Source of the DNA: a virus | Length of the DNA stretch: 62,068 nt | Direction: 5' to 3' (one strand) | IMG/VR virus record: IMGVR_UViG_3300017989_000122 | Location: 1-62,068 of that record | Shown: one piece after another, positions 1 to 62,068 of the stretch | Position numbering within the stretch: the stretch's first letter is position 1 | How the letters are laid out: every line of letters starts with the position of its first letter | Made by a program: the position numbers and the translations under genes | The notes under the pieces: model-generated | Databases searched by the model: none | Told to the model about the DNA's origin: nothing | The model's input: the letters and a program-made list of their open reading frames with translations, nothing else

Positions 1-280
1 CTTCCTCCTCGGCTTCCTCCTCGGCTTCCTCCTCTAGGAGTCCCATCTCGGTCAGGACTTCCTGAGTCGACTCCTCGAGTTCGTCGTCCGGCGTGAGCTC
101 CTTCACCAGTTCCTCGAGCTCCGCGTCGATTTCCTTCTCGGTCGACTTTTCGGGATTCTCGATTCCGTCCTCGATGCCCAGCACCTCGTAGAGGTCGTTC
201 AGGGCATCGACCTTCTCCTTCGGGACGGCGGCCTTCCTCTTCTTCGGGGCTGCCTTTTTCTTCGCGGTTTTCTTCGCCAT
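1..280 (-). CDS. Lys/Glu-rich protein, N-terminal part; gene crosses the contig ends
   Basis: The ATG at 280 is preceded by a good ribosome binding site (AAGGAGGG). The frame stays open to base 1. The first 20 residues are Lys/Ala rich (MAKKTAKKKAAPKKRK), then the chain becomes acidic and enters a Glu-Ala run. The last 34 bases of the window equal the first 34, and the frame at 62035-62068 is in phase, so this is most simply the 5' half of one 201-codon gene continued at 61709-62034. The joined product would have a basic N terminus, an acidic middle and a basic C-terminal part with a possible helix-turn-helix. A nucleoid- or DNA-associated protein is possible, but I recognise no family. The exact length of the acidic repeat is uncertain because it lies at the contig ends. 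Confidence 0.75.
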   Translation of the reverse strand, partial: MAKKTAKKKAAPKKRKAAVPKEKVDALNDLYEVLGIEDGIENPEKSTEKEIDAELEELVKELTPDDELEESTQEVLTEMGLLEEEAEEEAEEE

Positions 281-316
281 GGTCCGTTCCCTCCTTGTGG
301 GGGTTGGGGGTTGCTA

Positions 317-352
317 CATATATAGATACTGTATTGGCATCCACTTTGTCAC
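317..352 (-). promoter_or_regulatory. Candidate leftward promoter upstream of the junction gene
   Basis: Read on the minus strand, GTGACA (352-347) is followed after 18 bases by TATCTA within AGTATCTATATATG. This is close to a sigma-70 pattern and lies upstream of the ATG at 280. Related GTATCTA plus A/T elements occur before the genes at 52130 and 60032. Assignment is by pattern only. Confidence 0.4.
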
Positions 353-975
353 CGCAGTCCCAGTAATTTATGGACTTGGGCGGACAATCGCCAGCCGGGC
401 CGTGCATATATCAAGTCCAGGCAGCGCCGGACATTCATCTTACCATTACTGTCAAGTGGTTGGATGAACTTGGACGCGCCTGGGAACTCCGCGTCGAACT
501 TGTCCAGTACTCCGGTTTTTATCCAAGGGGCGGCAACGAGTTTGATTTCGTTGATACAGATTGTGCGGAACGCCGGATGGATGGGTGCATTTTCCTTTGG
601 ACTGATTGTAATCCACACGTTGCTCAATGCTCCCTCATCAATCAACCGGGTCGGGTCGACTGTCCCGTTCGTTTCGATGCACACCCATCCGTTGAATCGC
701 TGCAGTGTGACCAGTAAGGGGGAGCACAACTGGAGGAATGGCTCACCGCCGGTGAGGACAATTAGGCACCCCTCACGATTGTGTGGCAGTAGTGCACTCA
801 CTTCCTCGATGATTCGGATGCCGGTCATGTGCTGGCGTGCGGCGTGGTCGGTATCACACCAATCACAGTTGAGGTTACATCCGGCGAACCGGACGAACAC
901 GGCCAGCCGGCCAGCCCGCTCGCCTTCGCCCTGTATCGAGCGGAAGACTTCATTGATGGTATAGGTCTTGCTCAT
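349..975 (-). CDS. queE: 7-carboxy-7-deazaguanine synthase (QueE)
   Basis: Radical-SAM enzyme that converts 6-carboxytetrahydropterin to 7-carboxy-7-deazaguanine, the third step from GTP to preQ0. From the chosen ATG, residues 33-40 hold the cluster-binding pattern CNLNCDWC (C-x3-C-x2-C), followed by DT as in QueE. The SIQGEG motif lies near residue 14 and a TGGEP-type SAM motif in the first half. Length (208 residues) is normal. I chose ATG 975 over an upstream start because it overlaps the queD stop as ATGA. It works with queD next door and with queC and folE at the other end of the window, which would be adjacent on a circular map. The product probably feeds the two DpdA-like enzymes at 58261-60032. 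Confidence 0.93.
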   Translation of the reverse strand: MSKTYTINEVFRSIQGEGERAGRLAVFVRFAGCNLNCDWCDTDHAARQHMTGIRIIEEVSALLPHNREGCLIVLTGGEPFLQLCSPLLVTLQRFNGWVCIETNGTVDPTRLIDEGALSNVWITISPKENAPIHPAFRTICINEIKLVAAPWIKTGVLDKFDAEFPGASKFIQPLDSNGKMNVRRCLDLIYARPGWRLSAQVHKLLGLR

Positions 976-1361
976 GGCCGGTACTCCGCCCAAGAGGTTT
1001 CGGTCTCCCATACCTTGACCGACTCGACCCAGACACTAGGACCGAGATGGTTGCGTGCGGCATACCAAAGATGCCTCGCCATGTGTTCGGCTGTCGGGTG
1101 CACGCCGAGCACAACTGTCTTGTTTTTAGCCGTCGGTGACGACTCCTTGACGATGATGGCATGGTCCCACTTCTCATGGATGGTTTCCCACCATCTCGAC
1201 AAGTGACAGAAGTCCAGGACCATATCATTGATTAGTTCCTCAGACTGCAACACCACCTCCACCTTGTACGAGTGGCCGTGGATGTTGCGGCAGCATTCGC
1301 TGTCAGCATTAGGCAGAAAGTGAGCGGCCTCGAACTTGAACGTCTTGCCAATGCGGTACAT
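972..1361 (-). CDS. queD: 6-carboxytetrahydropterin synthase (QueD)
   Basis: Converts dihydroneopterin triphosphate, made by FolE, into 6-carboxytetrahydropterin. The zinc histidines are visible as AAH near residue 14 and the HGHS motif near residue 28. The catalytic Cys lies four residues before the HGH. The family's DFxxL stretch and a C-terminal Glu in WETET are also present. ATG 1361 has an AGGAGGG ribosome binding site; a TTG two codons upstream is less likely. Its stop overlaps the queE start. About 130 residues is the usual length for QueD. Confidence 0.93.
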   Translation of the reverse strand: MYRIGKTFKFEAAHFLPNADSECCRNIHGHSYKVEVVLQSEELINDMVLDFCHLSRWWETIHEKWDHAIIVKESSPTAKNKTVVLGVHPTAEHMARHLWYAARNHLGPSVWVESVKVWETETSWAEYRP

Positions 1362-1419
1362 GGTCAATCCCTCCTCTTACTATAACTTCGTTTCATGCTC
1401 ACACCTTTCTTCACTGACT

Positions 1420-1731
1420 TCATTGGGTCACCTCCCATCTATGGTCCAAATTACTTCCTTGGATTAGTACCCGCCCCTCCTTGGTCACGAGTCGCGTAAT
1501 TCCACCTTCGAGTTTCTTCGCCATTGAAAATACTGCGGCGAGATTGGTTTTAGGATGCCGGAATATAACCATACCTTCCGGTGGTGCAAAGTCGACTACG
1601 GCCTGGACGAATCCACGTGGTCGCTTGGCGACCGATGCTGGCCCCGGCATGTGGAACTCATAGCGGTTGTCCTTCCCCTCAATCCTACGCACGAGTAGGA
1701 TGGGGAACTGTGCGGCTCTGGTGCTCTTCAT
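1420..1731 (-). CDS. Hypothetical protein, 103 residues
   Basis: I do not recognise this protein. ATG 1731 follows a strong ribosome binding site (AAAGGAGGACCAC). It is a soluble, basic small protein with no membrane segment or cysteine cluster. It lies between queD and the replicative helicase and is probably part of the same leftward transcript, separated from queD by about 58 bases. Confidence 0.7.
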   Translation of the reverse strand: MKSTRAAQFPILLVRRIEGKDNRYEFHMPGPASVAKRPRGFVQAVVDFAPPEGMVIFRHPKTNLAAVFSMAKKLEGGITRLVTKEGRVLIQGSNLDHRWEVTQ

Positions 1732-1752
1732 GTGGTCCTCCTTTCTTTCCTT

Positions 1753-3324
1753 TTAGAACGCATCTATCCAGAATCGTCCACGCCTCAAATCTTGCAACAA
1801 GTGGATACACCGGTGTGGGTCGCACTCGCCCTCACGGACGAGTATCGTATTCATCCGATGAATCCCCAATCGTTTCTCGTCCGCCGTTTGGTTCAGGCCG
1901 AACATCGCCGTCACGTGTCCGAACTTCCTTTTGTCCTCGGAGAAGTTTGCCATCGTCAGTAGGCGCACATCATAGCTGGCGGCATCCGACTGCGTGGCCG
2001 TGGTGACCAGGCAGTGCCGCTCTTCACTCATTCTCCGCATGGCCATCCACGTTTGATTCTGCTGGTGGCGGTAGTCCCGTTTGCCGTCGATGGGTGCGAG
2101 GATATCGGCGTAGTCAATCGCAATTATGTCAGGGATGAAGTTCTCGTACCGCCCCCACATGTTCAACTGGCGGTCGAGGTCGGCAATGCTGACGGAGTCA
2201 TTGGGGAACGCGGCCAGCTTCAACTGCCTCCCTTTCGCCTGTTTCTGGTATGCTTCAGCTGCCCTGACCCCCGCACGCCATGTCAGTGGTTCGACCTTGG
2301 GGATTTCCTCCCACCACATCGCCCCCTCCCACTCGCTGTCCTCGGCCCTCCTGCACGCGGTGCAGGGCATGTACCCAGCCGGCGCGGCCCTGATGATATC
2401 CCCGGCCGTTTTGCCGGTACAATCCCGCGCACCGAGTACCCTGCCCAAGTCACAGTCACACTCTCGCTCGTCCCGCTGGCATGACCCATCCTGGTTCCAC
2501 GCGCAGTCCATAACCGGTGCATGATGGGCCTGGCAATACCAGGCGGAGTCACTCCGTCCAGCGAGACGGATATGGATACGTCGGACCATCTGCCGGATGG
2601 ACATATCACCGACCGCGAAGAAGGCAACGTTGAGTCGCATCCGCAGGGCGCGTAATGCCAGGTCGGTCAAGATAAAAGTTTTTCCCCGCTTCTCCGGTCC
2701 CATGAAGGCGACGAATCCTTCCCTGATGAAGTGTGGCGATAGGAAGTAATTGAGGACTCCCGGCAAGGGGAGGATGGACTTGGGTGCCAGCTCGAATGCC
2801 TCCCTGATGACATCCTTCTCGGTAAGTGGGTTGATGCCTTCCGTGACCGGTCGCGCCGGTCGCCGATACTCGGCAATCAATTCCTCCGCCTTGTCCAGCT
2901 GGCCGGCTTGCCGGAATGAACCCAGTTCCTGCCTCGCCAAGTCGATGGCCTGCCCACGCAGGTACTGCTCTGCCTCATCCAACAGGTGGTCGAGGTTCGT
3001 TACCGATTCCTCCTGCTCTGCTGCCTCCGAAAGTCGTTCCAGCAACTCGCCTATTGACTCCATCAGTTCTTCATTGGCGCGTGGACGGTTCGCTTCCGTT
3101 TCGTAAATGGATTGGATGTTTTTCCCAGGCGCCTTCTTGTACTTGCCATGATACTCACGGCACCAATGGAACACCCTGCTTACGGCTGGCGACCGAAATA
3201 GTTTTTCCGCGTACCGACTACCGATGACCATTGGTATTACTTGCGCCAGGAATGACTCATTGGTTATTGCCCCGACCAGGATACGGTGCTCGACCGTATT
3301 ATCGACGGCTGTTAGTTTTGCCAT
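1753..3324 (-). CDS. DnaB-like replicative helicase with a cysteine-rich insertion
   Basis: RecA-fold hexameric helicase expected to unwind DNA at the phage fork. From ATG 3324 (ribosome binding site GGGAGGAAGCGAC) it has 523 residues. Residues 1-160 are a helical N-terminal domain. Walker A is GPEKRGKT at 209-216, and Walker B is IIAIDYADIL at 400-409. Between them, residues 264-324 hold eight cysteines (264, 274, 282, 289, 291, 302, 321, 324). This is not usual in DnaB and looks like one or two zinc-binding modules. The gene overlaps the 3' end of the initiator-like gene upstream by 26 bases. The primase lies two genes further upstream, as in many phage replication operons. Confidence 0.85.
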   Translation of the reverse strand: MAKLTAVDNTVEHRILVGAITNESFLAQVIPMVIGSRYAEKLFRSPAVSRVFHWCREYHGKYKKAPGKNIQSIYETEANRPRANEELMESIGELLERLSEAAEQEESVTNLDHLLDEAEQYLRGQAIDLARQELGSFRQAGQLDKAEELIAEYRRPARPVTEGINPLTEKDVIREAFELAPKSILPLPGVLNYFLSPHFIREGFVAFMGPEKRGKTFILTDLALRALRMRLNVAFFAVGDMSIRQMVRRIHIRLAGRSDSAWYCQAHHAPVMDCAWNQDGSCQRDERECDCDLGRVLGARDCTGKTAGDIIRAAPAGYMPCTACRRAEDSEWEGAMWWEEIPKVEPLTWRAGVRAAEAYQKQAKGRQLKLAAFPNDSVSIADLDRQLNMWGRYENFIPDIIAIDYADILAPIDGKRDYRHQQNQTWMAMRRMSEERHCLVTTATQSDAASYDVRLLTMANFSEDKRKFGHVTAMFGLNQTADEKRLGIHRMNTILVREGECDPHRCIHLLQDLRRGRFWIDAF

Positions 3325-4282
3325 GTCGCTTCCTCCCTTGTGCATGTCGATATAGTCCCGCGTGTTGTGGGTCGACGCTATTGATGTGCCAGTCCAAGAA
3401 CTTTCTCCATGCCCACCCATGAGGCGGACGCCATGCGTAATGCGACAAGTCATCAGGGATATGGCTCTTACTTCCTTGCCGGGCTACCCACTGCATGATG
3501 TCCCGCTTCAGTAGGTGCAAGTCCGACCAGGCATTGTGTGGACGATGATACTCGCTCAACCCCCACACATCGTCCCCCTTCCGCTTATACCAACGCCGGG
3601 AGTGGATGGCCAACTTCCTCCTCCACTTCTCCAATGCTTCGTCATTCACTTCAGCCGGCGTTGGCTTGGGAGGAAACAACCCTTGCCACCCATGCCTCAT
3701 CGAAGTCCTCATAACTTCCACTGCATCCGAGTCACGCAAGTGAGATAGTATCTTCAGGTGCCTTCGCTGTACCCGGGTGTTTACCGGATACTTTCTTTCC
3801 TTCCGATATGCCAACCACTTCCTGAAGGTTTTGAGGAACTTCCTTCCCCTTCCTTGGAGGAACTCCTTGGTCGAGGACTTCTTGGAGGAAAGCCTTATTT
3901 TAATATAATATATTAAGGCTTGGTATTGAGGCTTGGTCTTAGGCTCAAGTCTAGCCTTGCTCAGTCCAGTCCTCAACAACGTCGCGACCCGGGTGTAGTG
4001 CAAGCGGACTGTGCTCCGTGCACCACCGGTATCCTTCACCTCAAGCAGTCCCTCTGACTGCAGTGACCGTATCACCGACCTCCTTTCCTCGGTCCTCATG
4101 CCGATACTTCTTTGCAGTCCACGCATGGAAACCGGGAACCATCTTTCACTCGAGTGGCCCAGCATCACCAGTACCGTAAGCACGGCGGTTTCCATCAGGC
4201 CCAGTTCATGCGTCAGGGGCACGTGGAGTAAGGGTCCTTTCCGTGATAGGAGTTCCCGCTCCACATAGTCCCGCGCCTTCAT
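3299..4282 (-). CDS. Winged-helix replication initiator or helicase-loader-like protein
   Basis: 327 residues. The first 110 look like a winged helix-turn-helix: helices around LGLMETAVLTVLVMLGH, a recognition-like stretch at SMRGLQRSIGM, then a wing before RLHYTR. The rest is strongly basic with many Trp and Arg residues. The position between primase and DnaB-like helicase suggests a role in origin binding or helicase loading, but no specific family is recognised. The start overlaps the upstream gene's stop as ATGA. An AT-rich patch (TTTTAATATAATATATTAA) lies inside the gene near 3898. Confidence 0.55.
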   Translation of the reverse strand: MKARDYVERELLSRKGPLLHVPLTHELGLMETAVLTVLVMLGHSSERWFPVSMRGLQRSIGMRTEERRSVIRSLQSEGLLEVKDTGGARSTVRLHYTRVATLLRTGLSKARLEPKTKPQYQALIYYIKIRLSSKKSSTKEFLQGRGRKFLKTFRKWLAYRKERKYPVNTRVQRRHLKILSHLRDSDAVEVMRTSMRHGWQGLFPPKPTPAEVNDEALEKWRRKLAIHSRRWYKRKGDDVWGLSEYHRPHNAWSDLHLLKRDIMQWVARQGSKSHIPDDLSHYAWRPPHGWAWRKFLDWHINSVDPQHAGLYRHAQGRKRHGKTNSRR

Positions 4283-4518
4283 GGGGTGGTCCTTTCAATG
4301 GTGGCCCCGTGGTCGACATCATACGCCGGCTGGGTGTCCCGCAGCAACCATTGGTCCATCATACGGGTGATGAGGTTGTCCGCTTGCTTGGCATTCTTGA
4401 ACTTCTTGGCGACCTCCCGGTCCACCGACCAGCCTTTGCCCGTCCAGAATATAGGCGTGCGACTACTGTTGGGGACTGCCTTCGTCTGGATGATGAATTG
4501 CCCCGTCGTCCTCCTCAT
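4279..4518 (-). CDS. Small hypothetical protein, paralogue of the 10317-10553 product
   Basis: 79 residues from ATG 4518, which overlaps the primase stop (ATGA) and has an AAGGAG site 8 bases upstream. It carries the pattern PIFWTGKGWSVDREVAKKF. The protein at 10317-10553 has the similar PIYYTMTGGWTRDKAHAQTF, so the two seem to share a small fold of unknown function. No catalytic motif is seen. Confidence 0.65.
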   Translation of the reverse strand: MRRTTGQFIIQTKAVPNSSRTPIFWTGKGWSVDREVAKKFKNAKQADNLITRMMDQWLLRDTQPAYDVDHGATIERTTP

Positions 4519-5411
4519 GGCCAAATCTCCTTCTTGAGTTTGTCAGCCTCGCACTGTGGCATGGCAGCGAGGTCCTCGTAGTCATCTTCCTCCAGGATGG
4601 TCACCGGCACATGGTCAGCAAGGGCATCTGCCAATCTCCGTGCCCGCTGTCGGGCATGGACGTCCGGGTCGAAGGCGATGACCAAGCCGGCTCTGTGCCG
4701 CCGCAGTAATCGTCGTTGGGCCTGGGTCACGCTGACGCCGTAGGTGGCCACCGCGCCGGGACCCATCCTCCATACATCGGCAGGCCCCTCTACCACGAGC
4801 AGTGGTCGGGTCCTTGTTGCGAGATGGAGTCCATACAACGTTTCCTTGATGGGTACCTCCTCATGCTCTGGGTCAGGCGAGAGCCAACGGACGCGGCTCT
4901 GCCGACCTGTGATGTCCCGGCCTTGATACGTCACGTACCGGCGGTTGACTCTCACCGGTGCGATGATTCTCCACTGCCACTTGCCGCCAAGGTGGGTCGT
5001 CCCGACCAGGCCCCACTGGAAGGCGATGGTTTCGGGGAATCCCCTACTATGGAGATATTTGCGATGACGGGTCTTCAATGGCCCGGATGCCGGGGGAAGC
5101 CGATAAATGCCCTTCCTGGCCGTAGTGAGCGTCGGTTCTGGGGTAGTCAGGTGAATCATGCGATACTCTTGGAGGAGTTCACGAGCGCTCCGGCCATCCC
5201 CGACCGCTTCCAACCAGGCCCGGACTTTGATGCCACCACATCGGTAGCAGGATAACCTTCCCGACTTTCGTTCGTAGCCGAGGTGGAAGGTCTCATCCTC
5301 ACAGAATGGACAACACATCTGAACCCAACCAGGACGACTGTGATGTGAGGTGGTGGACGTCGCCACGCCGAGGTCGTCAACGAGTCGGTCGATGTCGATT
5401 ATGGCACTCAT
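4515..5411 (-). CDS. DnaG-type primase with zinc finger and TOPRIM domain
   Basis: Makes RNA primers for lagging-strand synthesis. Residues 34-58 form a CPFC...CYRC zinc ribbon (C34, C37, C55, C58). Residues 200-255 are the TOPRIM core, with the Glu in VVEGPADVW (E208) and the DxD in AFDPDVH (D248, D250). At 298 residues it is a compact phage primase with no C-terminal helicase domain; the helicase is the separate gene at 1753-3324. ATG 5411 overlaps the stop of the upstream gene; the ribosome binding site is weak, which suggests translational coupling. Confidence 0.9.
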   Translation of the reverse strand: MSAIIDIDRLVDDLGVATSTTSHHSRPGWVQMCCPFCEDETFHLGYERKSGRLSCYRCGGIKVRAWLEAVGDGRSARELLQEYRMIHLTTPEPTLTTARKGIYRLPPASGPLKTRHRKYLHSRGFPETIAFQWGLVGTTHLGGKWQWRIIAPVRVNRRYVTYQGRDITGRQSRVRWLSPDPEHEEVPIKETLYGLHLATRTRPLLVVEGPADVWRMGPGAVATYGVSVTQAQRRLLRRHRAGLVIAFDPDVHARQRARRLADALADHVPVTILEEDDYEDLAAMPQCEADKLKKEIWP

Positions 5412-5737
5412 GTGAGTACGACCTTATTGTTGACCAACACCTCGGCCCACTTGCCTACTTTGACTTGGAACTTGCTCGGCATCCGTTTCCACGGAAAGTA
5501 TTTGTCCTTCTTCAGAATGTACTGACGGAACAGCAACAGCCGGAAGCGGACCATGACATTCCCGGCCATCTCCATGGTCGTCCGGTCGAGATGTGGGAAT
5601 ATGTGATAGCCGAAGTCGAGGGAGAGGTGGGGGAATCGTTTTCGCTGCCTCGTCCCCTCATCATCGATGGCGTCCAGCTCCTCCATCGATACGATGTTCG
5701 ACGGGATGGGCACCCCCTTGAACTTTGTCCTTCTCAT
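5408..5737 (-). CDS. Hypothetical protein, 109 residues
   Basis: I do not recognise this protein. ATG 5737 has a strong ribosome binding site (AGGAGGAGCCACC), so a longer upstream reading from 5806 is unlikely. The chain is soluble and basic at its C-terminal half. It is translationally coupled to the primase (ATGA overlap), so a role in priming or origin function is possible but unproven. Confidence 0.65.
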   Translation of the reverse strand: MRRTKFKGVPIPSNIVSMEELDAIDDEGTRQRKRFPHLSLDFGYHIFPHLDRTTMEMAGNVMVRFRLLLFRQYILKKDKYFPWKRMPSKFQVKVGKWAEVLVNNKVVLT

Positions 5738-5748
5738 GGTGGCTCCTC

Positions 5749-6243
5749 CTATGCGAAGGCGTATTTGAGTTCCTGGAAGGTTATACGGATGGTTTTCCTT
5801 GACCATCCCCTGTCCAGTAGTTGGCGTTTCAGTTTTCCTTTGGCACCCCAGGCGACCAACTCCCCTGGCGAGTCTAGCACCAATCCGACGACGAGGCGCG
5901 CCTCATTCGACAACCCCTCCACCTTTTCGTGGAACGATTGAAGGACATCCTCCTGGGTGGGGACGTAACGGAGTAGTTCGTCAACGCCATCCTTCGGAGG
6001 AGTCAGTCGATGATAGTGGCGGCAGAAGTTGGCGAGGCGGCTCTTGATGACCCGATTGGCATAGGGCGAAATGCCGATGCCCTTCCGCTTGTCCCAGCGA
6101 TGGCAGGCGCGGATGAAGGCCAGGCGGGCTTCCGCTTCCACTTCATCGAAGGGGACGCCGGTCGTGATATGCCAGCTGTTGGCCCTGGCTATAATGAGTG
6201 GCCTGTGCCGTTTGAGTTCGGCGGCAATTTGTCGCGATGTCAT
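5749..6243 (-). CDS. Sigma-factor-like protein (region 2-like)
   Basis: 164 residues with a good AAGGAG site. The segment EVEAEARLAFIRACHRWDKR followed by GISPYANRVIKSRLANF resembles sigma-70 region 2, where core RNA polymerase and the -10 element bind. The C-terminal SRKTIRITFQELKYAF could be a degenerate region 4 helix-turn-helix. It may redirect host polymerase to phage promoters, or may be a divergent DNA-binding protein. Such small sigma-like proteins occur in other phages, but activity is inferred only from pattern. Confidence 0.55.
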   Translation of the reverse strand: MTSRQIAAELKRHRPLIIARANSWHITTGVPFDEVEAEARLAFIRACHRWDKRKGIGISPYANRVIKSRLANFCRHYHRLTPPKDGVDELLRYVPTQEDVLQSFHEKVEGLSNEARLVVGLVLDSPGELVAWGAKGKLKRQLLDRGWSRKTIRITFQELKYAFA

Positions 6244-6256
6244 TTCCGGTGGCTCC

Positions 6257-6418
6257 TTACTTGAATAGATACATGGATAGGATGTAGATTACCCCAATGA
6301 GAATTGTCCACCATAAGAAATTGCGAACTATCTCGGCGGGGTTGACTGCATTCTTCTTCTCCTGCATAGCCACGCGGCGGTGCAGGTCCTGGATTTGTCG
6401 GGGCGTGTAGACTTTCAT
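6257..6418 (-). CDS. Small membrane protein, 53 residues
   Basis: A short real gene: ATG 6418 overlaps the upstream stop (ATGA) and follows a GAGGAG site. Residues 1-32 are polar and basic. Residues 34-52 are a single hydrophobic helix (FLWWTILIGVIYILSMYLF), so it is probably a tail-anchored inner-membrane protein with its N terminus in the cytoplasm. Function unknown. Confidence 0.65.
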   Translation of the reverse strand: MKVYTPRQIQDLHRRVAMQEKKNAVNPAEIVRNFLWWTILIGVIYILSMYLFK

Positions 6419-6690
6419 GTCGCACTCCTCTTGCTGAACTGCGGTGGCAGTGGCTCCTTCACTTTGGCATCGCTGTCGATGTAGGTTCCCTGGCTGGCGA
6501 GGTAGTCACGAAGGACATCCTCCAGTAGTCCGGCCACGGTCATGTTATGCCGCCGTGCGTGTGCCAGGAACTCCTGCTTGACGACTCGACGGAAACCGTG
6601 AATTGTCCACAAGGCGTTCTCTCCTTGCTGTGGTTTCCACTTCCTTTTTCCTATGCTGGTGTTCCTCGCTTGGCTCTTGGGCTGTGCCAT
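6415..6690 (-). CDS. Ribbon-helix-helix-like DNA-binding protein
   Basis: 91 residues. The middle reads WTIHGFRRVVKQEFLAHARR followed by MTVAGLLEDVLRDYL, which fits the strand-helix-helix layout of Arc/MetJ-type repressors. Strong AGAAAGGAGG ribosome binding site. It may be a small transcriptional regulator or a plasmid-partition-like protein. The family call is tentative because RHH sequences are short and divergent. Confidence 0.55.
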   Translation of the reverse strand: MAQPKSQARNTSIGKRKWKPQQGENALWTIHGFRRVVKQEFLAHARRHNMTVAGLLEDVLRDYLASQGTYIDSDAKVKEPLPPQFSKRSAT

Positions 6691-6704
6691 GTTGGGCCTC
6701 CTTT

Positions 6705-7076
6705 CTAAAAGGTTTTGTAGATGAAGAACTTGTTCCAGTGATACGCCACACCTTCTCCTCGTCCCATCATCTTGAGAAGGTCTACCAGTTGCTTCAGTGG
6801 ATGGATATCTGGTTTGACCTCGAAGATTTGTTGGATACGATAAAGCTTGGCGCGGCGGTTAGGGATGAGATGTGGTTCGGGAATGTGGATGTAGGCCAAC
6901 CTGCACTCCTTCTTTGCGAGGTTCAGTCCTTTCCACCCACTCTTTCGTTTCACCAGCCATATTATAGCACGGATGGTATCGGGATGCGAGGCCTGGTATT
7001 CGTATATGCGGCTTCCAACCGCAATACAAACCCAGGTTGCACCATAGCTCTCGATGAAAGGTTCAGGTCTACTCAT
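6705..7076 (-). CDS. Hypothetical protein, 123 residues
   Basis: I do not recognise this protein. It is coupled to the SNF2 helicase by an ATGA overlap and has a good AAGGAGG site. It is aromatic-rich and basic with no cysteine cluster. An accessory role to the helicase is possible only from position. Confidence 0.65.
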   Translation of the reverse strand: MSRPEPFIESYGATWVCIAVGSRIYEYQASHPDTIRAIIWLVKRKSGWKGLNLAKKECRLAYIHIPEPHLIPNRRAKLYRIQQIFEVKPDIHPLKQLVDLLKMMGRGEGVAYHWNKFFIYKTF

Positions 7077-9037
7077 CGTCCGTCCTCCTTCTGCTTGAGG
7101 TTATCGAGTAGTTCGACCAGCAGTGACTCATCTTGGATATCCTTCCCATCGAGGACCGATGCCAGGACCTGCCTCTTCTTGTCTAGCAGTGCGGCGATTT
7201 CCTCCTCCACACTGTCGGCCAATAGGATGTAGTATGCCGTGACGCTGTCGGCTTCCTGACCAATACGATGGATTCGGTCCTCCGCTTGGTCATGTTCGCC
7301 GGGAGTCCATCCCAGTTCCAGGAAGCAGGTTGCGTTCGCGGCGGTCAGCGTGATACCCACACCAGCCGCCTTGATGTTACCGATGAATAACCGCACCTTG
7401 GGATTCTTTTGGAACTGGTCGACCGCCTCCTGCCTCGCCTTCAATGGAGTGGAACCGTCGACGCGAACCGTCTCACCCGGGTAATCCGCCTCCAGTGCAT
7501 CCAGCGTGGCCTTGTGGGTGGCGAACACCACCAGCTTGCCACCGGTGGCATCCAAGGTATCCTGTATCCAGCCAAGGGCCTCGAACAACTTCGCCTTCAC
7601 GGCCAGTTGTTTCAATGCCTCCATCCTGGTCAGGGCCTCGGCTCGTTGGGCCGCCTCCAACTTCTCCGGGTCGACTTCCCCCAGCCATCCTAGGAAGTTC
7701 CGTTCGGCTATTCGGTAGTTCTCCATCATGGCCGAAGCCCCTTCCACGGGTACGACCACACGGACCTTCGGTGGCAGTTCCTTCAACACGTCCGCCTTCA
7801 GTCGCCGGAGCATCAGTCCCGAGCCGACCAGACTGGTATGCAGTTCATCGGTATGGCTCGCCCCACTGAAATCCCAGCCGAACCGATTGTGGCGTGCACC
7901 GCAATACCTCTGGGCGAACTTCCAGAATGATTTGTAGTTCACTCCGTCGATGAGGTTCAACGTGGTGAAGAATTCCACCGGCCTGTTTGTGATGGGAGTC
8001 CCAGATAGGGCAATGATGTTCTTGCATGACTTGGCCAGCCGCTGTGCTGCCTTGGTCCGCTTCGCCTTTTGATTCTTGATGTAGTGGCACTCATCCAGAA
8101 TCAGGGAGGGCGCCTTCACCTTAGTCAGTCGCGGTGCCCAATCATTTAAGATGTCGTAGTTGATGATGACCCAACCATCCTTCTTCACCGATGCCTTCTG
8201 GCCGTTGGGTCGTCCGTTGATGATGACGGCATGCTTGCCCGTCCATCGCTTGAGCTCCCGTGCCCAATTCAGTTTTAGTGACGCGGGACACACCACGATG
8301 GCTGGCAGTGCTTCGACCTGCTCTACGGCACCGATGGCCTGGATTGTTTTCCCAAGGCCCATCTCGTCGCCGAGCAGGCACCGGCAATCCTGTTTGACCA
8401 AGTGCCGGATACCGTCCTGCTGGAAGGGATAGGCGGCTTCAGCGATGGCCACGGGGAGTGGTGCCTTTGCTGCCACCTCGTTCTTGGCTCGGGCTTCATC
8501 GAGTGATGCCTTCAGCTCGACCATCTGTGGGTTGTGCTTCAGGTCGTCACCGAGGAAGTCGATTACCTTGTCAGCGATTCCTTTCTCGTAAGGGATTGCC
8601 CATGCTTTCCTTTCCTTGTCCCACCGGCGACCCGGGATGGTCTTGACTTTCTCCACCAGCTTCGGGTCGTAAGGGAATCGGATGAGTATTTCCTCAGCAT
8701 GCTCCGTCAGCTCAGCTCGACGGACCGGTAAGGTGGTGGCTCTCGTCGTTTGCCTTCTCCTTCTGGTCGACTTCGGCGATGCCTTGAAATCAGCCAGCTG
8801 GCTCTTGGAATAAGTCCGCAGCATCCGCCTTGCCGCCTCCTCCTGCTTGATGGTGAGGTTACGGCCAGCGCGGATTTGTTTGGCCAGTGAGGACCCGAAG
8901 GCCGCGTCACGACCGTTCCATCCGGCCTTGTTCTTCCAGCGAGTCGAGTGGGCCACCCGCTCATCTTCGGTTTGCCTGGCATCCATGAATAGGATGGCCT
9001 GGCACACCTCCTCGATGCTTGCGGTATTGGGGTTCAT
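7073..9037 (-). CDS. SNF2-family helicase with HARP-like domain (SMARCAL1-like)
   Basis: 654 residues from ATG 9037. Residues about 116-165 resemble a HARP domain (FPYDPKLVEKVKTIPGRRWD, then a W..P segment), known from SMARCAL1 annealing helicases. The SNF2 core follows: Walker A LLGDEMGLGKT at 221-231, DECH at 315-318, SGTP motif III near 345, and a C-terminal helicase lobe ending with DQAEDRIHRIGQ (motif VI). Known HARP helicases rewind RPA-coated or forked DNA and remodel stalled forks. Here it may help recombination-dependent replication or fork reversal. The first 110 residues are basic and unassigned. Confidence 0.85.
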   Translation of the reverse strand: MNPNTASIEEVCQAILFMDARQTEDERVAHSTRWKNKAGWNGRDAAFGSSLAKQIRAGRNLTIKQEEAARRMLRTYSKSQLADFKASPKSTRRRRQTTRATTLPVRRAELTEHAEEILIRFPYDPKLVEKVKTIPGRRWDKERKAWAIPYEKGIADKVIDFLGDDLKHNPQMVELKASLDEARAKNEVAAKAPLPVAIAEAAYPFQQDGIRHLVKQDCRCLLGDEMGLGKTIQAIGAVEQVEALPAIVVCPASLKLNWARELKRWTGKHAVIINGRPNGQKASVKKDGWVIINYDILNDWAPRLTKVKAPSLILDECHYIKNQKAKRTKAAQRLAKSCKNIIALSGTPITNRPVEFFTTLNLIDGVNYKSFWKFAQRYCGARHNRFGWDFSGASHTDELHTSLVGSGLMLRRLKADVLKELPPKVRVVVPVEGASAMMENYRIAERNFLGWLGEVDPEKLEAAQRAEALTRMEALKQLAVKAKLFEALGWIQDTLDATGGKLVVFATHKATLDALEADYPGETVRVDGSTPLKARQEAVDQFQKNPKVRLFIGNIKAAGVGITLTAANATCFLELGWTPGEHDQAEDRIHRIGQEADSVTAYYILLADSVEEEIAALLDKKRQVLASVLDGKDIQDESLLVELLDNLKQKEDGR

Positions 9038-9041
9038 GGCA

Positions 9042-9425
9042 CTACTCCGTTTCCATGCCGCCGAGGAATCCCTCATGCTTGGCCTTGGCTGCATCCTTGC
9101 GGAGCTCAACTATCTCATCCTCGTCGGCCTGTTTGATTCGCTTACGGAGTGCCGCTAGCAGGTCGTCCTTGAACTGACCTACCGTGCCATGCCGGTATAC
9201 CATGTCGGTGAATCGTTCGATATCCTCATACCCTGCGGAGTTCTCGTGCATCATCTCGCGCACGTTTTCAAGGAACGCAACACAGTTACAGGTGAGAATG
9301 ACGAACGCCTTCCTTTCTTCGTTGGAGATTTCCCGCATGCTGGATGACATTTCGTGGAACGCGTCAATGCAGTCCTGCAAGTCCGAGGCGGTATTCCTCC
9401 AACGGCAGTGGCTCATGTTACCCAT
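9042..9425 (-). CDS. Hypothetical helical protein, 127 residues
   Basis: Strong AGAGGAGG site before ATG 9425. Almost wholly helical, with an acidic and a basic heptad-rich C-terminal half (KRIKQADEDEIVELRKDAAK). No known family. It lies four bases upstream of the SNF2 helicase start, so the two are probably co-translated. Confidence 0.65.
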   Translation of the reverse strand: MGNMSHCRWRNTASDLQDCIDAFHEMSSSMREISNEERKAFVILTCNCVAFLENVREMMHENSAGYEDIERFTDMVYRHGTVGQFKDDLLAALRKRIKQADEDEIVELRKDAAKAKHEGFLGGMETE

Positions 9426-9612
9426 CTCGTTCCTCCTCTGCTTCCATCAGTTCTTGTCTCTTCTCTTCCCGCTTGAGTTCTTCCTGGTACTCGAGCTCCC
9501 GTTTCTCTTCCATCGCTCGGTAGTAGGCCGCACGATTGAAGCGGAACATGTTTTCGAGTGCCTGCTCTTCCGGGTCGACCAAGCAGTCGTAGTAGTCTCT
9601 CGGCCTTGGCAT
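9418..9612 (-). CDS. Small charged coiled-coil protein, 64 residues
   Basis: ATG 9612 follows GAGGAAACAG. The N-terminal 30 residues contain DYYDCLVDPEEQALENMFRF. The rest is a highly charged single helix (EEKRELEYQEELKREEKRQE). It overlaps the next gene by 8 bases. Function unknown. Confidence 0.6.
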   Translation of the reverse strand: MPRPRDYYDCLVDPEEQALENMFRFNRAAYYRAMEEKRELEYQEELKREEKRQELMEAEEERDG

Positions 9613-9626
9613 CTGTTTCCTCTAGG

Positions 9627-10001
9627 TTAGATTTGATAGTCGTACTCGACCACGGTACATCCATAGTCCCTGGCTCCCTTGAGGGCGGCGGCACGGGACT
9701 TGTAAACGTGGTTAAGCAGAAATACCTTGTGGCCTTGCGGTCCCTCAAAGACCGACCATCGGAACTCGTAGGGATTTCTGGAATTGCCACTCAAGCCCTT
9801 CACGAGATGGGCATGGCTCTGCCCAACGGCGCTATTGAAGATGGCGGAGGCGGCTTTGTTCTCCGCCTGCTTCACGGCTAGATTGAATCGCTGGTCGTTC
9901 ATTTCTGCTCCTTCATCTTTGGTCTTGACAACTACGTTGCCCTTGATGGTCTCGCCTTCCTTGGCGGGGGCTCCGAACTTGGATGTGGACTTCGGACTCA
10001 T
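9627..10001 (-). CDS. Hypothetical protein, 124 residues
   Basis: Strong GAGGAACCATCC leader before ATG 10001. Polar N terminus, then a mixed alpha/beta C-terminal half with FRWSVFEGPQGHKVFLLNHV. Not recognised. It is the first of several consecutive small leftward genes that share almost the same leader. Confidence 0.6.
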   Translation of the reverse strand: MSPKSTSKFGAPAKEGETIKGNVVVKTKDEGAEMNDQRFNLAVKQAENKAASAIFNSAVGQSHAHLVKGLSGNSRNPYEFRWSVFEGPQGHKVFLLNHVYKSRAAALKGARDYGCTVVEYDYQI

Positions 10002-10029
10002 GGATGGTTCCTCCTGTGTTGTGGTTTGT

Positions 10030-10281
10030 TCACGCGGCCTTGCGATTGGTACGACGGGCCATACGTTGATGCTTGCGGTGCCACTTGCGGACGCCGTACG
10101 GCATAGTATGATTTGGTCCGCCGTGGCCCGGCTTCTTCGCCTTGGTCTGCGCCTTCTCCTCCTTCGGCTCGACGCGCGGCGGTGCCATGACGGCGACGTC
10201 CGCCTTGCGCGTCTCGGTCTTCTTCGTCTCGCGCTTCGTCCAGCGCGCGGCGAACCAGTCGACGATGCCCTTGAACTTCAT
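10030..10281 (-). CDS. Small basic hypothetical protein, 83 residues
   Basis: ATG 10281 follows CAAGGAGGAACCGAG, which decides against the longer frame from 10410. The chain is very rich in Lys, Arg and His, especially at the C terminus (KWHRKHQRMARRTNRKA), which suggests nucleic-acid binding. No family recognised. Confidence 0.6.
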   Translation of the reverse strand: MKFKGIVDWFAARWTKRETKKTETRKADVAVMAPPRVEPKEEKAQTKAKKPGHGGPNHTMPYGVRKWHRKHQRMARRTNRKAA

Positions 10282-10316
10282 CTCGGTTCCTCCTTGGTTT
10301 GGGTGGTGGATTTTTG

Positions 10317-10553
10317 CTATGCAAGCACGGCGCGGGGAATGCGATTGCGGTAGACCGGGCAGGCATACTTGTCCACCGAAACCCGGCGGGCAAGATGTTG
10401 GGCGCGGCACTTGCGGAACGTTTGAGCGTGTGCCTTGTCCCTCGTCCAGCCCCCCGTCATCGTGTAGTAGATGGGGGGCATGTCCCGGTTCTGCTTGCCA
10501 GGCGTCAACTTGAGAACGAATCGCTTGGCGTTGTCCTTGTGTGGCTTCTTCAT
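10317..10553 (-). CDS. Small hypothetical protein, paralogue of the 4279-4518 product
   Basis: 78 residues, ATG 10553 behind AGAGGAGGAACGAACG. It shares the pattern PIYY-x-GGW-x-x-D-x-x-x-A-x-x-F with the small protein encoded beside the primase. The C terminus has two cysteines that are not in a paired motif. Function unknown. Confidence 0.6.
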   Translation of the reverse strand: MKKPHKDNAKRFVLKLTPGKQNRDMPPIYYTMTGGWTRDKAHAQTFRKCRAQHLARRVSVDKYACPVYRNRIPRAVLA

Positions 10554-10595
10554 CGTTCGTTCCTCCTCTTTGTGTGTGGGTGATTGGGTATAGGT

Positions 10596-10925
10596 TTATT
10601 TCGTCTCGTTCATGGTAAGTGTGCCGTCGAAGTCGTCACTGAGGAAATTGCCATATCCGGTCGTGCGGGGCAGGAAGAACTTCTCCTCCTTCAGAAGCCC
10701 ATAGACGTCGTGCAGGATGTCGAAGTTGCGGTACGTCTTCTTCCGGTCGTTGGCGCGGCTCCACTCGATGTAGCCGAGCATGTCGCGCAACTGGAGTGGG
10801 GAGATGTAGTGGTCGAACGCGATGAACAGGTCGATGCGGTTCTCCTTCGACAAGCCGATGCGCTCGCGCTCCTGCTCGACGATGTCGACGACGGCGGCGA
10901 CGTGGTGCGGGTTGTGGTGGTACAT
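10596..10925 (-). CDS. Hypothetical protein, 109 residues
   Basis: ATG 10925 follows AGAGGAGGAACGAACG, a leader identical to that of the previous gene. The protein is helical and mixed in charge (VVDIVEQERERIGLSKENR). Not recognised. Confidence 0.6.
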   Translation of the reverse strand: MYHHNPHHVAAVVDIVEQERERIGLSKENRIDLFIAFDHYISPLQLRDMLGYIEWSRANDRKKTYRNFDILHDVYGLLKEEKFFLPRTTGYGNFLSDDFDGTLTMNETK

Positions 10926-10951
10926 CGTTCGTTCCTCCTCTGTGGTTTGGC

Positions 10952-11233
10952 TTACGCGGGCTTGCCCTCGCCGACCTTGCCCTTGATGACGGGGTCGAGC
11001 ACGGTCTCGCCGCGCATGATGCTGATGACCCAACGCGGCGGGATGTAGTTGCTCAACGCCTCGGCCTCGCTGTTGCCGAAGACGGCCTGCAACGCGGCGG
11101 ACGCGCCGCACAGGAAAGCGGCCTCCTCGGTGATTGCCTTCTTGCCCTTCCCCGGCTTGTGCCCGAGGTTGTCGAGGCGGTTCCGCAGGACGTTTTCGAT
11201 TTCGTTCACGATGGCTTGCTTGTCGGTCTTCAT
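10952..11233 (-). CDS. Hypothetical protein, 93 residues
   Basis: ATG 11233 follows GAGGAGGAACCACCG. Helical N-terminal half (IVNEIENVLRNRLDNLGHKP) and a small-residue-rich centre (AAFLCGASAALQAVFG). Not recognised. Confidence 0.6.
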   Translation of the reverse strand: MKTDKQAIVNEIENVLRNRLDNLGHKPGKGKKAITEEAAFLCGASAALQAVFGNSEAEALSNYIPPRWVISIMRGETVLDPVIKGKVGEGKPA

Positions 11234-11259
11234 CGGTGGTTCCTCCTCGGTTGGGTAGT

Positions 11260-11460
11260 TTAGCCTTCGTACCATTGCTGGTTGTCGCGTTTGCGGTTGA
11301 GTTGGCTTTCGTAGTTCTTTGCCATCATCGTCGCCCATGCTTTGTCAACCTTCGGCTCGAACTTCGTGGTCCAGATTGTCTTGCCGCGTTCCTTGGCAAC
11401 CAAACCGAAACGCCCATTGGTTTCGATATACTCGACGGTGAAGCGTTTTGCCTTCGCCAT
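11260..11460 (-). CDS. Small hypothetical protein, 66 residues
   Basis: ATG 11460 follows GAGGAGGAACCGGTC. The sequence starts as a beta-rich basic domain (KRFTVEYIETNGRFGLVAKE) and ends in a charged helix. Not recognised. Confidence 0.6.
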   Translation of the reverse strand: MAKAKRFTVEYIETNGRFGLVAKERGKTIWTTKFEPKVDKAWATMMAKNYESQLNRKRDNQQWYEG

Positions 11461-11486
11461 GACCGGTTCCTCCTCTTGGTGGTTGG

Positions 11487-11768
11487 TTAGGCGTTCTCGA
11501 GGCAGCGGGCTTCTTCGATTGGGTTGAGGCGGAGGTCGTGCTCTTCGGCGTCGTCACCGTAGTGCCGCTTCAACGCCGCCTTGCCTTCCTCGGTCTCCTT
11601 CAGCTTCTCCTCCAGCGTCTTGATGTTCTCCTCCTTCACTGCATACTCCGTCCGCTTCTCCGTCAGCTCGCACTCCAGCTCGGTGATGTCCGCACCGAGG
11701 TCGTCCCGTTCGCTGGACAGCTGGTCGATGGTGGCGAGCGTCTCGTTGATGATGGCGTGGTGGTTCAT
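11487..11768 (-). CDS. Small coiled-coil protein, 93 residues
   Basis: ATG 11768 follows ACAAGGAGAGCCACC. Residues about 10-65 are a long coiled coil with heptads (SERDDLGADITELECELTEK). It is the promoter-proximal gene of the leftward block and faces the divergent non-coding region, so it is probably expressed early. Function unknown. Confidence 0.65.
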   Translation of the reverse strand: MNHHAIINETLATIDQLSSERDDLGADITELECELTEKRTEYAVKEENIKTLEEKLKETEEGKAALKRHYGDDAEEHDLRLNPIEEARCLENA

Positions 11769-12273
11769 GGTGGCTCTCCTTGTCGATTGTGTTGTGATGG
11801 ATGAAGGGTGGTGGTCGCTGTCCTCCTTGCCAGCGACCGTTGGTGGCTCTGAATCTGGGCGGCTCATTATCTCGGTGGTTAATGCGCGTGCCTGCGCCTG
11901 CGAGGCCTCCTTGGGGTTCGAGTTGTGTTTGTGCCGGTGCGGGGAATAGTCCCGCCTCTCCTGCTTTGGCGTTCCGCTTCAGCCCTCTAACTTGGCATCC
12001 CACATATCCGGCCCGTTACTGCCGGAGTCGTCTTCGCCATGCTGGCACTGCATCATCTCACCTGGTGATGACGGCTTGGCTGTCACCTCAATGCCTGGCT
12101 ACTGCCGCGTGGTTTCCTGGGCTTGGCTCGTCGCCCGTAACCTCCTGGCCAGTGGGTCACTATCGCCCTCCCTATCTGGCCGTCCCGGTGGAGCATCCCT
12201 TCTACCGGACCATCCACCGGAGTTCACCGGGACCGTTGGCTTGGGAACCTGGATTGGTTCTCCCCCTCGGCTT

Positions 12274-12297
12274 CCTGAATCTGATATCGGATTCAGG
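12274..12297. repeat. Inverted repeat, 8-bp arms
   Basis: CCTGAATC (12274-12281) and GATTCAGG (12290-12297) are perfect arms around an 8-base centre that is itself nearly palindromic (TGATATCG). It may be a protein-binding site in the divergent region. Confidence 0.55.
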
Positions 12298-12360
12298 TCT
12301 GGGCTTGCGGGACCGCCGCAATTTGTGGGAGCTTTACCCCATTCGCCTTCTTGGCTTGCG

Positions 12361-12423
12361 TAACTCTTTGATAATCAATGACTTGGATTATGAATTTGTG
12401 TAACTCATTGATAATCAATGACT
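12361..12423. repeat. Two direct copies of a 23-bp AT-rich palindrome-bearing repeat
   Basis: TAACTCTTTGATAATCAATG plus ACT at 12361-12383 and a copy differing at one base at 12401-12423, exactly 40 bases apart. The core CATTGATAATCAATG in the second copy is a perfect odd palindrome. Shorter relatives occur at 12545-12557 (CATTGATAGTCAA) and 12623-12629. Regular spacing of about four helical turns suggests cooperative binding of a dimeric protein, as an operator or origin iteron. Confidence 0.6.
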
Positions 12424-12533
12424 ACGCCCGGTCGATTTTCAATGAACCCCGGCCTTTCGGCCTACCATAATTTAAGCCCACAAAGGGGGAAGGCAAACAA
12501 GGAATCGGGAATATCCCGAAAAAACCCTTAAAT

Positions 12534-12570
12534 TACCCTTAAATCATTGATAGTCAAAGGGTTAAGGGTA
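12534..12570. repeat. Inverted repeat enclosing a TTGATAGTCAA site
   Basis: TACCCTTAA (12534-12542) and TTAAGGGTA (12562-12570) are perfect 9-base arms around a third copy of the CATTGAT-type element. A short hairpin TCGGGA-ATA-TCCCGA lies just before at 12505-12519. Together they mark 12500-12630 as the most structured part of the divergent region. Confidence 0.5.
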
Positions 12571-12755
12571 AAATAGCCCCCGAATTGGCCGGATGCCCCA
12601 ATATCGAGAATTCCATATAAATCATTGATGGAGAGCAAGTTATGAATGGATGGGGGAAGGGGGATTCCCGCCCCATTTCCAGCCCCCGTCGGGAGCCCCG
12701 TCCCGATTGGCGCAGTGCCGGATTATATTGTCCGGCATGAAGTGGGAGATGGTTC

Positions 12756-13385
12756 ATGGCGAAGCGTCGGAACAATAGGGCAAGGCGACGACGGACAAAG
12801 CCGGCCCAACGAAATAAGAAGAAGTTGAAGTCGGCTACATTGCCTGCACCTACCACGGCCCCGGCGTTGCGGTCCGAGAGCGGGGTGACCGGTATGGATG
12901 CGTTCGCCATCAAGGAGCATCATGCCCGGTATCATCAGGCATACGCCAAGACTCTATTACGGGTGATGAGTGAGGGGGGTAGTATTTATTCCGTGGCCAG
13001 GGAAATAGGGTGTGCGGAAGGGACAATCAGGCGCTGGGCCGAGGACCATCCAGATTTCGCGTTGGCACTCGAGGTAGGGCGGGACATGAGTCGGGGCTGG
13101 TGGGAGGATATCGGTCGGGACAACTTGGGGAATAAGGACTTTAATTCAACCCTGTGGATGATGAACATGTCCAATCGCCATGGTTGGTCAAGGTTTGTCA
13201 AGGAAGGTAGTGGCCCTGAGGCGCCATCACTACATCAACATGACCACAAGCACGTAAATATCAATCTCGGTAACCTGACGTCCAAGCAGTTGCGGAAACT
13301 ACGCAGCGTTGTCGGTGAGCAGTTATTGGAAGGGAGCGAGGAACAGGATGAGTCAGAAGCAGACCTTGCAGCTGCCGTCGATTAG
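12756..13385 (+). CDS. Terminase small subunit
   Basis: Binds the packaging start site and recruits the large subunit. 209 residues with a GGGAGATGG ribosome binding site. Residues 1-40 are extremely Arg/Lys rich. A helix-turn-helix of the terminase small-subunit type follows, seen as SIYSVAREIGCAEGTIRRWA, and then a helical region. It directly precedes and overlaps the large terminase. A resolvase-type helix-turn-helix would be the alternative, but the position favours TerS. Confidence 0.8.
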   Translation: MAKRRNNRARRRRTKPAQRNKKKLKSATLPAPTTAPALRSESGVTGMDAFAIKEHHARYHQAYAKTLLRVMSEGGSIYSVAREIGCAEGTIRRWAEDHPDFALALEVGRDMSRGWWEDIGRDNLGNKDFNSTLWMMNMSNRHGWSRFVKEGSGPEAPSLHQHDHKHVNINLGNLTSKQLRKLRSVVGEQLLEGSEEQDESEADLAAAVD

Positions 13386-14808
13386 AGAGATTGACCTGGA
13401 GCTGGCACATCGCCACCTGGTCGACTTCGTCACGCTTACATGGTGTGGCGTCGAGGTCAAGCCCTACATCCACGGTACCATCGTCGAGGCCATCTGCGAC
13501 CATCTGGAGGCGGTCATTAACGGAGACATCCGAAAACTCATCATTACAGTCCCACCGCGCCACATGAAGTCACTGCTGACTTCGGTATTCCTTCCGGCCT
13601 GGGCCTGGATTGATTACCCGGAGCTTCAGTTCCTCTTTGCGTCATATACGCACTCCCTATCCATCCGCGATTCCGTCAGATGCCGCCGGCTGATGTTATC
13701 TTCCATCTACGGGGAACTGAAAAGTCGATACGCCCTGAATAAGTGGTCACTCACGGATGACCAGAATACGAAGATACGATTTGATAATGACCGATTCGGT
13801 TATCGCATATCCACATCGGTCGATGGCGCGTTGACCGGTGAAGGCGGCGACATCATTGTTGTGGATGACCCACATAATGTCATCGAGGGGGAAAGCGAGG
13901 CGGTCCGCAAGAGCACGTTGGCTTGGTGGGATGAGGCCATGAGTACGCGGTTGAATGATGCCCGGTCAGGCCGGTACGTGATAATCGGCCAGCGCGTGCA
14001 CGAGGAGGACCTCATTGGTCATATCCTGGACCGTCAGGATGACTGGGTTCACTTATGCCTCCCCGCTCGATATGAGGGGGAGAGCCGGATTTGCAGTACA
14101 TTGCCCAAGTGGCGTGAGGATTGGCGTAGTGAGGAGGGGGACCTATTGTGGCCGGAGCGATTCGGGGAAGAACAGTTGCGGGAAATCGAGGAGGCCCTCG
14201 GTCCTTATGGCACAGCGGCCCAGCTCCAGCAACGCCCCAGTCCCAGGCAAGGCGGGATGTTCCAGCCGGAGAAAGCCAAGGTCGTCGATAAGCTCCCCGG
14301 TCATATCATGGATGAAGTCAGGTACTGGGATAAGGCCGGGAGCGCGGACAGTGGCGCATATACGGCCGGGGTGAAGATGGCCAAGTTGAGTACGGGCCAA
14401 TATGCCGTGATGGATGTCGTGCGCGGTCAATGGGTCGCCAGTGACCGGGAGCGGATAATCAAGGATACCGCGGAGAAGGATGGACACAAGGTCCATGTGG
14501 GGACAGAGCAGGAGCCAGGCAGTGGTGGGAAGGAGTCAGCCGAGAACACCATCAAGAACCTGGCCGGGTTCAAGGTATTCGCCGAACGCGTCACCGGGGA
14601 CAAGGCTTCCAGGGCCGAGCCATACAGCATCCAGTTCAACGTGGGGAATGTTTTGGTCATGAATGAGGAGTGGAGAAAGGTGTTCATGGAGGAGCACCGG
14701 CAGTTCCCGATGGGTCGGTACAAGGACCAGGTGGATGCCGCCTCCGGTGCGTTCAACCACCTCAGTCGTGCACGGAAGAAAGCCGGAGCATGGGGGGTCG
14801 GTCGGTGA
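13348..14808 (+). CDS. terL: Terminase large subunit
   Basis: ATPase and nuclease that drives DNA into the prohead. From ATG 13348 (GAGGAACAGG leader, overlapping terS by 38 bases) it has 486 residues. The Walker A variant is VPPRHMKS at 68-75, with Met where Gly is common. Walker B is IIVVDDPHN at 169-177. The C-terminal RNase-H-like nuclease begins at YWDKAGSADSGAYTAG, with the first acidic residue in that motif. The PPRHxKS form is typical of a large class of phage terminases. Confidence 0.93.
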   Translation: MSQKQTLQLPSIREIDLELAHRHLVDFVTLTWCGVEVKPYIHGTIVEAICDHLEAVINGDIRKLIITVPPRHMKSLLTSVFLPAWAWIDYPELQFLFASYTHSLSIRDSVRCRRLMLSSIYGELKSRYALNKWSLTDDQNTKIRFDNDRFGYRISTSVDGALTGEGGDIIVVDDPHNVIEGESEAVRKSTLAWWDEAMSTRLNDARSGRYVIIGQRVHEEDLIGHILDRQDDWVHLCLPARYEGESRICSTLPKWREDWRSEEGDLLWPERFGEEQLREIEEALGPYGTAAQLQQRPSPRQGGMFQPEKAKVVDKLPGHIMDEVRYWDKAGSADSGAYTAGVKMAKLSTGQYAVMDVVRGQWVASDRERIIKDTAEKDGHKVHVGTEQEPGSGGKESAENTIKNLAGFKVFAERVTGDKASRAEPYSIQFNVGNVLVMNEEWRKVFMEEHRQFPMGRYKDQVDAASGAFNHLSRARKKAGAWGVGR

Positions 14809-14887
14809 GGTATTCGGTGAGACACCGATACAGTATAAGTCATAACAAGGACAAAGAAAAACACAGTCCACAGTGAGGAGAACGGTC

Positions 14888-16414
14888 ATGCCCCGTAAAA
14901 GCAAAGTCAAGCCCAAGGCAGGCGTGGACACAGTCAATGCCAGACTGAGGGAAGCCAGAATCGAGCCAGCCGAGGTTGTCAAGACCCAGGAGCAGGTGGT
15001 ACAAGTCATCAATAGAATGAGGATGGCCAATGCACTGATGAGGGCCAATATGCAAGGCCCACTGTCCAGCAGACGGGAAGCCGCAGCCAGGGGCGGTTAC
15101 AGTTATGGGACAGACCGTGACTTGTATGCCGCACTGGGGTTTCCCATCAGTGTCATGTTCGATGACTACCTGGCCAAGTATCAGCGGACCGGATATGGGA
15201 AACGGATAGTCAATGCTTTTCCAGATGCGTGCTGGCGGGTGACGCCCGAGGTGACCGATGACGAGGACCCGGCCCAGAACAGTAAGTTCGAGGACAAGTG
15301 GCGTGAACTTGTGGACGAGAACCATATCTGGCACTATATGAGGAGGACGGATAGGATAGCAGGCATAGGCCAGTTCGGTGTCTTGTTCATCGGTGCGGAT
15401 GACGGTAAGGAGTTCAAGGAGCCGTTAATGTCCGCCAAGCAGTTGTTGTACCTGACCCCGCTGACCGAGAAGGATGTCACAATAACGCAGTCGGTCGGTG
15501 ATAAGAAGGACCCCCGGTATGGGTTACCGGAACTGTATTCGCTGTCATTCAGCCAGACCTATTCGGATGGCGTGCATTGGTCACGGGTCATCCATGTGGC
15601 CGATGATACGACGACGAGTGAGGTGTATGGGACTCCCCGACTGGAGGCCGTATACAATAACTTACTGAACCTGGCCAGAATCACAGGCGGTTCCGGTGAG
15701 ATGTTCTGGCGGGGCGCCTTTCCCGGCCTGGGGTTCGTACTGGACGCCGATGCCGACGCGGACGCCAAGACACTGGAACAACTCGAAACCGAAATCGAGA
15801 ACTACATCCACGGCATGAACCGCTACATGAAGTTGCAGGGTCTGACAGTCCAGGAGTTGGGTAAGCCAGCCGCGGTCAATCCGAAGTTCCATGTGGACGC
15901 CCAGTTACAGGAGGTGTCGGCCGCTACCGGTATCCCCAAGCGCATATTGGTAGGCAGTGAGGAGGCGCGGTTGGCCGGGGAGCAGGATACCGAGGCCTGG
16001 TTGACGTTGGTCGATGAGCGACGCCGGAACTTCTGTGAGCCGATGATGTTGCGCCCATTGATTGACCGATTGATTGAGTGCGGGATACTGCCGAAACCCC
16101 GGCAGGATAAGTACAAGGTTGTATGGCCTGATATCATGGCCTTGTCGGAGCAGGAGCAGGTGGACATCGCGGTCAAGAAAACCGAGATGATGAAGATGTA
16201 TCAGGAGGCCGGACTCGAGTCACTGATGCCGCCTGACATATTCATGGAGATGATGCTCTTTATGGATGTCGAGGAAGTGAAGGAGATGTTGGATGGCATG
16301 GTCGAGCGACTAAAGGAGGAGGAGCGGGACGCCAGGGAGGCGATGGATACGGACGAAGGCGAGGAGGAAGAGGAGGATGGCGTAGAGGAGGAGATGGAGG
16401 AAGAGAATGAGTAG
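14888..16414 (+). CDS. Portal protein (DUF1073-like)
   Basis: Dodecameric ring at the head vertex through which DNA enters. ATG 14888 has a GTGAGGAGAAC leader, giving 508 residues. The segment around KRIVNAFPDACWRVTPEV and the long middle domain (GIGQFGVLFIGADDG, later GTPRLEAVYNNLL) match the DUF1073 portal family. The C-terminal 40 residues are almost all acidic. Its stop overlaps the next head gene, as is usual for portal-MuF pairs. Confidence 0.88.
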   Translation: MPRKSKVKPKAGVDTVNARLREARIEPAEVVKTQEQVVQVINRMRMANALMRANMQGPLSSRREAAARGGYSYGTDRDLYAALGFPISVMFDDYLAKYQRTGYGKRIVNAFPDACWRVTPEVTDDEDPAQNSKFEDKWRELVDENHIWHYMRRTDRIAGIGQFGVLFIGADDGKEFKEPLMSAKQLLYLTPLTEKDVTITQSVGDKKDPRYGLPELYSLSFSQTYSDGVHWSRVIHVADDTTTSEVYGTPRLEAVYNNLLNLARITGGSGEMFWRGAFPGLGFVLDADADADAKTLEQLETEIENYIHGMNRYMKLQGLTVQELGKPAAVNPKFHVDAQLQEVSAATGIPKRILVGSEEARLAGEQDTEAWLTLVDERRRNFCEPMMLRPLIDRLIECGILPKPRQDKYKVVWPDIMALSEQEQVDIAVKKTEMMKMYQEAGLESLMPPDIFMEMMLFMDVEEVKEMLDGMVERLKEEERDAREAMDTDEGEEEEEDGVEEEMEEENE

Positions 16415-18194
16415 TTCGATTCTGGATGGTAGGGCGGCCAGCCAAACTACAAACGGGTTGTTACAGCCTGATTGCCCCTCCTGTGGGCTGCCCTACCATC
16501 CTTTTATCAATCGGTCGAGGGGGCGGCGCGTGACGCCGGAGATGATTGACCCGAGTCGCACCGGGACATTGAGGAGGAAGTTCGCGGCGGACTTGGTCAG
16601 TCGGTTCACGGCATTGAAGACGGTCATGTATGAGTCCATCGTGAAGTATGATTGCTTGGGGTTGAGGAAGGCAGGCATGACCGTACTGGCGAACCCGGCG
16701 AAGTTGAGGATGGTGCGGGCTGGATATCGACAGTTCGACTTCCCGACCAACCCGGAGAAGGTGGATGGATTCATGCGTTGGCTCCGTCAGCAGTCCCAAG
16801 CCGGCATCATGAAGGGGCCGCCTCGATTCACCATCACGAGGGGGCCGGTGAAGGGGGTTGTGGGGCATGAACGATGGACGGACATGTATATCGAGTCGGC
16901 CTACAAGAAAGGTGTGGCGCGGGGTAACGCCGAGTTGAAGAAACTCCAGCCCAAACTGTTCGGGGCCGAGCCGGTGGCTGGGGTCGGGGCGTTCCTGCAA
17001 CCGGTGCACGCCGATGCTGCCGGTATGCTGGCGATGAGGGCATACGAGGAGTTGGATGGCATCAACGCGGCGATGAGTCAGCAGATAGGGCGTGTACTGG
17101 CGGGAGGACTATTGGAAGGGAAGAGTCCGCTGGTGATTGCACGGGAACTGAATGACCGCGTGGACAAAATCGGCATCACGAGGGCGAAGATGTTGGCCAG
17201 GACGGAAATCATGCGTGCACATCACATGGCGACCATCAACACGTATGAGGCGGCAGGCATCGAAGGGGTGAAGGTCAAAGCGGAGTTCAGTACGGCGGGG
17301 GATGCGGCGGTATGCGAACTGTGCGAGGGGTTCGAGCGGGAAGGGCCGATGCCATTGGAGAAGATTCGTGGACTGATACCGGCACACCCGAACTGCCGAT
17401 GCGTGGCAATACCGGTCGCACCGAAACTGACAAAGAAGGAGGTGGAGAAGCGGGTACGGCGCGAGGTGAGGCGGGAAGCGATTGTCAAGCGTCGACTGCG
17501 TAAGGGGAGTTTCAAGGGGGTCGCCGGGAATCTGCCGCCGTGCATATCGGTGCATCGGTCGATAGCGGACGTACTGGTCGTGACCGGCAACGTGAGGCGT
17601 GGGTTGTCATGCTTGCAACCGAAGGACCACGAGAAGGTGCAGGCCGCACTGAAGAACGCCAATCCCGCCAAGGCGGCAGAGCAGCGGATTGCCAAGGCGA
17701 ACGAGCGGTGGTTGGCGAAGGCCATAGGGGACGCACAGAACACCCCTGATAACCGGCCGTTTGACGTGATTGCGGGCGTCAGCCGGAAATGGAAGCTGGA
17801 CAACCCCACTGGGCCGCCGCCTCGCTACCTCCTGGAACTCAAGAGCATCGTGATATCGAAGAAGCCGGGTGAGTTCGCGAAAATCACCATGAACAAGCAT
17901 GCGCGGATGTTGAAGGCGGCTGACCGAAAGCGATTGAAGGTACTGCCCAAGGACGTATATACAGTCGCGTTCGATACACGCACCGGTTCGGTGGAGTCCG
18001 GCAAAGCGACCGCCTATATCAAGAAGGGATATGGGAACTTCCAGTTACGGGCCATGGTCAAGGTCGGTAAGCCGAAGGACCTGGTGCGACTGCTGAAGAA
18101 GGGGAATGAGGACGAATTGGCGGCATTGTTCAAGAAGGCGAAGAAAGAGAAGCGCGGGATGAGGCGCCGTACAGTGTCGAAGAAGAAGGAGTAG
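16407..18194 (+). CDS. MuF-type head protein fused to a PD-(D/E)xK-like nuclease domain
   Basis: 595 residues. A CPSC pair lies at 23-26. Residues about 200-340 are a clear Mu gpF / SPP1 gp7 head-morphogenesis domain (RAKMLARTEIMRAHHMATIN, ending with the HPNCRC motif at 327-332). These are minor proteins packaged with the head. After a basic linker, residues about 430-560 form an extra domain with D453 in FDVIAG and E477-L-K479 in YLLELKS, an arrangement like a PD-(D/E)xK nuclease core. MuF proteins with C-terminal toxin or effector domains are known, and this looks like one. Nuclease activity is inferred. The target could be host DNA, rival phage DNA, or processing of the phage's own DNA. 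Confidence 0.75.
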   Translation: MSSSILDGRAASQTTNGLLQPDCPSCGLPYHPFINRSRGRRVTPEMIDPSRTGTLRRKFAADLVSRFTALKTVMYESIVKYDCLGLRKAGMTVLANPAKLRMVRAGYRQFDFPTNPEKVDGFMRWLRQQSQAGIMKGPPRFTITRGPVKGVVGHERWTDMYIESAYKKGVARGNAELKKLQPKLFGAEPVAGVGAFLQPVHADAAGMLAMRAYEELDGINAAMSQQIGRVLAGGLLEGKSPLVIARELNDRVDKIGITRAKMLARTEIMRAHHMATINTYEAAGIEGVKVKAEFSTAGDAAVCELCEGFEREGPMPLEKIRGLIPAHPNCRCVAIPVAPKLTKKEVEKRVRREVRREAIVKRRLRKGSFKGVAGNLPPCISVHRSIADVLVVTGNVRRGLSCLQPKDHEKVQAALKNANPAKAAEQRIAKANERWLAKAIGDAQNTPDNRPFDVIAGVSRKWKLDNPTGPPPRYLLELKSIVISKKPGEFAKITMNKHARMLKAADRKRLKVLPKDVYTVAFDTRTGSVESGKATAYIKKGYGNFQLRAMVKVGKPKDLVRLLKKGNEDELAALFKKAKKEKRGMRRRTVSKKKE

Positions 18195-18197
18195 GGA

Positions 18198-18485
18198 ATG
18201 AGTTACTATCTGGTAGATGGCAACAGCGAGATGGTCGGCCAGGTCGGGAGTGGCACGGGCCTCGCCGACATGACCGAGTGGGTGGGGAAGCACGGCGGTC
18301 AGGCCCTCCATGAGTTCCTGCAGTTGGGTGCGTCATTACTGACGGACGAGTTGTTCCAGGACCTGGACGAGGCGGTCAAAGTGGATGCACCGAAAGATAT
18401 CCATGACACGTTGGTCAACCTCCGGCGGCTGGTCGGTCAGTCGGACATCATCGTCATCATTACCAATGGATATCAAGGAGGGTGA
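18198..18485 (+). CDS. Small acidic protein after the MuF gene
   Basis: 95 residues, ATG just 3 bases after the MuF stop with a GAAGGAGTAGGG leader. Acidic and helical, ending in a hydrophobic strand (SDIIVIITNGY). Similar small genes follow MuF genes in other phages. Given the nuclease-like tail on the MuF protein, an immunity role is one possibility. A structural or assembly role is equally possible. Confidence 0.65.
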   Translation: MSYYLVDGNSEMVGQVGSGTGLADMTEWVGKHGGQALHEFLQLGASLLTDELFQDLDEAVKVDAPKDIHDTLVNLRRLVGQSDIIVIITNGYQGG

Positions 18486-18488
18486 CCG

Positions 18489-18737
18489 ATGGCTAACAAT
18501 GGGTGGAAGATGAGCAAAAAGGAAAAGGTCATGGCAAATCTTAATCTCAAGACCGGGGTGGGCTACAAGCCCAAGTACCACAAGGGGGATGTGAACGACC
18601 ATGCGAGGCGCCGAGCCGGCTCCAGGTCCAAGGTTTACAGTGAGCAGGGCAGGCGGAACCATGAGGCCATATTCGGGCGCAGGGAAAACAAGGTAAACTT
18701 TCAGTTGGCGGCAGAATGCCATAGTTCGGCACAATGA
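18489..18737 (+). CDS. Small basic hypothetical protein, 82 residues
   Basis: Strong AAGGAGGGTGACCG leader. Rich in Lys, Arg and Asn with no hydrophobic core apparent, so perhaps disordered or nucleic-acid binding. It lies between head genes and may be a minor virion component. Not recognised. Confidence 0.6.
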   Translation: MANNGWKMSKKEKVMANLNLKTGVGYKPKYHKGDVNDHARRRAGSRSKVYSEQGRRNHEAIFGRRENKVNFQLAAECHSSAQ

Positions 18738-18771
18738 CGATATAATATAAGGAGTAATGGAGTAACCAACG

Positions 18772-20991
18772 ATGCCATATCCGAATGAGCATGCGTTTCG
18801 ATTGAGGAACCCGGACAAGTATCCGAAGAAGAGGAGGCAGAACAACAAGTTTGGTTCCGGTATCCATGCCATCTGGGGAATAACCCGGAGTGGCAAGGTC
18901 GAACTGCAAGCGATTCGGTTCAGCAAGAGTCAGTGGTCATTTACAAAGGCGAAGGCTTGGATTGCGCGGCATGGGTACAAACCGATGGAGCGCGAGCGGG
19001 CGGTTGCCAATACAGTAGGCGATAACTTGGAGGAGATGGTCATGCCAGAAGAAGGAACCCAGTTCACGGAAGAGATATTCCAAACTGTCTCTGCGAACAT
19101 GTCGGCCATGATTGAGGAGCGGGAACTGGATGGCAAGAAGATGTTAGCGGTCCCGACAATCATGATTACCAAAGGCGTCGTGAACGGCCTGCTGTATACG
19201 GACGAGGCGCTCTCCGAGTTCCCCGCCGCGTGGAATGGCAGGCCGATTGTTGTCAGGCATCCGACAGGACCCGATGGCCAGTTTGCTTCGGCGAACAAAC
19301 CCGAAGTTATTGCTAAGCAGGGGGTCGGTAACGTTTACGATACCCGCTACGATGCCGGGAAGCTGAAGTGTGTGTCCTACATCGACCCGGTCAAGGCGGA
19401 CAAAGTCGACCGGTCGGTGATGGCCTCCCTCCGTGCCAACAAACCGCTCGAAGTCTCGACCGGACTGTTCCTGCAAGTGGAGCGGAAGAATGGGACGTTC
19501 CAAGGGAAGGAGTATTCCGGCGTGGTGCATGGCATCCGAGCGGAGGACCACTTGGCCGTTCTCCCCGGCCAGCGAGGCGCGTGCTCCTGGGAAGATGGTG
19601 CCGGTATGCCACGCGTCAACCAGGACTTGGATGGCAACGCGCGAGGGGATGGCCAGGGTGTAGGAGGCCCCAAGCAAGGGGACGGGGGAACGGACACCTG
19701 CGTTTGTCCCGATTGTGGAGCAACCGCGAAGCATGAGCGCGGGACGCCTTGTAATCAAATCAAGTGCCCCGAATGTGGGACGCCGATGACGGGTATGGCC
19801 TCGAACGCGGTCACGAAGAAGGAAGGGGACGGCAATCATCCCGCTGGTCACTACCTGGTCGTCGAGGACCCACAGAAGCCGAGTACTTGGCACTTGCGTG
19901 TCAAGGATGTGGACGGGAAAATCGACCACCGTCTGATGGGTGCGGCGTGGGCCGCACTGCATGGTGGTTACCGCGGGTCGAAGTATGTGGGACCGGATAA
20001 GGCGGAGGCACTGCGGAAGTTGAAGGCGCTGTACAAGCGAGAGGATATGAAAACCCCAGCAGGCAACGAAGGAGGTGACGTGAGTATCATCGGTGGTGCA
20101 CTCGAAGGTTTGCTGGACTTGGGAAGCCGGATTCTTTTCGGCAAGAACGCATCGTTCGGTGACATCAGTCGCCAACTGCATCAAGCCGTGAAGGAGCAAG
20201 GCATCGTGGCGCACGTGGTGGACGTGTTCAAGGACTCGTTCGTATACGAAGTCGCCAACGATGAAGGCGAACCCGAGTTGTTCCAGCAAGGTTACCAAGT
20301 CAAGGAGGACGGGGTCGAGTTGTCGGGGAAGCCAAAACCGGTTTCGGTCGAGGTTTCGTACGTTCCCACCGGCAACGATGGTTCCGGCTCCGTTTCACAT
20401 AACACCAAACCTCACAACAAGGAGATTCAAATGAATCGTGAGGAACGCATCGCCGCTCTCATCAAGGACGGCAAGGTCAAGGAAGAGGACAAGGAGCATC
20501 TCGCCGCGTTGAACGACGCGACGTTTGACTCCCTGTTCCCCCGTGAGACCAAGTCGGAGGAAGAAGAGGGCAAGCAGAAGGAAGGCGAAGGCCAGAAGCA
20601 GACGCCGACCCCCGCCGCGAACAAGCCCAAGGAGACCAAGGGCAAGGAAGCGGAAGGGAAGAAGGAAGGCGAAGGCATCGTGACAGTCGAAGAGTACGTC
20701 CAGAATGCCCCTGCCGAAGTCCGCGAAGGCCTGACCCGCATGGTCGAGAACGATAAGAAGCAGAAGGCCGAGATGGTCAAGGCCATCCTGGCCAGCAAGC
20801 GGAACTCGTTCTCGGAGGACGAGCTGAACGGCATGGCTATTAACCAACTCGAGAAGTTGGTCGAACTGGCCGCGCCGGAAGCCAACTACGCGGGACGCGC
20901 CAATGGCAAGCCGAAGCCGGCCATGAACGAGCCGAAGATTGAGGCCCTGCCTCTTCCCGGTTACGGTCCGGCCAAGAACGAAAACAAGTAA
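18772..20991 (+). CDS. Prohead protease (DUF2213-like) fused to scaffold
   Basis: 739 residues. Residues 1-90 are basic. Residues about 95-290 resemble DUF2213 prohead proteases, which mature the capsid (MLAVPTIMITKGVVNGLLYT, then a conserved VVRHPTG segment and GIRAEDHLAVLPG). A zinc-ribbon-like insert follows near residue 312 (CVCPDCG ... CPECG). After residue 554 comes an Ala/Lys/Glu-rich low-complexity scaffold region. A TATAAT-like sequence plus AAGGAG lies just upstream (18735-18756). The fusion of protease and scaffold with a nested start at 20431 copies the lambda C/Nu3 arrangement. Confidence 0.75.
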   Translation: MPYPNEHAFRLRNPDKYPKKRRQNNKFGSGIHAIWGITRSGKVELQAIRFSKSQWSFTKAKAWIARHGYKPMERERAVANTVGDNLEEMVMPEEGTQFTEEIFQTVSANMSAMIEERELDGKKMLAVPTIMITKGVVNGLLYTDEALSEFPAAWNGRPIVVRHPTGPDGQFASANKPEVIAKQGVGNVYDTRYDAGKLKCVSYIDPVKADKVDRSVMASLRANKPLEVSTGLFLQVERKNGTFQGKEYSGVVHGIRAEDHLAVLPGQRGACSWEDGAGMPRVNQDLDGNARGDGQGVGGPKQGDGGTDTCVCPDCGATAKHERGTPCNQIKCPECGTPMTGMASNAVTKKEGDGNHPAGHYLVVEDPQKPSTWHLRVKDVDGKIDHRLMGAAWAALHGGYRGSKYVGPDKAEALRKLKALYKREDMKTPAGNEGGDVSIIGGALEGLLDLGSRILFGKNASFGDISRQLHQAVKEQGIVAHVVDVFKDSFVYEVANDEGEPELFQQGYQVKEDGVELSGKPKPVSVEVSYVPTGNDGSGSVSHNTKPHNKEIQMNREERIAALIKDGKVKEEDKEHLAALNDATFDSLFPRETKSEEEEGKQKEGEGQKQTPTPAANKPKETKGKEAEGKKEGEGIVTVEEYVQNAPAEVREGLTRMVENDKKQKAEMVKAILASKRNSFSEDELNGMAINQLEKLVELAAPEANYAGRANGKPKPAMNEPKIEALPLPGYGPAKNENK
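20431..20991 (+). CDS. Nested scaffold protein from an internal start
   Basis: Within the protease gene an in-frame ATG at 20431 is preceded by AAGGAGATTCAA, an ideal ribosome binding site. It begins exactly at the scaffold-like segment (MNREERIAALIKDGKVKEED). The 186-residue product is acidic/basic, helical and Pro/Lys rich, as internal scaffolds usually are. The lambda Nu3 scaffold is made in the same way. The internal start is a strong inference and has not been shown. Confidence 0.65.
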   Translation: MNREERIAALIKDGKVKEEDKEHLAALNDATFDSLFPRETKSEEEEGKQKEGEGQKQTPTPAANKPKETKGKEAEGKKEGEGIVTVEEYVQNAPAEVREGLTRMVENDKKQKAEMVKAILASKRNSFSEDELNGMAINQLEKLVELAAPEANYAGRANGKPKPAMNEPKIEALPLPGYGPAKNENK

Positions 20992-21015
20992 CCCCCAACA
21001 CCAGGAGAGAAACAG

Positions 21016-21468
21016 ATGGCTATTAAGACCATCATGGTGAAGGGCGATGGTGTCCGATTCGAGGCCAACGTGACCGCGGGTCAGACCATCACGCCGGGTC
21101 ACCTCGTCAAGTTGCAGTCGGACGGAACCGTTCGCTCCCATAACGCCGCCGGTCAGGCGGCTGAGCGGGCGTTCGCGGTCGAGGACGACCTGCAAGGCAA
21201 GACCATCACGGACGCATACGCTGCCGGCACCCCGTGCCAGTACAACGTGTGCCAGCCGGGTGATGTGGTCTATGCTCCAATCCTCAACGGCGAAAACATC
21301 TCGAAGGGTGACTTCCTCGAGTCCGGCGGCAACGGCGAGCTCCAGAAGTATTCTGCTGACAGTGCGGGCGTGGTCGAGTATCCGTCCAGCATCGTGGCCG
21401 TGGCCCTCGAGGCGTTAGACCTGTCCGGTTCCGTTAATGCGGGTCGGATTCAGGCGCGCGTCGTTTAA
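21016..21468 (+). CDS. Head decoration/stabilisation-like protein
   Basis: 150 residues, CAGGAGAG leader. The sequence is beta-rich with Gly/Val turns and the pattern TAGQTITPGHLVKLQSDGTV typical of DUF2190-like capsid-stabilising proteins encoded beside major capsid genes. Position between scaffold and major capsid supports a decoration role. The family match is moderate. Confidence 0.7.
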   Translation: MAIKTIMVKGDGVRFEANVTAGQTITPGHLVKLQSDGTVRSHNAAGQAAERAFAVEDDLQGKTITDAYAAGTPCQYNVCQPGDVVYAPILNGENISKGDFLESGGNGELQKYSADSAGVVEYPSSIVAVALEALDLSGSVNAGRIQARVV

Positions 21469-21500
21469 CCCAGAACCACAAGCCAAGGAAAGGCATAAAG

Positions 21501-22580
21501 ATGCCACAGGAAAACATCGAACAAGCCGCCCTTGACTTCATCGTCAACGGTGCCGCGATGGGAGATGCCGCCGCACGATTCCTGGCGATGGGTTGCAACG
21601 CGTCAGCAATGCGCCCGTTTATCGCCGAGGACGGTCGGCCCTACATCACCATCGTGAACGAGAAGGGCGAACTGACGCCCGTGGTCGCCAATGCTGCCAC
21701 TCTCCGCAGGGATGAGTGGAAGGACATCGACGACGCGGTGCTGAAGGCCGCACAAATCCGTATCGGCGGTATCCAGGACCTGCAGTCGATGGGCCTCGTC
21801 AGGAACATCGGCAACGGCCTCGGTTCCACCGTTCTGGAGTATGAGAAAGAATCCGACTTTGAAGATGCGGAAATGACGATGGATGCCATCACCCGCGTCA
21901 ACAAGGACCGCCCGACCTATGACACTGGCTACCTGCCCCTGCCGGTCGTGCATAAGGACTTCTCGTTCTCCGCTCGCGTTCTGGCGGCAAGCCGCCAACG
22001 TGGTCAGACACTCGACACCGCAAGTGCCGAGCTGGCGACCACGAAGGTGCTCCAGAAGTTAGAGGACATCCTGTTCAACGGGACTTCGTCCTATACCTTC
22101 GGCGGCGGGACTATTTATGGTTACGTCGATGCCCCGAACAAGAACACGGTCACCCTGGTTACCAACTGGGATGACAGCTCGAAGACCGGTGCCCAGATTG
22201 TCGCCGATATTCTGGACATGAAGCAGGCGAACATCGACGCCCTCCACTACGGTCCGTACATGCTGTACATCCCGACCGGTTACGAGACCAAGATGGACGA
22301 AGACCACACGTCCGGTTACCCGAAGACGATTCGTGCTCGTATCAAGGAAATCGAGAGCATCGTGGACGTCAAGGTGTCGGACAAGCTGGCTGCCAACAAG
22401 GTAATCCTGGTTCAGATGACCCAGGATGTCGTCCGGCTGGTCCAGGGATTGCCGCTGACTCCGGTCGAGTGGCAGACCGAAGGCAACATGCTCCATCACT
22501 ACAAGATTATGACCATCCAGGTCCCGCAGTTACGCAGCGATGCCAACAGCCGGTCCGGGGTCTGCCTCTTGTCAGCATAG
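21501..22580 (+). CDS. Major capsid protein (HK97 fold, encapsulin-like)
   Basis: 359 residues. The stretch RPTYDTGYLPLPVVHKDFSF followed by LAASRQRGQTLDT and LEDILFNG is characteristic of phage capsid proteins related to encapsulins. The C-terminal half carries the domain with KVSDKLAANKVILVQMTQDV. It follows scaffold and decoration genes and is followed by a strong hairpin. No N-terminal delta domain is obvious, which fits a separate scaffold. Confidence 0.88.
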   Translation: MPQENIEQAALDFIVNGAAMGDAAARFLAMGCNASAMRPFIAEDGRPYITIVNEKGELTPVVANAATLRRDEWKDIDDAVLKAAQIRIGGIQDLQSMGLVRNIGNGLGSTVLEYEKESDFEDAEMTMDAITRVNKDRPTYDTGYLPLPVVHKDFSFSARVLAASRQRGQTLDTASAELATTKVLQKLEDILFNGTSSYTFGGGTIYGYVDAPNKNTVTLVTNWDDSSKTGAQIVADILDMKQANIDALHYGPYMLYIPTGYETKMDEDHTSGYPKTIRARIKEIESIVDVKVSDKLAANKVILVQMTQDVVRLVQGLPLTPVEWQTEGNMLHHYKIMTIQVPQLRSDANSRSGVCLLSA

Positions 22581-22603
22581 GAGACACTGCCTCTCCCCCC
22601 TAT

Positions 22604-22635
22604 CCCTCGCCCCGGTACCCAACCGGGGATGAGGG
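22604..22635 (+). terminator. Strong hairpin after the major capsid gene
   Basis: CCCTC (22604-22608) and CCCCGGT (22610-22616) pair with ACCGGGG (22622-22628) and GAGGG (22631-22635), a 12-bp stem with a small internal loop. There is no clear U-run, so it may be a partial terminator or a processing or stability element that separates capsid from the sugar genes. Confidence 0.5.
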
Positions 22636-22675
22636 ACCTTTCGGAGGGAGTGGTTGAACAAGGGAGGAGAACAAG

Positions 22676-23686
22676 ATGAGTTCAGTATTTCGATTGACAG
22701 GCGGGACTTTCCGCGATGGTGTAGGCAAAAAGTATGTAGCCGGGGACAAGGTCGAGTCAGATGAGGACTTGGACGAGAAGTTCCCAGGCCAGTTCGAGCG
22801 TTTGTCCGGTCGCCCGAATACCGACCGTAAAGGGTTCGGTCGGACGAAGCTGGAAGCCAAGCAGGGAGAACATGGTTGGGAAGTCATCAATGAGGCCAGT
22901 GGACGGAAGCTCAACGACCTGCCACTGACCGAGGAGCAGGCCCGCTCGTTCATGGATGACTTCGGCGGTGCCGCCAAGCGGTTCTTCCACTGCCCGCCAA
23001 TCTGGCGTGGTACCTGCTTCATCATCGGCGGCGGTCCATCCCTGAAGGGGTTCAAGTGGCAGTTGCTGAAAGGCCAGCGGGTCATCGGTTGTAACGATGC
23101 CTACCAGCTGGGAAGCTGGGTCGATGTCATGCACTATGGTGATGAAGGCTGGTTCGATAACTGGTACAAGAAGAAAATTGGACGCGAGAGTTTACGGAAG
23201 TTCCCCGGCCTGAAAACATGTAGTTGTGTTTCGCACTTGCACATTCCCGATGTCAAGGTGTTCCGACGACTGAACCATGGCATCGAAGGAATTGAGAGTC
23301 GATGGGAGTTGGCATGGAACCAGTCTACAGGGGCACAAGCTATCAATCTGGCTATCCTGTTGGGGGCACGTCGAATCATCCTACTCGGTTTTGATATGAA
23401 GCCGGAGGGTGAGGACAATAACTGGCACTCGAACTCGATTCATAAGGCCAACCCGGACGTCAATGCCAGGCATCTGCGTTATATCAAGACCTTCCTGATG
23501 CCGGGATTGCTGAAACTGAAGGAGCATCCGTTATACAAGGACCTCGAAGTCCTCAACGTGAAAACTGACCCGGAGAGTCCACTGGATTGTTTCCCAGAGA
23601 CCAACTTGAAGGACGAGTTGGGCATCTCAACAAAGAAGGCGGAAGCGAAAACGGAACCGAAGAAAAAGAGTCGGAGGACAAAGTAG
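22676..23686 (+). CDS. DUF115-like putative glycosyltransferase with extra N-terminal domain
   Basis: 336 residues. Residues 1-95 form a small domain (KKYVAGDKVESDEDLDEKF) that resembles short proteins often encoded next to major capsid genes. Residues about 110-320 are a Rossmann-like domain with FIIGGGPSLKGF near 115-126 and AINLAILLGARRIILLGFDM near 225-245, as in DUF115 / CstII-like sialyltransferase-fold proteins. The last 20 residues are Lys rich. It is the first gene of a six-gene sugar island. A nucleotide-sugar transferase role is likely by fold and context; donor and acceptor are unknown. Confidence 0.6.
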   Translation: MSSVFRLTGGTFRDGVGKKYVAGDKVESDEDLDEKFPGQFERLSGRPNTDRKGFGRTKLEAKQGEHGWEVINEASGRKLNDLPLTEEQARSFMDDFGGAAKRFFHCPPIWRGTCFIIGGGPSLKGFKWQLLKGQRVIGCNDAYQLGSWVDVMHYGDEGWFDNWYKKKIGRESLRKFPGLKTCSCVSHLHIPDVKVFRRLNHGIEGIESRWELAWNQSTGAQAINLAILLGARRIILLGFDMKPEGEDNNWHSNSIHKANPDVNARHLRYIKTFLMPGLLKLKEHPLYKDLEVLNVKTDPESPLDCFPETNLKDELGISTKKAEAKTEPKKKSRRTK

Positions 23687-24291
23687 TGCGTCCAACAATT
23701 AGGCCATTCTTGCAGTTGTTAAACGACCTCGAAGCGCCTGGGGACTTTATGGAACTGGGCGTTTACCAGGGGGACTCCTTCGTGGAACTCCTCGAGGTTG
23801 CCAGGAAACGGCCGGATAAAGGCCGTGTTTGCCATGCTGTGGACTCCTTTCGGGGAATGGCCCAACCTGGCAAGGAGGATGGCGGGCAGGGCAGTGGATA
23901 TCCGTTAGGGCGATTTGACCAGGGCGGGTCGCAACGATTCCGGCACAGATTGGATGGGATGGGTTATCGGGAGTCGGAGTACTTCATCCATGAGGGATAT
24001 GTTCCGGCAATCCTGAATAACATCGAGTCTGAGTTGGTTCTTGGTGCGGCACTCATCGACCTTGACCACTACGAGCCGACAGCTCATGCACTGAAGTGGG
24101 TGTGGGCCAGATTGCAGATTGGTGGGTTGCTGATTTGTGATGACTACTTCCCGAAGCTTGGCAATATAAAGGGATACGCACACAAGGCCGTCCATGAGTT
24201 CGTGATGCTATATCGCGACCGCCTCGACTTAATGATGAGTGGCAATGATGGACGGACACATGCCTTTCGGAAGTTGGAGGAACCGCAATGA
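23686..24291 (+). CDS. TylF-like SAM-dependent O-methyltransferase
   Basis: 201 residues from GTG 23686, which overlaps the previous stop (TAGTG) and has GGAGGAC upstream. The SAM motif is FMELGVYQGDSFVELL. The acidic motifs HAVDSFRGM and LIDLDHYEPT, then CDDYF, match TylF/macrocin O-methyltransferases, which methylate sugar hydroxyls using a metal ion. Context in the sugar island supports methylation of a glycan. Confidence 0.75.
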   Translation: MRPTIRPFLQLLNDLEAPGDFMELGVYQGDSFVELLEVARKRPDKGRVCHAVDSFRGMAQPGKEDGGQGSGYPLGRFDQGGSQRFRHRLDGMGYRESEYFIHEGYVPAILNNIESELVLGAALIDLDHYEPTAHALKWVWARLQIGGLLICDDYFPKLGNIKGYAHKAVHEFVMLYRDRLDLMMSGNDGRTHAFRKLEEPQ

Positions 24292-27173
24292 CGAAGCAGG
24301 AGCCCTTCAATGTTATGTTGGTTTGCCGGAGTGGCGGTGATTATACCTTGTCCGATGTGTTCCTGATTGCCAAGAAGCTTAAGGAAATCCATAAGGAGGA
24401 GGTGCGGGTCATTTGTCTGAACGACAATTATAATCGGACTGCGTACCATCCGAAGTGTTTGTTCCTGCCGCTCCGTGGTAACGAGCCGGGATGGTGGGCG
24501 AAGATGAATCTATTTCGTCCATCACTGGAACGATTCCGGCCTTTTCTTTACATGGACCTCGATACCATGGTCCTCGGTGACTTGCGACCGATGCTGAAGA
24601 AAATCAATAGGAACCGGTTTACGATGCTCACTGACCTATACGAGGAAATCCACGGCCCCAGGGCGGCCAGCGGAGTGATGTGGTTTCCTGCCGGTAGTGG
24701 GGCGGTGTCTCGCATTTGGCAGAGGTGGGATAAAGACCGCGTGGAGGCCATGAAGAAGTTGCGCGGCGACCAGGACTTCATCGCGTCGGTCGAGGAACCG
24801 GAGGCGCGATTCCAAGATGACGTGCCGGGACTGATTGTTTCTATCAAGCCCCTTGACAAAAACAAGAAACCAGAACTGCGTGAGGAAAGGCCGGGGGGTG
24901 CCGTACTGTGCTGTTTGCATGGCAAGCCGCGTTTGGAGCAAGCGGCACAGAAACTTTTATGGGTGGCGAAATACTGCGGTCGCGAGTTCACGTACGAGAA
25001 GCGTGAGGAGCCTGATGACAAGTCGAAGGTGAAGCCGTCCACAAATATGCTACTGAAACTTGCTGGGAGGCAGGACGCGCCGGTCAATCTTGGGCCATGG
25101 TTCTCCATCCTTTGTCCGACCCGGGGACGACCGGAACTGGCGAGGAGGATGGTCGAGAGTGTTTATCGAACGGCGGCGCTCCCGCAACAAGTAGAAACTT
25201 TCATTTACGTTGACTCCAATGATGAGTACTTGGACGGTTACTTGTCCCAACTCGACCACTTGCCATGCCATGTAATTGTCGGTCCATCCGACCGGGGTTT
25301 TGCACCAGAGGATATTGGAGTCGATAAGATGGGGATTGCTTGGAACCAGATGGCGCGGATGGCCAGCGGTCGGTACCTGATGATGGGTAACGATGACTTG
25401 GTTTGGGAAACCAAGGACTGGGATTTGACTATGCTCCATCGCCTTTGGAAAATTCCTGACCAGATTTTCCTGGCCTGGGCCGATGACGGTATCAATGGTA
25501 GGGAGCATTGTGCGTTTCCAATTGTTAGTCAGCGTTGGGTATATGGGAACAATGGCGAGTTTGTTCCCGAGTGTTTTCAATTCTTATACCATGACACTTG
25601 GCTGTTCGATGTGGCAAAGAGAATGGACCTGCATTTCAAGAACCATTGTAAGAAATGGTGGTACGGTGCTGGCTACGAGCGACTTATCTACTTTGATAAC
25701 ATTAAGATTAAGCACGACCATTGTGGTGATAGTCGCCCTGTTGATGACATTCATAAGTTGAACCGTAGGGGCAGGATGGCTAAACATGATAAGGAGGTTT
25801 TCGAGTCGAAGTATGCTGATGAGCTTCGTACACAGCAGCGGGCCAACCTGGAATCATGGTCGGTCATCCCTTGCCAGAACTATGGGGACGAGGAGTTGGG
25901 TAAACTATTCCACGGTAAGCGGGTCGCGCTGGTTGGACCATCGCCGCATCTGCAACGCCATGGTAAGGGAGGTGAGATTGATGGCTACGACTGCATCTGC
26001 CGGGTCAATGAGGTCTACCCGTTCGGACTCGAGGCCGACTATGGGTCCAGGACGGACGTCGTATTCCACACGTGCAATCCGGTCAGCGTATCCCAATTCC
26101 AGAAGGGGATGGGGCGTTACGTCAAGGATGGTTTGCCACCGTTCAAGGCTTTTGTGCGAACCAATCCTGGGATGCGATTTTCGGAGGATGACTTCGTACG
26201 GGAAGTGCTTCGGCATTTTCCCGACTGCCCCCTGGCAAAACTGAACGCAATTCACTTTGACTTGTACTTCCATCAGGTGGGTTCCTTCCCGAACACCGGT
26301 ATCCTGGCCTTGCTAATGATTGCCAACTACAAACCGAAGGAACTACTGCTGACCGGATTCTCCTTTTATGCACAAGGGATGGACCCAGAAGCGCGGCATC
26401 ATAAGGCATACATCGAGTGGGGTGGTGATAATATTTACAATGAGAAGGATGGTGCGAAGTATAAAGGCCACCCACAGGAGCCCCAGCGTGACTGGTTTAT
26501 CCAGCATTTCCTGCCGACTTATGGCAACATGATTCGCTTGGACTCATACTTGGCCGACTCGTTCAATTTGAAATTCAAGAACGTCCTAGACTTGAAGTCT
26601 TTGTCAAAGGAAGCGAAGAAGGCAATCGAGACGTGGAAGGGTGCGTATGGTATGAAGCATCAGTACCGAGGGAGTGACGAAGAGTGGCCTGACAAGGATG
26701 GTCCTGACTTGGTTCGTTACTTCGTCGGTGAGGGGAAGGTTTGTGATGTTGGTTGCGGTATTGGCAGGGTTGCACCATTGTTTGAACCGGATAGGTACAT
26801 TGGCATTGATATCAACGAGAAGGCAGTTGTGAGGGCGAGGAAGGAAATCCCCGACCATGACTTTGAAGTTGTAGAGCATGGTGAATATCCACCGGCAGAT
26901 ACTTACTTGTTCCATACAGTTGCCCTTCATATCCCTGATGATGAACTGCCGAACGTCGCATCTCGCTTACGGGGTCGCGTGGTCATCTTCGAGTCAATGG
27001 ACCGTTCGTTGCGGAATGGCGGTGTTAATTATCAACGTAACCCGGAGGAATACCAACAAGTATTCGAGGAAGCCGGATTCACGATGCTACTTCATTCGCG
27101 ACAACCAAGTAGCATCAAACCAGGATTCCGTGACTACATGGTTTTCCAGAAAGAGAAGGAAGCAGCAAAATGA
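24288..27173 (+). CDS. Four-domain glycan enzyme: two GTs, GT29-like sialyltransferase, methyltransferase
   Basis: 961 residues, start coupled by ATGA. Domain 1 (about 1-200) looks like a GT-A fold with a DLD metal motif at 90-92 in YMDLDTMVLGDL. Domain 2 (about 268-500) is a GT2-like GT-A domain (FSILCPTRGRPELARRMVES, later MMGNDDLVW). Domain 3 (about 540-760) has a sialylmotif-L-like stretch VALVGPSPHLQRHGKGGEID then CRVNE, a motif-S-like stretch FPNTGILALLMIANYKPKEL then LTGFSFY, and H705-x4-E710 as in motif VS of GT29 sialyltransferases. Domain 4 (about 800-961) is a class I methyltransferase with CDVGCGIG at 819-826. It probably builds and caps a short glycan. Substrates are unknown; the GT29 call rests on motifs only. 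Confidence 0.72.
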   Translation: MTKQEPFNVMLVCRSGGDYTLSDVFLIAKKLKEIHKEEVRVICLNDNYNRTAYHPKCLFLPLRGNEPGWWAKMNLFRPSLERFRPFLYMDLDTMVLGDLRPMLKKINRNRFTMLTDLYEEIHGPRAASGVMWFPAGSGAVSRIWQRWDKDRVEAMKKLRGDQDFIASVEEPEARFQDDVPGLIVSIKPLDKNKKPELREERPGGAVLCCLHGKPRLEQAAQKLLWVAKYCGREFTYEKREEPDDKSKVKPSTNMLLKLAGRQDAPVNLGPWFSILCPTRGRPELARRMVESVYRTAALPQQVETFIYVDSNDEYLDGYLSQLDHLPCHVIVGPSDRGFAPEDIGVDKMGIAWNQMARMASGRYLMMGNDDLVWETKDWDLTMLHRLWKIPDQIFLAWADDGINGREHCAFPIVSQRWVYGNNGEFVPECFQFLYHDTWLFDVAKRMDLHFKNHCKKWWYGAGYERLIYFDNIKIKHDHCGDSRPVDDIHKLNRRGRMAKHDKEVFESKYADELRTQQRANLESWSVIPCQNYGDEELGKLFHGKRVALVGPSPHLQRHGKGGEIDGYDCICRVNEVYPFGLEADYGSRTDVVFHTCNPVSVSQFQKGMGRYVKDGLPPFKAFVRTNPGMRFSEDDFVREVLRHFPDCPLAKLNAIHFDLYFHQVGSFPNTGILALLMIANYKPKELLLTGFSFYAQGMDPEARHHKAYIEWGGDNIYNEKDGAKYKGHPQEPQRDWFIQHFLPTYGNMIRLDSYLADSFNLKFKNVLDLKSLSKEAKKAIETWKGAYGMKHQYRGSDEEWPDKDGPDLVRYFVGEGKVCDVGCGIGRVAPLFEPDRYIGIDINEKAVVRARKEIPDHDFEVVEHGEYPPADTYLFHTVALHIPDDELPNVASRLRGRVVIFESMDRSLRNGGVNYQRNPEEYQQVFEEAGFTMLLHSRQPSSIKPGFRDYMVFQKEKEAAK

Positions 27174-28456
27174 AAATTGGTTTTATTGGACTCGGTAAGC
27201 TTGGCCTCCCATGTGCGACTTGTGTTGCCATGAAGGGGCACAAAGTCAAGGGATATGACCTCGACCCATCACGGATGAGTCACGAGCCACAGCCATATCA
27301 GGAAGCCGGTCCATTGGGTACAGGGGACTTCAATGATATCCTGGGTTCCCAGGAGGTGAAACGTAACCTCACTTTCGGGACAGTGGAGGAGGTGGCCCAC
27401 TGGGCGGACATCATCTTCATCGCGGTACAAACGCCACATGACGCGCAGTATGAGGGTGTCACGCGGATACCGATGGAGCGCCGGGACTTCGACTATACCT
27501 ATCTCATCAAGGCGGTCAGTGAGTTGTCAAAACATTTGCTGGAGCGAGGCTCGACTGCCATCGTGACCATCATTTCCACCTGCCTGCCTGGAACAATGGA
27601 ACGATGTGTCCTGCCACTACTGCCGCAAAACGCACGACTCGTTTACAATCCATTCTTTATTGCTATGGGGACGACGATGCGTGATTTCCTCGACCCGGAG
27701 TTTGTACTTCTGGGTGGCAACGATAAGGAAGCAATGAACGAACTGGAAGAGTTTTACAAGACACTCCATGATGCCCCCTGCGTTATGATGAGTTTGCCAT
27801 CAGCCGAGTTGACGAAAGTGACATACAATACTTTCATCAGTTTCAAGATTGCGTTCGCGAACACAGTCATGGAAATCTGTGACCAGATTCCCGATGCCGA
27901 TTGTGATGATGTTGTCGAGGCACTGATGAAGGGGCATCGCCGTATCATCTCACCGGGTTACTTGCACGGTGGCATGGGTGATGGAGGCGGTTGCCATCCT
28001 CGGGACAACATCGCCATGAGTTGGCTGGCACGGAAGTTGGGGCTGTCCTTCGATTTGTTCGACGCGGAGATGAGATGCCGTGAACGGCAGGCGGACTGGT
28101 TGAGGATTATCCTCAGCTATCACCGCAATACGACCGGCCTGCCCGTCGTCATTCTGGGATATTCGTTCAAGCCGGAAACCAATCTTACCGTTGGTTCCCC
28201 GGCCATCCTCGTTCAAAACTTGTTGAAGGAGGAAGGAGTCAGGCCTATCATGGTTGACGAGCATGTCAACCCTGACGACAAAGAGTGGATTTCCATCCCG
28301 GCTATCTATCTCATCGGTTGCCGTCATCCCGAATACGCGGAGCGGCAGTTCCCCGATGGCTCAATTGTCATTGACCCACACCGATATGTTTGTAAGCAAC
28401 TCGCTGACGTGAAAGTTCATCGACTTGGACAGGGAGAACCTGATGCCATCAAGTAA
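27170..28456 (+). CDS. UDP-glucose/GDP-mannose 6-dehydrogenase family protein
   Basis: 428 residues, ATGA-coupled to the previous gene. N-terminal NAD motif GFIGLGKLGLP at 4-14. The catalytic Cys is C275 within GGMGDGGGCHPRDN, the conserved loop of this family. The C-terminal UDP-binding domain begins near VVILGYSFKPETN. Such enzymes oxidise a UDP-hexose to a UDP-uronic acid. It would supply an acidic sugar donor to the transferases of the island. Confidence 0.85.
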   Translation: MKIGFIGLGKLGLPCATCVAMKGHKVKGYDLDPSRMSHEPQPYQEAGPLGTGDFNDILGSQEVKRNLTFGTVEEVAHWADIIFIAVQTPHDAQYEGVTRIPMERRDFDYTYLIKAVSELSKHLLERGSTAIVTIISTCLPGTMERCVLPLLPQNARLVYNPFFIAMGTTMRDFLDPEFVLLGGNDKEAMNELEEFYKTLHDAPCVMMSLPSAELTKVTYNTFISFKIAFANTVMEICDQIPDADCDDVVEALMKGHRRIISPGYLHGGMGDGGGCHPRDNIAMSWLARKLGLSFDLFDAEMRCRERQADWLRIILSYHRNTTGLPVVILGYSFKPETNLTVGSPAILVQNLLKEEGVRPIMVDEHVNPDDKEWISIPAIYLIGCRHPEYAERQFPDGSIVIDPHRYVCKQLADVKVHRLGQGEPDAIK

Positions 28457-29105
28457 TCCAATCTTCATCACTGGATGTCAGCGCTCTGGCCTTTCCATGG
28501 TCGCCGGTGTCTTCGATTGTTGTGGTGCATGGCTCGGCGTCAATGGTGAACGGGGACCGAGGCAGGACGCGTTCGAGAATGTCCGGTTGACCGATGGACT
28601 GGTATTGCCATATTTGCAAATGACGGGACTGCCGGAAAACGGTTCTTGCCCTGTACTATCAATGATAAAGGGCAATCATTGGATTATGCCGAAGTGGGCA
28701 GAAAGGGTCGGTGAGGTCCTAGGCGAGCGCCGGACTGAGGGCGTATGGGCATATAAGAGTTTCCGTATTGCCCTGATGTGGCGGCAGTGGGCACGGGCGT
28801 TTCCTGGTGCGTGGTGGATTATTGTGCGCCGTAACCAGGCCGACCTGGCGAACTCGTGCATCAAAACAGGATACATGAAACAGTTTCAGTCACTGCCAGA
28901 TTGGGTCGACTGGGCCGAAGGATGGTCATCCTTATTGGATGATGTCGAGGCAAACATTCAGGACAGCATTTATTGCGTTTGGCCTTTCAAGTTTTTCCAA
29001 GGAGATTTGTCGGAGATTCGTGGGGCGGTAGAGGGTAGTGGACTGACATGGAATGAGGAGGCAGTTCATAACTTCCTCCCGGCACTGAAAGAAGGGAGTA
29101 AATAG
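28443..29105 (+). CDS. Sulfotransferase-like protein
   Basis: 220 residues from ATG 28443 (GGGAGAACCTG leader; a start six codons earlier is weaker). The P-loop-like FITGCQRSGLSMVAGVFDCC is like the 5'-phosphosulfate loop of PAPS sulfotransferases. A second conserved region WWIIVRRNQADLANSCI fits the 3'-phosphate site with its Arg and Ser. It probably transfers sulfate to a glycan made by the neighbouring enzymes, or is a P-loop relative with another role. Confidence 0.65.
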   Translation: MPSSNPIFITGCQRSGLSMVAGVFDCCGAWLGVNGERGPRQDAFENVRLTDGLVLPYLQMTGLPENGSCPVLSMIKGNHWIMPKWAERVGEVLGERRTEGVWAYKSFRIALMWRQWARAFPGAWWIIVRRNQADLANSCIKTGYMKQFQSLPDWVDWAEGWSSLLDDVEANIQDSIYCVWPFKFFQGDLSEIRGAVEGSGLTWNEEAVHNFLPALKEGSK

Positions 29106-29106
29106 T

Positions 29107-29463
29107 ATGGCTACCTGCACCAACGAAGGCACTCCGAGGATTGCCGGACAAACCTGGATTATCAGGATGGACTGGCCTGCCGGGGTTCTCACCACTGACT
29201 GGTCATTTCGCAGTACATTGAAAACCAACATCGACGATGACGATGAGGATGCCGTACTCCGGTGGGACCACGATGTGACGGCGGCAGAAGTGGCAAGTGG
29301 GGTCGTGCGCGTGGAGTTTACCAATGAGGAAACCGCCGACTTGGAAGGGGACTACTATCACGATATCAAGTTGAAGGACGCGGATGGAAATCGTGGCTGG
29401 GTTCGTTCGCCTACACTCGTCCAGTTCATCAAGCCGGTCACCCAGCGGACGGAGGCAATATAA
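29107..29463 (+). CDS. Small structural protein, fibre-associated
   Basis: 118 residues. Beta-rich with a repeating strand pattern (WSFRSTLKTNIDDDDEDAVL, then GVVRVEFTNEETADLEGDYY), like small beta-sandwich baseplate or fibre-attachment proteins. Its stop overlaps the fibre start (TAATG), so the two are co-translated. Confidence 0.6.
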   Translation: MATCTNEGTPRIAGQTWIIRMDWPAGVLTTDWSFRSTLKTNIDDDDEDAVLRWDHDVTAAEVASGVVRVEFTNEETADLEGDYYHDIKLKDADGNRGWVRSPTLVQFIKPVTQRTEAI

Positions 29464-32400
29464 TGGCTACTGCGTTTGAAATAATCAAAGTTGCGGTTGG
29501 TGATGAGGAGTACACGGTCAGTATTGGAGATGAAGCTTATCCGGCACTGATAGGACCGCAGGGTGAGCCAGGCGAAGCCGGTGGCGTTGTAGGCCCTAGT
29601 GTTTCCGTTGACAATCGTATTGTCCTGTTTAATGGGACCACCGGCAACCTCATCAAGCAATCGGCACATGATGAAACCGACCTTGACAATTTCCTTGCCC
29701 ATCTCACCGACACCACCAACCCTCATAGCGTTACGGCGGCACAGGCTGGGGCGGACCCCACAGGAACGGCGGCGGGCTTGATGTCCACTCACGAGGCAAC
29801 CTACGACCATGCCGATATTGCACTCAATACAACCCACCGTAATACCGTTACAGGCAATCCTCACGCCGTAACCAAGAGTGATGTGGGGTTGGGGAATGTC
29901 TTGAATGCGGCGCAGTTGGCGATTGCCAATGACCTGTCCGACCTAAATGATGCTCCTACAGCCCGTTCCAACCTGGGCTTGGGGAGCATGGCTATCATCA
30001 ATGATGCTCCAAGTGATGGGAAGACCTATGGTCGGAAGGACGGGGCGTGGGAGGAAATCGAGGCAAGTGAGATTGCTAATGCCATCCATGCCGCCACGGG
30101 GAAGACTACTCCGGTCAGTGCCGATGAGTTGGCATTGGTTGACAGCGAAGCCTCCTGGGGCCTCAAGAAACTGACATGGGGCAACCTACAGTCAACTCTT
30201 GAAACTTACTTCGATACACAGTACGATGCCATCAACACGGCGTCCGGCCTGATGACCGCCCACTTGGCGGCATACGCCCACGGCGATATCACTCTTAACA
30301 CTTCCCACCGTAATACGACTTCTGGCAATCCTCACTCCGTTACCAAGTCCGATGTTGGCTTGGGGAACGTGACCAATGATGCACAGTTGAAGATTGCCAG
30401 CGACCTTGCCGATTTGAACGATGCGGCAACGGCCAGGACCAATCTTGGGTTGGGTGGCATGGCCGTGCTCAACGATGCCCCCTCGGACGGAACGACTTAT
30501 GGACGGAAAGATGCCGCCTGGGTTTCCATGGTGACCTCGGTGGTATGGGGAGCCATTACCGGAACATTGTCCAACCAAACTGATTTGCAGAATGCCCTTG
30601 ATGCCAAACTCACTGCGGCCAGCAACTTGTCAGATGTCGCTAGTGCCGCCACGGCCAGGACCAATCTTGGCCTTGGGACACTAGCGGTTATTGATGACGC
30701 CCCCAGCGATGGCAATGTGTACGGGCGCAAGGACGGGGCATGGGAAGCGGTGGACGAGGCGGAGGTTGCCGCCGCCATCAATGCCGCTTCGGCAAAGACC
30801 ACTCCGGTTGACGCCGACAGGTTTGGCATCACCGACAGCGCGGCCTCGTATGCCTTGAAGCAGTTGACCTGGGCAAATCTGCTTGTTGGCGTCAAGGCAG
30901 AAACTGACATTGCTTCGGCGATTTCCTTGAAGCACACGCAGGGAACGGACCTTGGTTTGGACACAGGCGGTTCAAATCCAATCACCGCCGCCACCATCAA
31001 GGGCCATGTCGAAACCACTTCCGGCAATCCTCATAACGTCACCAAGTCGGACGTTGGCCTCGGCAATGTCACCAATGATGCACAGGTCACTTCCGTAACG
31101 GCGAGCGGGGCATTAAATTCTTCCGGTGGCACCACGCCGGACATCTCGCTGGATAATGTCAATACCCGGTACACGTTGGGCAACACAACGGCATTTCCGG
31201 CCCCGCCATCCGCCATTGCGTTCAGCACCTTGGTCGAGCAGGCAATCGGCCATGCTTCCGCAAAGACCACCCCGGTCGATGGTGATAGCATTGGCCTCGT
31301 GGATTCCGAGGACTTGGCGCAGTTGAAGGAAGTTACCTGGGCGAATGTCAAGGCTACGCTCAAAACGTACTTCGATACGGTGTACCAAGGAACAGGTTTG
31401 GCATTGCTCATCGCCAACAATCTTTCGGACCTCAATGATGTTCCTACGGCCCGTTCCAACCTGGGTCTCGGTTCTGCAGCTGTTGGGGATGCACAGTCGG
31501 CGACGCTGACCGCACCGTTGACAAGCACACAGGCTTTTAGCGTCATAGGGTCTGCCGCCCCCACCATTTCGATGCCTGCGGCGACAAACGCCAACGACGG
31601 CTATGCCACTTCTTCGCACATCCAGGCCATCGAAGCGAACACTTCGGCCATCAGCGCACTCGGAACGATGTCCACGGTGAATGATGCTCCGAGCGATGGC
31701 AGTTTCTATGGTCGCTTGAATGCCGCATGGGCAGACTCAACCAACATTACGGCGGTTGGTACTCTCACCTCGTTGACCGTCAGCGGGGATGTAACGTTGT
31801 CCGGCGCGGCAAGCCAACTGTTTCTGCCGCAGGTCAACGATGCCACCAACCCGACGATTGCCTTCGGTGATGGTAATACTGGATTCTATGAAGATGCTGA
31901 TAATCAGTTATGTGTCGCTATTGGTGGGGTAAAGAAGTGGACTTTTTATGCCAGCGTTGCCCAATGTGAAGTTGTTGCTGGTTCTCCTCGCCTAAACACT
32001 ACCAATACACCATCAGCGACAGTTCCAACATATCAATTCTATTCCGACGCCGACACCGGCATTGGCCGTGCCGGAGCCAACCAGTTATCGCTGATTGCGG
32101 GCGGCGTTGAGAACCTACGGCTTACCACTACCACGATTGAGGGATTGCTCCTTACTGCGGATGCCAACAACGTCCGACTCGGAGCCAACGCTGGCAATGA
32201 CTCAATGACTTCCGTTCGCACCGTAGTGATTGGCGTGGGTGCAGGAGAATCATTGACCGATGGCGACAACAATGTAGCCATCGGAGATGAGGCGTTGGGT
32301 GATGCCACCTCTGGATATAATAACATCGCCATTGGTCGTGAAGCACTAGAAGTCCTTATCACCAACGCCAACAATGTCGGCATCGGCTATCAAGCTGGTA

Positions 32401-34370
32401 AATATGTTACAGGTAACACTAACGTTGCTGTTGGTACTCTTGCGCTGGCTGGTTCTGCTGGTCATTCATCGACCAATAATGTTGCTGTTGGCGACCGAGC
32501 CTTAAGCTCAGCCAATGGTTGCTATTACAACGTGGCAGTCGGTGCATATGCGGGGTTTGGAATTACCACGGCTCGTCATGCGATAGTCATCGGCGAATAC
32601 GCTGGCAAGCATGAAACCACCAACTTTGGCCGACTGCACATTGACGCTTACGGAGATGACCGTTCCGACTTGGCTGATAGCGAAGCCAATGCAATCATCT
32701 ATGGTGTAATGACTGCCGCCGGAAAAACCACCCAGACACTTTCCCTGAATGCTCAAGTCACCATCGCTCGTGGCTTAACGGTTAATAACGATGCGGCGGC
32801 AGTCAACTTCGTGGTCAATCGTGTAACTACCGGAACAGCATTTGAGTATAACGGGACAACCGATTCGATTGAAGGTGACTTCATCACGGCGAACACCGAC
32901 AACACTCTGCTGGGTGTCAGTGCTGGTGGTAGCATTACGAGCGGCGTGAACAACACGCTAATCGGTGAAGAGGCTGGCTCGAACATAACCGACACAAGCA
33001 ACAACACTTGCGTAGGATATCAAGCAGGAAACGGAAGCGGCGTTGCACAGATTACGGCGTTTGGAAAAGGCGCAGGCAGACAATGTACTGGATTGCTTGG
33101 TACATTTGTTGGGATGAATGCAGGAACCCAAACCACTGGACAGGACTATGTGGTCTACGTTGGCGAGGAATGCGGCGTCAATATGCGAGGCGACCGCAAT
33201 ACGGTAGTCGGCGCATCTGCGCTCTATGGTAGTGGAACTCCCGCAAGCAATACTGGCAGTTACAATACTGTGATGGGTTGGGAGGCGATGGGTGGCGCAG
33301 TCACTACTGCTTCGTATAATACTGTCATAGGTTACAACGCGGGCAACGCATCAACTGCAATTGACCGTGGAATTTTCCTTGGTGCGTATGCTGGCAAGTA
33401 TGAAACCGTTGGTGGTAAGTTGTTTATCGATTCGTATGACCGTAGCACCGAGGCGGGAGCCCGTTCCAATTCCATCATCTACGGCATAATGGCTGTGGGC
33501 GGTGCCACCAGCCAGCAACTATTCTTGAATGCGGAAACCTACATCAACACCTCCGTCAATTTCCATTGCAATTCCTTCTCGACCTATGGGGCGGTTGCAG
33601 GGATTGGATTTAACAATCCTATTCTCGTTGACGACATTGACGAAAACACTCTCGACCACGGCGTTGAGGTTGAAGGGTTGGTCATTAAGGACAGCGGCTT
33701 TGCCCTCGGCTCCGATGCGGACGGCGACATCTACTACCGTGGCAGTGGAGCATTGGCGAGACTTGCAAAGGGAACTGGCTATCAACATCTTCGCATGAAC
33801 AGCGGGGCCACCGCTCCTGAGTGGGCCTCACTGCCGCCGGGAACCGTGTACGTTGACGTAGGCGCAATGGTGCCAGCCAGCACTGAGGGAGCCACGGCTA
33901 CTCAGGTCGAAACCGCAACGTACAAGCATTACTACGATGTGATGTCGTTCGATGGTGGCGCAAGCGATACCCATTGTGACTTCAAGTTGCGGATGCCAGA
34001 GGATTGGGACGGTGGCACCATCAAGGTGAAGGCTCTGTGGGAGCCGGCGGCAGGGGCCAGTGCCGATGACTGGATTCGGCTTGACGTACAGGCTGTGGCC
34101 TTGGGCAATGACGATGCCATCGATGCCGCCTTCGGAACGGCGGTCTACCTTGACGACCAAGTGATTGCCGTTGGCGACTTGCACGACACGGGTGCCAGTG
34201 CGGCATTGACTGTTGCTGGTTCGCCAGCGGCGGGTGACGTGATTCACTTCTTGATTGGCCGGGATGCTGATTACGATGGTGGTGGCGGCACGGCAATGGC
34301 CGAGGCGTTGCTACTGCACAGCATCGAAATCCAGTACACCAAGACGAACACCCCACCTTCGGCATGGTAA
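29463..34370 (+). CDS. Long tail fibre with phage fibre repeats and YadA-like head repeats
   Basis: 1635 residues, likely a homotrimer. A short collagen-like GPQGEPGEAGG lies near residue 32. Residues about 80-800 hold several copies of the fibre repeat NPHSVTKSDVGLGNVTND with LNDAATARTNLGLG linkers and spacer modules. Residues about 900-1350 switch to left-handed beta-roll repeats such as NNVAIGDEALGDATSGYNN, typical of YadA/Hia head domains in trimeric autotransporter adhesins. The C-terminal 180 residues form a distinct beta-rich tip. I see no peptidase S74 chaperone motif. Internal repeats make recombination or assembly error possible. Confidence 0.85.
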   Translation: MATAFEIIKVAVGDEEYTVSIGDEAYPALIGPQGEPGEAGGVVGPSVSVDNRIVLFNGTTGNLIKQSAHDETDLDNFLAHLTDTTNPHSVTAAQAGADPTGTAAGLMSTHEATYDHADIALNTTHRNTVTGNPHAVTKSDVGLGNVLNAAQLAIANDLSDLNDAPTARSNLGLGSMAIINDAPSDGKTYGRKDGAWEEIEASEIANAIHAATGKTTPVSADELALVDSEASWGLKKLTWGNLQSTLETYFDTQYDAINTASGLMTAHLAAYAHGDITLNTSHRNTTSGNPHSVTKSDVGLGNVTNDAQLKIASDLADLNDAATARTNLGLGGMAVLNDAPSDGTTYGRKDAAWVSMVTSVVWGAITGTLSNQTDLQNALDAKLTAASNLSDVASAATARTNLGLGTLAVIDDAPSDGNVYGRKDGAWEAVDEAEVAAAINAASAKTTPVDADRFGITDSAASYALKQLTWANLLVGVKAETDIASAISLKHTQGTDLGLDTGGSNPITAATIKGHVETTSGNPHNVTKSDVGLGNVTNDAQVTSVTASGALNSSGGTTPDISLDNVNTRYTLGNTTAFPAPPSAIAFSTLVEQAIGHASAKTTPVDGDSIGLVDSEDLAQLKEVTWANVKATLKTYFDTVYQGTGLALLIANNLSDLNDVPTARSNLGLGSAAVGDAQSATLTAPLTSTQAFSVIGSAAPTISMPAATNANDGYATSSHIQAIEANTSAISALGTMSTVNDAPSDGSFYGRLNAAWADSTNITAVGTLTSLTVSGDVTLSGAASQLFLPQVNDATNPTIAFGDGNTGFYEDADNQLCVAIGGVKKWTFYASVAQCEVVAGSPRLNTTNTPSATVPTYQFYSDADTGIGRAGANQLSLIAGGVENLRLTTTTIEGLLLTADANNVRLGANAGNDSMTSVRTVVIGVGAGESLTDGDNNVAIGDEALGDATSGYNNIAIGREALEVLITNANNVGIGYQAGKYVTGNTNVAVGTLALAGSAGHSSTNNVAVGDRALSSANGCYYNVAVGAYAGFGITTARHAIVIGEYAGKHETTNFGRLHIDAYGDDRSDLADSEANAIIYGVMTAAGKTTQTLSLNAQVTIARGLTVNNDAAAVNFVVNRVTTGTAFEYNGTTDSIEGDFITANTDNTLLGVSAGGSITSGVNNTLIGEEAGSNITDTSNNTCVGYQAGNGSGVAQITAFGKGAGRQCTGLLGTFVGMNAGTQTTGQDYVVYVGEECGVNMRGDRNTVVGASALYGSGTPASNTGSYNTVMGWEAMGGAVTTASYNTVIGYNAGNASTAIDRGIFLGAYAGKYETVGGKLFIDSYDRSTEAGARSNSIIYGIMAVGGATSQQLFLNAETYINTSVNFHCNSFSTYGAVAGIGFNNPILVDDIDENTLDHGVEVEGLVIKDSGFALGSDADGDIYYRGSGALARLAKGTGYQHLRMNSGATAPEWASLPPGTVYVDVGAMVPASTEGATATQVETATYKHYYDVMSFDGGASDTHCDFKLRMPEDWDGGTIKVKALWEPAAGASADDWIRLDVQAVALGNDDAIDAAFGTAVYLDDQVIAVGDLHDTGASAALTVAGSPAAGDVIHFLIGRDADYDGGGGTAMAEALLLHSIEIQYTKTNTPPSAW

Positions 34371-34371
34371 G

Positions 34372-35082
34372 ATGTACTTATTCAATCGAAGAAAGCATTT
34401 TCGTGAGGCGGGTAAAGCCGTAGGCTCCCTGCTCTGCGAGAGCGGCGGGAGTGCCTACATTGATTGGAGCGACCATGCCGATTGGGACTTCGGCGCGGGC
34501 GACTTCTGTGTGGAGTTCTGGGCGAGGTTCGAGAGTTCCTTTCCGCAAGCCAACAACGCATTGGTCTGTCATGGTGGGCGTGGTAACGACATCACCGATT
34601 ACAATGGCTGGAATATCAAGTACAACACCTCGAACGGATTGTACTGGGGTCTCCGAATCAACAACACCAACTACGACAAGACGTTTGCGTGGACTGCCAG
34701 CGTTGACACTTGGTATCATATTCTGCTGTCCCGTGATGGCACTGACTTGAGGGCTTTCATTGATGGGACACAAATAGGCTCTACTGAAACCTGTAGCGTG
34801 GACATCAACGATGGCGCATACCCATTGCGAATCGGCACGGCGCAGGACTTGACGCAGGACTTCATTGGCAATATCGACGAGTTGCGGATAAGCGATGTCT
34901 ACCGTCAGAACTCCAACTTCACTGCTCCCAGCACCCCGTACTCTGTCGACGGTAACACGTTGTTCTTGTGTCACTTCAACGGGGATGATGAGTCCACCAC
35001 GTTTACAGATGAAACCGGAACCCACGGCGACGCCTTGGTTTATGGCACCGCCGAAGTTGATACCGACATCTACGAGTTCTAA
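34372..35082 (+). CDS. LamG/concanavalin-like lectin-domain protein, likely receptor binding
   Basis: 236 residues from ATG 34372, two bases after the fibre stop. Residues about 25-200 match the laminin-G-like jelly-roll pattern (FGAGDFCVEFWARFES, then WYHILLSRDGTDLRAFIDG and IGNIDELRISDVYR). Such domains bind sugars. Directly after the long fibre, it is probably a fibre tip or receptor-binding protein. The start has only a weak ribosome binding site, which suggests coupling to the fibre. Confidence 0.75.
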   Translation: MYLFNRRKHFREAGKAVGSLLCESGGSAYIDWSDHADWDFGAGDFCVEFWARFESSFPQANNALVCHGGRGNDITDYNGWNIKYNTSNGLYWGLRINNTNYDKTFAWTASVDTWYHILLSRDGTDLRAFIDGTQIGSTETCSVDINDGAYPLRIGTAQDLTQDFIGNIDELRISDVYRQNSNFTAPSTPYSVDGNTLFLCHFNGDDESTTFTDETGTHGDALVYGTAEVDTDIYEF

Positions 35083-35098
35083 CAGAAGGAGAAGGACA

Positions 35099-35410
35099 AT
35101 GCCGCCGAGTGGAAAGTATTTGGAGAAGGCAATCGAGGTGAAGACGGGTTACGAGCCGACCGTGTGGCGGTGCTCGTGCATTCGTGTCATTATCGATGAC
35201 GGAGGAGTGCTGGTGTACTTGGACTTGCAGGGCTGGAAAGATGTCGCCGCCTGCATGGCTGGCAAGTTGCCGGATGGAGCCAAGACGGTGGTACTGGAAC
35301 ACGCCGAGGAACTTCCCGAATATCAGGACGTGTTTGCTGTGTTCCTGGCAAAGATTCTTGCCGACCCGGTATTCGCTGGTGCAGAGTTGAAAGACCTGCC
35401 CGTTGAATAA
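35099..35410 (+). CDS. Hypothetical protein, 103 residues
   Basis: ATG 35099 follows AGAAGGAGAAGG. A small alpha/beta protein with VIIDDGGVLVYLDLQGW and an acidic C-terminal half. Not recognised. Lies between receptor-binding and connector genes. Confidence 0.6.
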   Translation: MPPSGKYLEKAIEVKTGYEPTVWRCSCIRVIIDDGGVLVYLDLQGWKDVAACMAGKLPDGAKTVVLEHAEELPEYQDVFAVFLAKILADPVFAGAELKDLPVE

Positions 35411-35457
35411 GTAATCTATAACTGGCCTATCCAAGGCCAACAAAAAGGAGAGGAACG

Positions 35458-35796
35458 ATGAAGCAACTCACGAACAAGAAGGTCGTAGTCGGGAAGACTC
35501 GTAACGACAAGGGAGAAATCATTGACAACGAGATTTCCTTTGCGGACCTTGTTCGTCAGGCGGCAAACAACATTCCCCAGGGAGGCTTGGATGTCCGTGA
35601 AATGTCCAACCGCCTTCGTCTGGTGGGTGCCGCCGACCGTGCCGACAAGGAGAACACTCCCATCAATCTCGAAGACTCCGACTACAATACTTTGAAGCGG
35701 TGTGTCGATGAGATGCGGTGGGTGGTTGTCAGTGAGGGCATTGTGGAGTTCTATGATACCATTATGGAAGCGGGTAAGAAGAAAAAGGAGAAGTGA
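35458..35796 (+). CDS. Hypothetical protein, 112 residues
   Basis: ATG 35458 follows AAAAGGAGAGG. Beta start (NKKVVVGKTRNDKG) then helices, and a Lys-rich end. The type of protein is common in phage tail regions but I cannot name a family. Confidence 0.6.
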   Translation: MKQLTNKKVVVGKTRNDKGEIIDNEISFADLVRQAANNIPQGGLDVREMSNRLRLVGAADRADKENTPINLEDSDYNTLKRCVDEMRWVVVSEGIVEFYDTIMEAGKKKKEK

Positions 35797-35797
35797 G

Positions 35798-36109
35798 ATG
35801 GGTGACCCTAACTGGTGGATGGTGATACTGGCCTTCGGTTCGTTTGCCGTGGCCTTGACAATGGCAATCAGTGGATTTGTATACCTTACCATGAAACTGA
35901 TGATTGACCCACTCAAGCGGGAAATCTCCGAGATGAAGGAACAGTTCACTCCACTGGTTAGGAAAGTCAAAAACGGTGACGAGCTCCAACGTATGATGGA
36001 CTTGACTGTGGCGCGTCATGCCACTGATTGCCATCGTGAGAAGGTGAAGGAGGAGCAGGCTCGTCGCAAACTGGCCGAACGGGAAGTCCCGGCAGGCGGA
36101 GGAGTTTGA
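35798..36109 (+). CDS. Single-span membrane protein with coiled coil (holin or XhlA-like candidate)
   Basis: 103 residues, ATG 35798 behind AAAAAGGAGAAG. Residues 6-32 form one transmembrane helix (MVILAFGSFAVALTMAISGF). The rest is a charged coiled coil with EISEMKEQF heptads. This resembles small haemolysin-XhlA-like phage membrane proteins that accompany lysis. Position among head-tail connector genes is unusual for a holin, so the role is uncertain. Confidence 0.55.
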   Translation: MGDPNWWMVILAFGSFAVALTMAISGFVYLTMKLMIDPLKREISEMKEQFTPLVRKVKNGDELQRMMDLTVARHATDCHREKVKEEQARRKLAEREVPAGGGV

Positions 36110-36110
36110 T

Positions 36111-36527
36111 ATGACGGCAAGAGTTAAGGACTTGGAAGTCCGACAAATCCTACCGGAAGATGCTGACCTGACGGTCAACCTGACCCCATTCATCACGGCG
36201 GCATCGCAGATGGTAGACCGCGTCGAGGCGAAGGCAGCGGAGGAAGGTTCAGGTGTGTCAGTATCAGATGATGAACTGAAGGAAATCGAACGATGGCTGA
36301 CGGTCCATCTATTCTGCATCCGTGACCGCCTCGTATCGGAACGAAAGATTGGCGATGCTATGGACAGGTACCAAGGCAAAACCGGCATGGGCTTGGATGC
36401 GACCACCTATGGTCAGCAGGCGAAGATGATGGACCCAACTGGCGAGCTGGCCAGGTTGGGTGGTAACAGAAAATCGTTCGTGATGCAAACTATCAACCCA
36501 ATCTCGGACGTTTACGATGAGTCTTAA
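36111..36527 (+). CDS. Putative head-tail connector protein
   Basis: 138 residues, helical (LTPFITAASQMVDRVEAKA, then IERWLTVHLFCIRDRLVSE), as in gp6/gp15-like head-completion adaptors. It is placed where connectors are normally found, before gp10-like and tail-terminator genes. The match is by helical pattern and order. Confidence 0.6.
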   Translation: MTARVKDLEVRQILPEDADLTVNLTPFITAASQMVDRVEAKAAEEGSGVSVSDDELKEIERWLTVHLFCIRDRLVSERKIGDAMDRYQGKTGMGLDATTYGQQAKMMDPTGELARLGGNRKSFVMQTINPISDVYDES

Positions 36528-36867
36528 TACAGTCAAGGGACTGCCGGAGAAGTGCATGAGATGGGCCAATCCCGTACCGGATGGCCGGGGTGGTCATTCC
36601 TACGATGAGGCCGATGAGCTGTGCTGCCGCTGGCAGGACAAGGCAGAAATGTTTTACAATCCTGAAGGCCGGGAGGATGTGAGTCGTTCCATCGTATATC
36701 TGCGGGAGGCGGTCGTTCCCGGCGAGTGGTTGTGGTTGGGTGCCGAGGAAGATTTGCCGAGTGACAGTTCTGACCCGGGAACAGTTACCGGTGCGGCGAA
36801 AGTGCGAGGCGTGGACAGGTCGAAGGATGTCCGTGGTCGCGTGGACTTATATAAGGCGTACTTATGA
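36517..36867 (+). CDS. Putative head-tail joining protein
   Basis: 116 residues overlapping the previous gene by 11 bases. Contains EADELCCRWQDKAEMF and a beta-rich VPGEWLWLGAEEDLP segment. It probably acts as a stopper or joining protein by its position. Not recognised by sequence alone. Confidence 0.5.
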   Translation: MSLNTVKGLPEKCMRWANPVPDGRGGHSYDEADELCCRWQDKAEMFYNPEGREDVSRSIVYLREAVVPGEWLWLGAEEDLPSDSSDPGTVTGAAKVRGVDRSKDVRGRVDLYKAYL

Positions 36868-37415
36868 GCTTCCACATTAAAGTCCGTGGTCATAAGGCAC
36901 TGGCCAGGAAACTGACTATGGCACCGCCGGCTATCAAGCGGGCGGCAAAGCAAATTATGATTACGGGTGGACTTCGTATCCAGGCGGAGGCACAAAGGAT
37001 AACTCCGGTTCTCATTGGGAACTTGAAGGCATCCGCATATACGGCCTGGTCACCCGGGCTAGGAAGCAGTGGCATGGCCCTCACTACCCCTTTCTTCAAA
37101 TCCCGGCGGGGAGCCGATACGGGGCGCCTAACTTCAGGACATGCCCGTGAGACAGCGGCCTCCAAAGGCCGATGCGGGGCACGGCAGTCAGCCGGCGGTA
37201 TTCGCGTGGAGGTGGGATTCAGTGCATATTATGCACTTTACGTCCATGAAAACTTACAGGCCAAACATGGAGCGGCGCGGACGAAGCCACGCAAAGGTGG
37301 TTCAGGCCAGCAGGCCAAGTTCCTGAAAAAGGCCGCCGACAAGATTGGCCCGAGTGTCGTATCGGCATTATGGACCGCAGTGGAAATAGGTTTTAGAGAA
37401 GGGATGATGAAATGA
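36864..37415 (+). CDS. HK97 gp10-like minor tail/head-tail protein
   Basis: 183 residues, start coupled by ATGA. N-terminal GHKALARKLTMAPPAIKRAA and the segment TPVLIGNLKASAYT followed by YALYVHEN are classic for the HK97 gp10 family. These proteins lie at the head-tail joint. Precedes the tail terminator as expected. Confidence 0.78.
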   Translation: MSFHIKVRGHKALARKLTMAPPAIKRAAKQIMITGGLRIQAEAQRITPVLIGNLKASAYTAWSPGLGSSGMALTTPFFKSRRGADTGRLTSGHARETAASKGRCGARQSAGGIRVEVGFSAYYALYVHENLQAKHGAARTKPRKGGSGQQAKFLKKAADKIGPSVVSALWTAVEIGFREGMMK

Positions 37416-37837
37416 ACCCAGTATCAGAACAAGTGAAGGACTTGCTGGTTGCAGGCGGAGCGGGAACTTTCGCCGGGACTTCTGGCTGGTCCATTTACAT
37501 AAACGATGAGCCGACCACACCTGACACTGTAATAACCATTTACGACGCAGGCGGCTCAAAACCGCAACCCTTCGCGGACCACACCCTCTACCCAGTCGAG
37601 GATGTGGAAATCCAGTTGAGGGTGAGGGCCAGGGCGTTCCTGACAGTGTGCACAAAGTTGGAGACGTGCATCAACATTCTGGAAGGTGCCGGTCGATTCG
37701 ACGACACCGAGGGAAGTGATAGCGTCCACTACTTGATGCTGAAGCGGTCAGGCGCACCCATACCACTCGGGAAGGATGAAGATGAACGGTTCATCATCAC
37801 CCAGAATTTCCGGGTACTGAGACAGAGAACAGCATAA
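37412..37837 (+). CDS. Tail terminator-like protein
   Basis: 141 residues, ATGA-coupled. Starts with a helix (PVSEQVKDLLVAGG), then beta strands (WSIYINDEPTTPDTVITIYD) and VEIQLRVRARAF. This is the layout of minor capsid/tail-terminator proteins that cap the tail tube. Order between gp10-like and tail-tube genes supports the call. Confidence 0.72.
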   Translation: MNPVSEQVKDLLVAGGAGTFAGTSGWSIYINDEPTTPDTVITIYDAGGSKPQPFADHTLYPVEDVEIQLRVRARAFLTVCTKLETCINILEGAGRFDDTEGSDSVHYLMLKRSGAPIPLGKDEDERFIITQNFRVLRQRTA

Positions 37838-37854
37838 CAGAAAGGACTCTGCAA

Positions 37855-38247
37855 ATGGCGGACCCAAGAGCAGACGTCGGCACTGGTACCACTATCACGT
37901 TCCAGAGTGGCTTCTTTGCGGAGGTCACGAACATCGGTGGTCCTGCGCTGACCCGTGCCAACATCGACACCTCCCACATGCTCACCGTAGGTGGCAAGAC
38001 CTTCAAGCCGACGGACTTGTACGACCTGGGTGACTTGTCGATTGATGTCGCGTTCGACCCGGCAGAGACGCCGCCGATTGACCAGCCCGCTGAAACCGTT
38101 ACCATCACGTGGCCGGATGGAAGCACCTGGCAGTTCACGGCGTTTATGACCGGTTTCGAGCCGACTGCGCCGTTGGAGGAGAAGATGACGGCATCCGCAA
38201 CGCTGAAGTGCAGTGGCGACCTGTCGGTCACCGCGGCCAGCGCATAA
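37855..38247 (+). CDS. Major tail tube protein
   Basis: 130 residues, beta-rich with the tail-tube-like segments VGTGTTITFQSGFFAEVTNI and WQFTAFMTGFEPTAPLEEKM. Located directly before the tail chaperone pair, as in lambda-like siphoviruses. Forms stacked hexamer rings in the tail tube. Confidence 0.78.
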   Translation: MADPRADVGTGTTITFQSGFFAEVTNIGGPALTRANIDTSHMLTVGGKTFKPTDLYDLGDLSIDVAFDPAETPPIDQPAETVTITWPDGSTWQFTAFMTGFEPTAPLEEKMTASATLKCSGDLSVTAASA

Positions 38248-38278
38248 CCGTAACAAAAGGAAAAGGGAGGACTAACCA

Positions 38279-38647
38279 ATGCCTGCCAATGGAATCAACC
38301 TAACCAGGGATGACATCCTCAACGCCGATGACTCGCAAAAGGAGCAAGTCCATGTCAAACAGTGGGGAGGGGATGTTTTCGTCCGCGTAATGACCGGGGA
38401 GAATCGTGACCACTTCGAGGAGGAGTGCAGGCGACGAACCGGTACCGGAACCATCAACTACGAGGGGATGAAGGCCTTGCTGATTGTCCTGACCGTAGTG
38501 GACGAGGACAGCAAACCTTTATTCACGGAGGACGATATCGCCGAACTGAACAAGAAGAATGGTGCGGCGATTGACTTTCTGTTTCAGGAGGCACTGCGCG
38601 TCAATGCAATCGGTCAGCAACAACTGGAGGAAATAGCGGGAAACTGA
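38279..38647 (+). CDS. Tail assembly chaperone, gpG-like
   Basis: 122 residues, acidic, ends just after a slippery heptamer. The N-terminal domain includes VFVRVMTGENRDHFEEECRR. Like lambda gpG, it likely coats the tape measure during tail assembly. Followed by a second frame (38644-39015) reached by -1 frameshifting. Confidence 0.75.
   Translation: MPANGINLTRDDILNADDSQKEQVHVKQWGGDVFVRVMTGENRDHFEEECRRRTGTGTINYEGMKALLIVLTVVDEDSKPLFTEDDIAELNKKNGAAIDFLFQEALRVNAIGQQQLEEIAGN
38638..38644 (+). other. Programmed -1 ribosomal frameshift site (GGGAAAC)
   Basis: GGGAAAC stands in the X-XXY-YYZ register of the gpG-like frame (GCG-GGA-AAC-TGA, stop at 38645-38647). A -1 slip continues as CTG-AGG-AGG into the open frame 38644-39015. 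Lambda uses GGGAAAG in the same place. Confidence 0.85.
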
Positions 38648-39015
38648 GGAGGCTGCCGGAACGCCAGCAGTGGTTCCGGCTCGCCGCCCGATTAGGGATG
38701 AGCGTCAAGGAGGCCCAACAGAAAATCGACAGCCGGGAGTTTGCCGGATGGATGGCTATGGAACTCATAGATGGACCGAGTACGCTGGAGCGCGAGGACT
38801 TGCGCTTCGGTGCCATGACCTGCCTTCTGGCAAACTTAATGATGGGGCTGTGGGCGAAGCGAGGCAAGAGATTGTCCATAGCCGACTGCACCTTACAGTT
38901 TGCGCCACGCCAACAGGTCAGAGTGTCACAAAAAGAACTGCGGATGAAGGCCGAGCTGTGGCGTAAGATGACATTTACCAAGGACGGGAAATTGAGAAAA
39001 CGGAAACGGAGATAG
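38644..39015 (+). CDS. Tail assembly chaperone T domain (frameshift product gpGT)
   Basis: Expressed as a fusion to the gpG-like protein through the slippery site, giving about 245 residues in total. The frame reads LRRLPERQQWFRLAARLGMS and then EFAGWMAMELIDG, a typical T-domain layout. An ATG at 38698 exists within it, but no convincing ribosome binding site precedes it, so fusion is the likelier route. In lambda gpGT links the tape measure to the tail tube protein during assembly. Confidence 0.78.
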   Translation: MRRLPERQQWFRLAARLGMSVKEAQQKIDSREFAGWMAMELIDGPSTLEREDLRFGAMTCLLANLMMGLWAKRGKRLSIADCTLQFAPRQQVRVSQKELRMKAELWRKMTFTKDGKLRKRKRR

Positions 39016-39018
39016 CAG

Positions 39019-41022
39019 ATGGCCACTACAGTTGCTTCAATAATCGCGACCATGGATGTCCATGACCGAGCATCCGGTAAACTGAAAACCGTCACAGGCA
39101 ATCTGCTGAAACTTGGTGCAGTGGTCTCTGGCATCGGTGCTATCGCCTTGAAGAAGTTTGGTGACTTTGACTCGGCGATGCGTAACGTCAATGTAATCGC
39201 CAAGGAATCTGAAAATCAGTTCCGGCGCTCCAGTGATGCCGTATTGGAAATGTCACAACGATTTGCCAAACCGGCCACGGATACGGCCAGGGCACTGTAC
39301 GATATCAACTCCGCGTCGTTCACCGGAGCGCAGGGCTTGAAGGTGTTGGAGGCGGCGTCGAAGGCAGGCCGTGCCGGTGTGTCGGATACTGCTACTGCCG
39401 CCAGGGCCATCACGGCAATCCTTAATGCGTATGGCAAGGAGGCGAGTGAGGCGGCTGATGTGTCGGACATCCTCTTCAAGACGGTTGAGAAGGGTGTGAT
39501 TACCTTCGATGAGTTGGCACAGCATTCAGGTACTGCGGTGGCATCAGCCGCTTTGGCCGGGGTTGAGTTCGGTGAGGTAGCGGCGGCAGTCGCCACGATG
39601 ACCCGTGGTGGTATTCGAGGCGCCGAGGCGTTCACTGCCCTTAACCGGTTCCTCTTGAAACTTGTCGAAGGTGGTGAGGAATTGGACAAGGTATTCCAAG
39701 CCGCCGGCTACGATTCGGCGAAGATGGCCGCAGAGACGGCTGGCCTTGGGACTGTGCTCAATGTCATCCTGAAGGCGACGAATGGGGATGCGAAGGCCAT
39801 CATGGACTTGGGCTTCCAGCTTCGCGCGTTCAAGGCGGTCGCGTCCATCGCTCGAGGCGAGGGCAGGGAATTTGCTAAAGACTTGATATGGGGAACTCAA
39901 GTCGCCGAACGCGCCGGTGCTACAGAGAATGCCTTGGTTGAACAGACGAAGAGTCTGGGCTTCCAGTTTGAGCAGTTGAAGACGACCATTGGTACTACCA
40001 TGATTCGTATCGGGAGGGGGCTGGCGCCTGTTGCCCACGACTTACTTCCGTCAATGATTGAAAAGGTCGACGCACTAGGGAAGGCCTTTGAAAATCTTGA
40101 CCAACCCACTCTCATCTTCATTGGCCGGCTCACGGCGATGACCGCCGCACTAACGGTCCTGGGCGGTACCATGAAGGTATTGAAAGTCCCAACGATTGTA
40201 ACCGCCTCGTGGAAGGGAGTGGCGTGGGCGGTCGGTGGAGTTGTGACTGCCGTCAAGACATTGGGGATAGCGGTGGTTGCCCTTAAGGCCGCACTCGTTG
40301 CGTTGGTAGCAGCAGTCGGTTGGTTTGCCGGTAAGTGGTGGGGTGAGTTTGCAGGGCTCTCGGACTATTTCGCAAAGTGGTTCTTCGGTGCAGACAAGTT
40401 GCGCGAACAACTTAATGAAATAGACCGCCAGCGTGATTCGTTTGGTGAGAAGATGCACCAGAAAAGGATGGAGCGACTCAATGACTGGGTTCAAGGTGCG
40501 TCGATGGCAGAGACCGGTTCCTTTATTGCCGCGATGAAACCGGAGTTACCACTACCGGAAATTGAGGCACTGACCAAGGAACAGCAAGCACAGCAGGACA
40601 AGTTCTGGCGCATTGAGGCGGAGGTATTCCGCTTGCGTGAGGAAGCCGAGTTCAAACAGTTGGATACCCAGGGGAAGATAAACTTCCTCATCGAGAAGCG
40701 TCTGGACCTCGAAAAGAAGTTGAAGGGCATAACCGACCCGGTAGAAGCCATCAAGGTGGAACGGGACAGGGCGAGGTTGGCATCACGACTGGTTGACTTG
40801 CAGAAGATGCAGTCCGCTGAAACGAGGAGGGAGTTTGCCAGGGGGCCACAGTTTGCCGCAGCCGCCGAGAAGGGGACAGTTGCCGCATACTCGATGGTTT
40901 TGAAAGCCGGCACGACTGACCGGAACATCGAGAAGCATACCAAGGCCACAGCAGACAATACGGAAGATATTAAAGATGAGATACGGTCACAAGGCAGATT
41001 GAACGTCGTATCGTTTCCATAG
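39019..41022 (+). CDS. Tape measure protein
   Basis: 667 residues, TP901-type. The N-terminal region FGDFDSAMRNVNVIAKESEN and the downstream helical repeats (AASKAGRAGVSDTATAARAI, FDELAQHSGTAVASAALAGV) match PhageMin_Tail. A hydrophobic segment near residues 395-435 (VGGVVTAVKTLGIAVVALKA) is the usual membrane-active stretch. At about 0.15 nm per residue this predicts a tail near 100 nm. The C-terminal part is a coiled coil. Confidence 0.9.
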   Translation: MATTVASIIATMDVHDRASGKLKTVTGNLLKLGAVVSGIGAIALKKFGDFDSAMRNVNVIAKESENQFRRSSDAVLEMSQRFAKPATDTARALYDINSASFTGAQGLKVLEAASKAGRAGVSDTATAARAITAILNAYGKEASEAADVSDILFKTVEKGVITFDELAQHSGTAVASAALAGVEFGEVAAAVATMTRGGIRGAEAFTALNRFLLKLVEGGEELDKVFQAAGYDSAKMAAETAGLGTVLNVILKATNGDAKAIMDLGFQLRAFKAVASIARGEGREFAKDLIWGTQVAERAGATENALVEQTKSLGFQFEQLKTTIGTTMIRIGRGLAPVAHDLLPSMIEKVDALGKAFENLDQPTLIFIGRLTAMTAALTVLGGTMKVLKVPTIVTASWKGVAWAVGGVVTAVKTLGIAVVALKAALVALVAAVGWFAGKWWGEFAGLSDYFAKWFFGADKLREQLNEIDRQRDSFGEKMHQKRMERLNDWVQGASMAETGSFIAAMKPELPLPEIEALTKEQQAQQDKFWRIEAEVFRLREEAEFKQLDTQGKINFLIEKRLDLEKKLKGITDPVEAIKVERDRARLASRLVDLQKMQSAETRREFARGPQFAAAAEKGTVAAYSMVLKAGTTDRNIEKHTKATADNTEDIKDEIRSQGRLNVVSFP

Positions 41023-41034
41023 TAGGAGGATATC

Positions 41035-42012
41035 ATGGCCACTGTTGTTGATACAGTCAATGAACTATTCCGTGGGATAAAGGGTGATGATACGACGGAC
41101 AGTCGTTCCACCGTTCGTGTCTTCCTCGTTCAACTGGAAAGCATGGATACCGATGTAATCAAGGTAATCCTTGCGGACTCCAACATCCCACAGAATAACG
41201 ACGCCCACCCGAATGACTCCGGCATCTTCGTCAGAGACCGTGATGTCAAACTGGTCGACGATGATGACAAGCTGACCTGGCTTGTTGAGGTCAGATACTC
41301 GAATGAAGGCGGGGGTGGAGGTGGAGGGGGCAGTGACCCACACCCAACTGACCTACCACCGGTCATCACGTTCAGTGCCGCACAATATACGCGTGTAGTT
41401 GAGAAAGCATATCAGGACGGGACCAACGACGGTTCATCTGGTTCAGGTCCTGATTCCTTGACCCCCGTCACGTCCGGTGAACCGCTCACTCCGGTATTCA
41501 ACTCGGTCGGCAAACCATTCGACCCGCCAGTCGTCCAGGAAGACCAGAATCTCGTCATCACGATTCAGCGCAACGAAACGACGACCGACTTCGACCCGGA
41601 CAATATCAAGGCATATCGTAACACCATCAACTCCATTGACCATACCGGTAGTAACAAGATTGCGGGGGTCGAGTTTACGAAGTTCCAAGGCCGGATGCGT
41701 GGTATCACCGCACAGAAGATGTGGGACAAAGATGGTGACGCATACTGGGCGGTTACTTATGACATTGAGATTCGTGAGGTCACCCATATCCGGCAAGTGC
41801 TCGATGCTGGATATTACTACTTGCAGTCAGGTGGCGGTACGCAGGACTGGTATCCGATTCTGGACAAGGGTTCACCAGCAAAACAAATCACGGAGCCGAT
41901 GGTACTCAATGGCAGTGGTGGTATTGGGTCAAAGTCGAGTCCAGTCTATCGGATGTTCCAAACTTATCTGGCGGCAGATTGGTCGTCACTGAATCTGCCT
42001 GAAGATGAATAG
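41035..42012 (+). CDS. Tail or distal-tail/baseplate protein
   Basis: 325 residues with AGGAGG leader. A Gly-run (eight Gly) near residue 91 separates a small N-terminal domain from a larger one. The larger domain contains NKIAGVEFTKFQGRMRGITA and EIREVTHIRQVLDAGYYYLQ. Follows the tape measure, so baseplate or tail-tip function is likely. No enzymatic motif seen. Confidence 0.6.
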   Translation: MATVVDTVNELFRGIKGDDTTDSRSTVRVFLVQLESMDTDVIKVILADSNIPQNNDAHPNDSGIFVRDRDVKLVDDDDKLTWLVEVRYSNEGGGGGGGGSDPHPTDLPPVITFSAAQYTRVVEKAYQDGTNDGSSGSGPDSLTPVTSGEPLTPVFNSVGKPFDPPVVQEDQNLVITIQRNETTTDFDPDNIKAYRNTINSIDHTGSNKIAGVEFTKFQGRMRGITAQKMWDKDGDAYWAVTYDIEIREVTHIRQVLDAGYYYLQSGGGTQDWYPILDKGSPAKQITEPMVLNGSGGIGSKSSPVYRMFQTYLAADWSSLNLPEDE

Positions 42013-42021
42013 GAGGAAACC

Positions 42022-43275
42022 ATGACGGAAGCGTATGGGTTTGATGAGCGTGGGGTCAAACGGATTATTGCGGCAGTGCGGGAAGTGGAACAAGGTGCAG
42101 GGCCTGGTTTCCATCGTCGCCGTTTCAAAACTCCGCAGGAGCCGGGCGGGATATCGTGGCAGATAAAACGGATTGCCGCTTCCGACAGTTCCACCTATGA
42201 CAAGAACAATGCCGATGTGGTTTGTGATGGTACGGCGGATGAAGAAGATTTTTGTTCCTTGCTGGGTGGTACCACACCTGCCACCACTTATCCCAATGAG
42301 TCAGTCACCCCCATTATTGGTTGTGTGAGATTGCAGGTGGCGAGGGGCAACTATTACTTCAGCAAGTCCGTCGTGTTGCCTATGTTTTGTGAGTTGGTTT
42401 ATGTTTCGTCCGGCGGCTCATGCCCGGTGAACTATGTTGCCATCCAACCGGAATCGGGTGCAACGATTTATGCGGCCATCGATGCAAGTAAGAGTGTCTG
42501 GGCCGCCCTCTTGGGTGACTCGGGCAAGTTCAAGATAGTGGCAAACGGCAGTGACCGTTTTACCTCTGGGATTGTTGCTAGTTCCCGTGAAGCGGTCAGC
42601 AATTCCATGCGGGGAGATGGCAACCTTTATGTGCGGTATTGGGAAGTTGATGTCAACTCCTATGGATTTTTCTTGTCGGGCATGGGGAGGGTGAGCCTTG
42701 ATGCGGTGACGGTTACAACGGCTACGAGAGGGGTATATGTTGGCAACTCGGCCTATCTACTCATATCCAAGTCCACACTTACCGGTCCTGGTGCGGGTGG
42801 GCTGGCCGGGATACAAACATCTCATGGTGGCATATTACAATTGTGGGATACCGATGTCACACAGTATGCAAGCGGCTATGGTGCAACACTCTGGTCGGAT
42901 ATATTCACGGTCAACTCGTGCTCGTTTGACAATAACCAGAATGGATTTTATGCCGTTCCGGGCAATTGTCTGTTTGGTTCAGTCCACAACTCACAGGCAA
43001 ACAACAACACGGGAACAGGATGGGCCACATCCTGTCATGTGTTTTATATGTCACAGCCAAATGCCTCCGGTAACGGCACAAACTTCAATTGTTCCAACGT
43101 GATAACATTCGATACCGGTTGGCCGGTTGGCGACCGTGGCAGTGGTCTTTATGGTTGGTTGTCCGATGGAACCAACAGTGGCAAGGACTGCACCACTTAT
43201 GATTACTCATCAGGTGGCGTACTTTACACTCTGGTCAATTTCCCAGGCGGTTTATCAAAGTCGTTCAGGAGATAG
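42022..43275 (+). CDS. Tail spike-like beta-helix protein
   Basis: 417 residues. After an N-terminal linker (RRFKTPQEPGG) the remainder is rich in short strands with Asn/Gly turns (GVYVGNSAYLLISKSTLTGP, then LQLWDTDVTQYASGYGATLW), as in right-handed beta-helix spikes. It may bind or degrade a surface glycan; no pectate-lyase or hydrolase catalytic triad can be assigned by eye. Confidence 0.6.
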   Translation: MTEAYGFDERGVKRIIAAVREVEQGAGPGFHRRRFKTPQEPGGISWQIKRIAASDSSTYDKNNADVVCDGTADEEDFCSLLGGTTPATTYPNESVTPIIGCVRLQVARGNYYFSKSVVLPMFCELVYVSSGGSCPVNYVAIQPESGATIYAAIDASKSVWAALLGDSGKFKIVANGSDRFTSGIVASSREAVSNSMRGDGNLYVRYWEVDVNSYGFFLSGMGRVSLDAVTVTTATRGVYVGNSAYLLISKSTLTGPGAGGLAGIQTSHGGILQLWDTDVTQYASGYGATLWSDIFTVNSCSFDNNQNGFYAVPGNCLFGSVHNSQANNNTGTGWATSCHVFYMSQPNASGNGTNFNCSNVITFDTGWPVGDRGSGLYGWLSDGTNSGKDCTTYDYSSGGVLYTLVNFPGGLSKSFRR

Positions 43276-43284
43276 GAGGAAGTC

Positions 43285-43737
43285 ATGTACGGTTATGAAG
43301 TAGCGAAGCGGGATTGGCTGTTGGTAGTGATGGTGCTCATTGCTACCGTGTTTGTGCTGTTGCTGTTGTGTGGATGCTCGTCCACCAACCTGAATGGAAT
43401 CCGAGTCTCCTCAATGGGAATCAAGGTGACAGGTTGTCCATTCGATGCACAGAACCCTGGTAAGGTGGACGTCATTGGTGGTTATTCAGCAGTGACGATT
43501 ATCCCGATGGCGCGAGGACAAGGCGCACAGATAACTGCTATGACCTACGAGATATTGAGTGGGCGTCCAATGTTCGCCGAGGAGATTATCGTTTACCCCA
43601 TAGGGCAGGATAGTGTCCTCAAACTGGAACGCCAACCACAATCGGTATTGAAGATTCCGTGGTTACTCGATATCAAGGCAGGGCCGGCTACTGAAACGGT
43701 CCTTACAGTGGAACCCACTGAGGAAGATTCCCAGTGA
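43285..43737 (+). CDS. Lipoprotein with signal peptide
   Basis: 150 residues. After a short N terminus, residues about 10-30 form a hydrophobic signal (LLVVMVLIATVFVLLLL) with the lipobox LLCGC, so the mature chain would be anchored through a diacylglyceryl Cys. It points to a host with lipoprotein export, probably diderm. Placed before the patatin-like lipase. An outer-membrane spanin-like or receptor-blocking role is possible. Confidence 0.72.
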   Translation: MYGYEVAKRDWLLVVMVLIATVFVLLLLCGCSSTNLNGIRVSSMGIKVTGCPFDAQNPGKVDVIGGYSAVTIIPMARGQGAQITAMTYEILSGRPMFAEEIIVYPIGQDSVLKLERQPQSVLKIPWLLDIKAGPATETVLTVEPTEEDSQ

Positions 43738-44603
43738 AAGTCCTCATTATTGCAGGGGGTGGCGTATTCGGTATCATCCCGGCGCGTCTACTGGCCGATA
43801 TCGACGGCGGCCTTCGTAAGGTAGGCGTATTCGGCGGGACGTCCATCGGTGGTATCCTATCCATGATGTATGCGTCAGAGACCCATCCACTCACTGTATT
43901 GGGGTCTTTCCGACAAATGATGAGTTCGGTTTTCCATCGGTCATTCTGGAGTCGCCTTGTCCCAGGCCCCAAGTATTCGCCGGACGCGTTGGAGGCAGCA
44001 TTACAGGACACCCTTCCTGATAAGTTGTCCGACCTGCGAGGCAAGGTAGTCATCCCATCCATCGACTTTACCGGTGGCAAACCAAAGGTATGGGATAACA
44101 TATCGCCGCAGGACTTGGCCCTCGAAGCATGGATGGTCGGACGCGCCACGAGTGCGGCACCAACTTACTTCCCGCCGATGGATATCAACGGCCATGCCTA
44201 CATCGACGGTGGCCTCCTGGAAAACATCCCCATCGTGACAACTTGTTGTGCCATTAAGGATAAGTTGGGTATCCAGTTTTCCGAGATGGACGTATTCGTC
44301 ATTGGCACGGGCCACCGGGAAACCGGGAAGTATACGCCACACGAGGTAGCCGGCTGGGGATATCTCAGCTGGGCAAAGCCATTGGTGGAAATGCTGACGG
44401 GGGGGAATGAGATGGGTAGTCCGTTCTGGGCAAAGGAACTCGGACTGGCATCGTTCAGGATGTTTGACCCGGTGCGATTGAAACATAGCTGGAATATGGA
44501 TAACCCAAAGGATGGTGAGAAGGCAGAGGAAGAGGCGGTCAACCATGTTGCGGAGTTTCGTGAACTGTTCAACAAATGGTTAGTGGGAGAAGCAGATGAG
44601 TAA
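43734..44603 (+). CDS. Patatin-like phospholipase
   Basis: 289 residues from a GTG that overlaps the upstream stop (GTGA). Oxyanion-hole Gly run GGGVFG at 8-13, nucleophile S37 in GTSIG, and catalytic Asp in DGG at 158-160 complete the Ser-Asp dyad. Cuts lipid esters. In a phage, and next to a lipoprotein in a late operon with no visible endolysin, it may attack host membranes during lysis, or counter host membrane defence. Both are inference. Confidence 0.85.
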   Translation: MKVLIIAGGGVFGIIPARLLADIDGGLRKVGVFGGTSIGGILSMMYASETHPLTVLGSFRQMMSSVFHRSFWSRLVPGPKYSPDALEAALQDTLPDKLSDLRGKVVIPSIDFTGGKPKVWDNISPQDLALEAWMVGRATSAAPTYFPPMDINGHAYIDGGLLENIPIVTTCCAIKDKLGIQFSEMDVFVIGTGHRETGKYTPHEVAGWGYLSWAKPLVEMLTGGNEMGSPFWAKELGLASFRMFDPVRLKHSWNMDNPKDGEKAEEEAVNHVAEFRELFNKWLVGEADE

Positions 44604-44802
44604 GTGCGGACTGAAGACGGAAGTATACAGTAGGGTGGTCGGTTACCATCGACCCGTATCCGAATGGCATCCCGGCAAGCAGGAGGAGTTCAAGGGCCGT
44701 AAGGTGTTTGGTCTGCCGACTTCCCGTGCTTCTGCCGCCGACGAGGCAAGCGGCACAGAAGTATCCGAGGCAGATTGCGAAGAGCACAAAGAAGCAATTT
44801 GA
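44596..44802 (+). CDS. Small NrdD C-terminal-like (glycyl radical) domain protein
   Basis: 68 residues, start overlaps the patatin stop and has GGGAG upstream. Residues 4-36 read CGLKTEVYSRVVGYHRPVSE then a GKQEEFKGR motif, which matches the end of anaerobic ribonucleotide reductase NrdD around its radical glycine; G16 would be that glycine. The rest is acidic and unmatched. No full-length nrdD lies in the window. It might be a spare radical domain for host NrdD, as GrcA is for pyruvate formate-lyase. This is a hypothesis. Confidence 0.65.
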   Translation: MSKCGLKTEVYSRVVGYHRPVSEWHPGKQEEFKGRKVFGLPTSRASAADEASGTEVSEADCEEHKEAI

Positions 44803-44840
44803 GGCATTCTTCATCAAGGACGTAGGGGTGACAACGATTC

Positions 44841-44885
44841 CACTGGGCAATCCAGTGACGGTCTTTCTTGACCGGTGAACCGTCA
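44841..44885. terminator. Candidate bidirectional terminator between convergent blocks
   Basis: Two hairpins lie in tandem: CACTGG (44841-44846) with CCAGTG (44852-44857), and TGACGGT (44856-44862) with ACCGTCA (44879-44885). They share a base or two and may be alternatives. The region separates the rightward late genes from the leftward genes that end at 44902. The T-run is short, so strength is uncertain. Confidence 0.45.
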
Positions 44886-44901
44886 GGCCTTTTCGTCCTT
44901 C

Positions 44902-45024
44902 TCACGGCATGGATTCCTCCCAGGGTAGGTCGTCTTGATTTTCAAACAGCACGTCGATTGTCTCATAGTCATCGAGCAAGTCTAACCAGTACAAAAACTC
45001 TTCAGCGTATAACCAACCTTCCAT
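44902..45024 (-). CDS. Very small acidic protein, 40 residues
   Basis: ATG 45024 follows GGAGGAGGTGTGAG, an excellent ribosome binding site, one base after the stop of the Rad50 C-terminal gene. Reads MEGWLYAEEFLYWLDLLDDY and ends EESMP. Acidic and aromatic, amphipathic. Last gene of the leftward transcript. An anti-restriction DNA mimic or inhibitor would fit its acidity, but nothing is proven. Confidence 0.6.
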   Translation of the reverse strand: MEGWLYAEEFLYWLDLLDDYETIDVLFENQDDLPWEESMP

Positions 45025-45025
45025 C

Positions 45026-45643
45026 TCACACCTCCTCCACTTTACTGATTTTCCGTTCCTTGGTCACCTTGAAAACTTTGTCAGCACAACCACCCAGACG
45101 TTCATCATTGGTGACGATGACAAACTGAATACCCAGCCGCTCGGATAACTGCTTGACCAACGCTGCCGCCTTGGGACGGAGGTCTGGGGATACGAATCGG
45201 AAAGGCTCATCCATAATCATCACGGGCGCGGATTCTTCCAGAGTCCAGAGGGTTAACCGCAAGGCAAACGCCGCTACATCCACGGCCCCGCCCCCTGATG
45301 CGGATAAGGGATGTAATTGCGGTCCTTGCCGCCGTCCTCGCTTAAATACGATGTCGCACTCGGTACGGCCCCGGCGCTCCTTGAACTCTACCCGGAGTCG
45401 ATATGCCCCGTCACCAAAAACCTCGGCCAGTGCGAGGCTAGATAATTCGGATAGGTGGAACTCGAGTTGTCGTTGGGTTTCCAAGGCGACTGTCCGAACT
45501 ATGGCAAGTGCCTCCTCACATGCTTCGGCCGTCCGCTTGAACTGCCTTTCTGTTCGGAGGTGGTCCTTGTATTGCCGTTCGAGTTCATCCCGGCGACCGT
45601 GTAGGCGGTCGAGCCGTGCCTTAAGTTCATGTAGGGAGTCCAT
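45026..45643 (-). CDS. Rad50/SbcC C-terminal half
   Basis: 205 residues. Residues 1-65 are coiled coil. The ABC signature LSASGGG is at 113-119 and Walker B VMIMDEPF at 141-148, followed by the D-loop region and VTNDE (switch His replaced by Asn-Asp context). It lacks Walker A. This is the half of a Rad50/SbcC ATPase that must pair with the N-terminal half encoded at 46792-47712. Together with the Mre11-like protein between them, it should form a DNA-end-processing complex for recombination-dependent replication. Confidence 0.82.
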   Translation of the reverse strand: MDSLHELKARLDRLHGRRDELERQYKDHLRTERQFKRTAEACEEALAIVRTVALETQRQLEFHLSELSSLALAEVFGDGAYRLRVEFKERRGRTECDIVFKRGRRQGPQLHPLSASGGGAVDVAAFALRLTLWTLEESAPVMIMDEPFRFVSPDLRPKAAALVKQLSERLGIQFVIVTNDERLGGCADKVFKVTKERKISKVEEV

Positions 45644-45863
45644 CCAACAGTTCTTTCAGTTCGGTCATTGCTTCATCGAGTTGCCTCCGTACCTTGGCGA
45701 ACCGCCTTTCTTCCTTACGGAGTTTGATACGGGCCTGTTTGGCACTGGACACTCCTAACTCCTTCATCTGTTCGAGGACGGCCTCGCGTTGGCCGGTAGC
45801 ACGCTGCAAGGCGGTTTTTTCCCTGTCGAGTTGTTCTTCGATATCTTGGAGGTCGGTAGTCAT
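45627..45863 (-). CDS. Small coiled-coil protein between Mre11 and the Rad50 C half
   Basis: 78 residues, nearly all coiled coil (EEQLDREKTALQRATGQREA), no cysteine. Overlaps the next gene by 17 bases and the Mre11 gene by 4 (ATGA). It may be a detached piece of the Rad50 coiled-coil arm, giving a three-gene Rad50. It could also be an accessory factor. Confidence 0.65.
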   Translation of the reverse strand: MTTDLQDIEEQLDREKTALQRATGQREAVLEQMKELGVSSAKQARIKLRKEERRFAKVRRQLDEAMTELKELLDGLPT

Positions 45864-46795
45864 CTACACTCTTCCATCACTTTCTCGATTATGTTTTGGA
45901 CTCGTTTATTGACCTTATGTGTTTCGAGGTACTTCCGCAAGTTGTCCTCGAACGTGGAACCGATTGCGACATCAGGATTGCCGAGCCGGTCGATGAAGGC
46001 ACTCATACGCTGGTCATGGCCTTCCCGCTCCTCAATGTGTTCACGGCTGACCACGCCCTTCTCATGGGGGATGGTGATGGCCGTGGCGATGTGTTGGTCG
46101 TCGCTGTCCCACAGGAAGGCTGTCGGTTCGTGGTCTACCTGGTCGGCCTTCTGCCGCGTGAACGCGCCGGGGTTGACAAGCCATCGTCCGTGGGCCTGCT
46201 TGTGAAAGGTCTGGTGATTGTCCCCGGTCACGATGAGGTCGTACTTTGCCCCCAACTGATTAAGCAGTTCCTTGGCTGGGAAGCCCTCCGCACCTGGGAA
46301 CGGCGGACGACGTCCCGGCCATACCAGTTCGTGCATGACGAGGACTTTGGTATGTGGAGTGTTTTTCGGTTTGGGGATGGGTTCTCCCCAGCTCGCCCCG
46401 TAGAAGTCCACGCCGCCGCAAGTAATTGGCTCCTTACTTAACAGTCGTACACCTCCCCCGCCATCATGGCTAGGACACAGTTCAATCAGCAACGCCAGCG
46501 CGGAGTCTGACAGGGCGTCGAACCGGTGGTTGGGCAGGTCGTGCTGTCCCGCCACGACCAGGACAGGCGTGGACGAGTTGCGGAAGTGGATGGCGCAGTC
46601 GTAGATGAACGGCATGGCGCGGCGGATGTCGCTCGCCCCGGTCCAGCGGTCGAAGATGTCCCCGGCGATTACCTTGACCTCGGGCCGGTTCATCAACCAG
46701 TCCAGCTTGCGCCATTGCGCCGCCATAAAGTCGTCGGTGCGGCAGGGCGGGGGCGTGTCGCGGAGGTGCAGGTCGGCGACAAAAAGATGGTTCAT
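45860..46795 (-). CDS. Mre11/SbcD-like nuclease
   Basis: 311 residues from ATG 46795 (GAAGGAGAAC leader, ATGA overlap with the Rad50 N-half stop). The calcineurin-like motifs are visible: D8-x-H10 near the start, AGDIFDR, GQHDL (GNHD in the family), VMHEL and GDNHQ. They place two metals for endo/exonuclease action. A helical C-terminal tail (NLRKYLETHKVNKRVQNIIE) is suited to bind Rad50 coils. Gene order is Rad50-N, Mre11, coil, Rad50-C. Confidence 0.88.
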   Translation of the reverse strand: MNHLFVADLHLRDTPPPCRTDDFMAAQWRKLDWLMNRPEVKVIAGDIFDRWTGASDIRRAMPFIYDCAIHFRNSSTPVLVVAGQHDLPNHRFDALSDSALALLIELCPSHDGGGGVRLLSKEPITCGGVDFYGASWGEPIPKPKNTPHTKVLVMHELVWPGRRPPFPGAEGFPAKELLNQLGAKYDLIVTGDNHQTFHKQAHGRWLVNPGAFTRQKADQVDHEPTAFLWDSDDQHIATAITIPHEKGVVSREHIEEREGHDQRMSAFIDRLGNPDVAIGSTFEDNLRKYLETHKVNKRVQNIIEKVMEECR

Positions 46796-47712
46796 GTAGT
46801 TCTCCTTCGCCACGGTCTACCGCATGTTGGACAAACTGCAGGACACTTGGCTTCGAGTGACTTGATATTTGATTTGTGCTCCTGGATGTCCTCGTCCAGG
46901 TCCTCGAGTCTGGTCAGCAGGCGAGTCAACTCCTTGGACTGGGATAACTCCCTGGTATACTGCGCGGAGGTTTGTCGTATCCCGATTATCATCCCCTCCA
47001 CTTTCGCCACTACGCCCTCACGCGCTCGAAGCTCCCGCGCCGATGGCATCCCCTCAGCTTCCTCCAGGATGCCCTCCAATGCCGTAATCCTGGCCAGTCC
47101 TTTATCCATCTTTGCAGTCAATGAGGAGGCCGTGGCGAACAGCACATCCAATTGTGGCAGGACTTTGTCGAGTGGCTCCGCCTCCTCCTTCATCCGTTCC
47201 GCCTCATATCCATAGTGGTCGGCGGTACGCCGGGCCTCCAATAGTCGGGAGGAAAGTGTGGAGAGCAGGTCGTCGATTCTGTCCAGGTCGGCGAAGCGGT
47301 TCAGCTCCCGCGCCACCTGGCCGGGGGACAGGGTAAGCAGGAATGGCGGGTCATGTTGGTGCTGGATGTTGATATCGGTCAGTCCCAGTAACTTGATGAT
47401 GTCTTCCGGTACCCCTTGACCGATGGCTTTGAAGTCAACATTATCCGCACCGTAGATGTTGAGTTTGTCCTTCTTGGTGCGGCTTATTATTGCCCCGTCA
47501 TCCAGTTCCACTGCAATATGGGTACCCCCTCCCCAGTGTGAGCGGAAGGCATCCCCAACAGGGCGGTTCGTCCGCACCCACTCCAGTGCCCGTAGGATTG
47601 CAGTTTTTCCACTGTCACTGCGCCCGACGACGACGTTGACGCCGGGAGCGAGGTCGAGCCGCGTATCCTTGTGAGACTGGAAGTTCTTGAGTTGGATGGT
47701 GCGGATGGTCAC
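46792..47712 (-). CDS. Rad50/SbcC N-terminal half ending at the zinc hook
   Basis: 306 residues, ATGA-coupled. Walker A GRSDSGKT at 30-37, Q-loop region near INIQHQHDPPFLL, then a coiled coil to the end. The last residues contain CPTC (C294, C297), the CxxC zinc hook, plus C290. The gene stops right after the hook where a normal Rad50 would turn back into the descending coil. The missing half is at 45026-45643. This looks like a clean split at the hook. Confidence 0.82.
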   Translation of the reverse strand: MTIRTIQLKNFQSHKDTRLDLAPGVNVVVGRSDSGKTAILRALEWVRTNRPVGDAFRSHWGGGTHIAVELDDGAIISRTKKDKLNIYGADNVDFKAIGQGVPEDIIKLLGLTDINIQHQHDPPFLLTLSPGQVARELNRFADLDRIDDLLSTLSSRLLEARRTADHYGYEAERMKEEAEPLDKVLPQLDVLFATASSLTAKMDKGLARITALEGILEEAEGMPSARELRAREGVVAKVEGMIIGIRQTSAQYTRELSQSKELTRLLTRLEDLDEDIQEHKSNIKSLEAKCPAVCPTCGRPWRRRTT

Positions 47713-48158
47713 AGCATCTTGTCCAGGTCGACGCCCTTGTCCCTCATCTTGGCCTTCAGCTCCTCGACCTTGGCCTTGACTTCGGGCGATGCGTCCGGTG
47801 CGGAGCTAATCGCCACGGCCATCTTCATCATCAGAAGCAGGGGGGCTTTCCGCTCCGCCATCTTCTTCCCGTACTTCGCCACCTCCGTCGCCTCCCGCTC
47901 CTTGAACTCCTGGTCCTCGGTGATTCCCGCGAACCAAGTCAAGGCAAATATCGTGTGCGGGCCGAGCGGGCCTTCCGGCACCTTGGACGGCAGATGGAGG
48001 CCGAGCCCGTCCTTGGTGAAGGAGACGAGGGCAACATCGTCCGGCACCTGCTCGTCAAGTCCCCGCAACCACTTCTGCGCGGGCGTCAGTTCCTGTTCCT
48101 CGTCGGGCTTGTTCCCCTTCGCCGCTCCGTCCAGGATGTCTCCGAGTCTGCTGACCAT
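47709..48158 (-). CDS. Hypothetical protein, 149 residues
   Basis: ATG 48158 follows GAGGAGGAACCGCA, the same kind of leader as the genes near 10-11 kb. Mostly helical with charged repeats at the end (KAKVEELKAKMRDKGVDLDK). Coupled to the Rad50 N half. Not recognised. Confidence 0.65.
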   Translation of the reverse strand: MVSRLGDILDGAAKGNKPDEEQELTPAQKWLRGLDEQVPDDVALVSFTKDGLGLHLPSKVPEGPLGPHTIFALTWFAGITEDQEFKEREATEVAKYGKKMAERKAPLLLMMKMAVAISSAPDASPEVKAKVEELKAKMRDKGVDLDKML

Positions 48159-48178
48159 TGCGGTTCCTCCTCTGTTGG

Positions 48179-48862
48179 TTATCTTGGTGTGGTCCTTCTC
48201 CTTCGCCTTCGCTTGATTACAACCACGTCGCCCGGCTTCGGTTCGACGGTAAGGACCTTTGCAACATTCTTCGAGGCTTCCCCCTCCCACCATCGCTTCT
48301 TGAAGAAGTCGGGGTCAACCCAGTCCAGCCAGCTGGTCAGGCGCACGGCGAACCAGACCTCCTTCCAATCCCTCATGCGTCCGCCACAAAAGCCTTCGGC
48401 CACGTTCACGAAAACATTGCCGTCGCCAAAATGCTCCTTGAGCTTGTCATTGAGGGACTTGGGGTAAATCATTACGGGCACCCGCTGGTCCCGCTTGGCA
48501 ATGATGATTCCGAAGGGACTGCCCGCCCGTTCCCTTTCCTCTTCCACTTGTCGGATGAAGGAGCCAACCGTTGCTTCGTCCTTCATGTTCTTGCCGTAGT
48601 CCAACTGGTCAAGGAATGACCATTTGCCGTAGCCGCACTTGAGTTCGATAACACAGGCGTCAATAAGCGGTTGGCCCACCGGGTCGGTTGCCTGCACATC
48701 GCCGTATTGGTTGGCGGTGCGACGACGCCGACGTGTGGCCATGCCGCCCGACCCGGCGGTGCGCCAGAAGATGTCGTCGTGCTCGTTGTCCGACCACCAC
48801 CAGGAAAGTTGGCGGCAAATCTTCCGCTCGAACGAACTGCCTTTGTGGGCTCCCTTGGTCAT
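48179..48862 (-). CDS. PD-(D/E)xK nuclease, Holliday-junction-resolvase-like
   Basis: 227 residues. N-terminal E in SSFERKICRQLSWWW, GD in YGDVQATDP and E-x-K in VIELKCGYGKW follow the order E...GD...ExK of Hjc/RecB-like nucleases. The last 30 residues are very basic. Located in the recombination block, it probably resolves branched intermediates or trims concatemers. A restriction-like enzyme is an alternative. Confidence 0.75.
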   Translation of the reverse strand: MTKGAHKGSSFERKICRQLSWWWSDNEHDDIFWRTAGSGGMATRRRRRTANQYGDVQATDPVGQPLIDACVIELKCGYGKWSFLDQLDYGKNMKDEATVGSFIRQVEEERERAGSPFGIIIAKRDQRVPVMIYPKSLNDKLKEHFGDGNVFVNVAEGFCGGRMRDWKEVWFAVRLTSWLDWVDPDFFKKRWWEGEASKNVAKVLTVEPKPGDVVVIKRRRRRRTTPR

Positions 48863-49137
48863 GCCTCAATCTCCTGGGTGTGCACTAGATGACCGAGCAA
48901 TCCTATCTTGCCATAAACGACCTCGTTGTCGATTGGTGTCTGGCCAGCACTGCGCATTGCATAAACCATGCAAGCAGGGTTGCCGTCGCAAACCATCCAG
49001 GATTGACCAGAGACTCTGTCCCACCAATCCTCTACGACAAATTCACTGCCGCCAAAATCAGGAACCTGAAAGTGTTTGGCTTCTTTTTTGATGCGAACTG
49101 TTTTGCCAGCCATCGGATGCGGCTCTTTGTGGGTCAT
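48859..49137 (-). CDS. Hypothetical protein, 92 residues
   Basis: Start at ATG 49137 (or GTG 49140) overlaps the RecA-like stop; its own stop overlaps the nuclease start (ATGA). Contains VEDWWDRVSGQSWMVCDGNP and looks like a small beta-barrel. Similar small proteins occur in phages but I cannot name a function. Confidence 0.65.
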   Translation of the reverse strand: MTHKEPHPMAGKTVRIKKEAKHFQVPDFGGSEFVVEDWWDRVSGQSWMVCDGNPACMVYAMRSAGQTPIDNEVVYGKIGLLGHLVHTQEIEA

Positions 49138-50240
49138 CACTCATATCTCCTTCTGCGTTTGGGTTTAAGTGCTTCGTCTATCTCTTTCCAGGTCTTGCCG
49201 ACGAGTCGACGGACGCGGCGGTAAAAGTGTTTGTCCTTCTCCATCAGTTTGACCAGGGCCGCTGTCGTCCCGCTCTTGCCTTCCAGTACGATTTTCCCGC
49301 GCCGCTTTCTTACCTTCTTGTACTCCAGCAGGAAGTCAATCATGCTCGTATTGTCATCCACACCATAGTCATACAACAACGGGATTTCAATCTGGGAGTG
49401 GCGACCCGTAACTTTGTTCTTCGTTATCTTGACGATGGCACTGAGTCCAATGCTGTGGGACTTGCCACTGACTTTCAATTTCATCTTCTTGCCGACCGCC
49501 GTCCATATTTCATGTGTGGAATAGAATTGCAGTGCACGCCCTCCACTACGCCGTTTCTTGGCGAAGGTCATAGGATTGATGTTATCCCGCGTTTGACTGA
49601 TGACGATGAGGCATGAGCGGGTTCCTTTGAGTTTTCCTTTTATCATCCGCAGTAACTGGCTGGACTTCTTTGGCTTGGACATTCCCATGTCCCCAGCGGC
49701 TTTGGTTCCTTCGCGCCTCGCTTTCATCTGTGTTTGGACTTTTTCGATTTCCTCGTCACTGGTCAATGCGTCAAAGGAATCAAGTACATACAACAGCGGG
49801 ATTTCACTGTTAAGCTCGGCATCCAAGTTGGCATGGAAGTCCTGTACCGTGTCACTATAAAGTGGACTATCATCCAGTCCGGTAGCAGGCGGCCGTATCC
49901 GACTTGCGGTTGCCTCCCCGAACAAATGGGGCAGATTGAACTCCAGTGCCTGCTCTGCGTCATCATAGATGAGATTATAGTCGTCGAACTTCTCGTCGTG
50001 GGCCATCTCCGCGAACGCGGTCAATGCCAGTAACGTCTTCCCACTGGAACTATCACCGATGAGATTGACAATCTTGCCCAGCGGCCAACCACCATCGACG
50101 CGGTTGGACAGGGCAAGGTTCAACAAGGTGGAACCGGTGGGGATGAACCCGGGTGGTGAATCATCTTCCTTGACTGTCCTGGCTTTCAGGTCCCGCCTGA
50201 TTTGCTTGGACAACTTCGGTTTGGTAGTTCGACGTGCCAT
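49137..50240 (-). CDS. RecA/UvsX-like recombinase
   Basis: 367 residues. Walker A GDSSSGKT at 62-69, Walker B near LLYVLDSFDAL, a conserved SQTRDNINPM segment after LIVI. The C-terminal 90 residues are basic. Probably forms filaments on single-stranded DNA and works with the neighbouring gp32-like protein, the Mre11-Rad50 set and the HARP helicase. Confidence 0.88.
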   Translation of the reverse strand: MARRTTKPKLSKQIRRDLKARTVKEDDSPPGFIPTGSTLLNLALSNRVDGGWPLGKIVNLIGDSSSGKTLLALTAFAEMAHDEKFDDYNLIYDDAEQALEFNLPHLFGEATASRIRPPATGLDDSPLYSDTVQDFHANLDAELNSEIPLLYVLDSFDALTSDEEIEKVQTQMKARREGTKAAGDMGMSKPKKSSQLLRMIKGKLKGTRSCLIVISQTRDNINPMTFAKKRRSGGRALQFYSTHEIWTAVGKKMKLKVSGKSHSIGLSAIVKITKNKVTGRHSQIEIPLLYDYGVDDNTSMIDFLLEYKKVRKRRGKIVLEGKSGTTAALVKLMEKDKHFYRRVRRLVGKTWKEIDEALKPKRRRRYE

Positions 50241-50260
50241 GACTCGCCTTTCAGTAAAGA

Positions 50261-50330
50261 GGTCGCCGAGGCATCATTTGTTAAGTGGGGAGCCACCCAA
50301 CCCACCAGAGGAGGTGACGCCCCGGCGACC
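50261..50330 (-). promoter_or_regulatory. Long inverted repeat between SSB and recA-like genes
   Basis: GGTCGCCGAGGC (50261-50272) and GCCCCGGCGACC (50319-50330) pair over 12 positions with one mismatch, around a 46-base loop with its own GTGGG/CCCAC pairing. On the minus transcript it follows the recA-like ribosome binding region upstream, so it may act as attenuator, mRNA stabiliser or protein-binding site. Confidence 0.4.
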
Positions 50331-50337
50331 GATGAGA

Positions 50338-51492
50338 CTACCTGCGCTTGCGTTTCTTGGTTTTTGTTTTCTTCTCATTAAGCCGGTCCTGCTCATCCTG
50401 GCAGGCCTCCCAGACACTGCAATCGTCGCACTGGCCTAGCTCGTTGCAATCATGGCCAAAGTTGCCTCCGTGGGGACACTGGCCTTCACCACCCTTCGTC
50501 CGACGGGACTTCTTTTTCTTCTTCGGCGGTTCCTCTTCCTCTTCCTCGTCCTCTTCCTCTTCCTCGTCCTCGTCCTCTTCCTCTTCCTCGTCCTCGTCCT
50601 CTTCCTCTTCCTCGTCCTCTTCCTCGTCCTCTTCCTCGTCCTCGTCATGGGCCGGACGCCTCTTCTTGCGAGTGCGGCGCGATTCCTCCTCCTCTTCTTC
50701 GGATTCCTCTTCCTCCTCGGCTTCCTCCTCGGCTTCCTCCTCTTCCTCGGCCTCGTTGCTTTCGCCAAGGAATATTGCCTCCAGCTTGTCGTAGGGAAGG
50801 ACGTTCAGCAGTTCATCGAGGTCCTGGGACTCGTCAAGGATTTCCTCGCCGTGCTCCTCGTCGCGGTCCTTGAAGTCGATTCGGGTGCACTCCAAATATG
50901 ACCTGGTGCCGAGCGATTCCTCCGTGAATCGCAGGCGGAGGGTTTTACCACCGCTGAGTTCGGCGAACCCATACGCGTCATCATCCTCGTCCAGATTGCG
51001 GAGTTCCTCTTCCAGCTTGCGACCGAATAGGTAAGTACTCACCTCCCATAACTGGACACCCTTGTCCGGGTCATCCACGTCGATGACATTGAACAGTTCG
51101 CGTTCCTTGGGACGGAGTGCCTTGATAGCATCTTCGTCTGCGTCCGAACGACGCTGCATCTCACTCCTCGCCTTGCAAATCGGGCACGGTTTTCCGACAG
51201 TTTTCGGGCAGAGGTAGGCCGACTCGTCGACACCAATGCCGAAGTGGACGAGGATGGTCCGCTGGTACCACAACTCACCCTTCTTGACTTCGGGATGATT
51301 ACTGACCGACACCTTATAGGGAACGATGTCGATGTTGTTGCGTCCGGCCTTCGGTCGCCAGAATGCCGTTCCTTCTTGGGCGTTGATGTAGTTACTGCCG
51401 CCGCCACGACTTGCGTTGCGTTCGGCCCGTTCACGCGCCTTCTTCGCCATACTGCTCTGGCGCTGTTTCTTACTCGTCCTCTTCTTTACCAT
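50338..51492 (-). CDS. gp32-like single-stranded DNA-binding protein with long acidic tail
   Basis: 384 residues. Residues 35-230 resemble T4 gp32: zinc site H83, C95, C103, C106 (YLCPKTVGKPCPIC) and the VDDPDKG region. From about residue 245 the chain is almost pure Glu/Asp with short Lys/Arg islands. The last 60 residues hold another Cys set (CPHGGNFGHDC then CDDC) and a basic end. The acidic tail is much longer than in gp32 and probably contacts helicase, polymerase and RecA-like partners. Confidence 0.82.
   Translation of the reverse strand: MVKKRTSKKQRQSSMAKKARERAERNASRGGGSNYINAQEGTAFWRPKAGRNNIDIVPYKVSVSNHPEVKKGELWYQRTILVHFGIGVDESAYLCPKTVGKPCPICKARSEMQRRSDADEDAIKALRPKERELFNVIDVDDPDKGVQLWEVSTYLFGRKLEEELRNLDEDDDAYGFAELSGGKTLRLRFTEESLGTRSYLECTRIDFKDRDEEHGEEILDESQDLDELLNVLPYDKLEAIFLGESNEAEEEEEAEEEAEEEEESEEEEEESRRTRKKRRPAHDEDEEEDEEEDEEEEEDEDEEEEEDEDEEEEEDEEEEEEPPKKKKKSRRTKGGEGQCPHGGNFGHDCNELGQCDDCSVWEACQDEQDRLNEKKTKTKKRKRR
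50530..50760. repeat. Low-complexity CTTCCTC repeats encoding the SSB acidic tail
   Basis: Simple repeats of TCCTCTTCCTCG type. A 56-base segment at 50687-50742 is identical to the window's last 56 bases (62013-62068) and includes the first 34 bases of the window. Confidence 0.9.
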
Positions 51493-51646
51493 CGTCCATA
51501 CTCCTTAAATCTGGTTGTTGCATTTCTTTCATCTGTCGCTTGGTGATAATCACTGCCGCCGTGATTACTTTGGCTAGAATATAAGCCAATACCGGGAGGA
51601 TAAAAAGTCCCATCAGTACCAGTAATATCCAGCCGAGTAGATTCAT
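51470..51646 (-). CDS. Small membrane protein, 58 residues
   Basis: ATG 51646 follows GAGGAGGAGGTAAT. Residues 3-35 are strongly hydrophobic (LLGWILLVLMGLFILPVLAY) with one or two spans, then a charged tail (KRQMKEMQQPDLRSMDDG). Overlaps the SSB start by 23 bases in another frame. Function unknown. Confidence 0.65.
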   Translation of the reverse strand: MNLLGWILLVLMGLFILPVLAYILAKVITAAVIITKRQMKEMQQPDLRSMDDGKEEDE

Positions 51647-51647
51647 A

Positions 51648-52130
51648 TTACCTCCTCCTCATTCGCTTGCGTACTCCCTTTCTCACTCCACTTCGTCGTT
51701 GATTCTCCAACAACTCCTCGTTCAGGTCACGAGGGGTCGAGGGGCCTGCGAAGTATTGCTGGCCATGAAGCTGGACCAACATCTCCAGTGCCTTCTTCTT
51801 GTGGTCGAGGGCACGGACGACCGCGTTGATGGTATCGACCTCGTGGGTCGCCTCGATGACTTCCTCATTGGCGGCAAGGAATCGCTCTTCCAGTTTGATT
51901 GCGTTGGAGAGTGCAGATTCGGTCACCTTTTCCAGACCGAACTTCTCCGGCTTCAGTCGCATCTCCTTGTCGAGTTCGGCCATGACGATGTCACGACGTT
52001 CCTTGGCGCGGTCGACTTCCGCCTTGGCGTCTGCCAGTTTCTCGCACCACTCACCCATCAGGGCTGGCTGGTTCACCCACTCGACATCGAGTGCGCTCGC
52101 ATTGATGGCAATGCTGTCCTTCACGTTCAT
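51648..52130 (-). CDS. Phage replication-block protein of unknown function
   Basis: 160 residues, helical. Starts with DVEWVNQPALMGEWCEKLAD and continues with a long charged coil. Proteins of this type are often encoded next to SSB and recombinase genes in phages, without known function. Leader GAGGAGGAAGAACA. The basic end GVRKGVRKRMRRR suggests DNA contact. Confidence 0.65.
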   Translation of the reverse strand: MNVKDSIAINASALDVEWVNQPALMGEWCEKLADAKAEVDRAKERRDIVMAELDKEMRLKPEKFGLEKVTESALSNAIKLEERFLAANEEVIEATHEVDTINAVVRALDHKKKALEMLVQLHGQQYFAGPSTPRDLNEELLENQRRSGVRKGVRKRMRRR

Positions 52131-52148
52131 TGTTCTTCCTCCTCTTCT

Positions 52149-52170
52149 GGATTATATATAGATACCGGTC
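52149..52170 (-). promoter_or_regulatory. AT-rich GGTATCTATATATAAT element
   Basis: On the minus strand GACCGGTATCTATATATAAT lies between the clamp-loader stop and the start of the next gene. A related GTATCTA plus AT motif occurs before the genes at 280 and 60032. Candidate leftward promoter or operator; no clear -35 box here. Confidence 0.35.
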
Positions 52171-53092
52171 AATCCGGCATTTCTGAATAGACCTCGGTGC
52201 ATAATCCTACGAGCCCATCGAAACCGCTGTCGTAAACATTTTCTTTGAATACTGACATGACAAAGGCGGCCTGTGGGTCGAGTTTGTCATTGTTAAGAAC
52301 GACCGTGCGGCAGTAGCCCATAATTGCCCGGCGTGTTTTCTCCGGGTCCTCCTTTTGAAGCCCGTTGAGTATGGTGGCAATTGTTTTCCATGGTGCCCGT
52401 TTGAAAAGGGCGCGGCAGAGTTCGATGACTTGGTTAGCCCTCTCCGCCTGCCGCGCCGCTGTCTTCAACATCCGCTTGGGAGGAAGGTCGATTATCTTTT
52501 CCAGTACCACCAGTGCCTGGCGAGCCGAGCCCATCGCATCGGTGGCGACTTGTCGTGCCACCTCCTCCGGCAAGTCCTTGCCCTCACTATGGGCCACCTC
52601 GCGCAGTAGCCGCTCCATCCGACGTCGGGGCAGGGGTGACCAAGAAAATTCAGTGCAGCGGGTGCGAATGGTAGGGAGGAGTTTATCCGGGTCAGTCGTG
52701 GCCAGGATGAAGTAACAATGGGATGGTGGGTCCTCCAGTGCCTTCAGTAAGGCATTCTGGGCGTCCTTGGTCAACTGGTGGCACTCATCCAACAACCATA
52801 CACGGACTTTGCCTTCCACCGGACTCAGCTGGGAGTTGTGCCGGATATCACGGATGGTATCGACACCACGGAAGTCCGCACTATCAATTTCCTTATAGTC
52901 CAGGTTGCCACAGCCCAACTCACGCCGGACGATTCTCGCGGCGGTGGTCTTGCCGGTGCCGCTCGGGCCGGTCATCAGGAAGGCGTGGGGGATATCTGGC
53001 TTGCTCAACGTAGCCTCCAGGGCAGCAAGCGTGTCGCGATTGCCCATCATCTCCTCGAGCGACTGTGGTCGATACTTGTTATATAGGCTCAT
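52169..53092 (-). CDS. Clamp loader subunit (DnaX/RFC-like AAA+ ATPase)
   Basis: 307 residues. NKYRPQSLEEMMGN at the start, Walker A GPSGTGKT, Walker B DECH, sensor ATTDPDKL and the SRC-like TRCTEF. The C-terminal half is helical collar. Loads the DnaN-like clamp at 57066-58091. Only one loader gene is seen, so it may form a homopentamer or use host subunits. Confidence 0.88.
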   Translation of the reverse strand: MSLYNKYRPQSLEEMMGNRDTLAALEATLSKPDIPHAFLMTGPSGTGKTTAARIVRRELGCGNLDYKEIDSADFRGVDTIRDIRHNSQLSPVEGKVRVWLLDECHQLTKDAQNALLKALEDPPSHCYFILATTDPDKLLPTIRTRCTEFSWSPLPRRRMERLLREVAHSEGKDLPEEVARQVATDAMGSARQALVVLEKIIDLPPKRMLKTAARQAERANQVIELCRALFKRAPWKTIATILNGLQKEDPEKTRRAIMGYCRTVVLNNDKLDPQAAFVMSVFKENVYDSGFDGLVGLCTEVYSEMPD

Positions 53093-53346
53093 TCCTTTTC
53101 TTCTCCCTTGATTCGGGCGATGACTTTAGGTATAAAACAACTATCACACTCGTTTGCTCCGTTAGTTCGACATTCTGCACAACCCTTTTCGATTTCCCTG
53201 ACGCACCGCTCGATGGCGGCGGCTTCTCCGGCTCGGTAGGCTTTTTCCGCAATTCTTACGGCTTCACCTTCCTTATGATAGTCTGGTTGTTTTTCCGCCC
53301 AATCAAAGATGTCTTTGAATGTATTAGGCTTCAACTGGTCACTCAT
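53089..53346 (-). CDS. Small Cys-containing hypothetical protein, 85 residues
   Basis: Coupled to the clamp loader by ATGA. Starts MSDQLKPNTFKDIFDWAEKQ; the C-terminal half holds CAECRTNGANECDSC, a possible zinc site. The MxDQLKP start is shared with a mini-gene at 53885-53977. Function unknown. Confidence 0.65.
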   Translation of the reverse strand: MSDQLKPNTFKDIFDWAEKQPDYHKEGEAVRIAEKAYRAGEAAAIERCVREIEKGCAECRTNGANECDSCFIPKVIARIKGEEKE

Positions 53347-53653
53347 CGCTCACCTCCTCTCCAACGCGGCATGGGGCGGACGTCCCACCGCCCATGCCAT
53401 TGTTGGCCTTCTCGTCTTCGGCTTCCACGGCGTCTGCAAACGGCATCCATATCTCATCCGGTATATCGAATCCGGGGACCGTACAGGCCGGGCTTTCGAG
53501 GTACTCCTTGAGGGCCACGGAAGCGGCCAACAAAGAAATGCTAGGGACCGAACAAGGAGGTGGACTGTACGCCGCCTCCCTGCATCCAAAGCACTGCCAC
53601 GACCCCGGCGCGTCTGCCGTTGTCAACTCGGTTCCGCATGTCGCGCATTTCAT
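53339..53653 (-). CDS. Small zinc-ribbon-like protein, 104 residues
   Basis: ATG 53653 with CCGGAGGTG leader. N-terminal KCATCG and CFGC make a C-x2-C...C-x2-C ribbon in the first 25 residues; the rest is helical and acidic. Likely nucleic-acid- or protein-binding. Not recognised. Confidence 0.6.
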   Translation of the reverse strand: MKCATCGTELTTADAPGSWQCFGCREAAYSPPPCSVPSISLLAASVALKEYLESPACTVPGFDIPDEIWMPFADAVEAEDEKANNGMGGGTSAPCRVGEEVSDE

Positions 53654-53892
53654 CGACAGTCACCTCCGGCGTTCGGCGATTTTAGTCTGAACGTCTTGTG
53701 ACAATACCGACACGATGCACGGTCGTAGTCCTTCCATCCTAAGGCATGGGCATGACCGGCGTACCCAAGCCCCTTCCTGCCACATGCAGGGCAAACCTCA
53801 CGCGCCGCCCGCAGCTTCGCCGGACAAAGCCTCGGAGGCGACGTGCTAAGGTCCGCGCCCGACCCATCCGTCTTGGTCTGTCCATCACTCAT
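53650..53892 (-). CDS. Small zinc-ribbon-like protein, 80 residues
   Basis: ATG 53892 behind AACGGAGGACC. Contains CPACGRKGLGYAGH and CRYCHKTF, a zinc ribbon with a Trp-rich linker. Starts MSDGQTKTDG. Overlaps the next start (ATGA). Role unknown. Confidence 0.6.
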   Translation of the reverse strand: MSDGQTKTDGSGADLSTSPPRLCPAKLRAAREVCPACGRKGLGYAGHAHALGWKDYDRASCRYCHKTFRLKSPNAGGDCR

Positions 53893-53977
53893 CGCCCGGT
53901 CCTCCGTTGTTGGTTGTTTCAGCACGCGCCTCAAGGCTGGCGTTCGCAATGCTTTCTGGCTTCAACTGGTCAGGCAT
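53885..53977 (-). CDS. Mini-gene, 30 residues
   Basis: ATG 53977 follows AAAGGAGCACACCG. It reads MPDQLKPESIANASLEARAE and stops at 53885, overlapping the next start. The first seven residues and the underlying DNA resemble the start of the 53089-53346 gene, so this may be a remnant of a duplicated gene or a leader peptide that couples translation. Confidence 0.45.
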   Translation of the reverse strand: MPDQLKPESIANASLEARAETTNNGGPGDE

Positions 53978-54470
53978 CGGTGTGCTCCTTTGGTTGCTTA
54001 TCCAGCGGGAATCGTGGGTCTATTCCCAAAGGGTTAAGTGGCCCAAATCTACATTCTTCACAACTGATATCCCCAGAAAATTCATGCTCGCAGTCATAGT
54101 CATAGCCATCGGTGGGGTTGCCGCAAGTATATCCCAGACAACGGGCAGGAGCGTCATGACCCCTCGGCGTGTCAGATTGCTCACACTCATCGGGTGGCTG
54201 GAAGTCGGGCGCGATGCGGTAGATACCTTCTGGACGTTCTGTTCTCTCGCAAAGCGAAAAATGTTTTACTGTCTTGCAATAAGATACCGTTTGACTGTGG
54301 CGTAGAACATCCACCTCTTCATCTGACAGAAACATTCTTGCTCTTTCATTCTCCTTCAACCTCTCGCAGATTTCCCTGCGCTCCGGCGTCCACCATGATG
54401 CAGGTTTCATTCCGTCTCTCCTTTTAATAAGCATGGCATCCGTTCTCGGCGTATCGCTATCGCTCATCAT
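53970..54470 (-). CDS. Cys-containing hypothetical protein, 166 residues
   Basis: Start ATG 54470 overlaps the polymerase stop; the ATG three bases on is equally possible. N-terminal half polar and helical. C-terminal half has CLGYTCGNPTDGYDYDCEHE and CEECRF, probably metal binding. Similar early segments (DTPRTDAML) are common in phage small proteins. Function unknown. Confidence 0.6.
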   Translation of the reverse strand: MMSDSDTPRTDAMLIKRRDGMKPASWWTPERREICERLKENERARMFLSDEEVDVLRHSQTVSYCKTVKHFSLCERTERPEGIYRIAPDFQPPDECEQSDTPRGHDAPARCLGYTCGNPTDGYDYDCEHEFSGDISCEECRFGPLNPLGIDPRFPLDKQPKEHTDA

Positions 54471-55828
54471 CCTCCCTCCATACTGAATTTCTCTTTCGCG
54501 TGCCAAGATTCTCCCGGCGGTGACAGCTCGACTTCGATTTCCAGTGGTGTAATAATCCACGACCATGCCTTACGGATGTCCTCGGTCATCACCTGTTCCA
54601 ATATTCCAACAATTTCTGGTATGTGCCTCGGTCGCACGTCCATCACGATTGAGTCATGGATTTGCCCGACGATGCAACGCGGTAGGCCCCTCGACCTCAG
54701 TCCAGCATGGATGTGAATCAGCGACCAGAGCAAGCAATGGAACGCCGCCCCCTGCACCGGGTAGTTGATACAGTCATTCCTGCTCATCAGATTGGAACAA
54801 CGAAACCCGGTTTTGCCTTCGATGAACCCCCGCTTCAAATATTGGGCGTACCAGTCCCGCCTCCATTGGTCATATACCCTGAACCGCCGCCAGAAGTTGG
54901 CTTCAACTTTTGCAATATGCTTTGTGAAGTCTATCAGGTTCCTAATTCCTTTTTTCATCAAGTGCTTCTTCAATGGGACTCCACTTTTGCTTTTCAAGTC
55001 CATCAACTCAATCGCGTTCCATAGTTCCGGTGCACAATCTTCGTAGTACGAACCATAGAACTGTGGGAATACAAACTTATTCTTACCACAGTATCGGATG
55101 TCGGAAGTCATTTCCTCCAATGGAAGGATGTAGCAGTTCGCCGCCTCATCACGATGTAAGTCCTTCGTCGGGTCCTTAATGTAATCCAGCATCAACGGGT
55201 CATGGTGATAGCAAGTCGCTACACGCACTTCGGCTCCATCGTAGTCGCTTTCGAGGAATTGCCGCCCTTTACGTGGGATGAAACATCGCCGGATGGTGCG
55301 CCCCTGTTCCTTGTCACGGATGGGCATGTTCTGGAAACTCGGATTGCTGGCCGATGACCGATACGTGCGGACAAAGTTCAGGGGAAAGTGTGGATGGATG
55401 AATCCGTCGACCATCTCCCGTTCGATTTGTACCAGGTACTGGATTGACTTCTGATGCTTCCGCATCTTGAGTAGGTCGGCGAGGAAGGGAACCTCCTTGG
55501 CCAGCACTTGCAAGCTGGCGGCGTCGACTCTCGGATTGCCTTTCTTCGTATGGTCGACCGGCTTCACACCCAGTTCCTTGAATAGAATCACAGTCAACTG
55601 TGGACCGGAGTCCAGATTCATGTCATCGCCGTATCGCTTCTTCCACTTATGTACACCCTTACTGGCCATCACTTCCCTGCGTGCCCTGTGCATCTTCCGG
55701 CGCGTCCTACGTAGTTGCGTTTGGAGGTATTCTTCGTCAATACGGATACCGAAGTTACTTACATCGGATAATGTCCGTACCCCTTGCAACATGAAATGAT
55801 TGAAGTCGGATAGTCGACTATGCTTCAT
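54467..55828 (-). CDS. DNA polymerase, family A, polymerase domain only
   Basis: 453 residues. Motif A has D195 in LESDYDGAEVRV, motif B spans about 245-259 (RYCGKNKFVFPQFYG) and motif C is QIHDS with H391-D392. The thumb is residues 1-130. There is no exonuclease domain; that lies in the upstream gene, coupled by ATGA. Copies the phage genome with the clamp and loader nearby. The Lys-Asn-x-Phe motif B form is common in phage UDG-polymerases. The preQ0-type base must be tolerated in the template if modified DNA is copied. Confidence 0.9.
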   Translation of the reverse strand: MKHSRLSDFNHFMLQGVRTLSDVSNFGIRIDEEYLQTQLRRTRRKMHRARREVMASKGVHKWKKRYGDDMNLDSGPQLTVILFKELGVKPVDHTKKGNPRVDAASLQVLAKEVPFLADLLKMRKHQKSIQYLVQIEREMVDGFIHPHFPLNFVRTYRSSASNPSFQNMPIRDKEQGRTIRRCFIPRKGRQFLESDYDGAEVRVATCYHHDPLMLDYIKDPTKDLHRDEAANCYILPLEEMTSDIRYCGKNKFVFPQFYGSYYEDCAPELWNAIELMDLKSKSGVPLKKHLMKKGIRNLIDFTKHIAKVEANFWRRFRVYDQWRRDWYAQYLKRGFIEGKTGFRCSNLMSRNDCINYPVQGAAFHCLLWSLIHIHAGLRSRGLPRCIVGQIHDSIVMDVRPRHIPEIVGILEQVMTEDIRKAWSWIITPLEIEVELSPPGESWHAKEKFSMEGG

Positions 55829-57066
55829 CGTTCCAACTCCCTCATTTGTGCATAAGCCAGGCGATGTTCCAACAACGCATCCATACCACAGTAAAGCAGT
55901 AGGTCGTCCATCGGTGCCTTGTCGATGGTATTAAAGGCGTTCGCCCCATCCTCCTTGCTTTCCAGAAACTTTGCCACACTTTTGTTGTAGTCGAAGATTC
56001 CCCATCGTCTAGCCGCCTGGAACTTGACTGATGTAATATTCGGTCGATTATCCAGGATGTGTGCCGCGAGAACAGTATCCCATATCCAGTTCCTTGGCTC
56101 GACGCCCAGGATGACTCGTGACCACTCATTCTCAAACGCGATATTGGCTGCAATCTTTTCGATGTCAGGATTTGCCATCAGTCGGGCAACTGTTTTTTGA
56201 ACGCGGCCGTCATTCATTGGGAAGGCCCACGCACCATCGACCGATGGACTGACGGCACAGGTTACAATGCGGTGGCCCTCCGCGTGGGGTTTGATGCCGG
56301 TCGTTTCGTAGTCAATGGTAATTCGGTCGCCGGCTTTGATACTACGAAGGCACTCGATGATTTCCCGTGGTTCCATCAGTCGCTTGATACAATCCTGTGC
56401 CACTATCATCTTCGGCAACTGTGATTTCTGTTTTGCCAGCCGCGCCACCAGCTTGATATCATCCTGGACTTGTAGGGTTGCCGGGTCGGTGGTCTTGCCA
56501 CGCCGTAGGAGGAACGCCGGATGGTAGGTGGCAACGAACCAACATCCCCGCTCATAGTCTGGAACCGCATAGCCGCGCCAGCGACTGATGCCTCCCAGTT
56601 CCTTACGCCAGCGGCCATCCATCCAGGCGGTCAACGCGACATTGCCGACCAGCAGTACGACCCGGGGTTTTAGTTCTTGGACTTCGCGCAACCAAAACTC
56701 CTTACAGGTTTTGATTTCCCGTCCGGTCGGCGTCCGATTGTTAGGCGGACGGCAGCGGATGGCATTGGTGCGCCAGCAGTCCATATCCATATTGAGGCCG
56801 GCTCGCCTCATCATCTGCCGAAGGAGGGCCCCAGAACCGCCCACCAAGGGCACCCCCTGGGCATCCTCGGCAGAACCCGGGGCTTCGGCCATGATGAGCA
56901 GTCGATGCCGTCCTTTGCCGTAGTGAGGCATCTTCGGCGAGTGGCATCCGGTCAAGAGTGTGCATGACTCGCCGCAGGTCAGGCGAGCCGCCCGTGGCGT
57001 CCTGGCCTTCCTCGTCCCGGTGCGCCGCTTGGCCTTTTTCGGGAGTTTGAAGAATCCGGTTCCCAT
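55825..57066 (-). CDS. Uracil-DNA glycosylase fused to 3'-5' exonuclease domain
   Basis: 413 residues. Residues about 25-210 are a family-4-type UDG: cysteines at 31, 35 and 41 plus later ones for a possible Fe-S cluster, AEAPG at 60-64, and the HPA motif at 182-184. Residues about 245-413 are a DnaQ-like exonuclease with D252-x-E254 (DYETTG) and a final YCGMDA motif. Known phages carry UDG-exo-pol in one chain; here the polymerase is a separate gene. UDG activity may remove uracil during replication or may be structural. Confidence 0.82.
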   Translation of the reverse strand: MGTGFFKLPKKAKRRTGTRKARTPRAARLTCGESCTLLTGCHSPKMPHYGKGRHRLLIMAEAPGSAEDAQGVPLVGGSGALLRQMMRRAGLNMDMDCWRTNAIRCRPPNNRTPTGREIKTCKEFWLREVQELKPRVVLLVGNVALTAWMDGRWRKELGGISRWRGYAVPDYERGCWFVATYHPAFLLRRGKTTDPATLQVQDDIKLVARLAKQKSQLPKMIVAQDCIKRLMEPREIIECLRSIKAGDRITIDYETTGIKPHAEGHRIVTCAVSPSVDGAWAFPMNDGRVQKTVARLMANPDIEKIAANIAFENEWSRVILGVEPRNWIWDTVLAAHILDNRPNITSVKFQAARRWGIFDYNKSVAKFLESKEDGANAFNTIDKAPMDDLLLYCGMDALLEHRLAYAQMRELER

Positions 57067-58091
57067 CACTCATCCTCATCCTTGAACAAACTGATTGCGT
57101 AGGTAGCATCGTCATGTTGGACGAGCATCCGGTCGGTACCGACGAGAACTTCGTTGCTCTTGTCCACAACCATCAGGAGGAGTTCGGGTTGTACTTGGAA
57201 TTGGAGGGTGTCCTTGAACCGCGTCCGTAACGTTTCCTCTACCCATCCTTTTTCGCTCTGTGCCCTGATGACAAGTTTGCCACCAGCGAACTTTACCAGT
57301 ACGCGTTCATCCTGTTTGAACTCGGCAATAGAAAATATCTTGGCCCGCTCGACTGATTGTAACAAGGTGGACGGGAATCTGACTTGCTTCATGTCCTTCG
57401 TACGTTTCAAGAACGGGGCAAGGTCAGGATACTTGTCATTCGTTTTCGTTTGTCGTGTCCCGATTCCTACCTTCTCTTCAGTGCGAAGGTGGAACCAACC
57501 ATCCTTGCCTACCATGTACTGTGTGACCGGATACTCAATCAGTTCTGATATGACATGTGCCGGGATGAGGAGTTCCTTACTGACCTTACCGCATGGCACG
57601 CGTACCATCTGGAACCCATCACAGGCCTCCACAAATGTTTCCTTGACGTGGACGGCCGTCAGTTCAGGCCGTGCCAAACTATTCGTCGCATACTGATAAC
57701 TGGTGGCCAGGCCTTCCACCAATCCCTTCGGCACTTTCTTCCAGGCACCTTTCAAGTTGATAAACTTGTCCACGGGCAACGTGACTTCTGCATCCATCCG
57801 CACACCTGCTTTGGTTCGTTTACCGCTGATGAGGAGTTCACCCTTCCCCATTTCCAGTTCGACCTCATCATCTTCCATTCTGTCAAGGAGTGTCAGCAGT
57901 TCTTCGGCTGGCACCGCGCCTTCCAGGCCCTTCGTTGGCAGTGGTGCCTGGACATAGAGCAGGTCGTTATAGGAGTGTACAAATCCCTTGCGGAATATAA
58001 ACGAACTGGATTGTTCGACGATTTCTTTCGATGCAAGTCCAGGTTGTACGATGGTCAGCATGCGCCACAATTGCTCCCGGTTGACTTTCAT
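57066..58091 (-). CDS. Sliding clamp (DnaN-like)
   Basis: 341 residues, GAAGGAGAAG leader. Repeated beta-alpha-beta clamp domains (ELLTLLDRMEDDEVELEMGK, later KFAGGKLVIRAQSEKGWVEE) as in bacterial beta clamps, though divergent. Ends KDEDE. It should tether the polymerase and is loaded by the gene at 52169. The start overlaps the preceding small gene. Confidence 0.8.
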   Translation of the reverse strand: MKVNREQLWRMLTIVQPGLASKEIVEQSSSFIFRKGFVHSYNDLLYVQAPLPTKGLEGAVPAEELLTLLDRMEDDEVELEMGKGELLISGKRTKAGVRMDAEVTLPVDKFINLKGAWKKVPKGLVEGLATSYQYATNSLARPELTAVHVKETFVEACDGFQMVRVPCGKVSKELLIPAHVISELIEYPVTQYMVGKDGWFHLRTEEKVGIGTRQTKTNDKYPDLAPFLKRTKDMKQVRFPSTLLQSVERAKIFSIAEFKQDERVLVKFAGGKLVIRAQSEKGWVEETLRTRFKDTLQFQVQPELLLMVVDKSNEVLVGTDRMLVQHDDATYAISLFKDEDE

Positions 58092-58264
58092 TTCTCCTTC
58101 TCCTTCTTGAATCGTTTGTTAATCCCGGTTCGGATATACGTGGGGAGGATGGAACTTTTGTCCTTGATATGCCAGTAACTCAGTAGCCGGTGGCGGTACT
58201 TGGTATGAGTCAGTACCTGCCCCTGCCGCGGTTCTTCCAACCATGTAGCCAGGTAAATCTTCAC
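58088..58264 (-). CDS. Small basic protein coupled to DpdA, 58 residues
   Basis: Starts with GTG at 58264, which overlaps the stop of the first DpdA-like gene (GTGA), and ends overlapping the clamp start (ATGA). Reads KIYLATWLEEPRQGQVLTHT then LLSYWHIKD, ending in Lys/Glu repeats. A strong beta start and basic end suggest a small nucleic-acid-linked factor. Coupling to DpdA suggests a partner role. Confidence 0.7.
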   Translation of the reverse strand: MKIYLATWLEEPRQGQVLTHTKYRHRLLSYWHIKDKSSILPTYIRTGINKRFKKEKEK

Positions 58265-59112
58265 AGTGCAAAACCAGTCCTTCCTTTGGATGGTGTATGC
58301 TCTTCCAGTTCCCGTTCGATTACGAACGCGTTGATTACAGTACGAAGGTAGGAAGCATCCTTCGTCGGCTCACTGATGTCCTTCCACTTGATGCTGCGGT
58401 CAGGGAACAACTCCTTGAGGCGCCTCTCTACTGCCTTGATTTGTGAGGGGGATACAACCGATGAGCCTTTGGAGTAGGACTTGATACCGGTCGAAACCCG
58501 CAACTGTCCCCACGGTGGTAGGACCAGGACGCCAACACGTCCGGCCCGTGCGGCAGTGGTGGAATCGACCGAATACCAGGGATACATCTTCGTGACGAGC
58601 ATATCGGTCATGCCGAAACCATGTACCTTGACTTTCGGATTGGTATCCGATAAAATCTTCCAGCATCGGTCATACCAGCGCCGCAAGTTTTCCCGGGTGC
58701 GTGCGACCGTCCTGCCGCCCAGGGCGATGTACTCGAATCGGTCGAGGTACCTATACCAGTACTCGATAGGTTCGCCGTAGTGAAAGCAGGGGATAGGCAT
58801 CAGCCCACGCTTGACCATCCTCAACTGATTCTTCCATGAGGCAGGGGCGTTACCGATGACATCCAAGTTGGCGTATGCCTCGAACTCATCACCGCGTTTA
58901 TGAAGGAAGGAAACATAATCATCCAGTTTGATTTCGTTGCCGGAATTGTAGGCGGAGAATGCACCAGAGTCCAGGAACATCCCACTGCAGTAGGATGGTA
59001 TCTCGTCCCACACCCTTACGGCGAATGACTGTAGTATCCTGACCTTCCGACCCATCAGTAGGGAGGCATAATCTTCGTTCATCTCGAACGCGGAGTGATA
59101 CACCTTCATCAT
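58261..59112 (-). CDS. DpdA-like DNA-guanine transglycosylase, copy 1
   Basis: 283 residues from ATG 59112. TIM-barrel TGT relative. Conserved elements: D48 in FLDSGAFSAY, D84 in YANLDVI, HGFG at 164-167 and D183 in WYSVDST. These Asp residues line the active site in the DpdA/TGT family, where an Asp attacks the base. The protein would exchange guanine in DNA for preQ0 or a relative. Sequence differs clearly from copy 2, so it is probably an old duplication, not a recent one. Confidence 0.82.
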   Translation of the reverse strand: MMKVYHSAFEMNEDYASLLMGRKVRILQSFAVRVWDEIPSYCSGMFLDSGAFSAYNSGNEIKLDDYVSFLHKRGDEFEAYANLDVIGNAPASWKNQLRMVKRGLMPIPCFHYGEPIEYWYRYLDRFEYIALGGRTVARTRENLRRWYDRCWKILSDTNPKVKVHGFGMTDMLVTKMYPWYSVDSTTAARAGRVGVLVLPPWGQLRVSTGIKSYSKGSSVVSPSQIKAVERRLKELFPDRSIKWKDISEPTKDASYLRTVINAFVIERELEEHTPSKGRTGFAL

Positions 59113-60032
59113 AACTTGAACCCCGTGGTGGATGCCTTGAACGGCCACGGCCAGGCAGGCATTTGGTTTTCCAGGTCCTTGAAGAATAGGATATTGATTT
59201 CGTCACGGAGCCAGTAGCAATTGCTGACACCGTCGACCAGTCGCCTTTCCACAACACGTTTGCCATCGACCGCCTTGCCGACCCATTGCTCGTCGGCCTT
59301 CAATTTGTAGCCCTTGCCTTCCTTGTGGAACTCCGACTTGCCCATCATCATCCCCTTCGACTTCAGGTAGGCCAGCAGTTGTTCCTGCTCATGCTCCGTC
59401 ATGTAAACGAAATGTTGTCGGCTACTTCCCTTGCGTTTGCGCCCTGCCGAACTGGATATGGTGATGACCCAGGCAGTTTCATTGTACACCCAATTCCCCT
59501 TACGAAATCGCGGGACATAGATTTGTCCCATCCGACTCGCCACGACCCAACTCGTCGAGTCAACCGAGTACCATGGATAGCGGAGCATGAGTTTCAATGT
59601 CGTCAGGCCAAAGCCATGTACCTTGACCTTGGGCATCCCGTCCTTGTCACAAATGTACTTGGTGAACAGGCGGTCGAGCGGGCGGCTCGAGTCACTCACC
59701 TTCAACCCGTCACTGGTCGCCTTCCTGACCATGCCGCCCATAGCGATGTAGTCATACTTGGACACGTACTCCTTCAGGAACTTGACCGGTTCGCCCAGAT
59801 GGTAGCAGGGGATGGGATGCAGTCCGGCCTTCTCCATCCGCTTCTGGTTACGGAGTGTTGCCTGTGGGTCGTTGATTACATCGAGGTTCGCGTACGCGGC
59901 GATGAGTCCTTCGTGCTCCTTGATGAACTCGATGTAGTCGTCAATGCTGACCTGAACGCCTTGCGTATACGCACTGAATGCTCCCGAGTCCAGGAACAAG
60001 TCAACCTTTGCCTTGGATGTTGTTCGTCGCAT
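59109..60032 (-). CDS. DpdA-like DNA-guanine transglycosylase, copy 2
   Basis: 307 residues. Same key residues: D15 in FLDSGAFSAY, D51 in YANLDVI, HGFG at 139-142 and D158 in WYSVDST. It has an insertion about 195-245 (basic, RKRKGSSRQHF) and a longer C terminus than copy 1. The 5' end lacks a strong ribosome binding site; the GGGTATCTAATAAT element precedes it. Both copies keep the catalytic set, so they may recognise different DNA sites or act as a heterodimer. Confidence 0.85.
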   Translation of the reverse strand: MRRTTSKAKVDLFLDSGAFSAYTQGVQVSIDDYIEFIKEHEGLIAAYANLDVINDPQATLRNQKRMEKAGLHPIPCYHLGEPVKFLKEYVSKYDYIAMGGMVRKATSDGLKVSDSSRPLDRLFTKYICDKDGMPKVKVHGFGLTTLKLMLRYPWYSVDSTSWVVASRMGQIYVPRFRKGNWVYNETAWVITISSSAGRKRKGSSRQHFVYMTEHEQEQLLAYLKSKGMMMGKSEFHKEGKGYKLKADEQWVGKAVDGKRVVERRLVDGVSNCYWLRDEINILFFKDLENQMPAWPWPFKASTTGFKL

Positions 60033-60050
60033 ATTATTAGATACCCGGTC
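60030..60050 (-). promoter_or_regulatory. AT-rich GGGTATCTAATAAT element before DpdA copy 2
   Basis: The minus strand reads GACCGGGTATCTAATAATAT directly before the start codon. It resembles the elements at 317-332 and 52149-52170. It may be a phage promoter -10 region or operator. Confidence 0.35.
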
Positions 60051-60070
60051 GTTTGCGGTGAAAGAAGTTC

Positions 60071-60958
60071 CTACCGGATTAAACCCATCAATTCTGCACG
60101 GGCTTCCGGTTTCTTGAGGAAGGCCCCACGCAGGCTACTCGTGACCATGACTGAATGTTGTTTCCCGATTCCTCGGCAGGTCATGCACAGGTGTTGCGCC
60201 TCCAAGACACAAGCCGCGCCCTTCGGCCTGAGGTGTTCCATCAGTGCCGCCGTCACCTGCTGACCGATGCGCTCCTGGATTTGTAGTCGCCGGGAAAAGA
60301 TTTCCAGTAGTCGAGCCAGCTTGGATATGCCCACGACCATCCCGCTGGGGATGTAGGCGATGTGCGCCTTGCCGGAGAAGGGAAGCATGTGATGTTCGCA
60401 CATGGAATAGAACTCGATGTCCTTCAGGAGGACCATCTCATCACAGGCGCCGTCGTAGAATGTCTTCAGGACGGAGGCGGGGTCCTGGTCATAGCCGGAG
60501 TACAACTCCTTCCATGACCGCACGATACGCTCGGGCGTTTCCAGTAGGCCTTCCCGGCGAGGATTCTCACCGATGTGTTCCAGGATACGGACGACCGGGT
60601 CGGTGGCGTCCTCATCAGCGAGGTGTTCCTCCCACGGGAACACGACCCAGCCGATGTCCTTGTCCCGCCCCGTCGTCTTGTCCACGGCGGCGACGAAGGG
60701 AACGTTAGGGAATTGCTTGCGGTAGTCATCGCGCGTCCTACCGGAGTCAATGATGTCATCAACGATTACATGGCATGGCAAGTGGGAAACGAACTGGTAA
60801 CAGTCAGGATAATTTTCAGCCATCACTGCCGCCAGTATCGTCCCACCACGCGGCACTCCATAAATGATAAGTGGACTAGAGTGGTTCTCCCGATACGGCC
60901 TGAGCTTCTCGTTCAGCCGCCCCCTGACATCCAAGTACGACAAATGGGTCCTTTTCAT
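60071..60958 (-). CDS. folE: Phosphoribosyltransferase-GTP cyclohydrolase I fusion
   Basis: 295 residues. Residues 1-120 form a PRTase fold with the PRPP-binding motif VIVDDIIDSGRT at 64-75. Residues about 125-295 are FolE: zinc C187 and H190 in MCEHHMLPF, C258 in QHLCMTC, and the QIQERIGQQV helix. FolE makes dihydroneopterin triphosphate for QueD. The PRTase could salvage or release a base, perhaps preQ0 or a purine, but its base specificity is not readable. Start overlaps the queC stop (ATGA). Confidence 0.88.
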   Translation of the reverse strand: MKRTHLSYLDVRGRLNEKLRPYRENHSSPLIIYGVPRGGTILAAVMAENYPDCYQFVSHLPCHVIVDDIIDSGRTRDDYRKQFPNVPFVAAVDKTTGRDKDIGWVVFPWEEHLADEDATDPVVRILEHIGENPRREGLLETPERIVRSWKELYSGYDQDPASVLKTFYDGACDEMVLLKDIEFYSMCEHHMLPFSGKAHIAYIPSGMVVGISKLARLLEIFSRRLQIQERIGQQVTAALMEHLRPKGAACVLEAQHLCMTCRGIGKQHSVMVTSSLRGAFLKKPEARAELMGLIR

Positions 60959-61632
60959 CAGTCCGCCTCCTCATACTTGACCGGGTCCTTCAACCCCAAG
61001 GACTCGAACGCATCCAACCGCTTGCGACAGGCACCACACTTCCCGCACGGCAGTCGCTGGTCCTTATAGCAGGTGCGTGTGAGTTCGTACGGGACTTCAC
61101 GAGCAATCCCATCCATCAGGATTCCTTTCTTGTTTGTGTAAACGAACGGAGCCTCCAAGGTGGTGGCTCTTCCCGTTCCTTCTTCAACCGCCAGCTTCAT
61201 CGCCTCGAAAAACGCGGGCGTCGTATCTGGGTATACTGTGATATCGCCAGGTGTTTGATGAAAACCAAACGCAATCGTATCCACCTCCATTGACTGTGCC
61301 AGCCCGGCCAGGATGGCGGCAAAGACTATGTTGCGTGCCGGTAGGTAGGTCTTGGTCATGGCCGGTTCCAGGAAGTGGCCTTCGGGAATCTCGCCCTGCC
61401 CATCTAGTAGGTTGGACTTGAAGCTGGTGAAGCAGGCGGAGATGTCATAGTGGCGTAGGTGTTGCCGTAGTCCGAAGTGGGCCAGTACGTCAAGCATCGC
61501 CTGCCGTTCCCACTTGTTGTTCTTGGCACCATACTGGAAGTGCACTGGAAAGACGTCACGGCCTTCATCCAGTGCCCAAGCAATCACAGCGGCCGAGTCC
61601 ATGCCGCCAGAAGTACTAACAATAGTTTTCAC
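60958..61632 (-). CDS. queC: 7-cyano-7-deazaguanine synthase (QueC)
   Basis: 224 residues from GTG 61632 (GGAGTG leader). PP-loop STSGGMDSA at 6-14 binds ATP; the C-terminal zinc site is CYKDQRLPCGKCGAC. Converts CDG plus ammonia to preQ0. No N-terminal or C-terminal amidotransferase (Gat) domain is present, so the likely base is preQ0, not the arcain-linked dG+ made via Gat-QueC. Confidence 0.93.
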   Translation of the reverse strand: MKTIVSTSGGMDSAAVIAWALDEGRDVFPVHFQYGAKNNKWERQAMLDVLAHFGLRQHLRHYDISACFTSFKSNLLDGQGEIPEGHFLEPAMTKTYLPARNIVFAAILAGLAQSMEVDTIAFGFHQTPGDITVYPDTTPAFFEAMKLAVEEGTGRATTLEAPFVYTNKKGILMDGIAREVPYELTRTCYKDQRLPCGKCGACRKRLDAFESLGLKDPVKYEEAD

Positions 61633-61660
61633 GGTTCAGTCACTCCATAGATGGTAGATT

Positions 61661-61690
61661 GCACCCCCTGCCGACTTGCACAGGGGGTGC
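61661..61690 (-). terminator. Perfect 10-bp hairpin between the junction gene and queC
   Basis: GCACCCCCTG (61661-61670) and CAGGGGGTGC (61681-61690) with a 10-base loop. No T-run follows on the minus strand, so it may limit read-through or act as a leader structure for queC. It does not fit the preQ1-I riboswitch pattern by eye. Confidence 0.5.
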
Positions 61691-61708
61691 TGGGATACGG
61701 ACTGGCGA

Positions 61709-62068
61709 CTACTTCTTCTTCGCAATCGCCGGGAGTCCCTTGCCGTTGGCCCACCGGTTCATCCAGGACCGGATGGTCGACTCCTTGACTTTCTTGCCGA
61801 CCATCTTGTACAGCTTGGCGGCATCCGTCTCGCCCTTGCCCTTCTTCCAGGCCTTCCAGACCTGCGCCTTGGGGCACGACTCCAACGTCTTCCGGTCGCG
61901 CTTCGGTGGTGTGGGCTTGGACTTCTTCTCGGCGGCCTTCTTGCCATTGGACTTCTTCTCGGCGGCCTTCTTCGTGGTCTTCTTGGACTTCTTGGTGGCT
62001 TTCACTTCCTCTTCCTCCTCTTCTTCGGATTCCTCTTCCTCCTCGGCTTCCTCCTCGGCTTCCTCCTC
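61709..62068 (-). CDS. Lys/Glu-rich protein, C-terminal part; continues from 1-280
   Basis: Open from the window end: Glu/Ala run, then KATKKSKKTTKKAAEKKSNG, a Lys-rich stretch, and a C-terminal domain TLESCPKAQVWKAWKKGKGE then ESTIRSWMNRWANG that may be a helix-turn-helix. Read with 280-1 it makes one gene. An ATG at 62005 could start a short version, but there is no ribosome binding site in the repeat. DNA binding is likely. Confidence 0.72.
   Translation of the reverse strand, partial: EEEAEEEAEEEEESEEEEEEEVKATKKSKKTTKKAAEKKSNGKKAAEKKSKPTPPKRDRKTLESCPKAQVWKAWKKGKGETDAAKLYKMVGKKVKESTIRSWMNRWANGKGLPAIAKKK
62013..62068. repeat. Terminal repeat shared with window start and with the SSB gene
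   Basis: The last 34 bases (62035-62068) equal bases 1-34. The last 56 equal 50687-50742. The overlap supports a circular map, but the third copy means an assembly break at a repeat has to be excluded. Confidence 0.9.

Follow-up and report, generated by a model that had tools for sequence, protein, structure and literature searches.

A tailed-phage protein combining two glycosyltransferase domains, a GT29/GT42-like sialyltransferase-fold domain and a methyltransferase in a capsid-adjacent glycan cassette

The window analysed here, a linear virus contig of 62,068 bases, encodes a single chain (P0001) in which a GT8-like GT-A domain, a GT2-like GT-A domain, a sialyltransferase-fold domain and a class I methyltransferase follow one another in this order. 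With moderate confidence, we read P0001 as a phage-encoded multi-step glycan-building enzyme, in which the third domain would perform capping from a CMP-sugar and the glycan would most likely be carried by the virion. The record carries genes for terminase, portal, capsid and tape-measure proteins, a family A DNA polymerase and a RecA-like protein, and therefore represents a tailed phage. The ORF of P0001 is real; it is an uninterrupted frame of 961 codons with an ATG start, which overlaps the preceding stop, and its own stop overlaps the start of the following gene. Coordinates of all features are compiled in Table 1.

Table 1. Features of P0001 and of the surrounding cassette (positions in the window; aa, residues of the respective protein)
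Feature	Position	Strand	Basis
Major capsid protein (MCP), cassette anchor	21501..22580	+	phrog_771 virion structural 6.7e-30; 43-59% identical in 12 contigs
Upstream cassette gene, GT42-like/DUF115-like sialyltransferase-fold domain, aa about 101-320	22676..23686	+	phrog_4603 6e-27; family profile
TylF-like methyltransferase	23686..24291	+	PF05711 1.5e-10; likely GTG start 23686 read from sequence (ORF lister: TTG 23587)
P0001, four-domain protein, 961 aa	24288..27173	+	ORF call; 4-nt overlaps with both neighbours
Domain 1, GT8-like GT-A glycosyltransferase, YMDLD (DxD-type) motif, aa 7-230	24306..24977	+	PHROG glycosyltransferase phrog_1962 2.4e-34 (aa 8-228); tblastn; Foldseek
Domain 2, GT2-like GT-A glycosyltransferase, NDDL motif, aa 266-515	25083..25832	+	PHROG glycosyltransferase phrog_14945 6e-33 (aa 273-509); PF00535; fold
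Domain 3, GT29/GT42-like sialyltransferase-fold domain, aa 523-760	25854..26567	+	PF00777; A2 profile; AF2; Foldseek
L-type sialylmotif, aa 543-590, GKRVALVGPSP...ID.YD...RVN...DYGSRTD	25914..26057	+	PF00777, phmmer, DNA pattern, alignment
S-like motif, aa 668-694, PNTG...ELLLTGFSFY	26289..26369	+	family alignment; Tyr694 aligned with Tyr of Cst-II GIDFY
VS-like motif GHPQEPQ, aa 727-733	26466..26486	+	His728 candidate catalytic base; Gln733 replaces animal Glu; aligned with Cst-II G187-H188
Domain 4, class I SAM methyltransferase, aa 777-961	26616..27170	+	PF13649/PF13847/PF08242/PF13489 4.6e-5 to 1.5e-4; 41% identity to L030 gene
Nucleotide-sugar (UDP-glucose type) dehydrogenase	27170..28456	+	Pfam; TIGR03026 over cut-off; phrog_9148 1.6e-79
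Sulfotransferase-like protein	28443..29105	+	PF13469 E 0.0036, below cut-off; conserved cassette member in relatives

The sequence-only reading of this locus had proposed two GT-A glycosyltransferases, a domain with sialylmotifs and a methyltransferase in one chain, and this arrangement is borne out by PHROG, Pfam and fold evidence. Domain 1 is related to PmgQ/HdmD of P1-like phages (tblastn recovered P1 PmgQ-like phage proteins) and its Foldseek matches were LARGE1, GlyE, LgtC and glycogenin. Domain 2 gave 18.3 bits, below cut-off, with the Pfam GT2 model PF00535 and fold matches of the K4CP/SpsA type; a scan with this domain as sole query found no relatives. The predicted structure of aa 1-515 (pLDDT 80, pTM 0.50) resembles the two-GT-A-domain enzymes LARGE1, K4 chondroitin polymerase (K4CP) and LH3, as well as GT8 and GT2 enzymes. 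Several Pfam class I methyltransferase models matched domain 4 over aa 815-894 (4.6e-5 to 1.7e-3, all below cut-off), and the domain is 41% identical to a stand-alone methyltransferase gene of a related phage (L030:11894-12469).

The GT2-GT29 core was found fused in five divergent contigs, namely the window, L027, L028, L030 and L034, with the relatives being 34-43% identical to the window. L027 has the first three domains in common with P0001 (43% identity over aa 5-760); L028, L030 and L034 carry two tandem GT29-like domains each, and the L030 fusion has an extra GT42-like domain at its N-terminal side. Phylogenetic analysis placed the N-terminal tandem copies in one clade (99/98); domain 3 of the window fell among the C-terminal copies, at a moderate support of 96/67. 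In other contigs, GT-A1 and the methyltransferase are separate nearby genes. Fusion to the methyltransferase is seen in this record only, and the homology to the separate L030 methyltransferase begins near the N-terminus of the latter. Both observations would suit a four-domain chain that arose in part from faulty assembly or sequencing, with two neighbouring genes joined where the methyltransferase starts. We regard such an artefact as very improbable, as the three-domain fusion occurs independently in L027, the frame is open across the junction and the next gene is coupled to P0001 by 4 nt.

Domain 3 exceeded the cut-off of the Pfam GT29 model PF00777 (30.6 bits vs 23) at aa 542-606, over the L-motif, and as a single sequence matched porcine ST3Gal1 (phmmer E 7.5e-4). 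Single-sequence searches with this domain in viral contigs, phages and plasmids gave no match; its relatives were gathered by a degenerate L-motif DNA pattern (18 viral loci), then by alignment and rescan. The L-motif pattern was observed once in the window, with zero occurrences expected by chance. The family is undercharacterised and mainly viral: the profile-based rescan returned 52 viral loci and 8 loci in bacterial genomes, most of which matched just across the L-motif, and the 52:8 ratio is indicative only, the viral and bacterial scans having used different derived patterns. All 42 aligned members matched PF00777 at E<=0.01 and none matched the GT42 Pfam family. A profile of the 41 other members, with the window excluded, recovered P0001 at E 2e-57 and reported none of its 1000 shuffles at E<=10, and a chance motif match was rejected on this count. 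The family (A2) profile matched ST3Gal1 (2.9e-12), ST6Gal1 (6e-10) and ST8SiaIII (5e-7) and furthermore, nearly full-length, the GT42 enzyme Cst-II (1.4e-5), which was found by the family profile only.

The AlphaFold (AF2) model of aa 523-786 reached pLDDT 87.8 and pTM 0.89. A predicted structure unlike GT29 and GT42 would have spoken against the sequence-only reading, which had suggested a structure search against GT29, GT42 and DUF115; in Foldseek against the PDB, only GT29 and GT42 chains appeared at E<=0.001 (44 of 44 matches), with Cst-II (2x62) the best of them. The TM-scores were about 0.5, therefore the fold is the same and the relationship distant. Identity with DUF115/MptE (PF01973) was rejected, as PF01973 gave no Pfam match and the fold match (8sbu) was weak, MptE-type diphosphokinases standing at ranks 48-49.

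The announced L-, S- and VS-like sialylmotifs are all present in domain 3, the last two in altered form: the S-like motif is devoid of the animal Cys, and the Glu of VS is replaced by Gln. The match of the family profile to animal enzymes ends near the start of the S-motif. Asp568, Arg572, Gly586, Thr589 and Asp590 are conserved in 42/42 family members, Tyr694 and Gln733 in 35/42 each and His728 in 34/42; P0001 retains all of these, together with Asn574 and Asp584 of the L-motif. The absence of a catalytic His had been named beforehand as an argument against a sialyltransferase; His728 is present and aligned with His188 of Cst-II, the established general base of that enzyme (PMC4202792). The profile of the C-terminal half places GFSFY on GIDFY and GH(728) on G187-H188, and since its E value alone is 0.03-0.08, the His728/His188 alignment leans also on the full-length profile match. 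Taken together, Foldseek and the C-half profile reveal in domain 3 the GT42 fold and residues equivalent to His188 and Tyr156 of Cst-II. Motif III of GT29 (HYY) is replaced by RHHKAY in the corresponding region, where at aligned position 704 Tyr is commonest in the family and His occurs in 10/42 members. The position matching Asn51 of Cst-II, in an alignment read by eye, appears to be Thr in the window and Asn in most relatives. The domain thus has an L motif of GT29 type and a catalytic half resembling GT42. Judging from sequence and model, we regard it as intermediate between the GT29 and GT42 families and call it GT29/GT42-like. VS reads HxxxxQ, motif III differs and the Asn51 position appears to hold Thr; we do not file the domain as strict GT29. 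The earlier interpretation is supported in part: the sialyltransferase-type domain with its His and the four-domain chain are kept, a clear GT29 identity is not.

The gene neighbourhood of the family points to its donor. A CMP-sugar synthetase (PF02348) was found in 38 of the 48 viral records with domain 3-like domains (window counted), usually within 2.5 kb of the domain 3-like gene, and NeuB in 22. Positions were computed for 36 contigs, a subset that omits four contigs without synthetase; 34 of the 36 carry it, within 5 kb in 33 cases and often only 3-20 bases away. In contigs longer than 30 kb, the synthetase lay within 5 kb in 22 of 23, with a median gap of 1.4 kb. None of 23 control tailed-phage contigs chosen by other genes had a CMP-sugar synthetase (Fisher p about 3e-11, with contigs partly interdependent and controls somewhat shorter). 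A uniform background of synthetases was rejected on these controls and on the position test (p about 2e-12, all near-duplicate contigs counted). For the linked synthetases the highest scores came from PseF (pseudaminate) or KdsB (Kdo) models and for the linked NeuB proteins from NeuB/NnaB, all under the curated cut-offs. Because of the synthetase and NeuB linkage, a CMP-ulosonate is the probable donor of the family, be it of Kdo or of a nonulosonate. Moreover, since the synthetases are KdsB-like or PseF-like, CMP-Kdo or CMP-nonulosonate appears likelier than Neu5Ac as such. The earlier proposal of an assembly-line enzyme is a fair reading of the fusion and the cassette.

For P0001 itself the link to this donor is indirect, as the fused clade mostly lacks the synthetase: it is absent from the window and from three of the four other fused-form contigs, and L027 is the sole fused-clade member to have one (KdsB-like, 7 kb from the fusion). 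From this we infer that the window phage would use host-made CMP-Kdo or a similar donor. The same scarcity of synthetases in the fused clade would also be expected if the activity of domain 3 had been lost or changed, towards another nucleotide sugar or to a binding or scaffold domain presenting acceptors to the GT-A domains; the Asn51-like residue apparently not kept in the window and a fold that also covers the weakly matched MptE-type diphosphokinases agree with this. It is nevertheless quite improbable in our estimate, given that the L-motif residues, Tyr694, His728 and Gln733 are all retained in P0001 and that a His near the VS position is kept in most tandem copies of the relatives.

In every fusion-bearing relative read, the cassette is located directly downstream of the MCP gene. 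Its variable members among these relatives comprise UDP-sugar dehydrogenase, sulfotransferase-like, TylF-like and radical SAM genes, and further contigs found via the capsid gene have the same slot filled with other contents. The slot after MCP is a swapping, capsid-linked glycan cassette. The gene next to MCP in the window is also found after MCP in relatives, and its family profile matched Cst-II (4e-7); a PDB search with the single sequence gave no match, so that the family profile was needed.

In the mechanism that we propose, domains 1 and 2, as nucleotide-sugar-dependent GT-A glycosyltransferases, would extend an acceptor, and the CMP-sugar-dependent domain 3 would cap it with a 2-keto sugar of acidic type, either Kdo or one of the nonulosonic acids. 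The predicted chemistry of domain 3 is inverting and metal-independent; His728 would act as its general base, and Tyr694 would lie close to the phosphate that leaves. The product may then be methylated by domain 4. The UDP-sugar dehydrogenase and the TylF-type methyltransferase, GT42-like and sulfotransferase-like proteins could supply uronic acid and further decoration, perhaps sulfate. Neither an acceptor nor a signal for localisation was detected for P0001; the gene position makes a virion protein from the adjacent late genes the most likely target.

The main rival keeps this enzymology and directs it to the host surface, where LPS or capsule would be remodelled during infection, e.g. to exclude other phages. 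Bacterial CMP-Kdo and CMP-nonulosonate pathways serve LPS and capsule, which counts in favour of such a target. Many phage glycosyltransferases are furthermore thought to modify host surface glycans, and glycosyltransferase clusters with UDP-glucose 6-dehydrogenase in pelagimyophages were read as host O-chain modification (PMC7029224). In this lineage, however, every relative read has the cassette among its structural genes, immediately behind that for the capsid and in a region of late expression, and the genes examined included no recognisable membrane protein of the kind that converts O-antigens. We thus consider the host surface an unlikely target and prefer the virion.

More broadly, and only tentatively, tailed phages may possess an acidic-sugar capping pathway of their own, in which an ancient, mainly viral GT29/GT42-intermediate family would be encoded beside phage genes for CMP-Kdo or CMP-nonulosonate synthesis and, in one capsid-linked lineage, would have become part of assembly-line enzymes, sometimes as two tandem copies, which would build and cap a virion glycan. 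Relatives of domain 3 are widespread in other phages, mostly next to genes for an activated sugar of the matching kind, so that acidic glycans may be both built and capped by the phages themselves. With the recurrent CMP-sugar synthetase and NeuB neighbours, glycosylation of phages with ulosonates or nonulosonates is open to direct testing. The position of the cassette beside the capsid gene is a pointer to glycosylated virions, and a compact four-domain enzyme may also find use in glycan synthesis.

Sequences of GT29 type were known from prokaryotes and viruses before: a study of 2018 described 23 GT29s from bacteria (PMC5811610), phage proteins auto-named as GT29 exist (in UniProt, an uncultured Caudovirales protein is called ‘Glycosyl transferase family 29’) and animal viruses have host-derived sialyltransferases. 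In the literature searched, i.e. open-licence full texts only and hence weak evidence of absence, we found no description of phage GT29 or sialyltransferases, of phage nonulosonate pathways, of a viral family bridging GT29 and GT42, of its linkage to CMP-sugar genes or of the multi-domain fusions. GT42 formed an isolated cluster in a published network (PMC5811610). GT29 and GT42 have almost no recognisable sequence link, and the profile of the viral family reaches both; such a bridging profile could help to root the origin of animal-type sialyltransferases.

Among known systems, GT29 enzymes (animal ST3Gal/ST6Gal/ST8Sia and the bacterial ones of PMC5811610) have in common with domain 3 the L-type sialylmotif, a PF00777 match over cut-off, the GT-A variant fold and a downstream His, which in domain 3 is the candidate catalytic base. 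Domain 3 differs from them in the missing Cys pattern of the S/L disulphide, in a motif III other than HYY and in VS as HxxxxQ instead of HxxxxE, and P0001 in being viral and fused to other domains. GT42 (Campylobacter Cst-I/Cst-II, Pasteurella 9c08) supplied the top Foldseek match and the aligned GIDFY and GH(188) of Cst-II; unlike domain 3, it lacks the GT29-type L motif or holds it only weakly. A0A6J5NLG3 of an uncultured Caudovirales phage (BFVD; 492 aa, its GT29 name being automatic only), compared by fold alone, has the same predicted fold as domain 3 (Foldseek 1e-7). WbbB-type Kdo-capping O-antigen enzymes (PMC9587256) are a functional analogue only: they are multidomain and transfer Kdo from CMP-Kdo onto a glycan, but are bacterial, of another fold and retaining, with a double-displacement mechanism. 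Maf flagellin nonulosonate transferases (PF01973 central domain, PMC11339370) differ from domain 3 in sequence membership and domain set; with their Cst-II-like domain, which places nonulosonic acids onto a structural protein, they are comparable to the GT42-like gene upstream in the cassette.

The viral contigs L028, L030 and L034, which carry fused GT2-GT29 cores related to the four-domain ORF of the window, encode chains with two tandem GT29-like domains. A His near the VS position was retained in most of these copies, and DYQAKQ stands at the VS place in copy 2 of L034. The radical SAM-like gene of these contigs, with its Cys-rich CNLNCSYCS motif, is missing from the window cassette.

Tandem GT29-like chains and downstream genes
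Contig	Positions	Feature	Location
L028	5119-8256	two tandem GT29-like domains	
L028	8256-9212	radical SAM-like gene	directly 3' of fusion
L030	3820-7491	two tandem GT29-like domains	
L030	7491-8522	radical SAM-like gene	directly 3' of fusion
L034	4525-7548	two tandem GT29-like domains	
L034	7548-8573	radical SAM-like gene	directly 3' of fusion

The window cassette, besides the four-domain ORF, holds another sialyltransferase-fold gene (22676-23686), whose family profile matched both GT42 Cst-II (4e-7) and the MptE-like family of Pfam. Its counterpart in L030 is joined to the GT2-GT29-GT29 chain as one fusion.

Elsewhere in the window, a fibre-like protein of 1635 aa (29463-34370), with matches of the fibritin C-terminal type, is followed by a concanavalin-like lectin-domain protein (34255-35082). 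On the minus strand, uracil-DNA-glycosylase-superfamily and 3'-5' exonuclease domains are fused (55825-57069), and the gene directly alongside encodes a family A DNA polymerase as a protein of its own. Also on the minus strand, genes for GTP cyclohydrolase I and QueC (60071-61632) suggest 7-deazaguanine DNA modification in this phage.

GT29-type L-motifs also occur in large proteins (839-1318 aa) of actinobacterial genomes (L083-L086; Cellulosimicrobium, Sediminihabitans, Microbacterium). The GT29 domains of viral contigs L015, L016, L017, L018 and L024 are more animal-like, with HYY as motif III in L015, L016 and L024, and form a group apart from the viral family bridging GT29 and GT42, to which the third domain of the window ORF belongs.

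Follow-up and report, generated by a model that had tools for sequence, protein, structure and literature searches.

One of the two adjacent DpdA-like transglycosylases of this phage lacks the N-terminal part of its catalytic barrel, and a 58-residue protein encoded in the same gene cluster is homologous to exactly that absent piece. DpdA is here probably (roughly 65%) a split enzyme, in which a catalytic body is completed in trans by a small N-terminal module. The window, i.e., the whole stretch of DNA analyzed, is the 62,068-base record IMGVR_UViG_3300017989_000122. If the reading is true, dozens of uncultured phages carry a transglycosylase that is cut within its catalytic barrel and served by a library of small replaceable parts. 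Such modules are easily missed because they are only about 50–70 residues long, and an apparently truncated DpdA gene may be complemented in trans.

Genes of the modification locus

The relevant features of the window are the following.

57066..58091, (-): sliding clamp (phrog_947, E 5.8e-23), overlapping the gene of the 58-aa module
58088..58264, (-): 58-aa free-standing DpdA N-terminal module (β1-α1-β2-α2), type T1, by homology to DpdA N-termini
58261..59112, (-): DpdA-A, 283 aa, divergent DpdA with its own N-terminus and both catalytic Asp residues (phrog_887, E 3.6e-53)
59109..60032, (-): DpdA-B, 307 aa, body-only DpdA with both catalytic Asp residues (phrog_887, E 1.3e-54; alignment and check of the N-terminus)
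60071..60958, (-): FolE, GTP cyclohydrolase I (PF01227, E 2e-70, residues 122–294)
60958..61632, (-): QueC, single QueC domain (Pfam PF06508, E 9.7e-47, residues 2–212 of 224)
61709..62005, (-): C-terminal part of a Lys/Glu-rich ORF that continues across the joined contig ends
349..1011, (-): QueE radical SAM enzyme (NCBIfam TIGR04508, E 8.2e-35, below the curated cut-off; PF04055)
972..1367, (-): QueD (PTPS PF01242, E 2.8e-31; NCBIfam QueD TIGR03367, E 2.1e-25, with a score slightly below the NCBIfam cut-off)

The dpdA genes are linked to preQ0 genes in this record, and profile matches to queC, folE, queD, and queE bear out the complete preQ0 set proposed in an earlier note on this DNA. That note had placed all of them within positions 58,088–61,632, which is correct for queC and folE, while queD and queE lie at the opposite end of the contig. 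It had also described folE as fused and QueC as devoid of a Gat domain, and both descriptions stand: a PRTase-like domain (phrog_8995, E 7e-5) precedes the cyclohydrolase domain of FolE, and the 224-aa QueC carries no amidotransferase domain, with no GATase_6 match anywhere in the record. The Gat-QueC pairing of the dG+ pathway, in which an amidotransferase domain accompanies QueC, is absent from the record, and dPreQ0 is likely the product of the modification system. The contig termini overlap by 34 bases and one ORF continues when they are joined, which suggests that the record is circular. In a circular record, queD-queE would sit directly upstream of queC, as in the relative L004, which has a comparable Lys/Glu-rich ORF between queE and queC.

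DpdA-A and DpdA-B both belong to the phage DpdA family (phrog_887); the Pfam TGT profile PF01702 finds no match in the record. The earlier note's two adjacent DpdA-like genes with preserved active-site Asp residues are thus confirmed. Both proteins keep the LDSGAFS motif and the second Asp (YSVDST), and D58, H177 (the conserved His of VHGFG), and D196, in the numbering of the full-length relative L068, are invariant across the 57 rows of an alignment that includes both. The note's further claim that the two enzymes are intact fails for DpdA-B, in which strand/helix units 1 and 2 of the TIM barrel are absent. It starts just before LDSGAFS, with 13 residues ahead of LDSG and no in-frame N-terminus upstream; aligned with the L068 model, its single chain falls short of a complete TGT-like TIM barrel, and it is therefore named a split DpdA body rather than a complete DpdA. 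DpdA-A, judging from its sequence, would be a second, self-contained transglycosylase. Its start is most likely the ATG at 59,112, which overlaps the DpdA-B stop, rather than an upstream GTG. Start and stop codons overlap at three junctions, namely DpdA-B/DpdA-A, DpdA-A/58-aa module, and module/clamp.

DpdA-B falls in the module-associated clade of the DpdA tree, while DpdA-A forms a long branch and is not its sister. A recent tandem duplication of the two is unsupported: they group together in 4% of bootstrap trees, the bootstrap being unsettled and the placement of DpdA-A unsure. Paired dpdA genes and the 58-residue partner had been singled out as less familiar. Microbacterium phage Megan (cluster EC) likewise has an adjacent, overlapping dpdA pair (genes 2 and 3) with a full preQ0 set, a precedent for the pairing; the Megan genes are sisters (100/99) from a separate duplication, unlike DpdA-A and DpdA-B, and its QueC is long (455 aa versus 224 aa here). 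The 58-residue partner is indeed unusual, for a different reason, namely its membership in a family of free-standing DpdA N-terminal pieces.

Homology of the module to the absent DpdA N-terminus

The module is homologous to the DpdA N-terminus, and the matching part is absent from DpdA-B. A module HMM built solely from free-standing small ORFs places its best-scoring stretch before DSGA in 80 of 80 Queuovirinae-type DpdAs, and 68 of these 80 N-termini outscore the best of 800 shuffles. By hhalign, the module profile matches that of 19 Queuovirinae-type N-termini with E 1.1e-6 (probability 90.9), versus probabilities of 0.1 and 0.2 for two other DpdA segments. The 58-aa protein matches the module HMM with E 6.7e-18, itself being among the seeds, and is a small ORF with a dpdA neighbor on the same strand; it is the single module found in the window. 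Its AF2 model has a pLDDT of 84.2, and comparison of the isolated model by VIA yields no PDB match (5 chains compared).

The full-length relative L068 indicates what this piece contributes to the fold. Its AF2 model (pLDDT 94.2, pTM 0.90) begins with a strand (residues 2–6), a helix (17–24), a second strand (27–31), and a second helix (40–50), followed by the strand that carries LDSG. By VIA the model superimposes on the TGT structure 5jt7 with Z 18.4 (model residues 1..333 to TGT 40..366) and on the DpdA crystal structure 7ui4 with Z 17.8. Foldseek alone places other TIM barrels at the top, with TGT absent among the 50 matches listed; VIA re-ranked TGT first.

In the proposed scheme, FolE, QueD, QueE, and QueC would make preQ0, and the DpdA transglycosylases would insert it into phage DNA. 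DpdA-B would be the catalytic body, contributing units 3–8 of the barrel as well as the two active-site aspartates, and the 58-aa module would supply units 1 and 2, the two assembling in trans into a TGT-like barrel. The module is predicted to dock on DpdA-B, and either DpdA is presumably active; DpdA-A could render DpdA-B dispensable.

It is quite improbable that DpdA-A and DpdA-B instead act on two target motifs, as independent enzymes or as a heterodimer, and that the 58-aa ORF is unrelated. Both do keep the catalytic Asp, they are no recent duplicate pair, and in eukaryotic TGT two paralogues form a heterodimer, but the homology of the 58-aa protein to DpdA N-termini is demonstrated and DpdA-B is short of two of the eight barrel units. 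Two-polypeptide TGT-type enzymes include the split archaeosine TGT of some archaea as well as the heterodimeric eukaryotic TGT. These are divided between domains or consist of two paired complete barrels, whereas DpdA-B is cut inside the barrel after the second unit and the small part comes in several versions.

Modules in related viral loci

Of 66 non-redundant related viral loci, 60 have free-standing modules beside dpdA, often several of them. The total of 156 ORFs includes some halves of frame-broken modules and some ORFs whose starts are extended. At E<1e-3, 187 of the 7,554 small ORFs of related loci match, versus none of 7,209 in the 80 loci with conventional dpdA that served as controls. 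The closest known systems, those of Queuovirinae and mycobacteriophages (9g, CAjan, Rosebush; phrog_887), share the family, the active-site motifs, and the neighbors (queE, queC, queD, folE, dpdA, sliding clamp, DNA polymerase). Conventional DpdAs are single chains with a built-in N-terminus, and each of the 80 control loci has a single dpdA, with no free-standing module. Neither a split DpdA nor a free-standing module was found in the open-licence literature searched.

The related loci derive from relatives of which 80 of 516 were kept. Clustering at 80% left 65 of 78 sequences, and L105 was left out of the trees. Five DpdA matches without LDSG were set aside (the first copies of L065 and L114, as well as L107, L109, and L110); the last three combine short N-termini with modules, so including them would not change the pattern. 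Among host genomes, a module occurs at one locus, L114, a 6.3-kb contig of a Spirochaetes MAG that may be viral or host DNA. All 12 viral contigs found with type T1 queries also encode DpdA, while T1 and T4 queries of 50,697 cultured phage records returned only chance-level hits (E of at least 4).

One or more trans modules accompany each of the 28 DpdAs that have no cis module, whereas among the 38 DpdAs with a cis module 32 also have one in trans and 6 have none (Fisher p 0.035), a modest difference because trans modules are common among cis DpdAs too. The tree shows 17 switches between cis and body-only forms, at least 7 of them forced. An ATG within the gene, where the body begins, is no evidence for dual translation, being as frequent in control loci (71/80) as in cis forms (30/38).

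It is rather unlikely that the modules retain the barrel-fragment fold but work outside the catalytic barrel as regulators or adaptors, e.g., as DpdA inhibitors or sliding-clamp links. Such a role would suit the gene order of most loci, where modules stand between dpdA and the clamp (of the 156 modules, 123 lie downstream of dpdA, and a clamp follows dpdA within 1.8 kb in 63 of 65 related loci) and the trans modules of the 32 DpdAs that have their own N-terminus. It would, however, leave the 28 DpdAs without strands 1 and 2 as incomplete barrels, and the repeated interchange of cis and trans forms also argues against it.

The modules are under purifying selection, with a median dN/dS of 0.21 and values below 0.5 in 57 of 59 unsaturated pairs. 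This selection speaks against the small ORFs being decaying remnants of duplicated dpdA 5′ ends and the body-only DpdAs degenerate, as do the recurrence of type T1 in 34 of 66 loci and the body-only DpdAs themselves, which keep all invariant residues and occur solely with modules. Some module ORFs are frame-broken (8 in 65 loci) and repeats promote duplication, yet decay is a highly improbable explanation.

Module choice and simple repeats

Under the split-enzyme reading, the several different modules found beside one body in related phages imply that a body probably accepts alternative modules. Strands 1 and 2 of TGT end at the rim of the substrate pocket, so module choice could set which guanines, or which base, the enzyme exchanges; by this analogy the modules may affect target choice. 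If they set specificity, they would be a simple means to study the site choice and mode of action of DpdA, and would account for the way in which phages vary their protection against restriction.

Some relatives have modules with (AG)n, poly-G, or poly-C tracts that break the frame and vary in length between related phages, as expected of phase-variable loci. These length differences may partly reflect sequencing error for homopolymers in older metagenome assemblies, (GA)n being less prone to it. The repeats would seem to allow on/off switching of modules in some relatives; the window's own module contains no simple repeat, so this phage lacks that signature. A combinatorial, partly phase-variable system can tentatively be envisaged, in which interchangeable modules might direct 7-deazaguanine to different DNA contexts or select a different base while repeats switch them, giving a population with a changing modification mix against restriction enzymes. 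In bacterial phase-variable methyltransferases and HsdS subunits, simple repeats or alternative specificity parts alter DNA modification; the DpdA modules differ in chemistry and fold and reside in phage genomes, and switching here is putative.

The (AG)n tracts number 38 in 37,352 bases of module DNA versus 27 in 692,459 other bases. The coding of Arg-Glu explains part of the AGAGAG enrichment and not all, since Arg-Glu is itself preferentially written AGAGAG in modules (32 of 102 versus 105 of 783 elsewhere, p 1.5e-5).

Two DpdA proteins and a probable split N-terminus

The dpdA region is better read as encoding a split DpdA whose N-terminal module plugs in as a separate piece, in a phage family rich in such modules. 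Family searches place two members of the phage DpdA family phrog_887 in the window, DpdA-A and DpdA-B, and both retain the residues invariant across 57 aligned sequences. These include two aspartates that, from the fold match and the TGT motifs, we take to correspond to the TGT catalytic pair. Family and aspartates bear out the earlier note's two DpdA-like enzymes but not its description of both as intact, as just 13 residues precede LDSGAFS in DpdA-B. The frame open upstream of DpdA-B bears no likeness to any DpdA N-terminus, and 38 bases separate the end of folE from its start. DpdA-A has its own N-terminus, whose match to the module profile is weak (E 0.59). The features concerned are:

58088–61632 and on to the clamp, minus strand: queC, PRTase-like/folE, dpdA-B, dpdA-A, a 58-codon ORF and, last, the sliding clamp (gene order)
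54467–55828: family A DNA polymerase (family searches)
55825–57069: family-4 uracil-DNA glycosylase joined to a 3'-5' exonuclease domain, a protein apart from the polymerase (family searches)

In the tree, DpdA-B falls within the module-associated clade (nearest L041 and L035; 53% to L079), while DpdA-A is a long branch of uncertain placement; 4% of bootstrap trees pair the two as sisters, from a bootstrap that had not settled. Microbacterium phage Megan also has adjacent dpdA genes, and there the two are mutual nearest kin. A paper on Nicole72 (PMC12352058) remarks that both Megan and Nicole72 have preQ0 genes.

Second or variant DpdAs also occur elsewhere. On the Spirochaetes MAG contig L114 (3–1918), a second, divergent dpdA at the contig edge adjoins a modular dpdA with several modules beside it, T1 among them; the window shares this combination of a divergent and a modular DpdA. 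Upstream of its modular DpdA, L065 (2863–3411) carries a partial second copy that lacks LDSG and may be a remnant. In L107, L109, and L110, LD(S/C)GSPSLYN followed by an extra insertion replaces LDSGAFS, with modules nearby in all three; a distinct subfamily is possible.

The module family and its relation to DpdA

The 58-residue partner, which the note had singled out as unusual, was the right oddity. Its search against viral contigs matched 11 loci, 11/11 with a DpdA, and a profile search gave 12 contigs, the twelfth (L061) likewise encoding DpdA. Many of these loci carry several small ORFs with the pattern MKIYLA...RLLSY, and some DpdAs begin with it too, which suggested that these ORFs encode DpdA N-terminal pieces in free form. 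The best 80 of 516 loci by DpdA-B similarity, together with L114 and the window, supplied 7,554 small ORFs from the two strands for an iterated HMM search. It matched 200 of them with E<0.01, of which 187 had E<1e-3. All 200 share the strand of dpdA, 184 lying no more than 1.5 kb from it and 16 farther off; the opposite strand gave none. Among 7,209 small ORFs of 80 control loci with conventional Queuovirinae-type DpdA, none reached E<1e-3 (best 0.33); the HMM was trained on the association set, making the counts asymmetrical, but a homologous family at control loci would have been detected despite this. The 156 module ORFs divide into 123 downstream and 33 upstream of dpdA, and T1, the window's type, occurs in 34/66 loci by simple motif count.

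The modules are homologous to DpdA N-termini, co-occur with dpdA, and are constrained (median dN/dS 0.21, 59 unsaturated pairs). Control N-termini scored a median of 13.1 bits with the module HMM (range 2.4–21.2), 68 of 80 above the 7.5-bit peak of shuffled N-termini, and the best match preceded DSGA in all 80 full-length control DpdAs. In profile–profile comparison, the modules matched the start of module-associated DpdAs at 96.7% (E 3.8e-10) and 19 Queuovirinae-type control N-termini at 90.9% (E 1.1e-6), versus 0.1 and 0.2% when two other stretches of DpdAs from this control set were compared.

The full-length DpdA of L068, a related locus, was confidently predicted by AF2 (pLDDT 94.2, pTM 0.90). 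In VIA, this model aligns from residue 1 with TGT (Z 18.4, rmsd 3.2, 248 residues) and with the crystal structure of DpdA, 7ui4 (Z 17.8, rmsd 3.4, 266 residues). Its residues 1–50 form strand, helix, strand, and helix ahead of the LDSG strand. The isolated 58-residue protein, modeled from 73 modules (pLDDT 84.2), has short strands at 5–6 and 26–27 and helices at 12–20, 30–33, 37–46, and 50–57, a predicted order of elements that matches L068 residues 1–50.

Among 66 non-redundant DpdAs, all 28 without a built-in (cis) module have at least one separate (trans) module, versus 32 of 38 with a cis module (none in 6; Fisher p 0.035). In a phylogeny of the DpdA body sequence, the cis/body-only state requires 17 changes, at least seven forced by well-supported branches, with slight clustering (shuffled mean 21). 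Module and DpdA body likely assemble in trans; modules might also influence target choice and be subject to phase switching.

Repeat tracts and module turnover

Module and cis-N-terminal DNA is enriched 26-fold in (AG)n relative to other DNA of the same loci (p 3e-32).

Tracts of at least four (AG) units, or of at least seven bases for poly-G and poly-C
Module and cis-N-terminal DNA, 37,352 bases: 38 (AG)n, 11 poly-G, 3 poly-C
Other DNA of the same loci, 692,459 bases: 27, 9, 0
Control loci, 785,074 bases: 9, 3, 1

Orthologous tracts inside modules (~5500–7500) differ in length among four related contigs (L050, L051, L055, L106; 82.8–90.1% identity in the compared stretch): poly-C 8, 9, and 7; poly-G 8, 9, and 8; (GA)n 11, 17, 17, and 19 bases. 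With C8 the module of L051 stays in frame; C9 disrupts the frame of the L055 module. The module repertoire also varies among L050 and its relatives. Eight modules in 65 loci are frame-broken, six with a simple repeat at the break. The relatives' modules look like phase-variable, exchangeable cassettes, a pattern seen between contigs, not within one population; the window's own module has no simple-repeat tract.

preQ0 genes, the likely base, and the contig ends

The preQ0 pathway claimed in the note is sound, with QueC, FolE, QueD, and QueE all recovered in family searches; QueD and QueE are present as stated, but at the contig end opposite the queC–dpdA block rather than within 58088–61632. 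QueC, as the note held, has no amidotransferase domain in its family match. Because no QueF match exceeds its cut-off and no GATase_6 occurs in the whole record, the base made here would most likely be dPreQ0, in agreement with the note. In the fetched stretches of 65 related loci, FolE occurs in 58, QueC in 42, QueD in 41, and QueE in 44.

The record is probably a closed circle, the genome complete and circularly permuted, because positions 1–34 and 62035–62068, within a repeat of period 12, are identical over 34 bases, and because joining the ends lets a Lys/Glu-rich ORF continue over the junction for ~200 residues in all. The genes then run queD-queE-[Lys/Glu-rich]-queC-folE-dpdA-module-clamp, as they do in the relative L004.

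In the ORF at 60071–60958, the FolE domain sits behind a PRTase-like N-terminal part with the motif VIVDDIIDSGRT, perhaps for purine salvage supplying GTP; a similar motif occurs in the FolE ORF of 27 of the 58 related loci having FolE.
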